From Takashimella koratensis (Eukaryota > Basidiomycota > Tremellomycetes > Trichosporonales > Tetragoniomycetaceae), in the NCBI GenBank assembly GCA_003116875.1, contig BCKT01000003.1, forward strand, positions 313,143-377,142: DNA of 64,000 bases. The letters run 5' to 3'. The stretch's first letter is position 1, and each line of letters begins with the position of its first letter. Of the stretch, positions 1-64,000 are shown one piece after another. The notes beneath the pieces were generated by a model. It saw only the letters and a list, made by a program, of their open reading frames with translations. It ran no database searches and was not told the DNA's origin. The position numbers were made by a program, and so were the translations under genes.

Positions 1-3000
1 GGGACCCTGGTGAACACGATCGAGTATGAGAAGTGAGACCAAGTGGCAAAAGCGGCAGGTCCGCGATGTGCCCAAGGACATGACGGAGGGAGGGCGGTCT
101 TGTTATCCGCAAGGTTTTTGAGGCGGACAATCAGCGAGGTATTTGTTGAGCGCAGACTGGAGCGCAGTATCATCATATCACCATACCATCAAAGCACATG
201 GGAGGGGGAAGGAGTGTGTAAAAAACCCAATCGCAATGTCGTATACTTTGTCCCAGCCTGGAAAAACAATCTTGCAAGACATTGGACCTCGATACTTGTT
301 TGAAACAGCCATACGGGACTTATGCACTGTTTGTCGCCGATCCTGATTGTCCACGAACAGTTGAAGGCCGACGAACGGGTGTAGAAGTTGACGTTGTCCG
401 ACCGGTTCGGGTACGCCGGACAGATTGAAAATATGGGTAAGGTCAAACGACGGAAGACTATTGCCCGCCTTGATCCTGAGCTGAGGGTACGTTCGTACCC
501 TGTGTGAACCACCCTGTGGCGCGTCTCGCTTCGCTCGGTGATTGCTGTTGAGGGGCGACATGGACGACTGAGGAGTCAGGATGCAGTGAAGGAAAGTCAG
601 GTCAGGATATTGGTGAGTCGGTGGAATGTGAAGGGAACAAGGTAGCCCGCCCTAAGTGGTGCGTGTCCTGTCAGTTGAGACGGAGGGGTTCGGAGGGTTG
701 AGGAGCAAGAGGTCACACGACCAGGTGATCGTGTTGTGTCTCCAGGTCGCCAGCGACGGGTTGGCGGTGCACCAGGGATGCGCAGAAGTGGACAGGTCTG
801 CAGGCGGTAGGTGTGGTAGGGTGTGGACATGAGTGCAAGGTAGTAGTAGATATTCAAGGTGAAGCGAAACCGACTAGCCCCGGGGTACGCCGGGGGTATA
901 TGACAAGTAAGTCACCGCTTGTAGCGCGGATCCGTGAAAGTGGAGGTCCATCGTCAGACTCTCCACACCTCAACCTTTCATGTTCAAACGTGCTGATCTC
1001 TGCTGTCACTCCCGAACAAGTTTGGCGTGGATTTCGCTGAACTCTGTTTTCCGATCCGACAACGTGCCTCGATGGGGGGGTTCCACTTTGCCAAGTTGGG
1101 CCGGGGTTAGTCGGTTACAGTGGGATCTGATTGCCACGCCATTGATGGCGCCTGTTGCGTAAGCTTCAAGATGAACAAAAAGGGGAGGTTGTTTTCCTAC
1201 GTCAGGACAAACGTGCATGGAGCGAACATGGATGGGCGAAAGAGGCGGAGGCGAAGGTGGTGTTGGTGGTGGTGGTGGTGGTGGGCGAAGGGGCGGAAGC
1301 GAACTTGCCAGGAAGATGGGACGAAACATGGGGGAAGAGAGGTGGTGAAGCATGAGAAAAGGAAGGGTTATTTTTGGGCCTGCGTTGGTCGTTTCTCGCT
1401 CTGTCTCTGTCCCTCTGCGACGACTGAGAAAGGGCAGGACGTGGGCGGGGTAAGTGAGGAGATGGTGAGGGTTGAAATGAAGGGTTGAGGGTTGGAGGAG
1501 GGTGGATTCAAATCAAGTCCCGTTGTACGGAGATTTTATAAAGACCGACGACATCGGACCCACCCACGCATGAGAGGAGAGACGCCACCGACTTGCTCGT
1601 CAAAAGTCTACGAGAACGGAGACAGACCGCACCGTCCATGGATGAACAGTGCAATCGGCAAGGCTTCAATCTCCCGTTCAGTTGGTGGGCATAACGTTAC
1701 CTCTTCCCCTAAGTTACCGACCGTCTTTTTTCTAAATATAGCACCCTGCACGTCTCCCCAGCCACGCAGGTGGGGAAAGAAGGAGGATGAGGCAAGGTCC
1801 AAGGTCTGAAAATAGCGACGATCCTCAATGGGAAAGGGGAAAGAAAGCAGAGGGAAGAACCAAGGGATGAACCAACGTGCTTTTGAAACATGTTTGCTAG
1901 ACCGCAGACTCTCGACTCCTCGGCCCCGGCTAGCTGCGCAGGTCTAGGTCTTTTGGACCGTTTGTTTGGCTCCAGGACAAGCGTGATCGTCGCGCTCATT
2001 AACACGTCCAGCACCACCCACCACCCACCAGCACTCACCACTCACCAAGACACCGACGACCGAACCTCGAAACCGACCGCCGACCACGTTCCAGTCCGAA
2101 CACACATGACCAGATCTGTCCCATGGAGCCCGTCGGTCGGTGACATCATGCTCCTTTGGGTTTGTTCTCTCCCGACTTATTTCCCGCGGCCACTGGTATC
2201 GCGACGCGGGTGGGAAGGGGAAGAAGGGGGGGGGAGGTCTGTGTGCATGCTTAACCATAATGTGCAAGTGGACGTGTGACGGGAGGTAGCAAGCGCCAGA
2301 GCTCACCGACGCTAGGTCTGAAAATAAGGGACGAGGGCGCCACACTCTATAAATCAGTTAGCGTAGGCCCAAAAAACACAGGAGCCCCCTTCTCGTTGGT
2401 TGATTGTCGACCAAACGAAGAACGTGCGTTGTCTTCAGCCAATCAGAGGACGGCTACTCATCTCTCCTCCCTTTTTCCACACCCCCGATCAATGTCAAAC
2501 GCTCCGGGCGGTGACGACTGCGGCAACCTGAAAGCGGGGCGGGTCGTGTGCCGCTCTCGTCCAGTGAGTGTCGTCACGTCCACCCTCCCCTCCACCCCAC
2601 ATGGCGAATTACTACGTCGTCGTCGTCGTTCTTCGCTTGCTCCTTTGCTCGCCTAGATGCGCGGGCCGGGACAGATGGGGATGCCATAGCGATAACCCTG
2701 TAGACGTAGGCCTCTAGAGGGATGAGCCGCGCCGAGGAACACGGCCACCTAGCACGTTCTTGGCTCGTCGCGAATGAACAACCGGTATGAGAAATGATCA
2801 ATCCCCTCCTCGAGGGGAAACCAGTTGACAAACGTCACGACGTCACCGATGTGTAGCAGAAACCTTGCGACTGCTTCGGGCCTCTTGCCTCCAACCGCCG
2901 CTCCCTCCGCTTGGTTGTTACCTTGCCTCTCGCGTCTCTGCTGCCGCCCTTGTCGCCGCTCTGCTCGTCAAACAAGGCAGCAGCAGGTTATCTCTTCACG

Positions 3001-3246
3001 CCTTCCGCGGGCGTTTCGACCGGTTCGTCCCACCCATTGACGTTTGATTTATTTTTATCCACTCGACCTTGCTTGGTATTTGTCCCTTGCGAGCCGACCC
3101 CAACGTCTCAAACCCTGGCGTTGATTTTATTTACCCTTGTCCCAAGCCAGCAAGGTCTCTCTCTCTCCACATTCGCAAAGGGTGTAGTAAAAAATTCCCC
3201 CCTCCTCATCCCCGTCCCGACGGACCACCGCGACTCCCCCTTCGCT

Positions 3247-3316
<70 letters not shown>

Positions 3317-3522
3317 TCGCTCCTCATAAATAAAAGATCGACCCCCTCGCCTAGCTCCCTCTCCCCTCTTCTCTTTCTACTCCATCACCAACGGGCGACC
3401 GACCCCATCGACTCATCGACCAACTGATCGTCGCTGAGCTTTGCCCCTTAGCTAGAGAGATAGACCTGTATCTCCCGTAGTTTGTCAGACACCCAACACT
3501 TGCCCACTCCAAAACAGCAGCT
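1..3522. other. Gene-poor left flank
   Basis: I see no coding region with convincing composition, splice structure or recognisable family here. All open frames are short and mutually overlapping. Visible elements are a GGT trinucleotide run near 1257-1283, TATA-like motifs near 1533 and 2346, an inverted-CCAAT-type motif near 2448, and a very long C tract at 3248-3314. The last few hundred bases are presumably promoter and 5' leader of the phosphate transporter. A non-coding RNA gene cannot be excluded. Confidence 0.5.
3248..3314. repeat. Homopolymer of 67 C
   Basis: An uninterrupted run of 67 cytosines lies about 210 bp upstream of the phosphate transporter start codon, followed at once by an AT-rich stretch near 3326-3334 that could serve as a TATA-type element. 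It could form i-motif or G-quadruplex structures on the two strands, or its length could be an assembly artefact. Confidence 0.95.
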
Positions 3523-5971
3523 ATGGCCGCTCCCACTCAGTCCGACTCGTCGGTTGAGGCTACCACCCAGCCCAAGATCTCCCAGCACGGTCCCGTTGGC
3601 ACCGGCCACCCGCTCTTCCAGGACCTCTGCCCGCCAGACTCGTACACCCCCGAGGGTGTCTACTGGGTGAGTTTGTGTTGCTGCGTCCTTGGGCTGGTTT
3701 CATGCTTGTCGCTTGTGGAAGGGTGGAGCCCAAAGTGGATTCTGCAGAGGTAGTCATGTCGCGCGTTGGGCAGAGTCGCAGGCAACGGCCATAGTCGGCC
3801 ACTTTCCACACTCCTCGGTGATCTCTCTGATGGTGGCTCGGCTTGATCCGGTGCTGTACGCCTCCTTTGGGATGCCAACTCTCTTCCGCCTCACCAGAGC
3901 CATCCTCCACCAAGACTTTAATCGCATGCGCTGACTCTCCCAGGCCGACCTCCCCTTTGGCGAGCGCCAGCGATGGGTCAACGCTCAGTCCGATGCCGAG
4001 GCACGCCGTGAGCTCGCTCACATCGGCGCCATGATCAAGAAGGACCCGCTCTCCCCAATCTCCTCGTACTTTGGCCGATACGTTATTGGTGGTTTCGGTC
4101 TCTTCACCGAGGGTTACACGTGAGTTCCGCGTTGCGTTCGAGCAGAGGGGAGCGATGCAGGAGCCGGGTAGCGAGGAGGAGAAAAAAAAATTACCGCTTG
4201 TGAAAATTCCCGTGCCTGCGGAGGTAAACGGAAGTGTCGGTAGTTGGCAGTCGGGCTCATCGTGGCAGGACTCGAACTAACCTCGTCCAGCATCTTCTCC
4301 ATCGGTAACTTGTCCACTCTCTACTCCAACGTCTGGCCGACCTGTTGGTCGACCTACAAGACATGCGACGCGAACTGGGTCGCCGCTGTCTCTTACCTCC
4401 AGATCATCGGTATCATCTGTGGCCAGATCGGGGTTGGTATCGAGGGTGACTGGATCGGTCGTCGTTTCGGTCTCGTCCAGGATGCTCTCGTCATGACTCT
4501 TGGTCTCATCATGCTCACCGCCTCGTGGGGGACCACCCTCAACGGTTGGGTCATCTGCTACGCCTGGTCGCAGTTCGTCTACACTCTCGGTGTCGGTGGC
4601 GAGTACCCGATGACCTCTACCACCGCGCTCGAGTCCAAGGCTGTTGCTGGCACCTCGCAGACCGACGACAAGCTCCACCGTGGCCGAAACGTCGTCCTTA
4701 CTTTCCTCATGCAGGGTTGGGGTCAATTCATCAACCAGGCCGTCCTCATCCTCCTCTTGCTCATCTTCAACGGCGGAGGCTCGTCGACTCCTTACTCTGA
4801 GCTCACCGCTCAGTGGACTTTCCGTGTCTCTTTCGCCCTCATGATCCCATTCACCATGTGGATCGCCTACTACCGTTACTACAAGACCGTCTACTCTTCG
4901 ACCGCCCTCCAGCGATCCAAGAAGAACGCACACGTCAACCAGTCCGGCTACGATTTGCAGTCCCTCCACCTTGTCGCTACCCACTTTGGTGGCCGTCTCG
5001 TCGGTACCTGCATGGGCTGGTGCACCGCCGACTTCCTCTTCTACGGGTCCAAGCTCTTCGCTTCGTCCTTTATCAAGATCATCACCGGTGGTTCCGCTAC
5101 TGTCATGCAGACTTGGCTCTGGAACTTGCTCAACGTCGGTGTCGAGCTTGTCGGTTACTACCTTGCTGCTATGCTTGTCGACCACAAATTCTACGGCCGT
5201 AAGCGTATGCAGACGATCGGTTTCCTCGCCAACGGTATCCTCTTCCTCCTCCCTGCTAGTAAGTATTCCCACACCTCTTGTAACCCTCGCTAACCTGGTT
5301 AGTCTGGTACAACGAGCTCCAGTCCACTGCCCACATCTCCGGTTTCATGACCATCTTCTTCCTCTCCTCCTTCTTCCAGCAGTTTGGCCCCAACTGCACT
5401 ACCTTCCTCCTCGCTGCCGAGGTCTACCCCATCTCGGTCCGTGCCACCGCCCACGGTCTCTCCGCCGCTTCGGGTAAGCTCGGTGCGCTCATGCCCGCTA
5501 TCATCTACAACTACCGTACCGGTCGTACCCGTTTCTGGATCGTCTGCTGGTTCGGTTTCGCCGGATGGATTGTCACTCAGATCTTCGTCCCGGACACTAC
5601 CGGCCTCGACCTCCGTGAGCAGGACAGGTACTGGGCCTTTGTCCGTGAGGGCCGACCCAAGGACTACCACGGTATTGCCGTCCACCCTCGTCACCTTTCC
5701 CTCTTCGAGCGATTCGTCCTCAAGCGTCATCTCGCTTACGATCCGGAGCTCGACCGCCAGTCGCGTATCAAGGAGCTTCGTGTCATGTGGGAGGCCCGCC
5801 AGCAGATCAAGGAGGACGGTGCCCAAGCCGAGCGCCTCGAAGAGGACGACGAGCTCTCCTCCGAGGCTCACTCGTACTTTGCCGGTGAGTCGGGTCATTC
5901 TCAGGTCTGAACTTTACTGAGGATTTGTAGACGAGAAGAACGGCCGCACCGCCCCTGCTGCCGGCTACTAA
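3523..5971 (+). CDS. MFS inorganic phosphate transporter (PHS family)
   Basis: Proton-coupled plasma-membrane phosphate transporter of the fungal PHS branch of the major facilitator superfamily. Exons 3523-3666, 3944-4119, 4291-5258, 5303-5884 and 5931-5971 join in frame to 636 residues. Visible features are about twelve hydrophobic segments, the loop motif GDWIGRRFG after TM2-3, the family motif GVGGEYPMTS, and a second sugar-porter-like motif AAEVYPISVRATAHG in the C-terminal half. The N-terminal 90 residues are hydrophilic and the tail is acidic. The start is the first ATG after a CT-rich leader. Length fits Pho84-type carriers, usually about 550-620 residues. It stands alone, with over 3 kb of non-coding DNA upstream. 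Exact substrate (phosphate versus glycerophosphodiesters) is inferred from family resemblance only. Confidence 0.88.
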
Positions 5972-6387
5972 ACGAGTCAATCGTCACAGCCTCCCAAAAC
6001 GGAATTCACACCTCTCTGATCCGGTCTCCAATCTTCACCCTCATCACTGTCGCTACCACCCGCAACCGCAGTCGATCATTCCAACTCTGTTCCTATTCGC
6101 TCTTCTCTTTAAATAAATTAATTAGACCCGCCTCTCGTGTTCGATATCGAACGACAAGTTAATAATGTCGACTCTTTCTTCAAGAGAACGACTCCCCTCC
6201 CCTTTTTCTAGAAATGGAATGTATGAAGAAGTGAGATGTCGCCCAGGGGGGTTGAGCTGCACTGAAAGCGTTGATATGAAGTGGGAAAGAAGAAAACTGA
6301 TGCTCGCGGATTATGTCGAGACTGTCTAAAATCTGATCTAAGCAATGCATGGCATGGGCGCGTCTTTAGCAAGAGCAGGTGATTTCA
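5972..6387. other. Convergent 3' region
   Basis: Gap between the 3' ends of the phosphate transporter and the PanE-like gene. AT-rich poly(A)-signal-like sequence (AAATAAATTAATTA near 6111-6124) follows the transporter stop. I see no gene in it. Confidence 0.5.
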
Positions 6388-7700
6388 CTAATACTTTGTG
6401 GCCTCTTCCAAGTGAGCGTTACGCCAGTCGAGCGCCTTGATAATAGTGTACAGCCTGAGACCATCAGCATCGTTCACTTCATCAACACTTTGACTCACGT
6501 CGTCAAGATGGGCACTGGGACACCTAGCCTTTGACCCTCCCTCATAGGGGTGCCCAAGATCACCTCGACCTCTGTCGGCCTGCCCGCTTCGCAATCAAAC
6601 ATCATCGAACTGGGCAACCCGGGTCCACCGACATCAGTACACTGCTTCATGAGCTTGTCAACGGTCCCCTCGGGGATAACGAGGCCCTTGGCGCGCGCAA
6701 CGGCGGAGACTTCTTCCATGATTTGACGAGACAGAGGGAGCGCAGGCTCAGAGGAACCGAAGATGTGGTTGGTCCGGATCCGGGTAACGCAGGTGAGCGC
6801 GTTCCTAAGTGGGTATGTAGGTCAGCTGAGATCTGAGAGAGAGAATAATCGAATAAACATACCAGGTGCAGTTCCTGTAACAAGTCAGCGACGTTTCCTT
6901 AACAAAGTGCAACACACTCACCAGATAACTTTGACCCAACGCTCGGTTTGAATCTCTTTGGTGACAGTGCAATCCCCCCCACCCTTCCCAAGAGTCGCAA
7001 CGAGCCTCTCAAGCCTCTCCTCATCAACCTTCTTCCCCTCCTCCCCTGCGTCTTTCCGATAATCGACCCCGATCGTGAGCCCTTCGCGGTTAAACTGTTC
7101 CACGCCGGCGACTCCCTCTGACGTCGGGGGCAGGACACGACCGCCAGTCCAGACGACGGCGGAGATGATGGTCGTCAAAGGGAAAGAGGCGTGAAGAGGG
7201 TCTTCGGCGCCCACACCGTTTTGAAGGAGAACGATGGAGGTGGAAGGGGAGATCACGAGGCGGAGGTGGTCTGAGAGCGAAGGGACGGCGTCGAGTAGCG
7301 CCTTGTTGGCACATAAAACTGCACAAGGTTAGGAGGTGTTCATGTTGAAAAGGTGCCTAGACTCACTGTAGTCAAACTTTTTTCCACTGGCAGCGGCGTC
7401 GGCGGTGCTCTTGAACACTGGTAGCTATTAGCAGTGCTTAAAAGCGATATCGAATCTCATTCTTCCCCTTTACTCGTAAACACAGTAGACCCACAAGTCC
7501 AACTCACCGCCATCAAAAGTCACATGGTGGTCTCCAAACTTGGACGACTTGAGGTCAAACCCTTTCTCCTTGACAGCGTCATAGTTGGACCTAGCGACGA
7601 CAGAGACCGACGCGCCTGCGAGAGAGAGGATGACGGCGTAGATCCCTCCGATCGAACCGAGGCCGAAGAGGAGCGCGGTGGGTTGGGTGGACTCGGACAT
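6388..7700 (-). CDS. Ketopantoate reductase family protein (PanE/ApbA)
   Basis: NADPH-dependent 2-dehydropantoate 2-reductase-type enzyme, which in pantothenate (CoA) synthesis reduces ketopantoate to pantoate. Exons on the minus strand are 7508-7700, 7367-7417, 6922-7318, 6863-6874, 6499-6804 and 6388-6454, giving 341 residues in a single frame. The N-terminus carries the dinucleotide motif FGLGSIGG. The central NGVG motif (LLQNGVGAED) and the helix KVIWNCTWNALTCV with its family Asn-Ala contact are present. The C-terminal ApbA_C domain has the GRPTEVEVILG segment. The fourth exon is only 12 nt yet encodes part of the conserved NCxxNALT helix, so it is surely real. It is divergent from the flavocytochrome b2 gene with about 600 bp between. 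Fungi often have several paralogues of unknown substrate, so panE function is not certain. Confidence 0.85.
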
Positions 7701-8297
7701 GATGATGGACAGTAAGGGATTAGAATGTGTTGAGGTGTGGATGTAGTGTGACTTTGGATGTTGACAGAAGATGTGTACACAGAGGGGGAGTTGGTGAAGA
7801 CTGAGTTCCGAATGGATAGATCCAAAGTTGGAGCTTGTCTGCCCAGAGTGGGAGACTGGGTGGCAGGGTGCGATAGGTAGCCGCGAATTACCGTTCGGGG
7901 AACTCGGACAACTCCGGCCCGGTCTCGGTTTTCCTCATTTTGTGCCCCAGACCTCCCTCCCACCCGACGATCGAGTAGCCCGGCCGGGCTTGGGGTGCAC
8001 CAGGGGCTCCTTGCGCCCGCTGGCTTGGCTTGGCTCTCGCCTGTTGTGCACCATTGCGAGACTCGCATTGGCCGAGCCGGACAGACCAGGGCAGAGAAAC
8101 TCTGACCGGGTAGGTAAGCCTTGAATTACCATCCCTCGCCGTCATACTCCGCCTAGCTTCGGGTCCAACTCAACTAGGCGTTGTATTTTTCAGATCTCCC
8201 ACTTTGCTTCTGACTTTTGGACAGAATCGACAAACTTGCAAGTAATACCAACACCTACCCAACACTTTACAACAAACTCATCTTGACTGTCACCGTC
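7701..8297. promoter_or_regulatory. Divergent promoter, PanE-like / CYB2-like
   Basis: Shared intergenic region of about 600 bp. It contains a perfect 14-bp palindrome, AGCCCGGCCGGGCT (7977-7990), within a GC-rich stretch, and no open frame of note. The palindrome could be a dimeric regulator site, but this is inference. Confidence 0.4.
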
Positions 8298-11018
8298 ATG
8301 AACAAGCTGTATGGGGAAACATTAGCTGCGGCTCGTCGAGCTGCGAGCTCTGTTGGATCCGCTCGTCGATTGCCGTCTGCTCGAGTTCGGAGCTACACTC
8401 GGTCCTCTATGTCCAAATCTTCCTCACGACCTTTCCTCCTCGGCTCCGCGGTAAGTCTTCCCCTCCTCCCTTCCCTCTCCCGCTCAAGTGCTCTCCAATT
8501 CTCCAGCCATGTGGTGTGAGCGGTACGCGCCCCATCTGACCCGTCCCAGCTCACGCTCTCTATCGGCGCAGGGCTCTACTTCACCTCTGCCCAAGTCCGG
8601 ATGGAAGCACTTGATGACCCCGCGCCGCCAAAGGAGCAAGCAACAGGCCGAGCGCTCATCCCGTTCAGCGAGGTGGAAAAGCACAATACCGCCGACGACT
8701 GCTGGGTCGTCATCGAGGGGAAAGTGTACGATTTGACCCAAGTAAGTATGGACCAGATTATCGATCATCAAGCCAGCATCTAGAGGTTTCTGAGCTTTTG
8801 ATGCTAACAGATGAACCTCTCGGGCTCCTTTTCCTTGCTTGACTCGACTCCTCCTTGACTATGGCAGTTCGCATCTATCCATCCGGGCGGATCAGCCCCT
8901 ATTCACCGCGCTGCCGGCCGCGACGCTACCGCCATATTCAAACCCATCCACCCTCCCGGAACGATTGACGATTTTGGCCTTGACCCGGCTGCCTTCCTCG
9001 GCCTCGTCGATCCGGCAACGTTACCGGAGACAGTGATCAAGACGGAAGAGAACAAAGGGGAGCGGAAGATTGAGTTGGCAGAGATCATCGGACTCCCTGA
9101 CTTTGATGTAAGTGGGACAAGGGCTAAAGGCTGGTGTGTGGTGGCCTAGTTAACGCGGTGTCAGGAAGCGGCAAGGAGGAATCTCACCGCCAAGGCATGG
9201 GCATATATGAGTTCCGGCGCGACAGATCAGTATAGTGAGTGTCCTACCCAGTCTCGCATCCTGTACACCACCTCGTCCATCGTGCCCAAGCTGACCGATG
9301 ATCCCCCCCCCCCCCCCAATTTCTCCCCCTCTGCTATTCACCAGCGCTCGACCTCAACCGCCGCGCATTCAATTGGATCCTCTTCCGTCCCCGTATTCTC
9401 GTTGATGTCGACCAAGTCGATACGCGTACCACCATGATGGGTCAAGACACTTCGCTTCCCGTGAGTTGGCCTTCCGCGCTCACGCCATCTCTACCGTTCA
9501 TCCAGAGGATGATAGAGCTAACGGTGTGGGTAGATCTTCATCTCGCCAGCGGGGATGGCGAAACTTGCTCACCCAGAGGGCGAGGCACTCCTGGCTAAAG
9601 GTGCTGGGCTATGTAACATTATCCAAATGGTCTGTCCTCCCTCCTCTAGTCCGATGAGCCTCCAACACGCTTCGGTTCCACCCGACGCTATGCCCCCCTC
9701 GTGCCTCGCTGACACCGATCAGATCTCGACCAACGCCTCTGCTCCCCTCCCTACGATCATCGGATCCCGCACACGCCCGCACCAGCCGTTCTTCATGCAG
9801 CTCTACGTGGATAGGAACCGGCCCAAGTCGGAGGCGCTGTTGCAGAAAGTCGAAGGGCTGGGGCTCAAGGCGGTGTTTGTCACGGTCGATGCGGCGGCTC
9901 CGGGCAAGCGTGAAGCGGATGAGCGGAGCCGAGCAGAGGTTGAGGTAGTGAGTGCCGTGCTGCTGTCTTCTTTTTCCTAGCCCCTTTCTTGATATCTCAT
10001 CCCTTTATGCGTCCAACAAGAGTCTATCCGTTGTCCATGTTCATTTCGTTGCGATTGCTGAAACAACTCAGGCATCAGGCATCTCCGGCGGCAAGATCTC
10101 ATCCGATACCAAAGGTGGCGGTATCGGTCGTTCTGTTGGCGGGTTCATCGATCCCAAACTCTCCTGGGACGATATTGCATGGTTGAGGAAACATACCAAG
10201 CTCCCGATTGGTCTGAAAGGTGTTCAGACAGTCGAGGATGCAGTCAAAGCGGCGAAAATGGGCGTGGATGCTATTTATCTCTCGAATCATGGGTGAGTGT
10301 CGGTAAAAGGATGGATGGGGTGCAAACGAGTAAGGACGATGGAAGTTGCGTCAAAGGGGTTGATTGGAGACACGGAGATAGAGGACTATGCTGACACTGA
10401 GTAGTGGTCGTGCATTGGATACCGCCGAACCGGCGCTTTACACCCTGCTCGAATTACGCAAGACCAGTCCCGAGGTATTTGATAAATGCGAGGTGAGCCA
10501 GAAATCCTTACCTCTTCCACACCCCTTCTCAACCTCACTTTTGACGACGCAGCTGACATGTCCAGGTGTACATTGACGGCGGCGTGCGGCGGGGGACAGA
10601 TGTCATCAAAGCGTTGTGTCTAGGTGCGAAGGGGGTCGGAATGGGTAGGCCGTTCTTGTATTCTTTGACATATGGAGAGGAAGGCGTGGTTCATGCTATC
10701 GAGGGTGAGTGAGACAGGCAGGCTAGGCTCCAGTCGTCTCCAGTAGTTCGGTCCGTTGGGGTTCACTGCTGATGGGAATCTCGATTCCATTGTGCTCGAC
10801 AGTTATGAGGGACGAAATCGAGACGACCATGAGGTTACTCGGCGTGACTAAACTCAACCAACTCGGCCCACACCTCGTATGTCCCGCTACAGCAGAAAAA
10901 GAATCTCCTTATATGGTCGGTGCTGACTGGGCATTCCTTTATCGGGCAGCTCAATACCAGAGCGCTGGATAGTGTCGTTCTGGAGGGTCTGCACTATGGA
11001 CCAGGCGAGAAACAGTAG
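8298..11018 (+). CDS. CYB2: L-lactate dehydrogenase (cytochrome), flavocytochrome b2
   Basis: Mitochondrial intermembrane-space enzyme oxidising L-lactate to pyruvate and passing electrons to cytochrome c. Twelve exons (8298-8450, 8550-8741, 8868-9107, 9165-9234, 9345-9460, 9534-9629, 9723-9947, 10072-10292, 10405-10492, 10566-10704, 10803-10876, 10950-11018) join to 560 residues. The Arg/Ser-rich presequence is followed by a hydrophobic anchor ([11 protein letters not shown]), the usual bipartite signal. A cytochrome b5 domain has the haem motif HPGG. The FMN domain keeps the family residues: MQLYVD (Tyr), PIGLKGVQ (Lys) and the catalytic LSNHGGRALD (His/Arg). Intron 4 contains a 15-C run. 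One donor (GTCTGT after 9629) is weak. A sister alpha-hydroxyacid oxidase with fused b5 is the only alternative. A D-lactate dehydrogenase lies two genes away. Confidence 0.93.
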
Positions 11019-11324
11019 CTTGGGATGAGACTGCACAAGTCGAGCGCAGGTCAAGGCACATTGAATAGTGATATACGAGTGTTGAAGAGGAATGAGAAAC
11101 GATGCATTGCATGAATCCACTTTGACTGGGATACAAGCGATCTGTGCCGTGCCCAGGATTCCAACCTCGGGCTCCGGAAATTACGCAATGACGCGGCCGA
11201 GGTGTCACAACAATTACCGAGGGTAACCATCTACACCTTCGCACTCTCTTTCAATGTACCACTCCACCTCTAGTCACCATTGCATCGCTCCGACCTTGTT
11301 AAAATCGTCAGACACTCTCAAGTC
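11019..11324. other. Intergenic, CYB2-like to lipase
   Basis: About 300 bp containing the 3' end of the flavocytochrome gene and the promoter of the lipase gene. I see no gene, repeat or clear motif. Confidence 0.4.
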
Positions 11325-14300
11325 ATGTCGGGAAGCGACCAAGTCCACCTCGTCGTTCTTTTACATGGACTCTACGGATCCAGGGGAAACCTTTGGTGTC
11401 TAGAAGAAGAGATCGCGTCTGCCGCTGCTGCTGGGGCTGAAGAGAAGGCAGATCCAAACGAGCTGGAGGTGGTCGTACTTGTGCCGACCTGCTACGAAGG
11501 ATCAAGAACTTGGGATGGGATCGACGTGAATGCTCATCGAGTCGCCGACGATGTGAGTAAGGCGTAAGACGTGGGTAGTGGGGAGTGAGGAGTGAGGAGT
11601 GAGGAGTGAGGATATTCGGGTGGGCAGCAACCGGAAATTGGGTAGGGTGCTGTTGAAGGTGTGGGAGTTGAATGGGATTGGAGACGTAAAGAGGCTGATG
11701 GATTTGGTCATAGGTGTATGCAGAGATCGATCGACTGGAGAGCGCGAGTAAGCGAGTCGTCGCATTCAGCGTGGTACGTCGACTCCCTCCCCCCTTCCCT
11801 CCTGTTCGCGCCCACGCTAATCCAAGCAGACCGGATACTCCCTCGGTGGCCTCATCGGGCGCTACCTCCTCGGTCTGATCCACACTGACCGCCCTCACTT
11901 CCTCCCATCTACCGCTACCTCATTCTCCACATTCGCGACCCCGCATCTGGGTGTGTTGGCGTACAAGACGACAACGTCGGTTTTGGTTCATTCACTGGGA
12001 AGGAGATTGTTTTCGAGGACGGGACAGCAGATATATCTGTTGGATCGGTGGATCGAGGGCGAGGGCGAGGGTGAGGATGAGGGTGAGGATGGGGGAGAGT
12101 CGGAGGGACAGAAGGAGGGGAAGGGGTGGGGGTGGTGGAGTGCAAGAAAGGGGAAAGGGAAAGGGAAAGGGAGACCATTGTTACAGGTCCTCGCGGATCC
12201 AAGTGAGTCAACTGCTATATCCTGCACACTTCCCACTGATAGCTGACCACTCCTCGCTGCGCTCGGCTTGGCTCCCCAGATGACCGGTACCACACCGCCC
12301 TTGGCCTGTTCCCGTCTATCCGAATCTTCGGTAACGGATGCCACGATCTTACCGTCCCTTTCCCCACGGCGATGATCACCTCCTCCGATCCCTTTGCATC
12401 CTTTGAGACTCGTGGGGTGCAAGTCGTCACGGGTGAAGGTGGGATCGTGGTTAGTTGGACCGAGAGGAGAAGGAGTAAAATCGGTGAAGTTGTGGATGAG
12501 GACCAAGTGGAGATTGAATTGCCACAAGGACAAGTGAGGGAGGGAGATGGGGAAGAGGGTGAGGAGGGGAAAGAGGTAGGGAGGAGAGGGAGTGTGGTGT
12601 CGATTGGAAGAAGAGGAAGTGTAGGTGTACAAGGAGAGGAGATCGTGGTTGATGGATTAGGAGGATTAGGAGAAGGAATAGGTAGTTCTATCGAAGCGGT
12701 CGGTGAAGCTGGTTCAACAGCTTGGACAGTTGCTGTTAATTGGATATGGCCAAGGTCGATCCCAGCAAGGACAGAGGGGCGAAGGGAAATCAGAGATGCC
12801 CAGGTTTCAAACTCAAGTACGAGTACGAGCACGAGCATGAGCACTGGTACCGATTCGCAGCCTAGGTCTGGGTCCAACTCGATACGGCGACGGCATACAC
12901 CTGCTTCAGTCTCTGTGGATGACAAGTATCGACTCGGAAAGACCAAAGACCAACAGATGGCGAAATTCAAAGAAAAGCTGACTCAAAAACGACCAACGAT
13001 CCCACCGATATTCATCTTACCTTACCCTTGGCCATTCAAATACGTGAGTCCCAAGTCCGAGCCCCTTGCTCGTCACTCGTCACTCGGATTTTCTGTAAAA
13101 CTTTCGCAAATACTGATCCAACCCACGTACCCAGATGCTACTCCCGCTCGTACCTATCATCGTCCCGATCTTCTTCAGTATCGTGTAAGTCTATAATACT
13201 TTTCAACTCTCCCCGCTTTTCTTCAACCTTTATGTGTCCAATTCTCTTCCTTCTTCCTTCATTCCAGTCGTGCTAAAATGGGTGATTGGCTGACCTTTCA
13301 ACTAGGATGGTAGTGTTCACTATACACTCCTACCAATCGTACGTCTTGTCTTTCTTCATTGTCTTCACTCTCTTCACTTCATCTCTCAACTTGACTTTGT
13401 CACTCTACAGCACTGATGACCTCTTTCGATTTCCAGACTTCGCCGAATTCAAACCCACCAAACCCTTCGAAGGCTCAAACTTGCCTCTCTCTCACTTGCT
13501 ACCACTTCCACACCTACTATCCCTAGTCTCGTCGACGCCTCTTCACCGCCATCTATCTCTCTTCACCCTGAGTCTAGCGATATCAACGACCAATCCCCTC
13601 CACTCACAGCGACCTCGATAACCGCGTCGACAACCTCAACCATCGCCTCCACCTCAACATCTAAGTCAACGACTCTCCTCACTCCCCTTTCTCCAACTTT
13701 CACAACCGCACCCTCACCTACACCTACACCTAAATCCTCAATCCTCAAACGTATTTCTTCAGAAACATCTACAATCACGCCGTCTCGATCTTCTACGCCA
13801 CCTCTTATCCCTCCTTCTCTCTTCCCTTCTCACCTTGATCCTATTTCTCCATCTATCCCTCCATCTCCACTTTCTTCATCTCCATCTGTGTCCGCTCCAT
13901 GGGCTCATTCCTCATCTCCATCATTCACCAACCCATTTTCCCCTTCTTCCCCTGCTACCTTGACATCTCCTCCAACTCTCGCCTCACCGACCCTTCCCAA
14001 CCCAGCGAGCGAGACGGAAGCTCTACATACCCTCACCCTTACTCAACTTGATATCATCGACCACTTTACCCCCAACTATCTACCACAACTCGAACGGATC
14101 ATCGCTTGGTTTCCTTATCATTTCAATACCCACGGAACGATCATTGCTCGTGCTGCACGACCGACGGCAGGTGGTCAAGGTAAAAATAAAGACAAGGTTA
14201 AGGCTTTGGAAGTTAAAGTCAATGATGGCCAAACCGAAAGTCAAAAGGGGAAGATCAACGTAAAAGGGAAAGGGAAAATGGGTTTAGAGGTGGACACGAA

Positions 14301-14448
14301 TGTGAGAAAGGGGAGAGAAGGGACAGAAACTGTAGCGGGAGGAAGGTTTGCGTTTCAGGCTGCTGGTAGAGGTGTCGTAAAAGTCTGGGCACAGGCTGTG
14401 GTCCGTGATGGGCAGAGAAAAATCGGTAAAGAGCTGGTCTCGCAGTGA
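11325..14448 (+). CDS. DUF676 serine esterase/lipase (ROG1-like)
   Basis: Putative alpha/beta-hydrolase of the DUF676 family, to which yeast ROG1 (monoacylglycerol lipase) belongs. Exons 11325-11552, 11726-11773, 11830-12202, 12280-13043, 13135-13184, 13268-13281, 13314-13338 and 13437-14448 keep one frame and give 837 residues. The oxyanion-loop strand is VVLLHGLYG, the nucleophile elbow GYSLGGLIGRY, and a probable late His is in FGNGCHDLTVPF. An acidic Glu-Gly repeat then a Lys-Gly repeat interrupt the domain (coded at about 12055-12175). A hydrophobic segment (LLPLVPIIVPIFF) follows, then about 250 Ser/Thr/Pro-rich residues not seen in compact family members. The sixth exon is 14 nt. Substrate is unknown. 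It lies between the L- and D-lactate dehydrogenase genes and converges on the latter. Confidence 0.8.
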
Positions 14449-14782
14449 AGAAGCTTTGAAAGGTAGTAAATTGTATCTGAGATCTCCCAAAGGTTGGAAG
14501 TTGAGTAAGAAAGAGTATGTGTACGGAAGACATAGGCGATCAGTATACTTGTGTTGTTATGTATGAAGCTTAATCAACTGATTCATCGCCTGGAAGACTA
14601 TGAAGAGTGGGGTCAAGGGTATTCAGAATAAAGCAAATTGCATATCGCCATCAGCAATCATAGCTAGAGGTCCCAGAGTCTATGAGATACCTTCCTAGAT
14701 CGATCCCCGCAGGCCAAGTAAACACGACGACCATTTTGCTCATTGTTGAACTCCTCATGCCCATCGTTTACTCTCGTCAAGC
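14449..14782. other. Convergent 3' region
   Basis: Gap between the 3' ends of the lipase and D-lactate dehydrogenase genes. No open frame or structured element stands out. Confidence 0.4.
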
Positions 14783-17256
14783 CTATTGGGTCGGCTTGAT
14801 ATGAGGGTAGATCTTACCCGGGTTGAAGAGGTTGAACGGGTCCACTGTTTCCAAATTCAGCGTCAGCGACATTCCAACTCTCACTCCTTTCCACAGTCCC
14901 CCTTTCCACAGTCCCACCCTCCTTTCATTTCTTTTGCCTTGGAAAGGCAACTCTGCGCCGCCAGGCGGCGTGGTTGGGAAAGGACTTACGCGTTCTCTTC
15001 ACAGTTTCCATCAAATTAACGGTCCCTTCACCCAACTCCATTGGCAAATACTCAATCTTCCCAACTCCAACACCATGTTCACCCGTACACGTTCCTCCTA
15101 ACCTAATCGCTCGTTCGACCATTTCGTGGACTGCGACCCGAACACGCTCGAGTTCTTCCTCGTTAGAGAAGAGAGCAAGGGAATGGACATTGCCGTCGCC
15201 CACGTGTCTGAAAATAAAGCATCACGAAGCAAGTCGCCAAAGTTGAGTGAGAGTGGAAAGGAGGTAGAAGAGGGATAGAGTTCGTGACGGTTGAGGGAAG
15301 AGAGAGAAAATCGTCAGCTTTATTGAGATGTTGGTGGTAGATGGAGAAGCAGCTACAGGTCGTCTTTACTCACCCAAAGTGGCAAGCCTCGAGACCTCGG
15401 CGTTCAAAGTCCTCTCGCGTCTCCTTGACCAGTGTTGGGAGTTTACTAATTGGCACGCTACATACCGAGGCGGATTAGCTCATCGAGTCAAAAGGACATT
15501 TATCAATGCGGCTGGTTCTCGTCGCATCGCCCACTCACCAAACATCAGTCGTCCATACTCTCCCACCATCTCTCAAAGCCAAAACACTCCACAACGCTCC
15601 CTTCCTCCCCGCCCAGAGATCCGCGGCCTCTTTATCCGATTTAGAGAACTCAAAGTTCTTCCCACCATGTTTGGCGACAAGCTTGGCGACGCCCTTTGAT
15701 ACTTCGGTCATGGATGCGTCGGACCTGCCGGATGTCAACGCAACCCTTGCACCGAGTGGGAATCCGAGGGAAATTGTGGAGAATGTGGAGGGAAAAGAAG
15801 ACGCAATGACGTGAGACCTACCCCTGGAATTTGAAGAAGAGAGTCTCGTCCTCGGTGTATTTACGAGAAACAACACCGCCCTCGTTGATCGCGTGCATAG
15901 TGGCTTTGTCCATGTACTCGACGCACTGAACGGGGAAACCCTTGTTGACGCTAGGAGGGGTAAGCATGTTCAATTCTTCATCCCAATTTCGAAATGGCAC
16001 CTCTGCTCCCTCAAAGCACCAGAGCACAGCAGACTCACACTTCAGTAGCGGCCCGAACGGCCTCTTCGACACCGGGGAAAGTCACAACCGCACACTTTGT
16101 AGGCAAGAGCGGTGCGAGCCTGATCGTTGCCTCGGTGACGATCCCAAACGTTCCCTCTGCGCCAATGAAGAGTTTAGTCGCGTCCCATCCTGCTGACGAC
16201 TTGCGTGCGCTAGAGCGAGTCTTGATCACTTCGCCAGTGGGCAAAACCACGGTCTGAACGCTTTGTCAGTCGCTGATTCGAGAGCACACTTCACAGCTCG
16301 ACATGATTCCAGGATTGAGGAGATAGTTGTTAGGGACCTTGTACATACCAAGTTGAGGAACCACTCCGCCTTGGCGGTACCATATCGAACAGCATTGGTA
16401 CCTGAACAACCCGTCGCTGCCATCCCACCGATCGTCGCTCCCGGCGCTGGGTCAAGCGGGAAGAAAAGAGGAACACCTTGCTTGACAAGGTGAGTGTTCA
16501 GGTCGTCCCATTTGACACCGGGTTGAACGACCGCTTCACCGTCATGCTCGGAGACACGGATGATCTTGTCCATGAGCGAGACGTCGAGGGAGATACCTCC
16601 GAATGGCTGGGTTTGTTAGCTCGAGTCGAGCGACTCGGGTTCTTGAAGGAGCTATGGATACTATGTAGAACAGGAAGAGACAGTGCCAGGTGAACAGCGC
16701 AACGACTTACAGAGCTAAAGTGGCCTTCGAGGGAAGTACCACCAGAGAAAGGCGTGATCGGCACCCTATGTTTGAGCGCAATCTTGACAATCTGCTGAAC
16801 TTCCTCTGTTGATTCCACCCAAACCACTACTGTCGGTTTCTCTGCCTCGTGATAACTCCAATCACTAATCCCATGCGTCTCAAGATCTTCATCATCGGTA
16901 CTGACCCTATCCTCTTTCCCTTTAGCCTTGTACATCTGCCTCAGTTCTGCGATAGCAGCTTCGTAGTCTGCTCTGGACCCGTATTTCGGCTGAATCCGTT
17001 CTTGCAAGGGAATACCGACGGAGGACTCGAGAAGGTGAGGGGAGAAAGGAGCAGGTGGGCGAAGAGCATCGTGAACGACGTAGCCGATAGCAGCGGAGCC
17101 AAAGACGAGAGCGATAGAGAGCCAGGTGTTGGCGGATGCGGAACGGGGAAGGGGAGGAGGAGGGGTGGAGGTGGAGGAGAAACGAGGGCGAAGAGAGGGT
17201 CGGGGTGTGATACCGCGACGAAGGGCGGGGAGGAGACGAGGGCGAAGGAGGGACAT
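14783..17256 (-). CDS. DLD1: D-lactate dehydrogenase (cytochrome)
   Basis: FAD enzyme oxidising D-lactate to pyruvate with cytochrome c as acceptor, at the inner mitochondrial membrane. The N-terminus is an Arg-rich presequence followed by a membrane anchor (TWLSIALVFGSAAIGYVV), suggesting the intermembrane-space topology of yeast Dld1. The PCMH-type FAD domain shows VPITPFSGGTSLEGHF, PGVKWDDLN and the glycine-rich ATIGGMAATGCSGTNAVRYG. The cap domain has GRKGALW. The C-terminus holds the conserved HVGDGNVH and GTCTGEHGVGVGK, and ends NLFNPGKIYP before a TAG at 14783-14785. Several introns of 80-150 nt split the gene; all joins I traced keep frame. It is convergent with the lipase and divergent from eL15. 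A glycolate or 2-hydroxyglutarate dehydrogenase is possible, but the anchor and motif set favour DLD. Confidence 0.9.
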
Positions 17257-17733
17257 GTCGAGGAAGGTGGGAGGGGTGGTGGTGAGGTGGAAATGAGAAA
17301 GAGAAGAGAAAAGTCAGAGATGGTGGTCCTCGTCGTGGTAATGACTCGGACCGAGCGAGTGCCGATGGCAAAGGCCGACGCCGACGGTAGAGTCGGTTTG
17401 CAATCACGAACACATGACGTGCGTACAGGGCGGGATCACGTGCAGGAGGGGAGGAAGGTACGGGTGAGATCACCGGGGGGGAGTGCGTCGAAACCGTCGG
17501 CGATAACATACTGTGCCTGTATTTGCCTTAACGCCGACACCCAACTGCCCTGCTCCCCCTGTCCGCCCCATTTGCTTCCGTCCCCGCGACCCTGCCGCCC
17601 TCCCTCCCCTGTGCAACTTTTCAACCTCTAACCCATCCTCGTCCTCCTCCTCATCCATCAACTTCTGCAAAGGTGAATCCCACCCCCACCGAGCTACCTA
17701 CTCGCTCCCGACCACCACTGACCCCTACTCCAG
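17257..17733. promoter_or_regulatory. Divergent promoter, DLD / eL15, with 5'UTR intron
   Basis: The region holds the promoters of both genes. A probable 5'UTR intron of the ribosomal gene runs from the GT at 17673 to the AG at 17732-17733, with a CTGAC branch motif near its end, so the start codon follows the acceptor directly. No other gene is seen. Confidence 0.5.
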
Positions 17734-17979
17734 ATGGGCGCGTACAAGTACCTCTCCGAGCTCTACACCAAGAAGCAGTCGGACGTTCTCCAGTTCGTCT
17801 CCCGTGTTCGATGCTGGGAGTACCGACAGCTCCCGATCATTCACCGTGCTTCTCGTCCTTCTCGCCCCGACAAGGCTCGCCGTCTCGGATACAAGGCCAA
17901 GCAGGGCTACGTTATCTACCGAATTCGCGTTCGCAGGGGTAACCGCAAGAAGCCCGTCCCCAAGGGTGCCACCTACGGC

Positions 17980-18013
<34 letters not shown>

Positions 18014-18433
18014 ACCAGCGTGGTCTCCAGTCCACCGCCGAGGAGCGTGTCGGCAGGCGTTGCGGTAACCTCCGAATGTAAGTCGACAAAGTCTGAACGA
18101 GCGAAGCGAGTGAGGACTCTGGGGAGTGAATGAGAAGGAAAGAAAGGGAGGGTAAGGAGAGTGATTGTGGGACTGGATCGTGTGAGACGAGAAAGGGTTC
18201 AGAGCGCAGATATGACGGAGGGAGGCAACGACATGGACACGGGTTGGCCTGGGGTTGAGAGTGTGTTCGCGAGGAAGAGATCGCTCTGTTGTGGACGATG
18301 GTCGATGCGTGCAGTTTTGCATCTGCAAAGGTCTCGTTTCAGTAATGAGAGGAGGCTCGTCACCTCATTCCTTGCTCTGTTCTTGTGTCCCTCTTGGTTC
18401 CCGCTAACTATCCCAGCTTGAACTCGTACTGGA

Positions 18434-18470
<37 letters not shown>

Positions 18471-18935
18471 TGCCGTTGAGTGAGTATTTCCATCTTCACA
18501 TCTACTCTTCACCCCATGTATCTTCGAACAAATTCTCTCCCTTCTTCCTTCTTTTCCTTGTCACCTCTCATTTGTCCCTTTGCTTATGCCCGCAGCCCCC
18601 AGCACAAGGCTATCCGCCGCGACGCCCGCATCAACTGGATCGCCAACCCGGTTCACAAGCACCGCGAGGCTCGTGGTCTCACCGCCGAGGGCAAGCGCAA
18701 CCGTGGTCTCGGCAAGGGCTCCAAGTTCAACCACACCCCGGCTCGTGCCACTTGGCGCAAGCACAACACGTGAGTCACCTACCCAGCTGAGTGGCGCAGC
18801 TGTCAAGTTGTGGTTGAAGGGCTCAATGTCGTTGAGACGTTGAGAGGATTAACCGGAAACACAAATATCTATGATGAAAATGAACACTCGCTGACTTTAC
18901 TTTTCAACAGCCTCTCGCTTCGCAGGTACCGATAA
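17734..18935 (+). CDS. RPL15: 60S ribosomal protein L15 (eL15)
   Basis: Large-subunit ribosomal protein that binds 28S rRNA near the exit side. Exons 17734-18077, 18417-18479, 18596-18769 and 18911-18935 join to 201 residues, close to the usual 203-204. The start [18 protein letters not shown], the block [19 protein letters not shown] and the end TWRKHNTLSLRRYR are all characteristic. The first coding intron is 339 nt, long for this genome, and could host a small RNA, although I found no convincing C/D or H/ACA boxes. The last exon encodes only eight residues. It is followed on the same strand by uL11. Confidence 0.97.
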
Positions 18936-19566
18936 ACTACTCGCGGTCGGTGTGGTGGGGTATAGGGATGAGTTGGAGATTGCTTTGGTCTCGATGTGTT
19001 TCGGTTACGAGTGGCCGATGCATTGTGTACATTGTTTACAAAGATGGCTTTGACCAGATGGCTGTGACTGAGATTTGAGCAAATGTGGATGGTTCAAGGC
19101 TTGTGCTACGGCGTTCGTCTGACTGGAAGGTGCTTATTGAGCAGACTGACGACCAAGGACTGCATAGGAAGTAGTGGTGTCGCTGTGGATGTTTGTCCTA
19201 CGAGATGTGCTCACCACGACCAGAGTGACCTGGGCCAAGAATCGCCATCGATGATCCTGGCTAGCCAGAATTCTAACTTTGTGTAGTGCACCAGTCATGC
19301 AGAAAGTGCCACACCACGTGGCAACTGTGGAAGAAACCGAATCCCACCGTAGGAGCCATCTAAAACGCCGCCAAACGCCGACGAAAAAATGAAAAAAGTC
19401 TCCTGGCTGTGGCTCTGGTTGTACGCCGAGAATAAGGCAACCACCGTACGCCCTGGCAGGACTGTACGCTGGGTTCCATCTCCAATCTCAAATTCTACAC
19501 TCTCATCTCCATCCTCATCTCTCTTTCACCCTCCCCCTCACTCCCCTCACCTCATCTTAACCAAAA
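18936..19566. promoter_or_regulatory. Intergenic, eL15 to uL11
   Basis: Promoter region of the uL11 gene. It contains an E-box-type CACGTG near 19314-19319 and a direct repeat of a CGCCGCCAAACGCCGACG-like stretch at about 19366-19383. No gene is visible. Confidence 0.4.
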
Positions 19567-21060
19567 ATGGCGCCCAAGATCGACCCCAACGAGATCAAGG
19601 CGAGTATCAGAGTCTGCCCTGTGTGCGGGTTATCTGTGGGATCAGTGTGGGAGGTTGGCAAGGTGGTCGAGTGTGAAACAAGAGAGAGGAGAGAGGGACA
19701 TTGAGCAGAGAGCGGAGCTGGAGAGGTAAAAGAGGTGTAGAAGGGTACGAGTAGGATGTGGACGAAAAGGTCGGCGTGTCGCCAAGTAGACCGTTACGAG
19801 CTGGACGGGGCGGTAGTTTGACGGAGACGGGACCGTGGAGGGCCGAATGAAGTTGAAGACGAGGAGTTGCTGAAGCCTTACCTTGTTCGAGACACAAGCT
19901 GACAATCTTTCCTTCTTCTCTCTAACCTCTCTGATTCGCCCTCATCCTCATTCTCGTCGCCTTCGTCGCTCGCTCTCCTCGTCGTTTCGTCAATCTTCAT
20001 TTGACTACGTTTACATCCTTTCGAAAACCTTCAATTTTTTCCCTCGCGACTTTTGATCGAAACGAAATTCTCCCTTTACCTACCCTCCCGCTCTGCTCGC
20101 TTCGAACTCACAGATCATCTACCTCCGTGCTACCGGTGGTGAGGTCGGTGCTTCGTCCGCTCTTGCTCCCAAGATCGGTCCCCTTGGTCTCGTGAGTAAC
20201 TTTCCTTCATTTCGCCTTTTCGTCTTGTACTCTTCCCCCTCCCTTGCCCACTTGCCTACTTGCTGGAGGTAGTGGGCAGTGTTCTCGCTTCCGCGTTCGC
20301 TCGCTGACCTTCGTTCTCGTACAGTCCCCCAAGAAGGTCGGAGAGGACATCGCCAAGGCTACTGGCGACTGGAAGGGACTCCGAGTCACTGTCCAGCTCA
20401 CTATCCAGAACCGTCAGGCCGCCGTCTCTGTTGTTCCCTCTGCTTCGTCGTTGGTCATCAAGGCGCTCAAGGGTGGGTCTCGAGTTGAAAGGCGCAAGCG
20501 TTTTGGCAGCGTTGGGTTTCAACCTATGGGCTGGGCTGGACTCCGTTCTGTTGGGCTAGGAGCGGGTAGAGGTGGAGCTGGGAGTTGGGAGGATGAAGTT
20601 GGTGGAAGGCATAGCAAAAGAGCAAGACGGTCGAGTGGAGATGTGGTCAGGAACAGAGTCCAGCCCACACCCCAACTTCCATACACGAAGTACCACCAGC
20701 TAACCCCTCGCAGAGCCCCCTCGTGACCGCAAGAAGGAGAAGAACATCAAGCACTCCGGCAACGTCCCCCTTGACCAGATCTACGACGTGAGTGACCACC
20801 TCCGTCCCTCTGTCCCTTGTCCCTTTTCCTCTTTTCCTGCTTGGTTTTGCTCGTATGATCTGCTCAAGTCGCTGACGCCGATCCTTTTTCCTTAGATCGC
20901 CCGCAAGATGGCTCACAAATCGCTCGCCAAGAACCTCGCCGGCGGTGTCAAGGAGATCCTCGGTACCGCTCAGTCGGTTGGCTGCACTGTTGACGGTCGC
21001 CCCCCTCACGATGTCATTGAGGCTATCGACGCTGGCGAGATTGTTGTCCCCGACGAGTAA
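19567..21060 (+). CDS. RPL12: 60S ribosomal protein L12 (uL11)
   Basis: GTPase-centre protein binding the 28S rRNA stalk base. Exons 19567-19599, 20114-20191, 20325-20472, 20714-20787 and 20896-21060 give 165 residues, the exact family length. Conserved blocks include [20 protein letters not shown] and [18 protein letters not shown]. The first intron is 514 nt, and the only donor that keeps the family sequence (NEIK joined to IIYLRATGG) is GCGAGT, making it a GC-AG intron. The second exon starts directly after a CACAG acceptor. The other introns are ordinary GT-AG. It converges on a beta-hydroxyacid dehydrogenase gene. Confidence 0.96.
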
Positions 21061-21597
21061 GATACACGATCACCAGCAGTGAGCGAGTGAGCCAGCGTGT
21101 AGGTTGCGGCGGTCGGCGGTCCAGTGACGGTGTGTAGTAGCACGTGGAAGGTGCTAGTGGACGTGACGACATCAGCGCGGTGTAGTCACAGGTGGTTCAT
21201 GAACTAGGAAGGTCATGAAACCATTTTTTTCTGTTACTTCTTTTTTCTCCTTCCTTGCTTTTTCTATTCCTCTTCTCTGGCTGAGCTTGTAGCTCGGGGC
21301 TCAGCCTGGTTTCGTTGGCGTCCTCTATCTAATAGAGGTCTCGCGGAACCGTGTAGGATGCATCCGGGCTTGCGCATTCACACGGTCGGTCGTGGCTACA
21401 GTTCTGATCTATCTGCTGATCCGTTTCCTCGTCGGGTTGCTGGATGATTGAGAAATTAAAACCAGAATGTGCATAACCACTAATCGACCTTCTTAACCCA
21501 ATCCCATTCACCATCCTCAGCCCAACCCACAATGATCATCCTATCCTCCCTTCTCTCAAATGTTCCCAACTGATCGCCGAATCTTTGCTCGACCTTA
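21061..21597. other. Convergent 3' region
   Basis: About 540 bp between the 3' ends of uL11 and the dehydrogenase gene. T-rich stretches near 21223-21250 could be 3' processing signals of the ribosomal gene. No gene is seen. Confidence 0.4.
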
Positions 21598-23562
21598 TCA
21601 ACCCTCGTACCTCTCCAACCTCGTCTTACCCGCAAACGGCAATAGTCCCGCACTGATCCTCTGCCCTCCTACAAGTGCACACCAATCCATCTCGTCCCCA
21701 CCATGCGCCCTGGCCGTGATCATATGCTGATGAGCAATATCGATCGAAGGCAAAGGGACATTGACCGAATCCGCCAACCTTCGAATATGTTTCGCGTCCG
21801 CAATCCCACCACCAAGGTTGAACCCGCCTTCAGCGTTGAATTTGTTCTTGGTGATTCGTTCAGAGTATCGAGTAAGAGCAGGGGAAGCATGTTGTTCCCT
21901 AATCAATTCGGCGAGCTTGTCTGCCCCAACACCGGTTTGATCGCACAGAGTGAAACATTCAGAGAGGAGCTCGATGAATCCGAGTTCGAGAGAGTTCCCC
22001 ACGAGCCTATGTTTGGGCGAGTGACAAATTCACGAGTAGAGAGAGCAGAGAGAGACCATCAAGAGAACGAGAGAGCAAGGTCAGTGGTTGATTCCCTAAG
22101 ACAGTGGCACCAGCTGACGCCGGTGCTTGTTGCTCACTTGAAAGACATCGCCCTTTCAACGTTACTCCCCAGGTCCATAACCTTCTTCCCGATGGCAGGA
22201 ACCAGCGCGTGCGCTGCGTGTCGTTTCGCAAAGTAGTCACCAGAGATAGCGAGCACGAGGTCGGCTTTCTCGGCAGCGCGCGGGACACCAAAGACGGGGC
22301 AGGTGAGGAAGGCGCGGTGAGGCTTGGAAGAGGCAAGGCGCTCGATCTTGCCAGCGGTCGTTGGGTAGATCTGCCGCGGTCAGTGGACTGAGGATGGTTC
22401 AAAGCCAGTGCAAGTAAGGAGAGAGAAAGAGAGAAAGAAGAAGAGATAGAAGACTCACTGTGGAAGTGTCGATGAAGATGGTGCTGCGACCACGACCACC
22501 AGGGATGATCCCGTCACCTTTCCCTTCCTGGCTCTGGGAGTATGTCAGCCACGCCGTCAGACCCCGCAATGACGCGGGGAAGGACGACACCGCGGAAAGA
22601 CGGAGGAAAGGATGCTTGCTATGCAAATGGAGAGGACATGGTGGTGAAAGGAAGCCATTGACTTACCTCTTGCCCAGCAAAGAGCTCGGCGTACACTTGT
22701 TCGACAGCTTCGTCACCCGCCAAAGAAGTGAGGATCATATCGGCTCTACTCCATGTAAGCAATCGATACAAAGAAAGGATCAATTTCGAGAAGATACAAG
22801 AAACTCGAGTAGTCGGCCATGATGACTCACTTTCGGCCAATCTCTCGAAGGTCACGAACAACTTCGTAGGCGCTCTCAGGTAGGTCCTTAGCAACTGCCC
22901 AATTCTTGAATGCGGACAAGCCTTCGTCGGATCGGTTATAGACCATCAAGGGAGGCTGAAGGCGGGTTGCATTAGCTGTGATCAGTGTAGGGGTAGCTGA
23001 ACACGATGGTAGTGAGGGATATACAACTCACTTGACCACTTGCGTGAAGGGACTTGGCAAAGTTGGTCGCCATGCGTTTGCCCATGGCGCCAAGACCGAC
23101 GAAAGCGTATCGATCATGTGCGGGAACAGGGGTTCCGGGTCTGTCAAGTTGTACACAGCGTCAGCAAGTCCTTCTTCATCCCCGTCGCACTTTCGCAGCC
23201 TGGACCCATCTTCCTCCATCATCTACATCCTCCAATTCTACAACCTCTGGTCCTCTCACACCGACATCCTTCCGCTCGCTTCGCTTATGAACATGATACT
23301 CGCACGCTACGCGCGCTCTGAGCGGTGCTTACCTTGAGAAAGGAATAGGCTCTGCGGGGACTGGAACAGGTGTCACCGACCCGGTCCCCGGTGCTGACCC
23401 GGCCTCGAGCCCAGCTGCCTGACTCTGACCTTGTCCCGCGGCCTGGGAAGGCGCAGGCTCAGGGACAAGCCCGCCTTCAGTCTCAGCTTTCTCGACAGGA
23501 GGGGTGGACTGTTCGGCGAATCGAGCCTGTTGGAGGTTGATGTGTAGGTTGGAGGATGACAT
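21598..23562 (-). CDS. Beta-hydroxyacid dehydrogenase (3-HIBADH-like)
   Basis: NAD(P)-dependent oxidoreductase of the 3-hydroxyisobutyrate dehydrogenase superfamily. The start is MSSSNLHINLQQ (ATG at 23560-23562), followed by about 60 Pro/Ala/Gly-rich residues not part of the fold. The Rossmann domain begins YAFVGLGAMGKRMA; VYNRSD after the second strand suggests NADP preference (Arg). Further blocks are ADMILTSLAGDEAVEQVY and STIFIDTSTV. The all-helical C-terminal domain opens with FKLVGNSLELGF, carrying the catalytic Lys and the Asn of the family, and includes FNLGGGIADAKHIRRLAD. The Lys codon is split by an intron. Several introns interrupt the gene; I did not fix every boundary. The substrate (valine catabolism, glyoxylate reductase-like or other) cannot be told from the sequence. 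Confidence 0.82.
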
Positions 23563-24094
23563 GGTGGATGGAAGCGGTGAGGATGGGAGGGGATGAGGAG
23601 AGGATGAGTGAGTGGTAGGTGGATGGAGGTGGACAAAGGCGATGGAAGCCAGGGGGATGACGTCGCATGGCGGGCGGGTAGAAGGGTGTGATGGATGGGA
23701 ATTTGGGGGACTGCAGAAACCATTATTTCTCAACGCCACTGGGACGAAGCGGTCAAGCTCCGAGAGGATGGGGTCGGGTGGATGTTGTGGGTACTTGTTG
23801 GGGATGAACTCAGTAGCTGAGCCTCTGCTCTCCCTCCCCAGAGCGACAGCGCGAGATCTCGCTCGCCATGATCAGCTTGGGCGAGATGAAAGGTTGGTTC
23901 GGCCGAATGGTCAAGGTAGCTGGGCAGGGTGTCGTGTGGTGAGGTGTTCTTGAGTGAAAGGATCACTGAGAGGTGGGCCAGGATGAGGTAGATGGTGTTG
24001 GGCTGCGAAGTCCCTTGGGGTTTAAATTTATACCAGCGGCAAATCACACTGCATATCCCTCACATTACTCTTGCGTACTCACGCACTCACCGAC
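23563..24094. promoter_or_regulatory. Divergent promoter, dehydrogenase / orphan gene
   Basis: Intergenic region of about 530 bp. A clear AT-rich TATA-type element (TTTAAATTTATA, 24021-24032) lies some 65 bp upstream of the orphan gene's start. No other gene is seen. Confidence 0.5.
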
Positions 24095-24985
24095 ATGTTT
24101 GCTCACGAGAACGACAACTCTCCATTCCAAGTAGTAGACAACGAAATGTCCTCGTTCGATTGGGACTGGGAACCATACGTGCGCTGTCTTTACGTGAGTA
24201 AGAGTAAGTGAGCAAAGTAAGCTGAGATGCATACAGTTCCCGCCTTGGCCCGACGATGAGGTTGAAAGTATACCCAGGACCAACTCGCGTCTTGATGAAT
24301 ACAAGGAAGAGGAAGGCATACCAACGGCGTGGGAAATGTCAGATGAGTCGGAGATGTGCACCCCGGTGTTGCCAGAAGTGGAAGACACGACGGTAAGTGC
24401 TTATGATGACTAAGGTACGGCAGTCTCAGAAGAATTGACGAGATTCAGAAATGGTTGAACGTGTTGGTGGAGAGATTAGAAGACGGTACACTGCCGTCCT
24501 CAACACCGAGCTACCTCGACGAGGAGAAAACACCAGCGGAGAGTTCAACGGTCGACAAAGACTACGACAGCGACAGTGATCAGGGTCCTGGAGCGCTGGA
24601 AGGTACTTACCAAGGTTCAGTGGATTTCGACTTGTGCGAGACTACGGAAAATCCGAATCAGCCCCTCGATTTGGGGACTCAGATTACAACCCAAGTTGAT
24701 ACCACCTGCATCACCGTCGTCCCATACATCAAGGAAAGATCACTTACTACGGAAAATCGGAACCAGTCCCTCGATTTGGTGACTGAGATAACAACCCAAG
24801 TCGACTCCACCTGCATCACCGTCGTCCCATACATCAAGGAAGAATCAGTCTCATACATCAAGGAAGAATCACCCCAATTTACATTGCAAGAGATGAAAAT
24901 TAACCCCAGGAGGATGAAGGAAACCCAACTGAGATGGTATCAGTCGTCTTTGTCGACACCCAAAAAACCCCACGTGCTACGCTGA
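24095..24985 (+). CDS. Orphan acidic protein with duplicated segment, probably frameshifted
   Basis: Unrecognised gene. Exons 24095-24178, 24237-24392 and 24449-24985 join in frame to 258 residues. The product is acidic, with Trp/Asp-rich N-terminal parts (FDWDWEPY, PPWPDDEV). A direct repeat of about 105 nt (24641-24745 and 24746-24850) encodes two near-identical units with TCITVVPYIKE. The open frame stops at 24983-24985. One base out of frame, directly after the A6C4 run at about 24961-24970, the sequence continues to 25091 with a C-x8-C-x2-C-x6-C module (core SCAKCTYIHATC) that matches the end of the next gene (core ACARCTYFGTWC). I therefore suspect a one-base indel, either real or a homopolymer error. 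No function can be assigned. Confidence 0.5.
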
Positions 24986-25436
24986 CCAGGGCGGGCAATC
25001 ATGCGCAAAGTGCACGTACATCCACGCGACGTGCACTGCTGCCTGGAACAGAAGGACTCGTGTAGCTACACAAGATGTACCGGAAGTATGAGTTTGCAAC
25101 GATGCAAGGATGACACTTGGACGGTAGCGCTTGGTGTACAGTCCTTTGTGTTCAATGACATTGGTTGGCAATGACGTTGATTGCGAAGAACAAAGATCTG
25201 GAAGGCGTGCTCACAGATCTCTGGGCAAGCCAAGGACACTGATTTCAGAAGATAATGAACGGAAGGAGTAGGGTAAGGCGTGAGAAAAGGAGAGGTCAAG
25301 TGGGGTTGACACTCAGTAGACTTGATCAAACTCACGCGGACCCCGAGTGAAAAATACTCAACATTCTCTATTACCATATTCATCTTTGTCAACCATTTAC
25401 CGCCATTTTCGCTTCCAAGTCTCTTTCAAACCGGAC
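24986..25436. other. Out-of-frame Cys-module remnant and orphan promoter
   Basis: Bases 24986-25091 contain the out-of-frame continuation of the preceding gene's Cys-rich module. The remaining 345 bp carries no gene I can support and presumably promotes the next orphan gene. Confidence 0.4.
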
Positions 25437-26326
25437 ATGTTTATAACTCGAACTGAGAGGAGTGAGGTCGGTGATGCCAAGCCTCTCGGCGCATCATCTC
25501 AAAATTACGTCGAGCCTGTTGCCTGGGTCCCCCACGATGCTTTCCGAAACCAGCTCTATGTAAGTGTAGGTCATGTATTTCCAATTTCGAATCACTGATG
25601 AATCTACTTGACTGGGCCAATATCCAGTCGAGTTGTCCATTTACTCTTTACAGCCGGAACAGGATTTTTGGGCGCGGGTACTGCCGGACGGCGACACACG
25701 GGGAGTTACGAAGCCGTGGACAGAACTCACCTGCACAGGAATGGTCGGTGGAGTCGGACGAGGAGTTATTCACAAAGCCAAGCGCCCCTACGCCTCCACC
25801 CGTCGTGCCGCCAGCCACCACAGCGACCCGCCCGCGTTTTCCGCTTGCACCCTCGTCTAAATCTTCGAGAGAGAGGAAATTCTCAACAGAAATTACAATC
25901 CCTAGAGAAACGACTCTGCTTCCTAATGCCCCGGAGATGTCAAGTGTACCCGATCGTTCTCGACGTTACAATTTGGGCTGGCCTGCGTTTCGTGAAATGG
26001 TCTTGGAGAGCAAGATTGGCACGAATATCGTTCAGCTGATGGAATCTTCCCTTGAAATCAAAGTCAACACACGCGTAAGCTTGTCGGCTTGGATCGGCAT
26101 TTGCTGATGTATAATACATTAGATGATATCCCGATACACTTACTCGGCTGAGGAGATTTGGGGAAATGCTGTGCGGACATTCGAGGAGTGTTGTAAGAAG
26201 TGCATCAAATCCAAGGAGACGAAAGGAGAGTGCTTGCGTGGGTCGAAAGGATACGCGTGCGCCAGGTGTACCTACTTCGGAACATGGTGCTCAAAGGGAA
26301 CGAAGAAGAGACCTCCACAAGGCTAA
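25437..26326 (+). CDS. Orphan protein with C-terminal Zn2Cys6-like Cys cluster
   Basis: Unrecognised gene. A consistent model is exons 25437-25559, 25633-25677, 25739-26074 and 26123-26326, giving 235 residues; the second acceptor (25632 versus 25627) is uncertain. The middle is Pro/Thr-rich (SAPTPPPVVPPATT). It is followed by a helical stretch (NLGWPAFREMVLESKIGTNI). The C-terminus has six Cys in the pattern C-x2-C-x9-C-x8-C-x2-C-x6-C, from FEECCKKC to ACARCTYFGTWCSKG. The second half matches the spacing of fungal Zn2Cys6 clusters; the first half has x9 where x6 is usual. A C-terminal zinc-binding or DNA-binding role is possible but unproven. The upstream orphan gene shares the last four Cys. 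Confidence 0.6.
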
Positions 26327-26749
26327 TACCGAAGTCGATTGGTGAGACAACTCTCGCTTCGGTTTTCTCTGCTCCCCATCATAAAGGGCTCAAAAGTTGA
26401 GCCGAAACGCGCCTTCCACCGCGACGCTCTCTGATCAACAGTCTTCACACTGTTCACATGTATGTTAAGAGCAACTGGTTGGCAACTAGTGTACTGTACT
26501 GAGTGTGCGATGTAGCGGTGGCTACTTGATCGTACTATCGTCATCAATCTATCACTGTATAGGGTGGCTCAAGTAGGTGTCGTTGCACTTGGTTGAACCT
26601 CGAAATGGATGGCTATGCACAATGTCTACTGCTGCTCAAGAACACCGATCATAATGTTTTCGCTGTAGTGTGTGGTAATTTTACAGACACAGATAGGTAG
26701 TCATTTCGTCATGAAGTCATAAACAAGCGGGCCTGGGAACGAATTTACC
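26327..26749. other. Convergent 3' region
   Basis: Gap of about 420 bp between the orphan gene and the kinase-like gene on the other strand. Nothing recognisable is seen. Confidence 0.4.
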
Positions 26750-29157
26750 TCACACACCGAGCAGCTCCTTCACCTCTGTCATCTCCGAAATCAAGTCTTC
26801 GTCGGCCGCGTTAATTCTCGATCGTCCAAAATCAATAAGTCGAACCCCGTTTCCGTCGGCCGATCGTCTTATATGACGAATGGCGATGTCGCCATGAAGG
26901 ACGTTGCATGCGTGTATGCGCGCGTACGCCCTGATGACCGCGGCCCTAAACCAGTGAGAAAGGATCAGCAAACGAGTAGACGAACGAAATGTGATAGGAA
27001 AGATCGCGGGCTATCACCACCTTCCGCCAATCGCCTTTTATCCACCACCTCTAATACATGAGGGTTCATCTCCATTCGTCCGATGTCTCACTCAGATTTC
27101 CAGCGTTGTTAGGATTCTTTACTCACTTGTCCTCGTCTGATAGTTGTTTCGGGTCACCAAGTTTGGCACAAACGGGTTCATCGACTTTCTCCAGCAGTGT
27201 CACGAGAACTCCGCAGCGCAAAGGGCAGTGGCACGACGCATTCAGTGTACCCCGGAAGGTCCCGATAAACCAGGGAACAACGACCCCTTGCAGATCCTGC
27301 ATTGCGCTGTACGCTGCGATCTCAGCGTCCCACTCGGATCTAGCTCGCCGACACGGCTGGATCCTCTCGTCGCCACTCTCGTCGGCGCTGTCGCTGTCGC
27401 TGTTGTTGTCCTTGTCGCTGGACCAACCGCCCTCCTCCCCCTCATCGTCCACGTTTCCACTCGCAGACGCCGGGCTGCCCATTTCCACATCGACGTCGGC
27501 GGGTCCCGCCACAGCCTCCCCCTCATCGCTGCATACGCTCTCGTCGTCGTCATCTTGAGAAACATGAACATCTGAGGGAATGCAGATCTTTGCGACCGCT
27601 TTGTTCCTGAATAGATCTTCTCGCGATAACCAGACCTCGTACACGTCGGCAACGGCGCCCTTGCCCAAATAACGACTGAGCTCCACACCCAGCTCGTCGT
27701 CATCCAAAACGTCCCATCCAGGACGCGGTGGAGTCGTTGGAGGCGACGAAGAAGGGGAGGGCTTCCTGTAAACGACACCGTTCACCTTAGAATCGAAAAG
27801 AGACGGTGACATGAGCCAATAACGACCGGCAATCTGCAGATCCCCCGAGGCAACGGACAAGCGGAGGCGAAACCTCTCTTTGACTGGGGCCTGCGCCTAG
27901 AGCGGATCAGCCTATGTATAACGTAGGTGACACAGCAATAACTCGAGACTGTTAGATGTACTTACATTTTCCGGGGTCACCCGGCCATGAATTCCCTCAA
28001 CAGACTGCCAAGGTGTTGGCGGACCTAATGACGACACATCCGAGGAGGTTGACGTAGTTGAGCTCTGCAATTCCTGGCGCGTGCGAGCCTTCTTCGTCTT
28101 CCCTTTCTGCGTCCCCTCATTTGCCGACTTCGTCTTCACATTCCGCCTCTTCTTCTCGTTCGCCGATTCCTCCGTCTTCGCTATCGATCTTGCATGGATA
28201 TCGTGCATGATCTTGGACAAGGCGCGGTCTGGTGGCCTAACTTTTCCGTCGATCCCCAGAGCAATGAGGAACTTGAGATCGTTCGCCTCGGAGACGACCT
28301 GAGGAAGCCGGTAAATGAGGCGATCAGTAACGCCGAAAGTAAAATCATTATTCAGGCGCATCGTAGCCATACACTCGTATGTGGAGAGGGAGATGGTCTC
28401 GCAACGGTAGAAGATAACTTCTTCGACAACCTGCTCGAGATCAGCGGTCGATCACATGTCAAGGACACAGATGCTGAAACCTCACCTGGCAAAGCATGCG
28501 TCGGACCGTGGTCCGCTCACCGTCCTTGAATCCCGGTGTTTCGTCCATGATCCATCCTTGGCCATCGGAATAGCCAAGGGCGAAACCCTCACCCGACATT
28601 AGGCTGAGAAGGTTCGCGTACTCCTCGGCTAGCAATACGCGGTCCATCTTAAGCTCCATCAGATGCCTGATGGACCGAGACGCGTCGCTTCGACGGAAGA
28701 CGAAGTCGGTGGCTCCCGATTCGGAGTTGTTGTTGTTTCCTCGCCATTTTCCACAAGGAGCCAAGTTAGGAACGAAGAGGTTGGACTTCAAGACCTTATT
28801 CGCCAGACGACAGAGGCTAGTCCCCATGGTAACCTGCACGTCCGACTCGAGGTTGTGCGGCTCCTGAGCATCATCGTAAATGTCTTCTATCAGATCGGAG
28901 AACGATACGGGCAGGGCTGCGGCCCCATTGAGACACTGCAGGCGATTTAAGATGCCAGGGAGCAAATCCGAATCGACTTTAAAGACAACATCTCGTTCAA
29001 TGGCGTGAAAAACTCTTCGCGTGCGAGCTCCCGCTTCGCGCGTGCCTCGACTGGTTGAAGCAGTTTCGCCTGGGTAAGCGTCGTAGTTTATACTTGGCAG
29101 GCGGTAAGTGTCGAGAAACTCGCCTAGAGTACGATACCGGGGCTGGGGCGGTTCCAT
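26750..29157 (-). CDS. Kinase-like protein, paralogue A (catalytic residues kept)
   Basis: Member of a four-copy kinase-like family in this window. Exons 28486-29157, 27966-28430, 27127-27896 and 26750-26945 (minus) give 700 residues. The N-terminal signature is TLGEFLDTYRLPSINYD, followed by a long non-kinase region with a Lys-rich stretch. The kinase fold starts near YLGKGAVADVYEV, with the Lys in AVAKIC. A Ser/Asp/Glu-rich insert follows, then ARIHACNVLHGDIAIRHIRR (catalytic HGD) and RLIDFGRSR (metal-binding Asp). The position five after the catalytic Asp is His instead of the usual Asn, as in paralogues B and D. It resembles fungal FunK1/phosphotransferase-like kinases, so real kinase activity is plausible. 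It is divergent from the ankyrin gene with 221 bp between. The last intron is 181 nt. Confidence 0.75.
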
Positions 29158-29378
29158 GGTGGTGGCGACGAATAATGAGTCGATGATGGGATGATGAGGA
29201 GAGACAAAGTTGATGTTGACGAGGTGACGAGTTGCCGCTCAGCCGGTCGCTACTTGTGTCCACACCTGGGTTTACTGCTCGCCACACCCATTCTGTCCGC
29301 CCTCATCGCATTCATCCACCATCGCGACCATCCACCTAGTCACCTACTCACCACCACCGCCATAGCATCCTAGCACCC

Positions 29379-30430
29379 ATGCCGCCTCCAGCAAGATCAG
29401 CGCCCCCACCTCCGCCTCCTGAACAAGTTGACGGCGCGTCACAAAGTACGTGTCGTCCTGACTGGACCTGAGTCGGGATCCACCGTGACAGGTATCGAAT
29501 GCTGATCTTGTACAAATACAGGCGAACGATTGTTGGGCGCGGCCAAGGACGATAACGAGGAGCTTGCACTAGAGGTGTTGGAGACGATTGAGGATGTCAA
29601 TTTTGCCGATGGGTAAGTGCGGAGAGGTGGATTTGAGCTGACGCAGCAGGTTGGGTAATACTGGTGAGTGACGATGGACATTATTCTTTGTCGTACTAAC
29701 CTCGCTGCCTAAGCTTTACACTACGCGTGAGTTCATCTCAAATTTTGATGATGAAGCGATCCGACTGACCTTGTCGTCTCCTCTCGTAGCGTGCTGAAAG
29801 CGTCGACTGACGTGCTCGAGCATATTCTCAACCACGACTCGTGTGATGTGAGCCCGCGCAACCGGTTGGCCGGGGATACGCCGTTGCACATTGCTGTTCG
29901 GCAAAAATGGGAAGATCATGAGGGTGTCAGGCTGTACCTTGGTGCGTGGGGCGAAATTCTCGGTGTCTGGCTCCGCCCCGATGCTCTGTGATCGCTTCTC
30001 CCTCAAGTCAAGCTGACATGGCGATAACAGTTTCCATCCTCCTTGAAGCAGGCGCAGACACCATGTAAGTCATCTCAAGCGTGGTTTCGACCTTGCTGAC
30101 ATTCGCAGGATTAAGAACAGGCATGGACAGCGACCTATCGACTTGCTCCCGGATACGCCCGAGCCCGGATCCGACGACGACCAGGTCCGGGCGGCGATCA
30201 GGAAATCTGAGGCCGAGGCGATGGTCGCGGATAGCGGTGATGTCGTGGATGGTGAGTAGCGCGGTGAAGGGGTTGATGGTTATAGTGGTTGTGGTCATGT
30301 TCAAAGGGGTAATGGAATGAGAGTCGGGGTCGCAAGGGGATTGGCGAGCTACCGTGACCAGACTTGCTGACAACGTGCAGAGGACAACGACGTGATCGAC
30401 CCGGACGATGTCGCGTCCGACGACGACTAG
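29379..30430 (+). CDS. Small ankyrin-repeat protein
   Basis: Short acidic ankyrin protein, spread over several small exons between the ATG at 29379 and the TAG at 30428-30430. The product starts with a Pro-rich leader (ARSAPPPPPPEQVDG). Repeats follow: ERLLGAAKDDNEELALEVLE, the split GNTALHYA, and GDTPLHIAVRQKW, then VSILLEAGADTM and KNRHGQRPIDLLPD. The tail is Asp-rich (DEDNDVIDPDDVASDDD). The layout resembles fungal one-domain ankyrin proteins such as Yar1-type chaperones, but I cannot assign it. It shares a compact bidirectional promoter with kinase-like paralogue A. Some splice boundaries, for example around 29700 and 30030, were read only approximately. Confidence 0.72.
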
Positions 30431-30621
30431 GGAGTCAAGTGGGTGGACCACCCAGGAGTGAAAGGGTTATCTTGTTCTTCTTTGTCATTATCGCTACCAG
30501 TTGTTCGCGTGCCACATGCATGCTCATTGCGTGTTCACCAATAAAAGATGACACCGAGAACTGACCAAAGAAAGACACGTTGTCAAAGATGAGAGAGACA
30601 ATAGTTCACGATCAAATTGGG

Positions 30622-33600
30622 TTAACGGAAACCGCCGACACGACCGGCGAGGGCGAACCATGCGGCTAGGCGCCATGCTAATGTTACGCAGAGGAGGATG
30701 GCCATGTAGATTCTCGTATCCATTTGGGACCAGTTGAACAAAGCGAGCCTGGAAAATGGGGGATGAGTCAGCGATTACCTAGAGCACAAAACGCGCCACT
30801 CACATCTGTGCACCGTTCTGCGCAACACAAGCGCCCGAAGCGACGTCTGCGGTGGAACAGCTGAAAGTGACACCTTGAAATGCATTGATCACTTGGATCC
30901 TCACCGCGGCTAAAATCGGACATCAACACTTCACAGAAATCTTGAGTCGACTCACGCTTGACACATGATATCCAAGCGAGACCCGCGAGCCAGCTAGCCA
31001 CAGACAATGAGATGATCCCGCTGATCTGACCCGCGATTGATAAGATCGTCGATACCACGCTACGAGGTGTTAGCAGCGGCTCTTCATTCACGAGTCACAC
31101 TTACGTCACGGTCAAACCCTCAATCGGGATCCACGCCCCAAAGATAATAGACGCGCTCTCGCCCATATTCACCAGCGCCCATACGGATATCGCGTACTCG
31201 AAGAATATCCTCGCGGATGTGGGTAACCCCACCCCAACGTTCATCTACATCTTAGCAATGACCGAATCCGTGACCTCGAAGCACCACTCACAATCGCGGC
31301 GAACGCAAACGCCCCAAGGAGTTCCGCCCATATCTCAATAGCCGAGTAGGCAATCAAGAAGGTGGCTGGGGAATACCTTGCAGCACTTTTGGCTTCGTGG
31401 AAGTAGAGGTTTCGATCGGGTGGGTAAATTGACATTGCGTTGAGTAAGCCGACGAAAGAGGTGGACGCTGTGGACTCGATCGTGATACCGATAAAGTCTT
31501 GCGCGCCTAGGAATTAGCTCGGTCAGGGAGTGACATACCTGATGCGCCATAGGATAAGCGTTGGAAGAAGAGGATAAAAAGGCCACCAAGGATTGGGACT
31601 TGGATTAATCGGGAGAAGAAGATCTATTGTCAGTGGGGCTTGACTCGCATTTACCTCTTTCTGCCTCCAGAGGTTCCTCCACATTCTCTCGACGACAACA
31701 GGTAGAGCCACGCGCATGGACCGAGCTTTGAGCTTGGTCGTTGGCTGAGTCGAAGCGGTGGTTTCGGCAACATCCACGCTGTGTTTCCCCCTCCACGCAT
31801 CTGTGAGCGAGGTGACTCGAGCAACGGAACGGTCGTGTGTTGACGCTCGGGGATCTACCGAGACGAGGTCGAGTAAGTGATCGGCTGGGTTGAAGAACTC
31901 GGATGGCATTGGGTGGCCAATCGAGGTGAAATAGTCGACCGCGTCGGCGCGTTTGCCCGTGTACTGAGGTTAGCGGGTTCAAACACAAACTTACAGCGAC
32001 GACACCGCCTTTGGCCAAGAGGGTGACACTGTCGGCCAGTTGCCAGATGTCACTGCGGGGTTGGTGGATCGTTGCTGCTCTTAGCCCAGTACAGTTTCGA
32101 CCCACCAATGACGGTCCGACCGGTTGCTGCGATATCTCGTAACACCTGCATGACGCTGAGAGCGATACTGCTATCCAGTCCCGAGGTCGGTTCGTCCACT
32201 AATAACACTGCCGGGTCGTTGATCACTGCGATTAGCAAAGTCAAGGTTGGCCCTACTTTGTACAGCAAGTGAGAGTCGACGCTTCTCTCCACCCGAGATG
32301 CCCTTGAGTAAAGGTCCGCCGACAGGCAGATCCGCACAATCCTTGAGACCCAGCATGAGTAAGACCGTTTCCGCGCGGGCAATCTTTTGCTGCCGCGGCA
32401 TATCGTCGGGAAGTCGTAACACCGCCGCGTATCTGAGAGTCTCGCGCACTGTCAGGGACGGGAGGTGCCAGTCGTCTTCTTGCTCCACAAAAGCGACGTG
32501 GGTGGATGAAGTGGCCGAGTTGGAGAGAATGATCTCGCCTTCGCGTCGGAAAGTGGCCAGGGGACCTGGTTGGAGGCTGCGATCCGCGAGGAGCTGTAAA
32601 AGTGTGGACTGAGGTTAGCTAGGTCTTGGATTAACTTACTTTACCCGCTCCCGATGGTCCCTGGGGTTAGCTTGTTCATGCGGATGCTCACTAGAATGGC
32701 GGATACTTGACCCGCTAATGTCAGCTTGATCAATAACATGCTCACCTTTAAAGTCTAAAGAGATATCATCGAGAATGATCTTGGTACCGCTCTGAACCAT
32801 GCCTCTGCCTTGTCGTTGCCATTTGAACGTCAAGTTGCGCACCTGCCGTCAGCTTCGAAACACTGGCACCTACAGAAACGTCGATGCGGTGGCGCTTGAC
32901 GTGGCTGTCGAGGACATCGGTCTGCTTGCCGCGGTGGTGCGAGTCGATCTCGGATGCGTGCTGGAGTTAGCTAGCTCAAGAAGAGACGTACCTTGACACC
33001 GCCGGAAAAGTTGAGCTAAAGTCAGCCTTGTCAGATTTGTACCCACCCAGAGTGCGAAACAGGCCAAGGCGTATTCGACCAAGGCAAAACCGATGAGACC
33101 GCCATAGTATGCGCCGACGTTGACACCGTAATCAATACCAAGACCATTGAGGACGTTGTTGCCGATACACTGGGCGGTATTCCCTTCGGACCCCGCGGGG
33201 CAGGCAAAGATACGGTCCTTGAATTGCAGCGCAGCGACGATTCCTGGGGTCAGTGAAGTTGATGAGTACTTACGGAAAGAGTAGAAGAATGGGCTTATCC
33301 ATCGGATCCATGAAACATAAACCGGTACGTGCGTGCTGAGGTCAGCGGGGCTAGATTGTAACTTACACAAGGAAACCGCTGCTCATGCTTGGGGTTAGCG
33401 AACGTCGACAGAGGAACGTACAGTTGGAACAAGTTGAGCGCGTTACCGATCTGAGATGCTGCGGCAAAATTTTTCACCAATGACGCCTGGGGTTAGTGAG
33501 GCAAGCGGTTCACTTACCGAGAGGAGACTGCATCCTTGGACGCAGAACTGCACGAGCATGGTCTGGGGTCAGCGACGCCAATCAAATCCCTACCGAGGCA

Positions 33601-35841
33601 ATTGTGGAGAACAACCGGGCGGCGGTGTCTTCCGGTCGCAATCCAGCGATATAATACACCAAGATGATATAGAGCGTTGGCGAGAGGATACTCGGCATGA
33701 GGAAAGAGATCCACTCGGAGATGATATACGGTACGACATCCTGGAGTTAGTTGGGCTTGATCGAAGCTTACGTATAGGTGGTCCTGTGGTCAGCTAGTAC
33801 TAAAGGTAGACGTACCTCTCTCTCTCGGTCAAAGATGATGAGATCGTTGCAGTATTTGTAAATCCCTGGGGTTAAGCAGAACTGTGACAGACTTACAAAA
33901 CACCTGCTGTAGATAGAAGACGCCTGTTGTTAGCCGGTCCTCAATCAGACTCACCTGGCACAAGCTGGAACGAGAGATTTTTCAAACTCTGGATTCCTGT
34001 AGGCGTCTATCGTCAGCTTAGTCAACATCGCGCTTACCTCTGGAAGCTCATAATAGGTCATGCCGATGATGACGCCTAGGATAATACCTTGGCCGAGAAG
34101 ACCCATGATTACTGGCCAGTTTCTATACACGTTTCTATGGGATCGAGAAGTGAGGACGAAGATTTGTTTGAAGAAACCAGGTCGACGGATCTCGCCCTCG
34201 CCTTGGGAGTGAGCGGAAATGGCACGCTCGAGCTGGTCAGTTACAGCGGATCGGGTAGGGACAAGGGGTGTCTCCTCGTCGACTTCTTTCAGGTTCGATT
34301 CGTCGGTGTCAACGGTACGTGATCGCCACGCACGGACGAGCGCGGTGACTCGTTCTCGAGAGATTTCCTCGTTCTCCGTGGTTCGGTTATCCACGGTTGA
34401 TACGTCGATAAGGAAATCTGCCGTCAGCTAGGTCGAGCTTGGACTAACCTAATGGGTTGACACCGCGCTGCACATCGTGGCCGAGGGAAGAGAACCAGCC
34501 GAGGCATTCGCGGCGGAGTCCAGAGTAGACGACTTGGCCCTTGGAGAGAAGCGTGATGCGATCGAACAAGGGGAAGGCATCGGATCGGGGTGCGTGGATG
34601 GAGAGGATGACAGTCCGGCCACGTCGAGCCAGTTGGGAGAGGGTAAGGAGGAGCAGATAGGATGTGAATGCGTCTGGGTTTTAGTTATTGGTCAACTTGT
34701 GACTTACCAAGACCACTAGTTGGTTCGTCTAGTATGAGAACGCTAGGAAGGGTGACTAAAACACAGCCGATGGACAACCGTCGTTTCTCTCCACCCGAGA
34801 TACCTTTACGCAAGGGCCCGCCGACGACTGTATCCGCAGCGTCTCGAAGACCTAATTCATCAATGGTTTGCTCGACGATCTCGGTGATCGCCTCGCGCGA
34901 GAGGGAAGTAGGGAGTCGAAGTCGAGCGGCATAAGTCAGTGTCTCCCGAACTACATAGTTGGTTAGCGGCTTCAACATACCCAAAGACGTACCGGTCAAA
35001 CACTCTACGAGGTAATCTTGTTGCCTAACAAACCCGATCCTTCGCTTCGCTTCATCCTTGCCAAGTTTACGTGGCTCATTCGATCCCGTGATCGCAGCAA
35101 GTCGTCGGCGAGACGAATGGTAAGCTACCTCACCCGTCTCAACGGGTAGTGAGAGTCGGTGCGCTACGGCATTGAGGAGTGTCGTTTTGCCTGATCCCGA
35201 CCCACCGAGACTGATATTGTCAGCATTGCAATTGAATAAGAAACTTACATCGCAAGGACTTCGCCAGAGCGACATTCACATTCGACAGCGTCAAGGATCC
35301 AGCGCTTCTTCTTCTCTTCATCTTCAAGTTCGACTTTCTTCTTTTGCATGAACCTGGATGCCGGATCGCCGATGATCAGTATTGCCTTACGTCCACCGAT
35401 CGCATACTGCTCGCCCTAGACCTCACGCTTTCACCCCACCCCTTCATACCGTCTCTTGATCCCATGCGCAAACACCACCCCATCGCACTCTCAGCACACA
35501 TGCACTCACGATGGCATCTTGAACGACTTGCCCACGGGTACAGCGACTGACAAATCCTTCACGACCAGATCGAACGGTGGTGGTGGGGGGAGGTTGAGCA
35601 GTGCATTCACCCTCCCTTCATTCACTGTATCTGTCTCCCCTGGTTCCTCCCCATCGACACTCGGTTTCTCGATCACCGACATTTCCACCGTTTCGTTCTC
35701 CACCCCCAGTGTATCGGGTGGATGAGAAGACCCCACGGCCGATGCGTCAGTGTAATGGGAAGACCCCTTGATCGGCTCGCCGAGGCTGATGAGAGCCGCC
35801 GCGGACCGACCGGATCCCTCTGCGCTGGGCCCGACCGACAT
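30622..35841 (-). CDS. Full-size ABCG transporter with many 31-nt introns
   Basis: ATP-binding cassette exporter of the G family, arranged NBD-TMD-NBD-TMD as in fungal PDR-type pumps; about 1300 residues from the ATG at 35839-35841 to the TAA at 30622-30624. NBD1 has Walker A GGSGSGKTTLLNAV, signature ISGGEKRRLSIG and Walker B LILDEPTSGL. NBD2 has Walker A GPSGAGKSTLLQLLADR, signature ISGGEKRRLSLAVQ and Walker B VLLVDEPTSGLDSS; the H-loop is ATIHQPRSD. Both ATP sites look intact, unlike many PDR pumps whose first site is degenerate. Hydrophobic segments follow each NBD. The substrate is unknown. The gene has about 29 introns. Eighteen of those I measured are exactly 31 nt and several others 30-34 nt; exons can be as small as 12, 21 and 23 nt. 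No single open frame covers more than a fragment. Confidence 0.88.
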
Positions 35842-36058
35842 TGCTGGGTGGTCGATGTGGTATAAGTCAGGTGTTAGAAGTCGAACGATGAGCTCCAAAA
35901 GTAAATAAGGAAAAACGGGGATGGGATGGGCAGGGACCACATGGACGCGGAGACGGGGACCAAAGCAAGGCGTGCCTGAAAGGACCCCTTTGACTGAATT
36001 CGGCCTTATGCATATCCGCATCGACCCACCGCCCGGTTCATCCGGGTACATCTCAACT
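35842..36058. other. Short spacer, ABCG start to kinase-like B 3' end
   Basis: About 217 bp holding the ABCG promoter and the end of the downstream-oriented kinase-like gene on the same strand. Nothing else is seen. Confidence 0.4.
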
Positions 36059-38014
36059 CTACCAATTCTCCACCATTCTCTCAACCTCGTCCATCTCCTT
36101 GGCCAGTTCTATCTTATCTTCGACCGAGGCATGATCGAAATCGATCAAACGGATCGTGCCATCTGCAGCTCGGCGGATGTGCGACTTGCGAAGACTACGG
36201 TGTCTAATCCCCAGCTGGTGAATCTTCTGGTAGCACTCGAGGATCTCGAGCCTTTCATTAGCCCACGTCAACAACAGACTCACTTTGTCTTCTCATCAAG
36301 ACCGCATCCTTCGGGAGCGACCATCGGCCCGCCATCCTCCATCAGCATCGCGTTGAGATACCTTGAGTACGTAGGGTCCGAGCAAAAGACGTCCCCTTCG
36401 AAATGACCCAGAATCCTTGAGACGCATACCCCCTGGAGCGACTTGAGTCGGTTGTACATGGCCCGCTCATTGTGAATGTCCCTTTCGGCTCGATACAATG
36501 ATCGCTTGCAGATCTCGTGGAGGTCATCGACGACACAGATCTTGAGAACGGCAGTGGTGAGTCCGCCAAAGAGGTCGGGGCGGGAGATGGAGACTCGGTA
36601 GGCATCGCTCTGGTGTCCTGTCCCGATGTACTCGAGGAGGTGGATCCCGAGGTGTTTATGGCGGAGATGGGCCCACCATGACGGACTTGAGGGTGATGGG
36701 GGAGTGGGACGACATGCAAAGGGGTTGGCAAAACCGGAGATGTTCGAGTCGAAGAGAGACAAACAGGTTACCCAATATCTACCGGCGACTTGGAGTTCTG
36801 GTTTGTCGATCGTGATACAGAGTTGAAGACGAGTGGACTTGGTCGTTTTGATCTCCAGCTTGGTCAGATCGGGCATGGTCTCGATGCGGGTCGTTCTCGG
36901 GGTCCCTGAACCGACCGTCGCGTCGAGACTTGACTCTTGCGGGCGTGGAACAAGGGGGGAATCCAAGTACTCGACGGTGGTTTGCTGCTCTCTCGCCACC
37001 TTGGTCGAGACTCTTGCCCTAACCCTTTCTTCCCACATCCCGTCCACCTGGCGCTTCATATCGCCCAACATGGTCTCAAAGACGGATCGCTGTTTTGGTT
37101 CGTCCTCAGCAGCCGCGCGAATACCCATGGCGATGAGGAGCTGGAACCAGTCCGGGTCGCGATCACGATCCATCCTGTTTGAGCTTGGCGAATGGATGTT
37201 GTCGCCGTTATGGCCCGGGTCGCGCAAGTAACGTGGGGAGAGGGTGAGCCTGTACGGAGCAGACATCTCGAGATGGACGGCGTACTCATAGTCGAGGTAA
37301 ATACCTTGGTTGCAGAGGTGAAAGAACATGTTGTCGATCACCTAGAGTCAGCGGAGACGGGTGTTGACTTACCGGAAGGAGCGGGTCGTTTGGATTTGTC
37401 TGAGAGAGGTGAAAGTGTCGCGGTTCAAGGGAGAGGATCGTACCTCCCCTGTCGATCTGGACAAAGTGATGAATCTCAGTCGCATGGGAGCTTGGTAGGT
37501 TGGTGTGGTTGACTAGACTACACACTGAGCTTGCTCCACCGAGGTATGGGTCCGTATGACAATGCGTGTGTCGGGGGACTCTTTCTTCGGTACCTTCCTC
37601 AAAGAATCGTCGGACGAGGAGTGCAGCGGAATCAGCCGCGAATCGACCGCCTGTGAGTCTCAAGGATTGGGGCCATGGCCAGGTCGGGACTTGGGTGAGG
37701 TCGAGCTGGTCGAGCCGGTCGTGGACCCAGGACGGGGTGGAAGGGGTCGGTTTGTCAATGCTCAGTGGGTGAACGAGGGAATGGAGGAGACGTCGGGTAC
37801 GGTGATAAGTTCTGGGTTGAGATTTGGGGTCGTGCGGCTGCGAGAATTTGGGGATAGGGAGGCGGAAGGTGTTAAGGTAAGAGCCAAGAGTGAGGACATC
37901 TGGGTTGAGGGAGGTGGGGGTGGGCGTGTTCAAGAGCTGAGGGTCGACAGGAGGGGAGGGAGGTTGATCTGAGTGGGTGGGAGGGAGGTCGAGTGGTGAT
38001 GTGGTCTCGCTCAT
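36059..38014 (-). CDS. Kinase-like protein, paralogue B (HRD Asp replaced)
   Basis: Second kinase-like paralogue. Exons 37373-38014, 36284-37341 and 36059-36251 (minus) give 630 residues; the introns are 31 and 32 nt. The N-terminal signature LGSYLNTFRLPIPKF and the intron-flanking block VIDNMFFHLCNQGIYLDYEY align with paralogues A, C and D. The P-loop is YIGTGHQSDAYRV and the Lys is kept in AVLKIC. The catalytic loop reads GIRHRSLRKSHIRR, so the Asp expected after His-Arg is Ser, while IRLIDFDHAS keeps the metal-binding Asp. This suggests weak or absent phosphotransfer, although other atypical kinases use alternative residues. It is tandem with paralogue C, its closest relative by block similarity. 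Confidence 0.75.
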
Positions 38015-38339
38015 GATCCTCAAGGTGGCAAGATGGAGGAAGAGTAGTTGAAAGAAAGAGAGTGGAGAACAGAAGGGGGTCGGGTGAGAGTGAGCAGGGA
38101 AGGAGGGGGAGGTGGGGATGGGATGAGGGAGAGGAAGAGGATCGAAGAAGAACAACATTGATCCGGTGATGGTTGATTGATCGATCGCATGTGTATGTCA
38201 CCACACATACGCACACACACATGCTCCTACTCTACATTCAACGACAAGCTACAATGGTTCATGCGGCTATCTCATTACATGGCTACGACTGCACTTATAC
38301 AAGTCACTACCCTTCACCCATGTCCATCCTCTTACCAAG
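38015..38339. promoter_or_regulatory. Upstream region of paralogue B
   Basis: Contains the block GATGGTTGATTGATCGATC (38167-38185) and a short CA/CACA-rich stretch (about 38205-38221). The same block lies upstream of paralogue C at about 40549-40567, next to a longer CA run. It is probably a duplicated promoter element. Confidence 0.55.
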
Positions 38340-40355
38340 TCACCAAGAGTCTAGCATCCCCGTAACCTGCTCCATTTCTCGTTCAAAAGCCTTTGGATCC
38401 GACTCGTTTTTCGCCTGGTCAAAATTGATAAGTCGGATCGTCCCGTCTGCTGCTCGTCGAATGCGCTCTGGGCAAATCCTCCCATGGCATATCCCAAGTT
38501 TGTGGATCTGTTCGTAGCATGCGATGATCTCGTTCCGGATGATCAGCTCGACCTCAACTACTGACCTACTTTGTTGCCTGTTTCAAAGGTACTCCGCGTG
38601 GCGAGACCATGTCCTCGGCGTCTTCCAAGAGCATCGCATCGATAGCCGTGGCGCTCGCTCGGCCGTGGAACAGCTCCCCCTCGAAAAAACCAAGGACTCG
38701 GGGCATGCATTGCCCTTGTAACGATTTGAGTCTTTCGTAAATGGTCCGCTCGTTTCGGATATCAATGATGACTCGATCCCGTTCGCGAGGAGTACGTTTG
38801 AGAGGGTATATGTCGACGAGATCGTCGACGATGCAGGTCTGAAGGACAGCCCTGGTGAGTCCTCCAAAGAGTATTGGGCGACAGACGGCGACTCGCCACA
38901 CGTCGCTGTGGTGACCAGTGCCGAGGTAATTCAGAATATGAAGGCCAATCTCTTTCGGTTGGAGTTTGTGCCACCAAGCCGGCGTGGCGGGCTGAGGAAC
39001 GGGAGGTGGAGGCATGAGTTTTTTCGTGATAACTGAGAAAGGGTTTGATTCGTGCTTAGTCGTGGTAGACTTGGATTTGGTGGTAAAGGGAAGGGGGATA
39101 CCGGAGATGGTGGAGTGGAAGAGTGAAAGACACGTGAGCCAGGATCTGCCGACGACTTGGAGCCTGGGATGGTCAACGGTGATGCGGAGTCGGTGAAGCG
39201 GGCCGACCGAATCCGACCTCTTCTTTCCTTTGGATACGGACGTTGTCACCGTTGACATTGGATCTTGACTCCTATCGAACGCAACGTCTATCCCGCCCGA
39301 CTCGCGTTCGCCCGCGCTTTGCTCGTACTTTTTCTCCCACATCTTATCCATTTGGTCTTTCATCTCTTTCAACATATCGAACAAGAATTTCTTCTCCGCC
39401 GGTTGGTTTCCCGACTTTGACCGCTGTATTGCGCTGCCCTTGAAAAGCATCAATTGGAACCAGTCGATCTCCCGATCTCGGCTGATCCGGGTGTTGTCCA
39501 CGATAACCGGTGTTGCTATGTCGAGACCTTGCTCTGGATCACGCAAGAAGGTAGGTGAGATGATGAGCTCGTGATGTCCCGTAAGCGAAAGCACGACGCC
39601 CGTTTCAAAGTCGGTATAAATCGCACTCCCGCAACCGTGGAAGAACATATTGTCCAAAGCCTAAGGTCAGCCATGAATTGTCAATGTGGACTTGCCCTCA
39701 AAAACGGGTCGAACCTTGAATCCTCGGACAGCTGCATCTCGGGTTCGTCCCATGCTAATACATGACGACCCCAATCGAGCTCGAGAAAGTGATTGACCAC
39801 CTTGACGGGGCGGCTGAGCGGAGGTGGGTTTTCTTCAAGTTCTCCACAAACAAAGCTTGCTCCGCCTAGATACGGGTCGCTTGTCGAATTATCGTACCCG
39901 ATTCGATTTCGGGGCCTGAAAACGGGGTCGAGGTAGTAATGATAGAGAGATTCGAGGCTATCCACTCCAGAGTCCAACTCTGGCCAATGCGGTCTGAAGA
40001 GGAGGTCGAGTTGGTCGAGATAGTCCCGGAGGAGAGAGTTGGCTTGCTCGGTTGACTTGCAGACAATGATCGATTGGGCGAAAGAGTGGAGAAGGCGAAG
40101 CGTTCGGGAGTAGGGTTTGGGTTGGGCGGTCGGGTGTCGAGCCCGGGTTCGTGTATCGAGAGGTGGGAGGCGTTTGGAGTTGAGCCACTCGCCGATGGTC
40201 AAGTTGGAGTAGGCGGTCGTAGGGGGGAAAGTGCGCTGGGTAGGGAAGCTGCGAGGACAAGTCAGGTAGTGCAGGGGAGAGTTGGAGAGAGGGTTGTTGG
40301 GTGGGGCGGAGACGTTGGAGGTGGAGGGGTGAGAGGAGTGAGAAGGGCCGCTCAT
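38340..40355 (-). CDS. Kinase-like protein, paralogue C (predicted pseudokinase)
   Basis: Third paralogue. Exons 39696-40355, 38570-39660 and 38340-38535 (minus) give 648 residues in one frame. The first intron (39661-39695) is GC-AG. The second (38536-38569, 34 nt) must end in CG instead of AG to keep the aligned frame. Family blocks are TIGEWLNSKRLPPLD and ALDNMFFHGCGSAIYTDFE. The P-loop YLGTGHHSDVWRV is followed by AVLQTC, where paralogue B has AVLKIC, so the ATP-anchoring Lys is Gln. The catalytic loop is GICHGRICPERIRR (Asp replaced by Arg), and RLINFDQAK replaces the metal-binding Asp by Asn. All three catalytic positions are lost while the frame stays open. It is either a structural pseudokinase or an early pseudogene with a damaged acceptor. 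Confidence 0.7.
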
Positions 40356-40579
40356 GGTGAGAGACGGGAGGAGGACGGAGGGTAGAAGGTGGTGTGGGAG
40401 AGGGGGGTGGGGGAATGGGGGTGGGGATGAGGAGGTGAGTGGGGAGAGGTAGAGAGTGGAGATGGGAAGAGAGAGGGTTATGGACAGCGATGGTGAGGAA
40501 GAGGATGATGCTGACAAGAACAAGTTGAGATGACGCGGTGATGACTGATGGTTGATTGATCGATCACTGTGTGTGTCAT

Positions 40580-40586
40580 ACACACA

Positions 40587-40625
<39 letters not shown>
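40580..40625. repeat. (CA)n microsatellite
   Basis: An almost pure CA dinucleotide run lies about 225-270 bp upstream of the paralogue C start codon. A shorter equivalent lies upstream of paralogue B. Confidence 0.9.
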
Positions 40626-40682
40626 CACTGTTGTACTCGGCGTATCATTCCCAAGTGACAAAAGTCTCATCCCACCCTCTAC

Positions 40683-40994
40683 TCAATTACGGTGAATGCA
40701 CTCCTTACTGGCTACTACGCAAGTAGCATACTCAACCACTTGCCTCCTTGACTGCCCAAGATTTGAGGCGGGTTCGTTTCCGAGTGCTTCTTGGGTGAGC
40801 CCAAAGATGGGTTTGGAGAGGCGTGAGACGAGGTGGTCGCGGAGGGTGGTTTGGGCGGCGGGAGGGAGCGGAGGGTCGGTGTTAGATAGGTAGCGTCGGG
40901 GGAGCATCGATCGGGTCTGGAGGATGAGGGCTGGAGGGTCGGGAGGGTCGGGAGGGTCGGGAGGGTCGGGATGGTTCCGGGGTCGAGGTGTCAC
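40683..40994 (-). CDS. Possible small unrecognised gene
   Basis: An open frame whose downstream half (SNTDPPLPPAAQTTLRDHLV and SKPIFGLTQEALGNEP) has GC-rich third codon positions and looks coding. Its upstream end is just the translated tandem repeat (Asp-Pro-Pro), so the true start is doubtful. A second candidate exon begins at an ATG at about 41099 on minus (MKRSSPRHRNSS and HPSESYWAAQ) and could be spliced across the repeat, but I could not find a junction in phase. No family is recognised. Confidence 0.3.
   Translation of the reverse strand: MTPRPRNHPDPPDPPDPPDPPALILQTRSMLPRRYLSNTDPPLPPAAQTTLRDHLVSRLSKPIFGLTQEALGNEPASNLGQSRRQVVEYATCVVASKECIHRN
40934..40972 (+). repeat. Tandem GGGAGGGTC repeat, G-quadruplex-capable
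   Basis: About four direct copies of a 10-bp unit (GGGAGGGTCG register) on the plus strand. The runs of three G with 1-2 base loops meet the usual G-quadruplex pattern. Confidence 0.75.
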
Positions 40995-41628
40995 TGTGCG
41001 GCCCAGTAGGACTCGGAGGGGTGGGCAGCGGCAGTCGGCCCACGGGGTGTCGGTATGGTCCGAGAGGAGTTACGATGACGAGGGGAAGAGCGTTTCATAA
41101 CGCGTCGAGTTGATAATGATTTCTCATTGCAAAGATTACAGTCTACTCACTGTTCCTTGTCTCCAGTATCCTCGAGGGCTCTTACCGTGCTGACCACCAG
41201 TCTCTCGTCGCTGCTCGCCATGCTGCTCGGCATGCTGCATCCATCCCTTCCCCTGCCATACACCCCCATGCTCGGCGGCAAAGTGCCACTTTCAGCCTCG
41301 TCGATTTTTGTCACCCTGCAACCCATCCTCCCTACCCATTTTCACGTCCTTCTCACCATTTCACCATTTCACCATCACCCATCCTACCCTCCCCCTCTCA
41401 TCCATCCACCCGTCCTCTCCCTCCCACTCTCTCGGCGACACCCCGCGCGCGCTTCAGACGACCAAGGATAGCCTCGTAGCCCAGAAACAGTCGTTTTTCA
41501 TTCCGGATTTTCTCGCCGTCGCGTTGTCGCCACCGCCCTCGACTCAACCCTCCTCTCTCTCTCAACCCACCCACCTGCCCTCCCACCCTTCCTACCCGCC
41601 TTTAACCCCCCCTCCCCCCCTCCCAACC

Positions 41629-42736
41629 ATGTCCGGCCTCGCGTTACCCTCATCCTCGGCGCAGAGAGAAAACGACGACGGCCGGCTCGTCGAGGCTTCG
41701 GGTTCGCAGACGTATGGGAAATCAGGAGGACCACCGGCAAGACCGCCAGCGAGCGTGCCAGAGATCACCGTGGTCAATGGGATTGTCCCTGTGCTTCAGT
41801 GGGTATTGGCGTGGGCTGGGTGGGACGGGAGGGGAAGAGGGAGGAAGGGAGAGGGAGAGGGAGAGGGAGAGGGTGAGGGCGGGGTGGTCAGGCGAGAGGA
41901 CGGTCGGGGGAGAGTAAAGGTTGGGAAGGGGCCCTGAGGGGTTGAGTCTACTCGATGTCTCCTACTGACTTTCCAGAAACATCGTCGCTACGGTCAACCT
42001 CGAATGCCGACTCGACCTCAAAACGATTGCCTTACACGCTCGTAACGCCGAATACAACCCAAAGGTAAGTCCCACCCGTTCACCCCGCTAAAACCCTAGC
42101 GATTCGCCGCTGTAGTCATGCGTATTCGTGACCCCAAAACCACCGCGCTCATCTTCGCGTCGGGTAAGATGGTCGTGACAGGTGCGAAATCTGAAGATGA
42201 TTCTCGACTCGCTTCACGTAAATACGCACGTATCATTCAAAAGCTTGGGTTTGATGCGAAATTCGCAGAATTCAAGATTCAGAATATCGTCGGATCATGC
42301 GATGTCAAGTTCCCAATCAGGTTGGAAGGTTTGGCCTTCAGTCACGGTCAATTCAGCTCGTATGAGCCAGAGGTGGGTTGAGACTAGAGGTGAAGCTAAT
42401 GAAAGCTCTTCCCCGGTTTGATTTATCGAATGATCAAACCAAAAGTCGTCTTGCTCATCTTCGTCTCGGGCAAGATTGTGCTTACGGGTGCAAAAGTTCG
42501 CGAAGAGATTTATACCGCGTTCAATCAGATTTACTCGGTTCTTGTTGGTGAGTGCAGGTGGGGGAGCGGTCGGGTGGGTGGTGTGGGTGATGTGGATGGT
42601 TGGGCAGGTGGGGAGCGGTGGGGTGGGTGGTGGGCAGAGGAGAGGTGAGGAAGAAGGGTGAAGGGGTGTAGCGTAGTCGGTGGCTCTACCGCTTGACCCG
42701 CGCTAACACACTGCAGAGTTCCGAAAAGAGGCATAG
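41629..42736 (+). CDS. SPT15: TATA-binding protein
   Basis: General transcription factor nucleating TFIID, and shared by the Pol I and Pol III machineries. Exons 41629-41798, 41977-42064, 42100-42372, 42406-42547 and 42717-42736 join to 230 residues. A Ser/Pro-rich N-terminus of about 55 residues precedes the saddle, made of two direct repeats. Repeat 1 is [20 protein letters not shown] to [13 protein letters not shown]; repeat 2 is [18 protein letters not shown] to the end. Characteristic blocks [12 protein letters not shown] and [12 protein letters not shown] occupy equivalent positions in each repeat. The last exon encodes only EFRKEA. The first intron contains a purine-rich GGGAGA repeat near 41850-41877. 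The gene converges on a RING protein gene. Confidence 0.96.
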
Positions 42737-42927
42737 AAGGGGGAAGGGCTTTACTTTCGTGGTCTCTATCAGTCGTCTCAGTGGCTGTCCCAACGTTCGT
42801 CGATTCGTCAACGAGTCGTCCAATCCGTTCCCTCCATATCTCCATTGGCTGGTTTATTCATTGTTGTGTTGTCTATGGATCATGAGTTTCATGGACTTTT
42901 CTGGGCTCAAGCTCCACTGATGCTTAA

Positions 42928-44738
42928 CTACACCTCGGCTTCACTAACCTGGCTCTTCTTCCTCTCCAACAATGCCTTTCTCAACTCTTTTCTCCGTTTC
43001 TCTGCGACCAGTTTCTCCCTTAACGTAGCTACACTATCTACCTTTATGACCTCTGGGACTGGCTCCAACTCCGCGACAGGTTCTACCTCTGCTTTCGCGA
43101 TTGCCAAACGCTCCAACAACGACTTTCTTCGCTCGTTGGCCCCCTTGATCGCAATCTGGGGTTGAACGACCTGTATTCGCTCGTCTACTGTCTCCACACC
43201 TTTCTCGTCTCCGTCGGCCCATGCGCGCATCCCTCGGGGCTCGCGCTCGCGTGGCGGTCTGGATTCACGAGGGTGGAAGTCATTCTCAGGCTCAGACCGA
43301 CGCGCTCGACCTCCTCTTCGGCGTTTCCGAACAGGTGCAAATTCAGGGTTGACCCATGAATCCGCTTCGTCCCATCTTCGTCCCGGTGGTGAAGGATGAA
43401 ACGAATCTGGTTTCGTCGGGTCTCGTGCCGGACCTGAGCGCCGGGGCGAAGGGGATCTAGGTGACCAATGCCTGGAGGGTGATCTCGATGGGGATCTAGA
43501 GTACCTCCCTAAAGACGACCTACTCGACTCTTCCTCTGGCTCAGAATACTACCTATCAGCCCAATCCCACAACTCAAACTCACTTGAGCAACTTGATCCC
43601 ATTCTTCCAAAGTGCGATACGGGCTCCTCAACCACTCCATGAGCTCATGCGACAACTGCTCTGCGGCAAGCGGGTACCTATCTCCCAAGGCTCGTCGAAA
43701 GAGCTGGATTGCAGGGTCTGAGCGGATATCGATAAAGCAGAGAAGGGAGAGGATGTAAGGGACTAGTTTGGGGTCAGGGGAGAAGATGGATAGCTCGCGA
43801 TTGAGGAATAAGGTAGCTCGGGAGAGTAGAAGCGGGTCGGAGGAGATTGCGCGAGGTGTTGGGTTCGGAGTGAAGCCGGAAAACCCATTGGAACCGGTGT
43901 GCTAAGGGCCCGAGCCACGAGTCGCAAAGGGGTGAGGTGATAGAGTCAGATGACAGACACAGATAGATCGCAGACATACCTTGACAAAAAGTTCGTGAGC
44001 ATAGACCTCACGCCGTCGTCGAATTTGCCGGTCCCTGTCAACTGAAGGGCCAGGGGACGACGGACACGCTTCGTCCGTTGGAAGAGGCGGGAGGTTCTGG
44101 ACCGCTGCAAAGGGAGAGATCTTCGATGGGAGCGGGGGGAGGTAGAACTGGGCGTATCAGTGTTGAGCGCGGCAAGACAAGGCTGAATAGCGAGGTCAGA
44201 GAGTAAGCCAAACTCACTTTGCTCGGAACGGTCGATGCCAAATCGTGGAGTAGGTATCCAGCCATCGGGGCTGAACACAACGGACATCGACGAGACTGGT
44301 TCGCCCAGATCCCTATACATTCAAACTGCACCGAGGGAAGCGAGGTGCGCCGAGAAGCAGTAGTTCAGGATGTAAAGTATCGGAAAAAGGTGAGGCAAGG
44401 GGTGTCGCGCAGCGGGGGTCGGGCAAAGGATCGGCAAGAGGTCGATGTAAGCTGAGAGCATAAAGACGCAGCACATAGTGTACAGAGCGTATCCTGGCCA
44501 GACGACTCACGCAAAACTCATGCTTGCAACCCGCGGCGATAGTTGGGTCTCTTAGCTCCAAGAGACAGATACAACAACGCTCTTCGTCGTCGAGACCTGG
44601 TCCCGATCCGCTGTTGAGGCCGTCACGATCAACTTCCATCCCTGTCCCGACCTTGCTCGCATGACCCATCCCCACCTCTCCGCCGTCGTCAACCCGCATG
44701 CCGTCGTTCATGTCGTGTGCTGAACCCTCGTGGTCCAT
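42928..44738 (-). CDS. RING-finger protein, TOPORS/ICP0-like layout
   Basis: Probable E3 ubiquitin ligase. The ATG is at 44736-44738. An acidic N-terminus of about 50 residues precedes a C3HC4 RING (CCICLLELRDPTIAAGCKHEFC, spliced to FECIGIWANQSRRCPLC; written here in two parts). A conserved helical region follows (RRREVYAHELFVK, then ALGDRYPLAAEQLSHELMEW). Then come Ser/Arg/Pro-rich stretches (SPSRSPSRHWSPRSPSPRR) and a charged coiled-coil-like tail (LREKLVAEKRRKELRKALLE). An early RING, a helical middle and an SR-rich tail are typical of TOPORS-type ligases, which also act in SUMO pathways. The assignment rests on layout only. Several introns are present; not all boundaries were fixed. It converges on TBP. 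Confidence 0.72.
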
Positions 44739-45188
44739 GATTGACGAATTCGGTCGTATCCCAAAATCGATGAAAAAAACAAGGAATGTTGAAAGAACTG
44801 AAAAAGATGGAAAGTAATTCAAGAATATGGTCGAGCCAAACGCCCGAGTCAACTTTCACGGCCAATGCCAAGATATGCATGTCTTCATATGTCTTCTAAT
44901 CTGACAGCGCCAACCATCGTCCCGACAACAATTAACGGGTATAGGCTATCTCTTTGCTCTGCGCGTCGCCCCAGGACTGACCTCGCACGGGTAGCGTGGA
45001 TCGGCATGCGCAATTCCAGACACTGTCCAGAGCGCTACTCACGCGTCCTCTCACTACTAGCCTCTGGCCAGCTCCCCTCCCTTGACCGCGCTTTCGCCTA
45101 GCCGTCCTCGCCGCCAGCCCTTGGCCGCCCTCACCCCCTCACTCGCCTCACCCGCCGTCGCCTCCGCGCACCTCGCTTCGCTCGGCGC
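44739..45188. other. Intergenic, mitochondrial carrier 3' end to RING gene 5' end
   Basis: About 450 bp holding the RING gene promoter. No gene or repeat is evident. Confidence 0.4.
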
Positions 45189-47163
45189 TCAGACACCCAA
45201 CCTCCTCTTCGCCTCCTCATATACGATCCAACTCACGCCCACCGCTGGTCCCACCTTCAACGTACTCGGCAGCAAACCTTTATACAAACCCCTCCAACCC
45301 TCCCTCTTCAACGTCTGCTGCAAGACATCCGCGAACCCCTTGTACGCCTGTGGATGACCTGGTGATCCCGATGCCTGCAGCCGTGTCCTCAAGAGGTTGA
45401 TCGCTAAGGTCAGCAGAGAACCTTATGCACTTACGATAAACACTGGCCGCGCCGATTGACCCCGACAATGCGCCAAACGATAACACCGCGTAGACTTCTG
45501 GCTCGTCTTTGCCTGTTGACCGGCAGTATGTTGTTTTGAGCGTCTCGTATGTGCCCATGTCGATGGCAGAGTACGGAAAGACGCCAACCAGACCGAGCTA
45601 CTATTAGCTTTGCCTGAACCCGACTCACCGTCAAACCCCTGTAGAACGCCCTCAAACCCCCGGCCTTCCACATATCCTTTGCCGTTCTAACTACCGCTCG
45701 CATATCCTGTTTCGCCATATCGCTTTGAATCCTCGTCTTCAACGTCTCCAACCCGTAGATAGCCAATTGCGATGTGATACCTCCAATCCCACCCGCAATA
45801 AACCGAGACGATGACGAGAGATCCGCAGGGTCAGATACCCTATCCCAGTACTTTCCAAGCAGTTTTTTACTCTGCTCGTAGGATACAAACTTGATCGCGG
45901 ATTCCTGTCATCAGCAATGTCAAAACACCTACTCACTGGAAAGATTTTTGTCACGTTGAGCCCGTTCCCCACCCAGAACGCGCGCAACCCTCCTCCCTCG
46001 GTGTATATCCGCCCGACGGCGGACCACAGATTCCGACCCGCCTTGGTCACCGGATTCGACGCCTCTGCTGAATAACTCGCATTCGTCGTGATGAGATAAA
46101 CCTTGAGACGGTCAAACGGCGCGGTCACTGACCTCGACACAGCTCCAGCAATCCCACCGGCCAGCAAAAACCTCCACGCGTCGTTCCTCTCCTCCACTCC
46201 GTCTACCAAATCTTCCTCCTCCTCTTCCTTGGCTGGCTTCTTGAACAACGCCGAAGCCGTCGAGTGCTGCGGTGACCCTGGCGCTTTCGGAAACGACACA
46301 TTCAAATCACCCTCTTTATCCACTCTCGCAGCGCCACGACCATCGCTAAACCTCTTTCGTACTTGATAAAACTTGTAAATCTCTTGAGGTGTCGCTCGTC
46401 TCGGTAGCATGATCAAGAAATCGCGAAATTCGGCAAAAGTAACGTACATGTCGTCGTCGCGTGGTGACCCATTCGACGCGAGGAACCGTACCAAGTCGCG
46501 CACGGTAGCGGGTGTAATATCTATCCCGGATCTTGACAACGCCGCTTGCATCTCGCCTGCGTCTAGCCGCCCATCTCCGTTCTTATCGAGCTCTTGGAAG
46601 ATATCCCAGAGCTCGCGCTCCTGGTCCCAGAGAAATCGACGAAACGCTTGCCACGAGACGTCGCCGATTTTGGGCGATTTTGACGGTTCTAAGTCATCTG
46701 CACCGCCCCATAGTCTGGCTTCCGGGCGGTTCTCAGCGCATCGTCGTACAAACTCCTCCTCGTAGAGCGTTCGCAGCCGTTCCGCCCGTTCTGGACTCAA
46801 AGCGGTGAGGGTATCTTGACCCGGGAGTTTCATCCGCTGCGCGGCGGATGGACCCTCGCTAAGCTCGGGAAGGGTCGGGAGGGACTCCCATAACCCCTTG
46901 AGCTTGGCGGCGCGGACAGCTGCTCCCTCGGTTGCGCGAAAGTCGGCGAGGGAGCGGGTGGGTACAGGGGTTGAGGAGGATGGGGAGGCCGTGGGCATAT
47001 CCGGGCCTGGCGGCTCGCGGACGGACATGAGGAGGACAGGTGTGGGGTCGAGTGGTCGCGGGGAGAGTGGAGTGGGTGTGAGAGAAGGATCAGTGTTGGG
47101 TGGGTGTGGTCCCAAGGTGTAATAGGTATCGTCGGGGTCGCGGTTGGGCGATTCGGTCGGCAT
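45189..47163 (-). CDS. Calcium-regulated mitochondrial carrier (SCaMC/Sal1-like)
   Basis: Inner-membrane solute carrier with N-terminal EF-hand regulation; family members exchange ATP-Mg for phosphate. The ATG is at 47161-47163. A Pro/Ser-rich leader precedes an EF-hand with an intact loop (DKNGDGRLDAGE) and a degenerate one (YVTFAEFRDFL). Three carrier repeats follow, with signatures FLLAGGIAGAVSRSVTAPFDRLK, FIAGGIGGITSQLAIYGLETLKTR and LSFGALSGSIGAASVYPINLLRTR (each abbreviated here from longer matches). The usual Pro of the second PxD/E-type motif is replaced (YGLET). The end is VGPAVGVSWIVYEEAKRRLGV. Three short introns interrupt the carrier part; two are 31 nt and one is 32 nt. It is divergent from kinase-like paralogue D. 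Confidence 0.9.
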
Positions 47164-47300
47164 GAGCGTGGGTTAGGTACAAGGGGGAACGAAAAATTCT
47201 CCCCAGAGGTAACGGTGAGGGGGAAGGGGGGTATGGACAAGGAATGGGGTTCGATGCGGTCGTAATCGTCGTGGTCGGCGTGTAGGCGGCGATGTAGGTG

Positions 47301-47331
<31 letters not shown>

Positions 47332-47755
47332 GTGTCGAGGATGTGGTGGGTGGTATGAAGGAGTGGTGATTGGTAACAAGCGACGGTTGAACGGGGATTA
47401 GATTGGAGACAGGAACCATTAGTGACGGGGTCAAATTTTGCTACCTGATTAGGATTCGTTCACCGCCGAATACCGACATCGTCATGGCAGATTCATGGAC
47501 AAGGCACGACCGCCTTGTCAGTGACCTCTTTGTTCAGGTCAATTGTTGTATCTGTCCCTGCTCACAGCTCCAGCGCTACCGTCAGAACCCACGGTGCTCA
47601 GTCTGGTGCGTTTTCACAAAGCTAAGCGCCAGCCTGCTCGCCTGACTCTGGAAGGGAGACTGCTCTTGAGCCAAAAGCCACGAAAGCGTCTCAAACTCAA
47701 AACCCTTCAACTTTGCCTCTTTCTTTACTTCACTCACTGACACTTGCCCTATAAC
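47164..47755. promoter_or_regulatory. Divergent promoter, carrier / kinase-like D
   Basis: About 590 bp. An imperfect GTC/GCC trinucleotide run lies at about 47300-47340. The GATTGATCGATC block found upstream of paralogues B and C is not present. No gene is seen. Confidence 0.45.
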
Positions 47756-49584
47756 ATGAGCTCCAACACCAATCACCCACCTCTCGGACAGCTCCTCAAT
47801 ACCTTCCGCCTACCGGACCTCACTTACAGAGATCCCGAGCGGATTGGGTGGCTCCCTGCCCGACTATTGCCCGATGGTGTTCGCATCCCATCAGACGCGT
47901 GTGTTCGCCTATTCGTCGCCCTGGGCGAGCTTCAGTTCAAAGTCAATCATTTACTCCTCCCTTCAATCCTAGCCCACCTCGACGCGTTGGATCAGCGTCG
48001 ACCGATCTCTGGCTTCGCGTCGTACCTGGGACTACACCTGCACGAGGACGCTAACCATCCTCTTCGGTGGATTGCCGGTCAACGTGCTTTGAAATCATTT
48101 CTGGAAAAGGCTTTCATTATGCTCGAGGAGATCTGTTTAGGACCAAACCAACGAGGAAATGTTCTTGAGGGATGGAACCGTGAATTCGAACGAGGTTCGC
48201 GCGGGACCGATTTTTTCTATCGAATTCATGATGAAACTCGTCAACTTGTACTTCTCAAGCTGCCCCGGGCACTACCTAGTGACCTGTTAATCACCGTCCC
48301 GGAACGCCTCTCGGATTTTACCATGGCCTACACTCGACCCGGCTGGGAAACGACTGACATTGGTCATGGCGTCAAGGCAGACACTTTCCAAGCTATCCTC
48401 GTTCAGGTGAGTCTGTCAGTGAATACCCTAACCCCAGGCACTCGAGCAAATGCTGTTGTATCGATGCGAGTCTCTCACCATCTCCACGTACGACTGCACA
48501 TGGCACCTTGTGCTTTGTGAAGATGGTGTACACGTCGCAGATCGTGTCATTCTTCGCAAACCTCCCGACAGTCTTACAGATGTCAAGCTGTATTTGGCCT
48601 TGGGGCTAAAGGCGGAATCGGAGCCTGCCAATACCGCGGTAGACCACTTGCTCTCTAGGATCTATCATGGGTTTGCGTCAAACGGTAATGGTAATGGGAA
48701 CGGTAGTAATAATGGGAACGGTCACAATGGTCACGGCTCTAGCCAGTCGGAACACCACGACTCTGAAACACGAACCCGCCGCATCACGATGTCCCTTGCC
48801 AACCCCTCTCGCCAAGCTGTTGGACGGTTCTGGCTCTTCGCACCATCCCTACGCGATTCTGACATCCATGGCAAGATCTACACGGGCGAGGATCATCACC
48901 TCGTGCTCACCGAGCGTGTAGCGGGTGGATATACATCGGACGTCTACTCCACCAACGCCGGGACCCTCGTCAAACTCTCTATCCCATTCGACCTGCGCCG
49001 ACTCCCCGAGACCGAGACTGAACCTGACGAGGATGAGGACGATGATTATGAGGATAACTATGAAGACTACGAACCAGACTTTGAGGATTGGTTCACTGAG
49101 ACAGACTCGAGAACACGCTGTATCGAAGTATATCGCGAGTTTAAAGCCGAGTGGGAAGCGTATGACGCACTCGAGTCATTGCAGGGGTTAGTGGTGCCTC
49201 GACGCATCGCAACTTTTGACGGCCATCTTAACGCCTCTTGGGACCGTCCAGCTCGCTGTAGGATCTTTGGGATTGTACTCGAACCCGTTGGCGATATCGT
49301 CTGCCATCCGGACAATATCACGTCTTTACCTCAAGCAGAGAAGTAAGTGTCGTAGGGACGTGACTGACAGTAGGGACGCAATCGTCGCATGCTTTCAACA
49401 GTTACATGCCGTCGGCGTATGTCATGGTGATGTGGCGACTTGGCATATCAGACGTTTCCCAGGCGGTGGGTTTAGGATCGTCGATTTTGGGCAGGCCAGA
49501 TGTGGTGCTAGTCAAGAGGAGATGAATAAGGAGATGGAGGAGGTTCAAAGCTTGATTACATCGGGTCAGCGTTACTGGGAGTGA
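47756..49584 (+). CDS. Kinase-like protein, paralogue D (catalytic residues kept)
   Basis: Fourth paralogue and the only one on the plus strand. Exons 47756-48406, 48438-49342 and 49374-49584 give 588 residues; both introns are exactly 31 nt. The N-terminal signature is LGQLLNTFRLPDLTY. The block after intron 1 (ALEQMLLYRCESLTISTYDC) aligns with paralogue A (VVEEVIFYRCETISLSTYEC). An Asn/Gly run (about 48685-48730) is followed by VGRFWLFAPSLRDSDIHGKIY. The P-loop is degenerate (VAGGYTSDVY) and the Lys is in TLVKLS. An acidic Asp/Glu/Tyr insert follows. The catalytic loop is GVCHGDVATWHIRR and the metal motif FRIVDFGQAR; both Asp are kept. It is closer to A than to B or C. Activity is plausible; substrate and role are unknown. 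Confidence 0.75.
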
Positions 49585-49814
49585 TTCTTGTAATATCAGT
49601 GAGAGGAACGAGAGGTGTCCCTCTGCCCCCCATTGACAGTTCACTGTCATCAAAACGTCCCCACACTTGCCAAGAGAGGCACGACCCTGTTAGTCAGTAG
49701 AAAGGGATGAAGGGTCACATAAGCGTAATGTTACTTTGTACCATGAAGCAGAGGAGAATGTAGTTCAGTCAAACGATCCGTGATTATGGCGGAAACAAGG
49801 AGCTGGGGAGGAGG

Positions 49815-49870
<56 letters not shown>

Positions 49871-50119
49871 CTCCTTGTTGTTATTCCGATAACCGTCCCT
49901 TTCTTAACACATCCTCTGCACCCATTCTTTCCAACTACTCTCTAAACACTCTCTCTCGACCACCAAACTGACACCACTTGACGACGCCAAGCCTGGGTAA
50001 ACCCATTGTTCCGGCGGTTTTTCCAGTTCCGGATAAACCTTAAACCTTGCAATCCCTGTGGAACACGTCTAGAGCTCTCGATTTCGTGTTGACATCTACT
50101 TCACCACAAACAGCTCACC
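49585..50119. promoter_or_regulatory. Upstream region of acetyltransferase gene
   Basis: About 535 bp with a long GA microsatellite in the middle. A CT-rich leader directly precedes the acetyltransferase start. No gene is seen. Confidence 0.4.
49817..49869. repeat. (GA)n microsatellite
   Basis: An uninterrupted GA dinucleotide run of about 26 units lies some 250 bp upstream of the acetyltransferase start codon. GA runs can act as GAGA-type nucleosome-excluding elements, but no such role is shown here. Confidence 0.95.
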
Positions 50120-51267
50120 ATGTCCCCGGCGCCATTACCCACTCGATGCCCGCCTCCGCTGGAAAAGGAGTCGCCTGCTGAGCTTTACAACATGCTCGCA
50201 GCGACCCCTTACAAGGCTTTCGATCCGTACCTCTCGCGTCTGCGCGACCGCGGTAGTGCCGTCATTGCCAAGCTCAGCGCCATTAGCGACACTGAAGAGC
50301 GAATGAAGGGGTTCAGCGAGTTTATCGAGATGCGACCGGGAGATCGAAAGGTCTGTGTGGTCATGCCCGGTTTCGTCTGCGAATACGTAAGTCAACACAA
50401 CCCCGCACAAGCACTGTGAAAGGTGCGGAACGGACCTCACGAGTTTCAAGTTCAAGGCCGCCAAGAGCACTTCAGACGGAATCTAGAGATAACGTTTGAA
50501 GGCATAAGCTTACATTGTGACAGGGCTTCAATGTGTCTCTCGGTGACGATGTATTCATCGGACCCAACTGCACCTTTTTGGACGTGGCAAAGAGTGAGTA
50601 GTAATCTTCATCGACAAGTCGATAGGATAAGAATGGAGAGAGGGAGAGAGGGAGAGAGGGAGCAAGGGAAGAGGGAGAGAGTGAGATAGGAACGAAGGGG
50701 TGGAATTGGGGGCGTGGAAACCAAGGGACAAGCGGGGGATACACGTACAGCCCCCGGCCAGTGTCTTTGTATCGTTGTCTCTTTCCGTTGCTTTCTCTGT
50801 CGTCTCTTCCTGTTCCCCCCCGTCCCCTCTCCTTGAGGTCCTCTTCTCTTCCTATTCCTATCCCCCTCAAGTGAATCTATTGCACCGCGTGATGTTGTCT
50901 TCCCCTCACGCGAACACTTACACCTCACATCTGGTGCTGTCTCACATTCTGACACACTCCAGTTTACATCGGGGACCGTACCATGATCGGCGCCAACACT
51001 CAGGTGTATACGCCATGTCACCCTATCTCCCCCGATGCACGTAATGGTTTACGAGGGCCGGAATGGGCTCAACCTATCACCATTGGCGATGATTGTTGGA
51101 TCGGCGGAGGCGTCGTCATTTGCCCTGGAGTTACGATTGGTAATGGAGTTACGATTGGCGCAGGTAGCGTGGTCACGAAGAGCATCCCAGACAGGACTGT
51201 TGCTGTGGGCAACCCAGCAAGGGTGATTAAGACGATCGATGCAGAAGGGAACGCGGTCAAGGTGTAA
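50120..51267 (+). CDS. Maltose/galactoside O-acetyltransferase-like protein
   Basis: Left-handed beta-helix (hexapeptide-repeat) acetyltransferase using acetyl-CoA. Exons 50120-50386, 50524-50593 and 50963-51267 give 213 residues, close to the usual 185-230. The N-terminal Mac domain includes ESPAELYNMLAATPYKAFD. The strand SLGDDVFIGPNCTFLDV leads to the catalytic His in QVYTPCHPIS. Hexapeptide coils ITIGDDCWIGGGVVICPG and VTIGNGVTIGAGSVVTK are followed by the terminal VGNPARVIK. Fungal members are poorly characterised, so the sugar substrate is unknown. The third intron-exon join splits an Ile codon. It converges on eIF1A. Confidence 0.88.
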
Positions 51268-51413
51268 AAGTCAGCCCGCCTTCGGACGATATGCAGCATG
51301 TATAGTTCAGGATTAGTGCAACAGAAAGATCGGATATTGGCATGCATGAGAATCGGAGGATGTACACAGTGCAGTTGCGAGACAACGTCGGTACGAATAG
51401 AATGCTTAGTGTT

Positions 51414-52317
51414 CTCTGCAGTGCGTCAGTTGCTTGTTCACCATGGGTGGATACACATCTCAACTCACAAATTTCGTCGATGTCCGCCTCCTCGAACTCG
51501 ATGCCGCCCTCTTCGTCGCTCTCGGCGCCCTCTGCGTCGTGTCAGCGGGTGTAGTGGGAGGTGAGAACATAAGGGATCAGACGCAGTTGGGAAAGAGATG
51601 GGATGCAGGGACGGCAACAAGGGAGGAGGTGGAGGTGTGGGAACGAGGAAGATGACGTGAACGAGGACATGGAGGGCCTTTCACGACGATGTGCAGGAAT
51701 GGGAGAAGGAGAATGAACAAGAAAGAGGGAAGGGATCTCGATAAGGAAGGTAGGAAAAGCGACAACACATAGCACGCGACCACTCACCACCGCCCTCAGC
51801 ATTCTCGTTGATCTGGAAGTCATTCTTGAGCTCGCCGTAAGCCTTGAGACTGCGCGCCTCGTCCGGGGTATACCGGTGGATGACATCGGCACGGTCATCT
51901 TGGAAGTCACGGAGGGAAAGGAGGATGATATCGCCGTTGACGATCCAAACCTGTTAATGTTAGCGTGAAAAGGTTCAAGCTTGACATACCTTCTTTCGCA
52001 TCTGACCACGAATCTGTCCAAGACGCGTCTCGCCATCCTGGCACTTGGCCTCTAACCGTCCGTTACCGAGCATCTTGACGACCTGAGCGTATTCTGATGT
52101 TAAAAAAGGTGAGGAATAGATGAAGCTTACCTTGGCCATCCTCTTTGAAGACAAGCTCGCGCTTGGTCTCCTCGAGATCGTTCTTTCCACGTCTGCGACC
52201 TTTGCCACCCTGTTGTTAGCTCCACACGCGTTGAGCGCGTACCTTTCCTTTGGCCTGATGGTGTCAGCTAACCGTGATCTCGCGTTAGCTGGAGATACCG
52301 TGACTCACCTTGGGCAT
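51414..52317 (-). CDS. TIF11: Translation initiation factor eIF1A
   Basis: Binds the 40S A site, and promotes scanning and start-codon selection. Exons (minus) 52309-52317, 52243-52254, 52131-52209, 51990-52093, 51788-51950, 51469-51531 and 51414-51415 total 432 nt, or 143 residues. The basic N-terminal tail ([18 protein letters not shown]) is encoded by three exons, the second only 12 nt. The OB-fold is complete ([19 protein letters not shown] to [19 protein letters not shown]). The acidic tail ends in the canonical ADIDEI. The stop is formed across the last intron: T at the end of exon 6 plus AG at 51414-51415. Reading through that donor would instead append an unconserved tail. It is divergent from the RING ligase gene. 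Confidence 0.95.
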
Positions 52318-52588
52318 GGTTGTTGTTGATGGATGAAGTGAATGAGGAAACAAGACGACGAGTCGGTGGCGTCCGAGGTCGGAAGATAGTTTTTTCTCAA
52401 ACCACAAAAGAGGTTCATACAAGAAATTAGGCGCGCGAAAGTCAGAGGATAGGTGCCACATGCACCGACGTCATATTTGGCACACCTATTCTCTCGTGCC
52501 TCGACCCGAGCCTATCCAGCATCGACTCCCCGGTGGAGGGGTTCAAATTGGCCACCCGACTGCACAACTCTGCTTGTCATCAACATCC
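52318..52588. promoter_or_regulatory. Divergent promoter, eIF1A / RING ligase
   Basis: About 270 bp shared promoter. An in-frame upstream ATG at 52460 could extend the RING protein by 43 residues. No other element is clear. Confidence 0.4.
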
Positions 52589-53515
52589 ATGCCCCCACCC
52601 ACCCTCGCCGACGTTCAGCTACCCCCTCGTCGCCCGCTCCGAGACGGTTCCGTCTCGACATCGTCAGGAATGTCGTCGCGCGGCTCCAGTCGAGGCCGCC
52701 TACCTCGGCTCAGCGCTAGGCGCTCCGTGACACCCCGCTCGCCCTCCGGTTCTCCTCCTCTCTCTCCTCCCCCCTCACCCCCGCCCGAGTCCAGTCCGCG
52801 TCGCTTCACCGCTCAAGAAAAGGGCAAAGGCCGCGCCGCTCCCGAGACCATCGAAGTCAGCTCGGACGAGGCAAGTCCCGTCAAGGACGACCCCGAGCCC
52901 GACACGCCCGAAGCAGAGACAGACCAGTTCATCAGCAACTTCAGTGAGTACCGTTGTCCCGAACCCGCTGACGACAGCGTGTCCCGTATGCTTTTGCGCT
53001 CCTCCACAACCCGCATTGACACCTTGGTGAGTGCCAAGTGTATCATAGCTGACCCCAGCGGCCACGTCATGTGCCGGACCTGTCTCCACGCATCTCTCCT
53101 CGCATCGATAAAACGCCTCCCCAATCCCTACCCCATGCCTACCCGCGGGCGTGGTCGTCGCGGCCGAACTACTCGTGGGCGACCTCTTCGCCGCCTCCCC
53201 CAGCCAAAAGAGTGGACCGAAGATACTCTTCGGACCGCTTACTCTACATACCTGGACCAACGATTCGCATACACCCTCGAGGAACAAAACGTCGAGAAGG
53301 AGAACTGGGAAGCGTTGGCTCAGGCCGAGAGAGACGGAAGAGAAGTCAAAGTTGAGCAAGTTTTGAAGGGTCTGTGGAAGCTGGGAGCCTCGGAATGGGT
53401 GATCGAAGGAGAGTGTCCCGTTTGTAGAAAGAATATACCAGGGGGGATGGGTCCGCCCGGGTCGGGGATCGGTGGGGTCAAGCTGCTCGAGGCTAGGGTC
53501 GGGGAGGTTGTTTAG
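52589..53515 (+). CDS. RING ligase, Slx8/RNF4-like (candidate STUbL)
   Basis: Exons 52589-52943, 52978-53026 and 53059-53515 join to 286 residues. The Ser/Arg/Pro-rich N-terminus contains ETIEVSSDEA, an acidic hydrophobic patch of the kind that acts as a SUMO-interacting motif. The RING is assembled only after splicing: TCPVCFCAPPQPALTPCGHV, MCRTCLHAS, then after an unusually long insert of about 90 residues ECPVCRKNIPGG. SUMO-targeted ligases of the Slx8/RNF4 type combine such motifs, so that role is plausible but unproven. Without the 34- and 32-nt introns the first Cys pairs are out of frame. The alternative start at 52460 cannot be excluded. The last Cys pair lies near the C-terminus. Confidence 0.72.
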   Translation: MPPPTLADVQLPPRRPLRDGSVSTSSGMSSRGSSRGRLPRLSARRSVTPRSPSGSPPLSPPPSPPPESSPRRFTAQEKGKGRAAPETIEVSSDEASPVKDDPEPDTPEAETDQFISNFSEYRCPEPADDSVSRMLLRSSTTRIDTLVSAKCIIADPSGHVMCRTCLHASLLASIKRLPNPYPMPTRGRGRRGRTTRGRPLRRLPQPKEWTEDTLRTAYSTYLDQRFAYTLEEQNVEKENWEALAQAERDGREVKVEQVLKGLWKLGASEWVIEGECPVCRKNIPGGMGPPGSGIGGVKLLEARVGEVV

Positions 53516-54098
53516 TCGTGTATCATCATCCACATGCATTGTCAATAGCTTTCGTCCGAGTCATCAGCATGGTTAGGTCCAGTCTGTGCATGTAGAACGA
53601 CAGTATCGAGTAGATTTGATCTTTGGTTCGCAATTTCCGCCATCAGTCGCTGTTCCAGTAAAGTCACATGGCGTGATGCCTCACTGATGGCTTCGTTTTG
53701 CTCACGATATGAGCAACATGTATGCATTCACAGACTTCCCTGGGGTTTCTGAGTATGTTGACCGCCTGTGCATGTGGTTATCAATCGAAATGTCGAGTCT
53801 GACATGCATACGGTTGGACTTGCACAGTGGGAAGTTCAAGGAAGCGGAAAAGGAATTTTGATCCACAACATTACAAGCCTTGCTATCCTTTTCACCGCCG
53901 GACGCAGAGAAAAACAGCAGACCAAACGGCATGAAGACAAGTCCAGAGGCTTCTTGCTCCACACTCGAGTGTGTAGCCTGTCATCGTCGCCCGAGTGTCG
54001 TCTAGAGACGAACTTCACCATCCTATCCCTTCCAAGGGATTGTAAAGAAACCCAACTGATGTTCAACTCCAGGCCGTTAAAAAAGTTGTTATCCTAGA
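53516..54098. other. Intergenic, RING ligase to tRNA
   Basis: About 580 bp without a supportable gene. It contains the Pol III terminator of the tRNA at its right end (A6 on plus, 54079-54084). Confidence 0.4.
54079..54084 (-). terminator. Pol III T6 terminator of the tRNA
   Basis: Six T on the minus strand, 14 nt beyond the tRNA discriminator base, as expected for RNA polymerase III termination. Confidence 0.75.
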
Positions 54099-54182
54099 AG
54101 ACCACGGGGAGTTTTGATCTCCCGACCACGCCCTACAAAATTGACGTAGGAAAGGCGCATTCTACCACTGAACTACGCGGCC
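54099..54182 (-). tRNA. tRNA, probable Arg (anticodon CCU), 12-nt intron
   Basis: An 84-nt cloverleaf folds by hand. The acceptor stem GGCCGCG pairs with CGTGGTC (two G-U pairs), and the discriminator is U. The D arm GTTC/GAAT has loop AGTGGTA. The anticodon stem CGCCT pairs with GGGCG. The loop is TTCCTA plus A, with a 12-nt intron after position 37 (54135-54146). The T arm GGGAG/CTCCC has loop ATCAAAA. The A box fits TRGYNNANNGG. The T loop starts with A instead of the usual T, a feature best known from initiator tRNAs, and U73 is unusual for Arg. A shifted anticodon stem would give UCC (Gly), but then position 37 would be a pyrimidine. Confidence 0.75.
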
Positions 54183-55306
54183 GCCGCACATATAGGCTGG
54201 TGGTCCACTTTATATACGCCATCGCCAAAGGGAAAAAATGTTGTTTGGCCTAAAAAAAGCCACGTCAAAACGTCAAAACCTGTTTGATTTTTTCCCGCTT
54301 TCACGTGACCCGCTGTAACCTCCGAACGTTTTTTATTTCAGGGCGGAAAACGTTTTTGTACGATGTTGCGACGAATTCGCGGACACGGACGCCGAGAGTC
54401 AGAGCCACGAACTCTGTCAAGACCAATTCCCTTTGCCAGATCCAACCCATGCCAGGCATATAGTGGTAAGCTGAACTGTTTAATTGAAAAGATGAAGCTG
54501 CTCTACAGCTTCAATTTGACTGTGCCCATGCACCAACTCGATATCTGATCTGCTGTGCTGGCGTCGGGGAAAAGTTGAACGGTCTTTCGGGCAGGGGTTT
54601 TTCTTCTGCCTCCCAGAGAGGGCGGATGTCGGGCGCCACCGACGATGCAAGAAACTCTCCCACATACATACTGGGATAACGGCAACGCTGTCAGCCTTGT
54701 CATCTTGTCGTCGTCTAGGTACCAACGAATGTGCCCGAAGGTTAGCTTATCGTATCGACAACGACGTCCACCGCGAACAGCAGGGACAATGGCAGTTCGT
54801 TCGGGAGCCACTTACAAAAGCCGTTGAGGTTCTCCTCATCCGAATTGAGATTGTAAACGCATAGTCTAGTAAACGAGTCGGGACGGCCCTCATGTAAGAA
54901 CGGACCTCACGTAGATTGCGCCAAAGCTGCTCCCTTGCGCATGCATGAGCTCTGAATGAGCTGACGACCCAATCGTCTACTGGCTGTAGTTTCGGAGATA
55001 CGCCTCAACTCCGGCATCGGGTGAAGTTGGAAACTGAAAACTAGGAAAATTTCGAGTCGCTTCCACCATCTGCCGTCTTCCGTGCCGTCACCGTCTGTAC
55101 ACCTCGGCACCGGCCACGCAACCACGGCACTGGTCATCTATCCATCTATTCATCCATCCATTCACCGCATCCACCTCGGCACGCAGCGCACGGACAGAGA
55201 CCACGGAAAGCCGACAGCCGACGCACCGACGCACCGGTCTTTCAAAACGAGGTTGTAACCTTTGTTTCATCCTTCGTCCACCCTTCATCCCCACCACTCC
55301 TTCAAC
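54183..55306. other. Intergenic, tRNA to PPR gene
   Basis: About 1.1 kb. TATA-like sequence (TTTATATA, 54210-54217) lies just upstream of the tRNA. A CACGTGACC E-box occurs at about 54303-54311, and two ACGTCAAAA copies at about 54264-54281. Open frames on both strands are short and uncompelling, so I annotate none. Confidence 0.4.
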
Positions 55307-58300
55307 ATGTTGACAAAAGCAGCGTGAGTTCTCTCACTTGGGCCTGCAGCTTGCCAGTTTAGTTCCTTGTCTCAAGCTGAACCCCCCCAGAACCCACCTC
55401 CGCCCTCTCCTGCGGTTCCCAGCCCATCAAACGCCCGATCTCTTTACCCCCAACCCATCCCTCCTTCACCACCTTCCACAGAATGGAGTCGGCAACTCCC
55501 TCGTCTCGGCAGCTCAGCAACAGGCCGCAGGTTCGGGTTCGGGATCCGGTGCAGCTGGCGCTGGACGAGCGGGATACCAAGCTGGCAGCGGGGGCTACAC
55601 AGTGAGTGGCCAAGTATCAGCGATCTACCAGCTAACACCCCCAGGGCCACGCTCGAGCATTCCTCTCCCTCCCTCAAACCACTGCCGATTCCACCTCTGC
55701 CTCCACCTCTGCCGACGACCGAGAGCGCAAGCCTACTCGGATACGTATCCGAACTCCACCCCGCCCTTCGTCTACCGACTACCGATCGCGTACACGCCCG
55801 ACTGTCCGCCTGGTAGAGGAAGAACCACTTTCGTTTCCTCGACTTCGACGAAAGTCGATCGCCTGGCCTGCACACACTTCTATTCGCGCGCTGTCTACCA
55901 TCGCAGTTGACCATGTCGTGCAGGATCTCGCTGGACTCGACCTTCCTTCGAAGCGACCGGCACAGAAGCGCCGGAATAGCACGGCGTCAGAGGTTACACC
56001 GGATCCACTTGCCTCTGCGATCCAACGAGCGGTGGAATGGGGCCAACACGACCGCGCCAGAGCCCTCATAGCACACTACCGCAATCCCAATCCTCAAGTG
56101 GAAATCGCACACACCGGGTACACCGTCTCCACCTACAACATCTGCCTCTCTGCGGCCCTCTCCGCGCGGAGACGGGGAGATTCCATCGCACCTGTTCTCG
56201 ACATGTACAACGAGATGCTCTCGCGGGATCTCATCCCGAATGCCAAGACATACTCTCTAGTCATCCACGCGCTTGTCCTTCGCGAGGCGGATATCACGTC
56301 CGCATGGAAGCGATTCGAGGGGGAGAGGGCGTGGAACGAGTGGCGCGCGGAGCATCTGAACCTTATTTCGGACGGGGTCTTCGATGGCGGTCTCGAAGCG
56401 ATCGAGGGGTACAAAGCAGAGGGGAACTTGGATTCAGCGCTGCGTCTTTTCGACACGGTCAAGTCGCAAAAGCTCCCATACAGCACTTATTTCGACCTCG
56501 TCGAGGCTTGTGCGACATCCTACCGACCGCAACCCGCAGCAGCACTTCAGATCCTCCGCTCGGCTGAATTCCCAGGCAAGGACCGCCTCTACGCTGGTGT
56601 TCTCCGCGCCCACGGTGAAGCCAAGGACGATGGCCTCGACGCGGTCTGGGCCGATTACACTGGATCCGACCCATCGGTGATGGCCTCCGCTGTCCGCGCG
56701 TTCATCGCCGCGGGTAAACTCGAGATCGCCATGTCCATCCCAACCGAAATGACTAGTGAGATCGTGTACGACCTCGCCCGCGCCGGCCACGTCGACCTCG
56801 CCTATGAGCACTTCCAAAAACTCGCCAAGCCGTCGGGAGGAACCACTGCCGAGATGGTCGATGCGCTGGCTCTATCCGGCCGCGTCTCAGAGGCCGTGGA
56901 CATTCTTTGCGGATCCGAGATCACCGGAGCTAGGACTATGCGTACCTACGCAGCGGTTCTCGCCGAGGGCAACCTCGATGCCGCGACCAAGCTCGTCCAC
57001 TCCGTCCCGCTCCGTTTCGACTCGGACCTCCTCGCAGTCCACATCAACCTCCTCGTCAAAGCGGGTCGATTTGACCAGATCGCCTCAACCCTCGACGCTA
57101 TCCCGCCCCGCCCCCACACCCAGGGCACTTCCCTTGCCTCGGTTGTCGAGTCGACCCCCTTGCCCCACCTCCTCGACTCTATCCGGGCATTCGCGCGCCA
57201 CGACGAAGCCCTCACCCCTGAGCTCGCAACCATCGTCCTCGACCGGTACATGTCCGCCCGGCAACAGTCCTCCCCGATTGACCTCGGCCTCACCCGCGAC
57301 GCATGGTTCCGCCTTCTCGAAGCGTCCGTCCTCGTCCCCGAATCTATGCAACAATTCGTCGCCGACCTCGCCGAGATTCGAGCCGCTGGCCTCGCTCCCG
57401 AGGGTCTCGCTTTCGACGCTGTCGCAGGTGAACTCGCATCGGCCTATATCAAACAATACGGCGAATCCGATGCCCTCGCCGCGGCACTTGGCAAGCCCAA
57501 CCCCCCGACCCCGACTCTCCGCCTCTCGACCCAACTCTCCAATTTCCTCGACAAACACACCGCACCCAACGGCATCTCCCCTCAAGCCGCATACTCCCGT
57601 CTCCAGCGCGATCTCGGACGTAACCTCGCCCCGCATCCATCCTCCCTGGGCAAACTCATCGCGACGTTTGGCCGTCTCGGGGACGAGCCCCGGGCACGCG
57701 AGCTTTACGCCCTGGGCCAGGTCATCGTCTCCTCCCTCCACGCCGAGGGCTGGCGCGTGATTGAAGATGCCATGCTCATTGCGTGCTGTTTCCTTGGCCA
57801 ACTCGAGAACGCAGGGATGCACCGCGCGAGGCTCGTCGACGCCGGGATGCACCCATCAGCAGATGCCTACGCCACCATGATCGCGAGCTCGAAAGACACC
57901 ACTGATGACGCAACCGTCGCGAGGGAGCTTTTCGACGAGTCGCAGCGATTCGGAGTCGTCCCTCACCTCTACCTCTACAACACGATCATCTCGAAGCTAT
58001 CCAAAGCGCGCAAGGCGGAATCCGCCCTTGAGCTCTTCGCACTGATGAAAGCGTCAGGGATCCGGCCTAGCTCCGTCACCTACGGCGCGGTGATCAACGC
58101 CTGCTGCCGAGTTGGTGACGCCGAATCCGCTGCGACCCTCTTCGACGAAATGGCATCCATGCCTAATTTCAAACCTCGCGTACCCCCCTTCAACACCATG
58201 ATGCAGTTCCACCTCCAGACCCGACCTTCCCGCGAACACGTACTCCATTATTACAACGCGATGTTGGCTTCTCGTGTCAAACCTTCGTCACATACGTACA

Positions 58301-58929
58301 AACTCCTGCTCGACGCTTATGGAACTCTCGCACCAGTCGACCTCCCAGCGATGGAAGCGGCGTTTGACGAAATGTGCCGCGATATGAACCCGCAGGGGAC
58401 ACACTACGCGTCGCTCATCACTGCTTATGCTGGGGACATTCCTCGAGCTATGGAGGTTTTCAATTCGGTGCAGGCCCCGGAACCTGTTGTGTGGGAAGCG
58501 ATCATCGCGGTGCTTGGTAGCCGTGGGACCCTTGCGCAGGTCGAAGAGATTGTCGCTCGAATGCACGCCTCCAACGCCGGTCACACCGCTTACGTTTGTA
58601 ACGCACTCATCACTGCCTACGCGTCACACGGGGCGATGGACTCTGCGCGCCAAGTCTTCGAATCTATGGCAGACCCAATCGTTGGTGTCGCAGCACCCAA
58701 CAACCACCCACAACTGCTCACTTCCGCGGGCCACCTCAAACCGCAAACCACCACAGCAGAGCCAGTGGATACAGTCTTCCGTGAACCGAGCAGCTACGAA
58801 ATGATGATTCGTGCGGAATTGAGAGCAGGGGAGAGGGTTAGAGCAGAGGACTTGTTGAGAAGGATGGAAGAGAGGAGGTACCCTGTGGCAGTGTACATGA
58901 AGGCGAGGGCTCTGGTTGAGGAAATTTAA
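55307..58929 (+). CDS. Pentatricopeptide repeat protein, 1170 residues
   Basis: Probable organellar RNA-binding helical-repeat protein. Exons 55307-55323, 55391-55601 and 55645-58929 join to 1170 residues. The N-terminus MLTKAATHLRPLLRFPAHQT is basic, as for a mitochondrial presequence, and is followed by a Gly/Ser/Ala linker (AAGSGSGSGAAGAG). The block after intron 2 is GHARAFLSLP. Typical 35-residue PPR units are visible, such as VSTYNICLSAALSARRRGDS, PHLYLYNTIISKLSKARKAE, SSVTYGAVINACCRVGDAES and TAYVCNALITAYASHGAMD; others are divergent. Its RNA target is unknown; large fungal PPR proteins often act in mitochondrial RNA stability or translation. The third exon alone is 3.3 kb, the longest in the window. 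Confidence 0.85.
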
Positions 58930-59074
58930 TCAATCTGTAACTATAACAACACACCACTCTAGAATCATTACATGTTGCTTAATTGTAGTAGTAGAAACTT
59001 GAATGAACATGATCATAGCTGTGATACTGTTGTAGGGTATCAATGTGGGTATAAATGGGTATCTGGTGATAATC
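58930..59074. other. Convergent 3' spacer
   Basis: Short AT-rich gap between the PPR gene and the membrane protein gene on the other strand; nothing else is seen. Confidence 0.4.
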
Positions 59075-62071
59075 TCAACTACGTCTTAACCAACTCAACC
59101 CTCTTTTCCCCTTGACTTTCTTCCCTTCACTTGGTCCGGCGTCACTCTCGGCTTCCATGCTCTCCGCCTCGACCTCCTCATCCAACCCTTGAGAAGTCCG
59201 TGAAAGCGCCGCTGACGATCGAGCATGAACGAGGACACCCAATCCCGCCGAGGCACGTGGATCAGAGACCACCTCTCTTGAACTCCTCTGTTCGCTTTGA
59301 GAACTACCACCAGGTTCACTTCTTGAACTAGTAGCCATAGGTCCACTTCCAGAACTACTTTTACTACCTGAACTCTCACTGCCCATACTACCTATCCCTC
59401 CAGTATGCACCGATCCCCGAACGCTTGTCGGTTGAGTAGGTGGGACGACGAGGTTAACCTGGGACTGAATGTAAGCGATCAGAACAACCCCGAAACTTAC
59501 CCTCGCAAGAGCCTGTAAGGGTTGTCCGAAATCACCTACACCTCTTCGAGTCAAACCGCCTTCGCCGATGTACCCGCCCTGGACCGACCCGGAATCCGAC
59601 GAGAGGGTCGGGAATAGCCCTCCCATAGGAGAGATACCAGGTCTGGACGATGCGGTTGGAGTGCGTTCGTCGACCCTTGGTCTAGGCGTTGGGGCAATAG
59701 GTGACGGGAGAGCGCCTGGGCTAGGCAAGGGGGATATGAGTGTCGGTTCCCTTGGCGCGAAAGGGGAGATCGGCATCGGCGTAGGTGTGCGAATAGGCGG
59801 GTCAAGGTCGATACCTAGTGGTTGACCCAGGTTGATAGGTGGGCCCAGTTGAGGAGGTACGGAAGTGGACGAGTGTAAACTGGGTAAACTTGGTCCAGAC
59901 ATCATCGCTAGTGGGTTCTGGATCCTGAGCCCACGAACAGCGGGTACAGCCGCTCGAGCAGAGGCGAGTGACGATGTCGATGCTCCAGAGGAAGAAGGGA
60001 GAGAAGAACCGCTAAGGTTTGAGACGGCAGAGTAGAACCTGGTGTTAGCGGGGTAAAGATGGGGACTTACTCTGTCCCATGGCTTGATTGGGTAGGAGCG
60101 AATGGTCCAGTTGGGCTTCGAGGTGGTATAGAAGGTGGAGGAGGAGGCTGGTCGATTGTTTGACTTGGAGAAAGGGGTAGAGTCGAGCGTGGACTCCTCG
60201 AGGGAAGAGGGGACCTCGGTGGGAAAGCACCCTGGGTCAAGATCCCTTCAGGTCGTGATGGACTCCTCGGTGGGATGGGAGGCGGCGGGTGACTCAATCT
60301 CCTCCCGAATGTCGTCTGACTCGCTTCTCTAGCAAAACCAGGGCGGACCGACATCCCCCTGGGCGGTGGGGCCGGACCCAAGCCTATCGCAGGCGCAAGG
60401 GACGGGACCCTAGGTGGGACAGGAAACCGAAACCGTTCATCGCTAGGCCCACTACCGCTGGAACCCATGGACATTCCGAATTCGTCAAGGTCGCTCGACC
60501 GCATACGGACAGAGTAATGTGGCGATTCGTCGGGAACAGAAGGAAGAGTCGGAGTGAGTGGTAATCCACCAGGAGCGGTAGTGGCGGCTCGTCGACCACT
60601 ACGGCTGTTACTTGATCTAGACCCGGAAGAGTGCGAGTGAGAGTTGGAGTGGGAGGTGGTTGTTCCTGATTCCCTGGACCCGTGGGATCCAGCAGAAGAT
60701 CCCCGGGCCATGGCGTGAGAGTAAGAAGGAGAAGGTCCGCCCATGTTGAGCCAGACGGTGGATGAGGAACTAGGTGGAGCGCGGTAGAACAGTTCCTCGG
60801 CGCGCATCATGCTTGAGAAAGGGGTATGAGGAGGGGAAGTGGCCGTTGGTGGTGGTGTGTGACGCGAGGGAGCGGCGGAGGCGGCATCGCCACGTTCGAG
60901 AGCGTTACCACTGACGGATCGAGAGTGAGCGCTCGCGGCGCTACCGGGTCGACTGAGACCAAGTCGACCAAGCAGATTTTGGTTGGCCATTGCTAGTGCT
61001 GCCAAATCGGCGTCCGGGTCGGAAGTCTCACCTTCACCGCTCAGGAGCATCGCCGAGGACTCGCGGGCTTTCTCCTGTGGACTCGGTTGTCTATTTTTAC
61101 CTTTGCCCAGGGGCCCCGAGGGTCCCGAGGATCGGTTGGTAGGTACCGGAGTCCATTGAGAGAGTCGGGATAGGAAAGACGGTCGAGAAGGGTTCCGAGA
61201 ACGTCGGAAGCGATAGAAGAGGAAGAGGAGGACGAGGAGGAGAACGAAGAGCGGGACGAAAAGGGCAGGGAGGAGAGGAACGAGTCGGGGGCTGGAGGAA
61301 AGAGTGGGTGAGGTGGAGGAGGGGGGTGAGGGGGATGAGATGGGGTTTGGGGATGAGATGGGGTTTGGGGACGATGATGAGGATAAAGTCGAGGACGAAG
61401 ACGATGCTGAGCTTGACGCGCTAGACGCCAAGGACGAGCTGGATGGAGACGAAGAGGAAGACAAGGTCGACGTCACAGTCGCTGAATTCGTAATTGAGCT
61501 GCTCGAAGTCGTAGCCGCACTTGTCACACTATCACTCGTCGTAGCCGCCGCAGTCTCCGACGCGCTCGTCTCGGTCGCTGTTGGCGAGACCAAACCCCCG
61601 TATACCCATCCTGAACCGAGCGGTATACTTGGGCCGTAGTCTGGGTATCAGCGACGTACAATCGCACACTTACATGTCAAGGGCAAGTAGACGACTTCTC
61701 CTGTTGCCGTGGCGACGCCGTTGATCGTTGTCTCGTACTAGCAAAATCAGCTCGGTTTGACCTGACTTTCAACTCGGCAAGGTACCCAGCTACTCACCGC
61801 CGACCAACTCAGCCAATCTGGAAGAACTTGGCCATCTGGTTCAACACCCCCCCGCGCGACTTTGGTAGCTACCATCGTTTCCTCGTCTTCAACCGTCCTC
61901 TTCCTCTCTCTCACTGTACGTATCCCCGTCTTGCTCGTCTTGATCAGATCAGGCAGTGGTTTGTCATCATCGTACTACTATTAGCCGACGCCCTCTCAAG
62001 CTACTCACAGAGACCCAAGGCAAGTCAAGTAGGCCCTGTCGCCCGGCCTCGACCCCGCGCTTGCCTGACAT
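59075..62071 (-). CDS. Single-pass membrane protein with long Pro/Ser cytoplasmic tail
   Basis: Unrecognised gene. The ATG is at 62069-62071 (MSGKRGVEAGRQGLL). Short exons encode LPWVSYDDDKPLPDLIKTSK, GQVLPDWLSWSAYETTING and YYGPSIPLGSGWVYGG. An extracellular-type Ser/Thr-rich stretch follows, then one transmembrane helix (LVPLLPALFVPLFVLLLVLLF) with an Arg-rich stop-transfer (YRFRRSRNPSR). The large remaining tail is Pro/Ser/Gly-rich with many SH3-type motifs (PPPIPPRSP, PPPSIPPRSP) and ends KGKRGLSWLRRS. This resembles the layout of fungal plasma-membrane sensors or Axl2/Wsc-like proteins, but no lectin or WSC domain is visible, so I do not assign function. I did not identify a standard N-terminal signal peptide. 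Confidence 0.65.
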
Positions 62072-62950
62072 CTGTCGTCTCGTCCTCACCTCTGCTCCCT
62101 GTCTGTAGAGTGCTTATACTGATGGGATCAAGTAGTGGCTGGAAGTGATGAAGAGCGAGGTAGTGGCGAGGCAAGAACGAGGTGAACAATGTGGTTGTCA
62201 ATCTTAACGAGCGTGGAGAGTCATTGAACGTAGGTGAGAGGGTATCAATCAGTCAACCATCCCCAGTTGTCCCGGGTTCACGGGCGAGGTAAGCAAGACC
62301 GGGATTGAGGCCATGATCAGAGGAAAGGGGATAGGATGAGACCAGAGGAATGACCAAGACCAAGACCAAGGGTAAGTTGGATCCATTGGGATTCGTCTCG
62401 GTTGGTTCAACAAGGGGAAGCAGGGGCAGTTCTCGTCTTACCCCTTGTTCCGCCTCGGTTACCTCCTCTCTCACTCCCTCCCTCGTCTCTCCTCATCCTC
62501 TCACCCAGTTCTCTTCTTCCCGCATGTTGAGCGGCCGCTTGCATGGACGTGGACTCTATCGTGAGAACAAGTCGCGTGGAAATGACGAGAAAAAGTTAAT
62601 AAACGGGCGAGACCGATGAAACGCGAGGGGACGGGGATTCGCGCCAGATACCACCGACTGGGGCAGCTTACGGCGGGGGTTGAAACGACGCCGGCGGTTG
62701 GACCGTATGTCAGCTTGCTGGGACCTGGGGCTGGGTCTGAGTCCGGGGCTGGGGCTGGGGCCTAGGGGTTGGCGCTTGCATGAGACGGATACAGAGTCCC
62801 CTTAGGCGCTGTATTGGTATATATTGTACTCAACCCCGAGGATATGAGTCACTCAGGGTACACGATTGCACGGCGCCAGACTCAACTTTTGACTCGATCT
62901 CGGCTCGATCTATCTCTCCGCTCTCCTCTCTCCTCTCCTCTCCATTGCTC
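62072..62950. promoter_or_regulatory. Divergent promoter, membrane protein / PNP oxidase
   Basis: About 880 bp. A GGGGCTG direct repeat lies at about 62730-62762. A TATATA element at about 62818-62824 lies 130 bp upstream of the first PNP oxidase start. No gene is seen. Confidence 0.45.
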
Positions 62951-63738
62951 ATGCGACTACCCCTTGGTCTCATCCCTCGTCCCACCGTCACCTCCACCAC
63001 CCTCACCCTTTCACCTCTTGCTTTACCCCTACGTGCTCGCTCCCTATCCCTCACCATGGACGCAGTCAAACTTACCACGCACAACCAATACAAAACCCCT
63101 CGCCTCCTCCCTTCCTCCCTTCCCCCTACCCCACTCCCGCTCTTCCGCGAATGGTTCCAATCCGCACTCAACCCAACCCCTCCTACCCCGCGAGTCCACG
63201 AACCCGAGGCTATGGCAATCTCCACTTGCACACCTGACGGTATCCCTTCCACTCGTATCGTCCTTCTCAAAACCGTCGACGAAACAGGTTTCGTATTCTT
63301 CACAAACTACACATCTCGTAAATCCCGTGAACTCCTTGCCAACCCACACGCTTCCATCGCTTTCTACTGGCGTGAAGTCAGTAGACAAGTCCGTGTAGTA
63401 GGTAAAGTCGAGCAAGTGACACGTGCCGAGAGTGAAGAGTACTTTGCGACCCGACCGAGAGGGAGTCAACTCGGCGCTTGGGCAAGCGAACAGAGCAAGG
63501 TCGTGGGAGAGGACGAAGTCGCAAAGAGGGTTGAAGAAATGGGAGAAAAGTTTGAAACCGACGTCCCGTGCCCAGAGTTCTGGGGAGGTTGGAGAATCGT
63601 CCCTTTGTGAGTATCGTCCAAGGGCTAGCTGACATCAGTGAGGTCGAGTTTTGGAGCGGGCAACCGAGCAGACTCCACGATCGGTTCGTGTATCGTTTGG
63701 TCGATGGCGAGTGGTCTGCGAGTAGGCTTGCACCGTAA
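62951..63738 (+). CDS. PDX3: Pyridoxamine 5'-phosphate oxidase
   Basis: FMN enzyme making pyridoxal 5'-phosphate from PNP or PMP. Exons 62951-63606 and 63639-63738, with a 32-nt intron, give 251 residues. From the second in-frame ATG at 63056 the product is 216 residues, close to yeast Pdx3. Conserved blocks are [34 protein letters not shown] and [20 protein letters not shown]. The block [15 protein letters not shown] and the C-terminal [15 protein letters not shown] with the end RLAP are also present. The extra N-terminal 35 residues ([23 protein letters not shown]) are basic and hydroxylated, as for a mitochondrial presequence, so two isoforms from alternative starts are plausible. Confidence 0.93.
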
Positions 63739-63823
63739 TATACATACATGCATGGAATTCTATTACCTCTGGGCTAGTCCACCTGACCACCTGACCACTT
63801 ACTCAAGCTCCGCTCGACCACAT

Positions 63824-64000
63824 CTACTCCTCCCTCAATGCCTTCTCCACCTCCACCCTCTTCTCCGCCCTCACTTTTCTCTGAATCCTCATCCACCCAC
63901 CCAGAGGCGTAGACTCCACCTTGACCCCTTCCCCAAACCTTTCCACTTCCGCTTTATCCCTCGGTGCAAATGACACTCCTCTCCTCTTCCCTTCCACCCA
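63824..64000 (-). CDS. Partial gene, C-terminal end only
   Basis: Open reading frame entering from the right edge and ending with TAG at 63824-63826. The visible residues include SFAPRDKAEVERFGEGVKVE, TPLGGWMRIQRKVRAEKRVE and the end EKALREE. It is charged and helical, and looks coding by composition. The N-terminal part is outside the window, and no family is rec­ognised. It converges on the PNP oxidase gene with about 85 bp between. Confidence 0.45.
   Translation of the reverse strand, partial: WVEGKRRGVSFAPRDKAEVERFGEGVKVESTPLGGWMRIQRKVRAEKRVEVEKALREE

Follow-up and report, generated by a model that had tools for sequence, protein, structure and literature searches.

Short introns in an ABCG transporter gene

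The ABCG gene of Takashimella koratensis raises the question of whether many segments of exactly 31 nt within one gene are genuine introns, and if so, how they came to share so small a size. A sequence-only reading of the window, by which we mean the whole stretch of 64,000 nt analyzed here, had counted about 29 introns in this gene; the present count is about 30. The spliced product is an ABC transporter with 67% identity to that of Kwoniella (65–67% across the Kwoniella and Cryptococcus orthologues). Its short-class introns, hereafter mini introns, number 23, of which 18 are 31 nt long and the others 30, 32, 32, 34, and 34 nt (Table 1). An upstream exon extending to position 36013, which was added by the gene finder, is poorly supported.

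Read on the minus strand, all 18 coordinates given for the 31-nt introns delimit segments of 31 nt that start with GT and end with AG. The branch motif also proved to be as described: CTRAC occupies nucleotides 22–26 in 15 of the 18, and the others have CTAAG (32075), CTAAT (32226), and CTTAAC (33866). The branch adenosine is at nucleotide 25 in every one. Removal restores the reading frame at 16 of the 18 junctions, where at least 26 of 30–31 orthologues align without a gap. One of the two remaining junctions, gap-free in 18 of 31 orthologues, adjoins a 12-nt exon that is skipped in other annotations; the other (0 of 29) belongs to the intron at 33336–33366 and is not gap-free because the gene finder misplaced the neighboring border. 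GT-AG ends, a donor and CTRAY-type branch consensus, and a conserved frame on removal are the characteristics of U2-type spliceosomal introns. The 31-nt segments are therefore predicted to be spliceosomal introns that are presumably removed from the RNA.

Table 1. Features of the window. Mini, mini intron; junction, orthologue junction check.
Feature	Position	Strand	Basis or remark
Stretch without mini introns, 0/47 gene-finder introns	1..30500	.	one isolated matrix-scan match near 6–8 kb
Mini-intron block, 38/69 gene-finder introns	30501..64000	.	
Ordinary intron, 181 nt, gene 27123	26946..27126	-	by eye; gene finder stopped gene here
Ordinary intron, 55 nt, gene 27123, other common position	28431..28485	-	
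ABCG gene, two ABC_tran + ABC2_membrane units, ~30 introns	30622..35841	-	Pfam on spliced protein
Mini, 32 nt	31507..31538	-	gene finder, junction
Mini, 31 nt	31624..31654	-	sequence, junction
Mini, 31 nt	31964..31994	-	sequence, junction
Mini, 31 nt, CTAAG	32075..32105	-	sequence, junction
Mini, 31 nt, CTAAT	32226..32256	-	sequence, junction
Mini, 31 nt	32609..32639	-	sequence, junction
Exon, 21 nt, Walker A heptapeptide GPSGAGK	32640..32660	-	
Mini, 31 nt	32661..32691	-	sequence, junction
Mini, 31 nt	32715..32745	-	sequence, junction
Mini, 31 nt	32843..32873	-	sequence, junction
Mini, 31 nt	32961..32991	-	sequence, junction
Mini, 31 nt	33016..33046	-	sequence, junction
Mini, 30 nt	33244..33273	-	gene finder, junction
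Mini, 31 nt	33336..33366	-	sequence; junction not gap-free (see text)
Mini, 34 nt, ends AAG	33388..33421	-	border by eye (gene finder: 33379–33421); restores conserved MSSGF
Mini, 31 nt	33487..33517	-	sequence, junction
Mini, 31 nt	33563..33593	-	sequence, junction
Mini, 31 nt	33741..33771	-	sequence, junction
Exon, 12 nt, DHLY	33772..33783	-	
Mini, 32 nt	33784..33815	-	gene finder, junction
Mini, 31 nt, CTTAAC	33866..33896	-	sequence, junction
Mini, 31 nt	33924..33954	-	sequence, junction
Mini, 31 nt	34007..34037	-	sequence, junction
Mini, 31 nt	34418..34448	-	sequence, junction
Mini, 34 nt	34674..34707	-	junction; branch CTAAA by eye (gene finder: other branch, gap 14)
32-nt intron, gene 36059, position = 26946–27126	36252..36283	-	
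31-nt intron, gene 36059, position = 28431–28485	37342..37372	-	
35-nt GC-AG mini, gene 38566, position = 28431–28485	39661..39695	-	by eye; gene finder: 137 nt
31-nt intron, gene 48172, position = 28431–28485	48407..48437	+	
31-nt intron, gene 48172, position = 26946–27126	49343..49373	+	

Length and geometry of the mini introns

Sequence was read as 264 kb of long pieces and 60 kb of 1.5-kb probes, from a genome of 25.1 Mb. Introns were predicted with a home-made gene finder seeded with the donor and branch motifs of the introns from the sequence-only reading, and three ABCG introns (two borders and one branch) as well as two introns of related genes were corrected by eye. The length histogram, which that reading had proposed for the whole genome, was run on the 264 kb and has a sharp peak at 31–33 nt (30, 21, and 17 introns), with ABCG alone contributing 20 of these 68. 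The lack of a peak near 31 nt, which that reading had named as a refutation, was thus not borne out in the 264 kb. The spectrum has a steep lower edge at 31 nt, with 8 of the 408 introns in the 264 kb below it, which supports the earlier suggestion of a hard lower size limit. The remark about the extreme shortness of 31 nt among fungi was only partly right, as a small group of introns below 40 nt is described for Cryptococcus neoformans in the available text of PMC11913375.

A set of 74 mini introns was chosen as those of 29–36 nt in which a gap of 2–3 nt separates the branch motif from the acceptor triplet; this omits 15 of the 408 introns, which are no longer than 36 nt but have other gaps and of which none has strong signals. 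The branch adenosine in the 74 is most often at nucleotide 25 (30 introns) or 26 (22 introns). It is invariant at nucleotide 25 when 29 of the 30 thirty-one-mers from the sampled sequence are aligned (17 belong to ABCG), and the one left out (32075) likewise has it there. Among 258 introns with strong signals, the 64 no longer than 36 nt all have a gap of 2–3 nt, compared with 2 of the 194 longer ones, 134 of which have a gap of 5–9 nt.

The same spacing emerges from a count that uses no gene models, in which CTRAC-N2-YAG is the most frequent arrangement, with 60 cases against 15–19 at N0, N1, N3, and N4, and 26–46 at N5–N8; the distance of CTRAC-N2-YAG to a donor is 31–35 nt in 41 cases and 36–58 nt in none. 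A relaxed mini-intron pattern has 33 matches in the window, 17 of them within 28001–36000, compared with 2.1 per 64 kb of Markov sequence. The mini-intron signal is far beyond chance, and the short introns are a discrete class. In-frame stops occur in 14 of 17 mini introns whose length is a multiple of three and in 24 of the 57 others (p = 0.005); selection is not claimed from this excess because the gene finder would read stop-free introns of such lengths as exon.

Mini introns occupy chromosomal blocks in the sampled sequence

The description of the uniform class as lying inside one gene turned out to be too narrow, since mini introns fill chromosomal blocks. Of the 95 strong introns within mini-bearing blocks, 64 are mini introns, as opposed to 0 of the 163 elsewhere; this comparison is partly circular because the blocks were labeled after the mini introns had been seen. 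A shuffle test is free of this circularity: the chi-square by block (173) exceeds that of all 5000 whole-gene shuffles (highest 168), and a second statistic, with the two richest genes excluded, was also unreached in 5000 shuffles.

In the window, where a mini intron was counted as a gene-finder intron of 29–36 nt with a gap of up to 4 nt, the block border lies near 30.5 kb, between a gene ending at 30430 (seven introns, no mini intron) and position 30622. Probes of contig C3 contain three mini introns at 385 kb and none at 280, 300, 400, and 420 kb; those at 450 and 480 kb have one each by pattern and none by matrix. Contig C8 has mini introns at 20 and 80–110 kb and none at 40 and 60 kb or in any of 22 probes placed between 115 and 540 kb. 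Outside the blocks, a loose gene-finder definition yields 2 mini-like introns among 268, both weak and both in locus L015, and a matrix scan of the 16 other loci gives 7 matches, close to the level of about 5 per 200 kb expected as background.

Per kb of coding sequence, mini blocks have 0.70 strong ordinary introns versus 1.77 elsewhere; with all strong introns included, the figures are 2.13 and 1.77. Mini introns thus replace ordinary introns rather than add to them. The ordinary introns that remain in mini blocks are shorter (median 56 versus 71 nt, p = 0.008), and their gap is the ordinary one.

This last point bears on whether the mini introns depend on an additional snRNA set. U2-like and U6 genes were indeed found in two copies each, but the extra U2 retains the GTAGTA branch-pairing stretch and is without the usual first part, and the extra U6 gene contains an intron while its core is unchanged. 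There is one match each for U5 and U4, and a search with the Rfam model found no U1. Together with the ordinary gap of ordinary introns in mini blocks, this leaves a second set with an almost negligible probability.

Because the two intron architectures alternate along contigs, an assembly chimera or a mixture of two fungi has also to be considered. The alternation, however, occurs inside contigs of megabase size, the three mini-block genes tested, TBP included, are without a second orthologue, and codon usage does not separate the blocks. Such an artifact is highly improbable.

Several properties were considered as causes of the blocks and rejected. Accessory-looking genes, named by eye, are mini-rich in locus L012 and mini-free in L019; optimal-codon frequency fails to separate the blocks (AUC 0.50); and more compact intergenic space is not significant (p = 0.30). 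The GC content is 0.54–0.57 in mini-rich 10-kb loci and 0.53–0.57 in others.

Age of the intron sites

Public models of the ABCG orthologues fail at the intron borders of the T. koratensis gene. The 12-nt exon is missing as a unit from 13 of 31 models, and the model of one relative (P0022) misses exactly the 21-nt Walker A exon, so that the exons dropped at mini-intron sites in related fungi include the ATP-binding loop of the transporter. Break points of the orthologue models lie within 2 amino acids of ABCG introns in 23 of 96 cases; circular shifts give a mean of 10.1, and 6 of 5000 are as high. Judged by these comparisons, mini-intron sites are old where testable, which applies to about half of the ABCG sites and very few others. 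No exact intron position is common to ABCG and its paralogue on contig C1, or to the two halves of ABCG, and the ABCG introns therefore look younger than those duplications.

Two intron positions are common to four related genes of the window. Both are ordinary in gene 27123 and 31–35 nt in the other genes, except for one copy: in gene 38566, itself part of the mini block, one of the sites lacks a plausible acceptor. The closer pair by identity (33%) is gene 27123, with the ordinary form, and gene 48172, with the mini form.

These sites weigh against a burst of introner-type insertion followed by divergence, which the sequence-only reading had offered as an explanation. The uniform size of the mini introns would fit it, as would a weak, class-specific TTGAC-like stretch 8–12 nt upstream of the branch adenosine and the 21 interior pairs with an exact run of at least 7 nt (11.9 in shuffles); introner families with a median length down to 30 nt are reported in the available text of PMC9860276. 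That reading had noted that the interiors are not simple copies, and a search for near-copies among 76 sampled mini introns found none. The closest pair of thirty-one-mers agrees in 10 of 14 interior letters, as the alignment columns alone predict (P = 0.57). Moreover, the positions are common to relatives and related genes where testable, and mini introns stand in the place of ordinary ones. The burst is thus not supported, and we regard it as very unlikely.

Alternatively, the mini introns may be ancestral, with the ordinary introns of the other blocks re-expanded. At several of these sites the public gene models for Cryptococcus, Tremella, and Naematelia break down, as if introns there were difficult to model on account of their shortness. 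Against this, C. neoformans has only a small population below 40 nt (PMC11913375, available text), and re-expansion from one fixed geometry to gaps of 5–9 nt would require one intron after another to acquire insertions upstream as well as downstream of the branch. We consider this order of events unlikely.

Probable contraction to a second geometry

The explanation that we consider probable is that old spliceosomal introns contracted to a second, minimal geometry, block by block along the chromosomes. This geometry consists of a donor, a branch adenosine at about nucleotides 25–28, two (sometimes three) bases, and the acceptor triplet. Short donor-branch distances pair with the 2–3-nt gap, and longer distances with larger gaps, mostly of 5–9 nt; the step is discrete because the two inner distances change together. 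Most mini introns would then be at or near the shortest donor-branch distance that the spliceosome seems to accept, which would explain the pile-up at 31 nt, and contraction by block would explain why the class follows neighborhood and not gene family. We infer that the introns changed by contraction, that splicing removes every mini intron, and that the lower bound is steric. The blocks themselves may be due to a regional deletion regime or to an ancient exchange with a relative in which all introns had already contracted.

One spliceosome seems to handle two fixed geometries here, a natural experiment on minimum intron length that allows a comparison, within one cell, of homologous introns in the two states. 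It suggests that intron size may be a property of the chromosomal block rather than of the genome. In the literature searched, as far as the available text of the sources goes, only one green-algal group had such block-level intron size.

Comparison with known systems

The comparisons below draw on the available portions of the cited reports. The nearest precedent is the region-bound BOC1 introns of the Mamiellophyceae, found on chromosome 2 of Ostreococcus and the big outlier chromosome of Bathycoccus and Micromonas (PMC3491373, PMC3879977, PMC2483917). There, as here within the sampled part, a short intron class is bound to a chromosomal region, and many positions are common to relatives (73% between two Micromonas isolates), a likeness to the present sites. 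In contrast, the BOC1 region has lower GC, whereas the T. koratensis blocks have no clear GC difference and are present on several contigs. BOC1 introns are AT-rich, 40–65 bp long, without a detected branch motif, and at much higher density; the T. koratensis mini introns are 30–36 nt long, with a clear donor, a CTRAC-type branch, and fixed spacing, and total density in their blocks is similar to that elsewhere.

Constrained branch-to-AG spacing is described for Yarrowia, Trichomonas, and Giardia (PMC2483917, PMC13309789). The branch in Yarrowia likewise nearly touches the acceptor, 2 nt before the AG or, by another count, 1 nt before the acceptor motif. These intron-poor species each have one preferred spacing per genome, whereas intron-rich T. 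koratensis has two, tied to intron length. The related fungus C. neoformans has introns of 20–40 nt, the ultra-short ones depending on Prp16 (PMC11913375). They are a small, poorly spliced group there, and the available text makes no mention of a regional pattern, whereas mini introns are the majority of strong introns in whole T. koratensis blocks. Introners and introner-like elements (PMC9860276, PMC4457414) also comprise many introns of one size; unlike them, the mini introns are without near-identical copies, and their positions are old where testable.

Origin of the blocks

A mosaic genome, in which the mini blocks were introgressed or hybrid-derived from a relative with genome-wide contracted introns, is compatible with contraction and would name the cause of the blocks. 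The sharp border in the window and the presence of blocks, each tens of kb long, on several contigs are consistent with it, and one genome-wide change in a single lineage would be simpler than many regional changes. A codon usage classifier nevertheless fails across blocks (leave-one-block-out AUC 0.22), and searches of the genome for a second orthologue of ABCG, TBP, or myosin-I found none. The mini-free gene Hsp78 also has, among the matches listed, Kwoniella and Cryptococcus as its nearest named taxa, like ABCG. We hold an introgressed origin as a tentative possibility. Slightly more doubtful still is that the blocks descend from two lineages, one genome thereby combining two intron regimes: old introns reset to the 31-nt form, with a branch-acceptor spacing of their own, in some blocks, and homologous introns left ordinary in the others. 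If the mosaic reading is true, intron geometry would mark the ancestry of chromosome segments.

Some codon shares differ between blocks, such as that of GTC (0.58 versus 0.49). No Cryptotrichosporon is among the 120 matches listed for Hsp78, the sole mini-free gene tried. In a tree test, ABCG and PPR, both genes of the mini block, group with Cryptotrichosporon.

The ABCG gene and its introns

Direct reading of the sequence confirms the 18 ABCG segments that the sequence-only reading had proposed as introns: read on the minus strand at its coordinates, all are 31 nt long, begin with GT and end with AG. In this analysis ABCG contains about 30 introns, of which 23 are short, with further lengths of 30, 32, 32, 34, and 34 nt besides the 18 of 31 nt. 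Three gene-finder calls in ABCG were mended by eye (see the table). The branch adenosine is invariant at nt 25 in the 29 thirty-one-mers aligned, out of 30 in the sampled sequence, and the one not aligned has it there too. After splicing, the encoded protein has two ABC_tran and two ABC2_membrane units (Pfam), and 16 of the 18 junctions show no gap in 26 or more of 30–31 orthologues. The best matches among those listed are Kwoniella proteins with 67% identity, and none of the 120 matches listed is near-identical, which makes the source a tremellomycete with no closely related annotated species among them. Trees place both ABCG and a PPR protein from the window with Cryptotrichosporon (support 100/99).

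Positions of hand-mended ABCG introns and of other features (window coordinates unless a contig is given)
Feature	Position	Strand	Remark
ABCG intron	33388-33421	-	removal restores LMSSGF; border by eye
ABCG intron	34674-34707	-	branch is CTAAA, by eye
ABCG intron, 46 nt	30910-30955	-	restores the segment that is VQIINESVGLIFKC in orthologues; by eye
35-nt mini of gene 38566	39661-39695		GC donor
Second common position, gene 38566	38530-38569		mini-like donor and branch, no plausible acceptor
TATA-binding protein gene	41629-42736		within mini block; Pfam TBP; single match in genome
tRNA	54099-54182		Rfam match, 42.6 bits
U6 gene L071	G000:C2:196600-197100	-	85-nt GC-AG intron in ACAGAGA box
U2-like gene L023	G000:C3:1490635-1490810	-	73 bits

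Mini introns form a discrete class

Across 264 kb, and independently of gene models, the most frequent spacing places YAG 2 nt after CTRAC, and donors upstream of this arrangement occur in 41 cases at 31–35 nt from its end and in none at 36–58 nt. A semi-Markov gene finder, seeded with the donor and branch motifs of the sequence-only reading and flat over intron lengths of 20–160 nt and branch-acceptor gaps of 0–20 nt, yielded 91 genes and 408 introns in the 264 kb, including 30 introns of 31 nt, 21 of 32 nt, 17 of 33 nt, and 8 that are shorter. Strong signals mark 258 introns: the 64 of up to 36 nt all have a gap of 2 (n = 54) or 3 nt (n = 10), and for the 194 longer ones the gap is 2–3 nt in 2 and 5–9 nt in 134. 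The branch adenosine is found at nt 24–29 in 74 minis, selected as 29–36 nt with a gap of 2–3 nt, and at nt 25 in 30 of these. The fixed branch position noticed earlier is thus a second geometry and not merely a shortened ordinary form.

Within the thirty-one-mers, identity over the 14 interior letters is 31%, compared with 25% expected from composition, and shuffling letters within columns gives an equally good best pair in 57% of trials. Column make-up accounts for this likeness. The bias consists of a weak T-T-G-A-C stretch, 8–12 nt upstream of the branch adenosine and present as a trace in ordinary introns; it would represent a splicing element rather than a remnant of a common ancestor.

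Minis are clustered in blocks

Matches to the mini pattern, counted without gene models in 20 ten-kb loci, are absent from 15, single in L019, and concentrated in L004 (17), L012 (12), L020 (3), and L021 (3). A matrix scan of these four loci agrees (15, 15, 3, and 4), with 0–2 in each of the 16 others, 7 in total, close to the scan's background of roughly 5 per 200 kb. In the window, positions 1–28000 contain no pattern match and positions 28001–64000 contain 33. When gene models are used, with block labels given after the minis were seen, mini-like introns (29–36 nt, gap up to 4 nt) make up 75 of 140 inside blocks and 2 of 268 outside, both weak and both in L015. The shuffle test alone is free of this circularity: none of 5000 whole-gene shuffles among blocks was as strongly clustered as the real data (173 versus a highest value of 168), and a second statistic, with ABCG and myosin-I left out, was likewise unmatched in 5000.

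On contig C8, 1.5-kb probes contain minis at 20, 80, and 90 kb, and a locus at 100–110 kb has them too; the probes at 40 and 60 kb and 22 further ones between 115 and 540 kb have none. Near the window on C3, such probes contain 3 minis at 385 kb and none at 280, 300, 400, and 420 kb; single pattern matches at 450 and 480 kb were unconfirmed by the matrix scan. Probes on C2 show 4 minis at 90 kb, none at 115 kb, and 3 at 130 kb.

Neither GC content nor intergenic distance marks the mini blocks in the sampled loci. Some codon shares differ slightly between block types, and no codon-usage classifier was transferable between blocks. Mosaic ancestry of the genome would be the most economical cause of the blocks among those considered, but none of the tests made supports it, and both the absent codon signal and the single-copy genes speak mildly against it.

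Minis replace ordinary introns

Strong ordinary introns number 0.70 and minis 1.44 per kb of coding sequence in mini blocks, against 1.77 and 0 in the other blocks. Minis thus replace ordinary introns instead of adding to them. The ordinary introns within mini blocks are also shorter (median 56 versus 71 nt elsewhere, p 0.008).

Four related window genes, which we take to be FunK1-like kinases, carry the same introns in two states. Gene 27123 lies in the mini-free part, and 36059, 38566, and 48172 lie in the mini part; the Pfam Pkinase match is sub-threshold for 36059, and 48172 has none. Their alignment (20–42% pairwise identity) contains two common intron positions. At the first, the intron is 55 nt in 27123 and 31, 31, and 35 nt in 36059, 48172, and 38566, respectively; at the second, it is 181 nt in 27123, 32 nt in 36059, and 31 nt in 48172, the 35- and 181-nt introns being read by eye. 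The closest pairs are 36059 with 38566 (42%) and 27123 with 48172 (33%), which places the ordinary-intron gene nearest to a mini-bearing one. In this small sample, intron class therefore goes with the block rather than with gene lineage. The 35-nt mini suggests that the class tolerates GC-AG ends. The lack of a plausible acceptor at the second position in 38566 possibly reflects a pseudogene or a sequencing error.

Minis are probably ordinary introns shortened to roughly the minimum donor-branch distance that the spliceosome tolerates, a contraction that would be coupled with a shift of the acceptor to 2–3 nt from the branch motif.

Age of the ABCG intron sites

Site age was read from published orthologue protein models, whose gaps and breaks betray introns. 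Exactly the four residues of the 12-nt ABCG exon are missing from 13 of 31 models. In P0022, a model from Tremellales, the missing stretch is precisely the Walker A heptapeptide that the 21-nt exon encodes, a motif that an active ABC protein could hardly spare. P0027, from Cryptococcus deuterogattii, is short of the exon that separates introns 32075 and 31964 and of two further residues. In the T. mesenterica, N. encephala, C. deuterogattii, and C. neoformans models, conserved sequence is broken near introns 33563, 33487, 33336, and 33244, with exit and re-entry at or a few residues from ABCG introns. When all break points in 31 orthologue rows are counted, without selection, 23 of 96 fall within two residues of an ABCG intron; shifted introns give a mean of 10.1 and reach 23 in 6 of 5000 trials. 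Together, break points and missing exons indicate that the testable ABCG sites are shared within Tremellales, as judged from these protein models. No site is shared exactly with the ABCG paralogue on C1 or between the two halves of ABCG. The public Tremellales ABC transporter models P0021, P0022, P0023, P0027, and P0028 seem to be in error where introns are short or exons tiny.

Comparison with known short introns

Mamiellophyceae have short introns bound to a chromosomal region, a likeness to the minis, but GC is low there and a branch motif is missing (PMC2483917, PMC3491373, PMC3879977). Branch and acceptor nearly touch in Yarrowia (PMC2483917, PMC13309789), introns below 40 nt form a small population in C. 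neoformans (PMC11913375), orthologous introns of its varieties conserve size, 80% differing by less than 2 nt (PMC5006051), and introner families have median lengths down to 30 nt (PMC9860276). Among the open-licence papers that the searches listed, none dealt, judged by title and abstract opening, with a fungal intron class bound to a region.

snRNA and tRNA genes

Searches of the whole genome with Rfam models found U2, U4, U5, and U6 and gave no match for U1, which may have diverged in Takashimella koratensis. There are two U6 genes, L071 with an intron and L070 intron-free; U6 introns are known in fission yeast and some basidiomycetes. The window tRNA was missed by ARAGORN (bacterial setting), perhaps owing to an intron. 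A short U2-like stretch at about 1185 in locus L022, about 350 nt upstream of the matching stretch in the complete U2 gene, shows little likeness to it outside the branch-pairing region. In the second U2-like gene, L023, the usual first part is replaced and the branch-pairing region is retained; it is probably a 5'-truncated copy.
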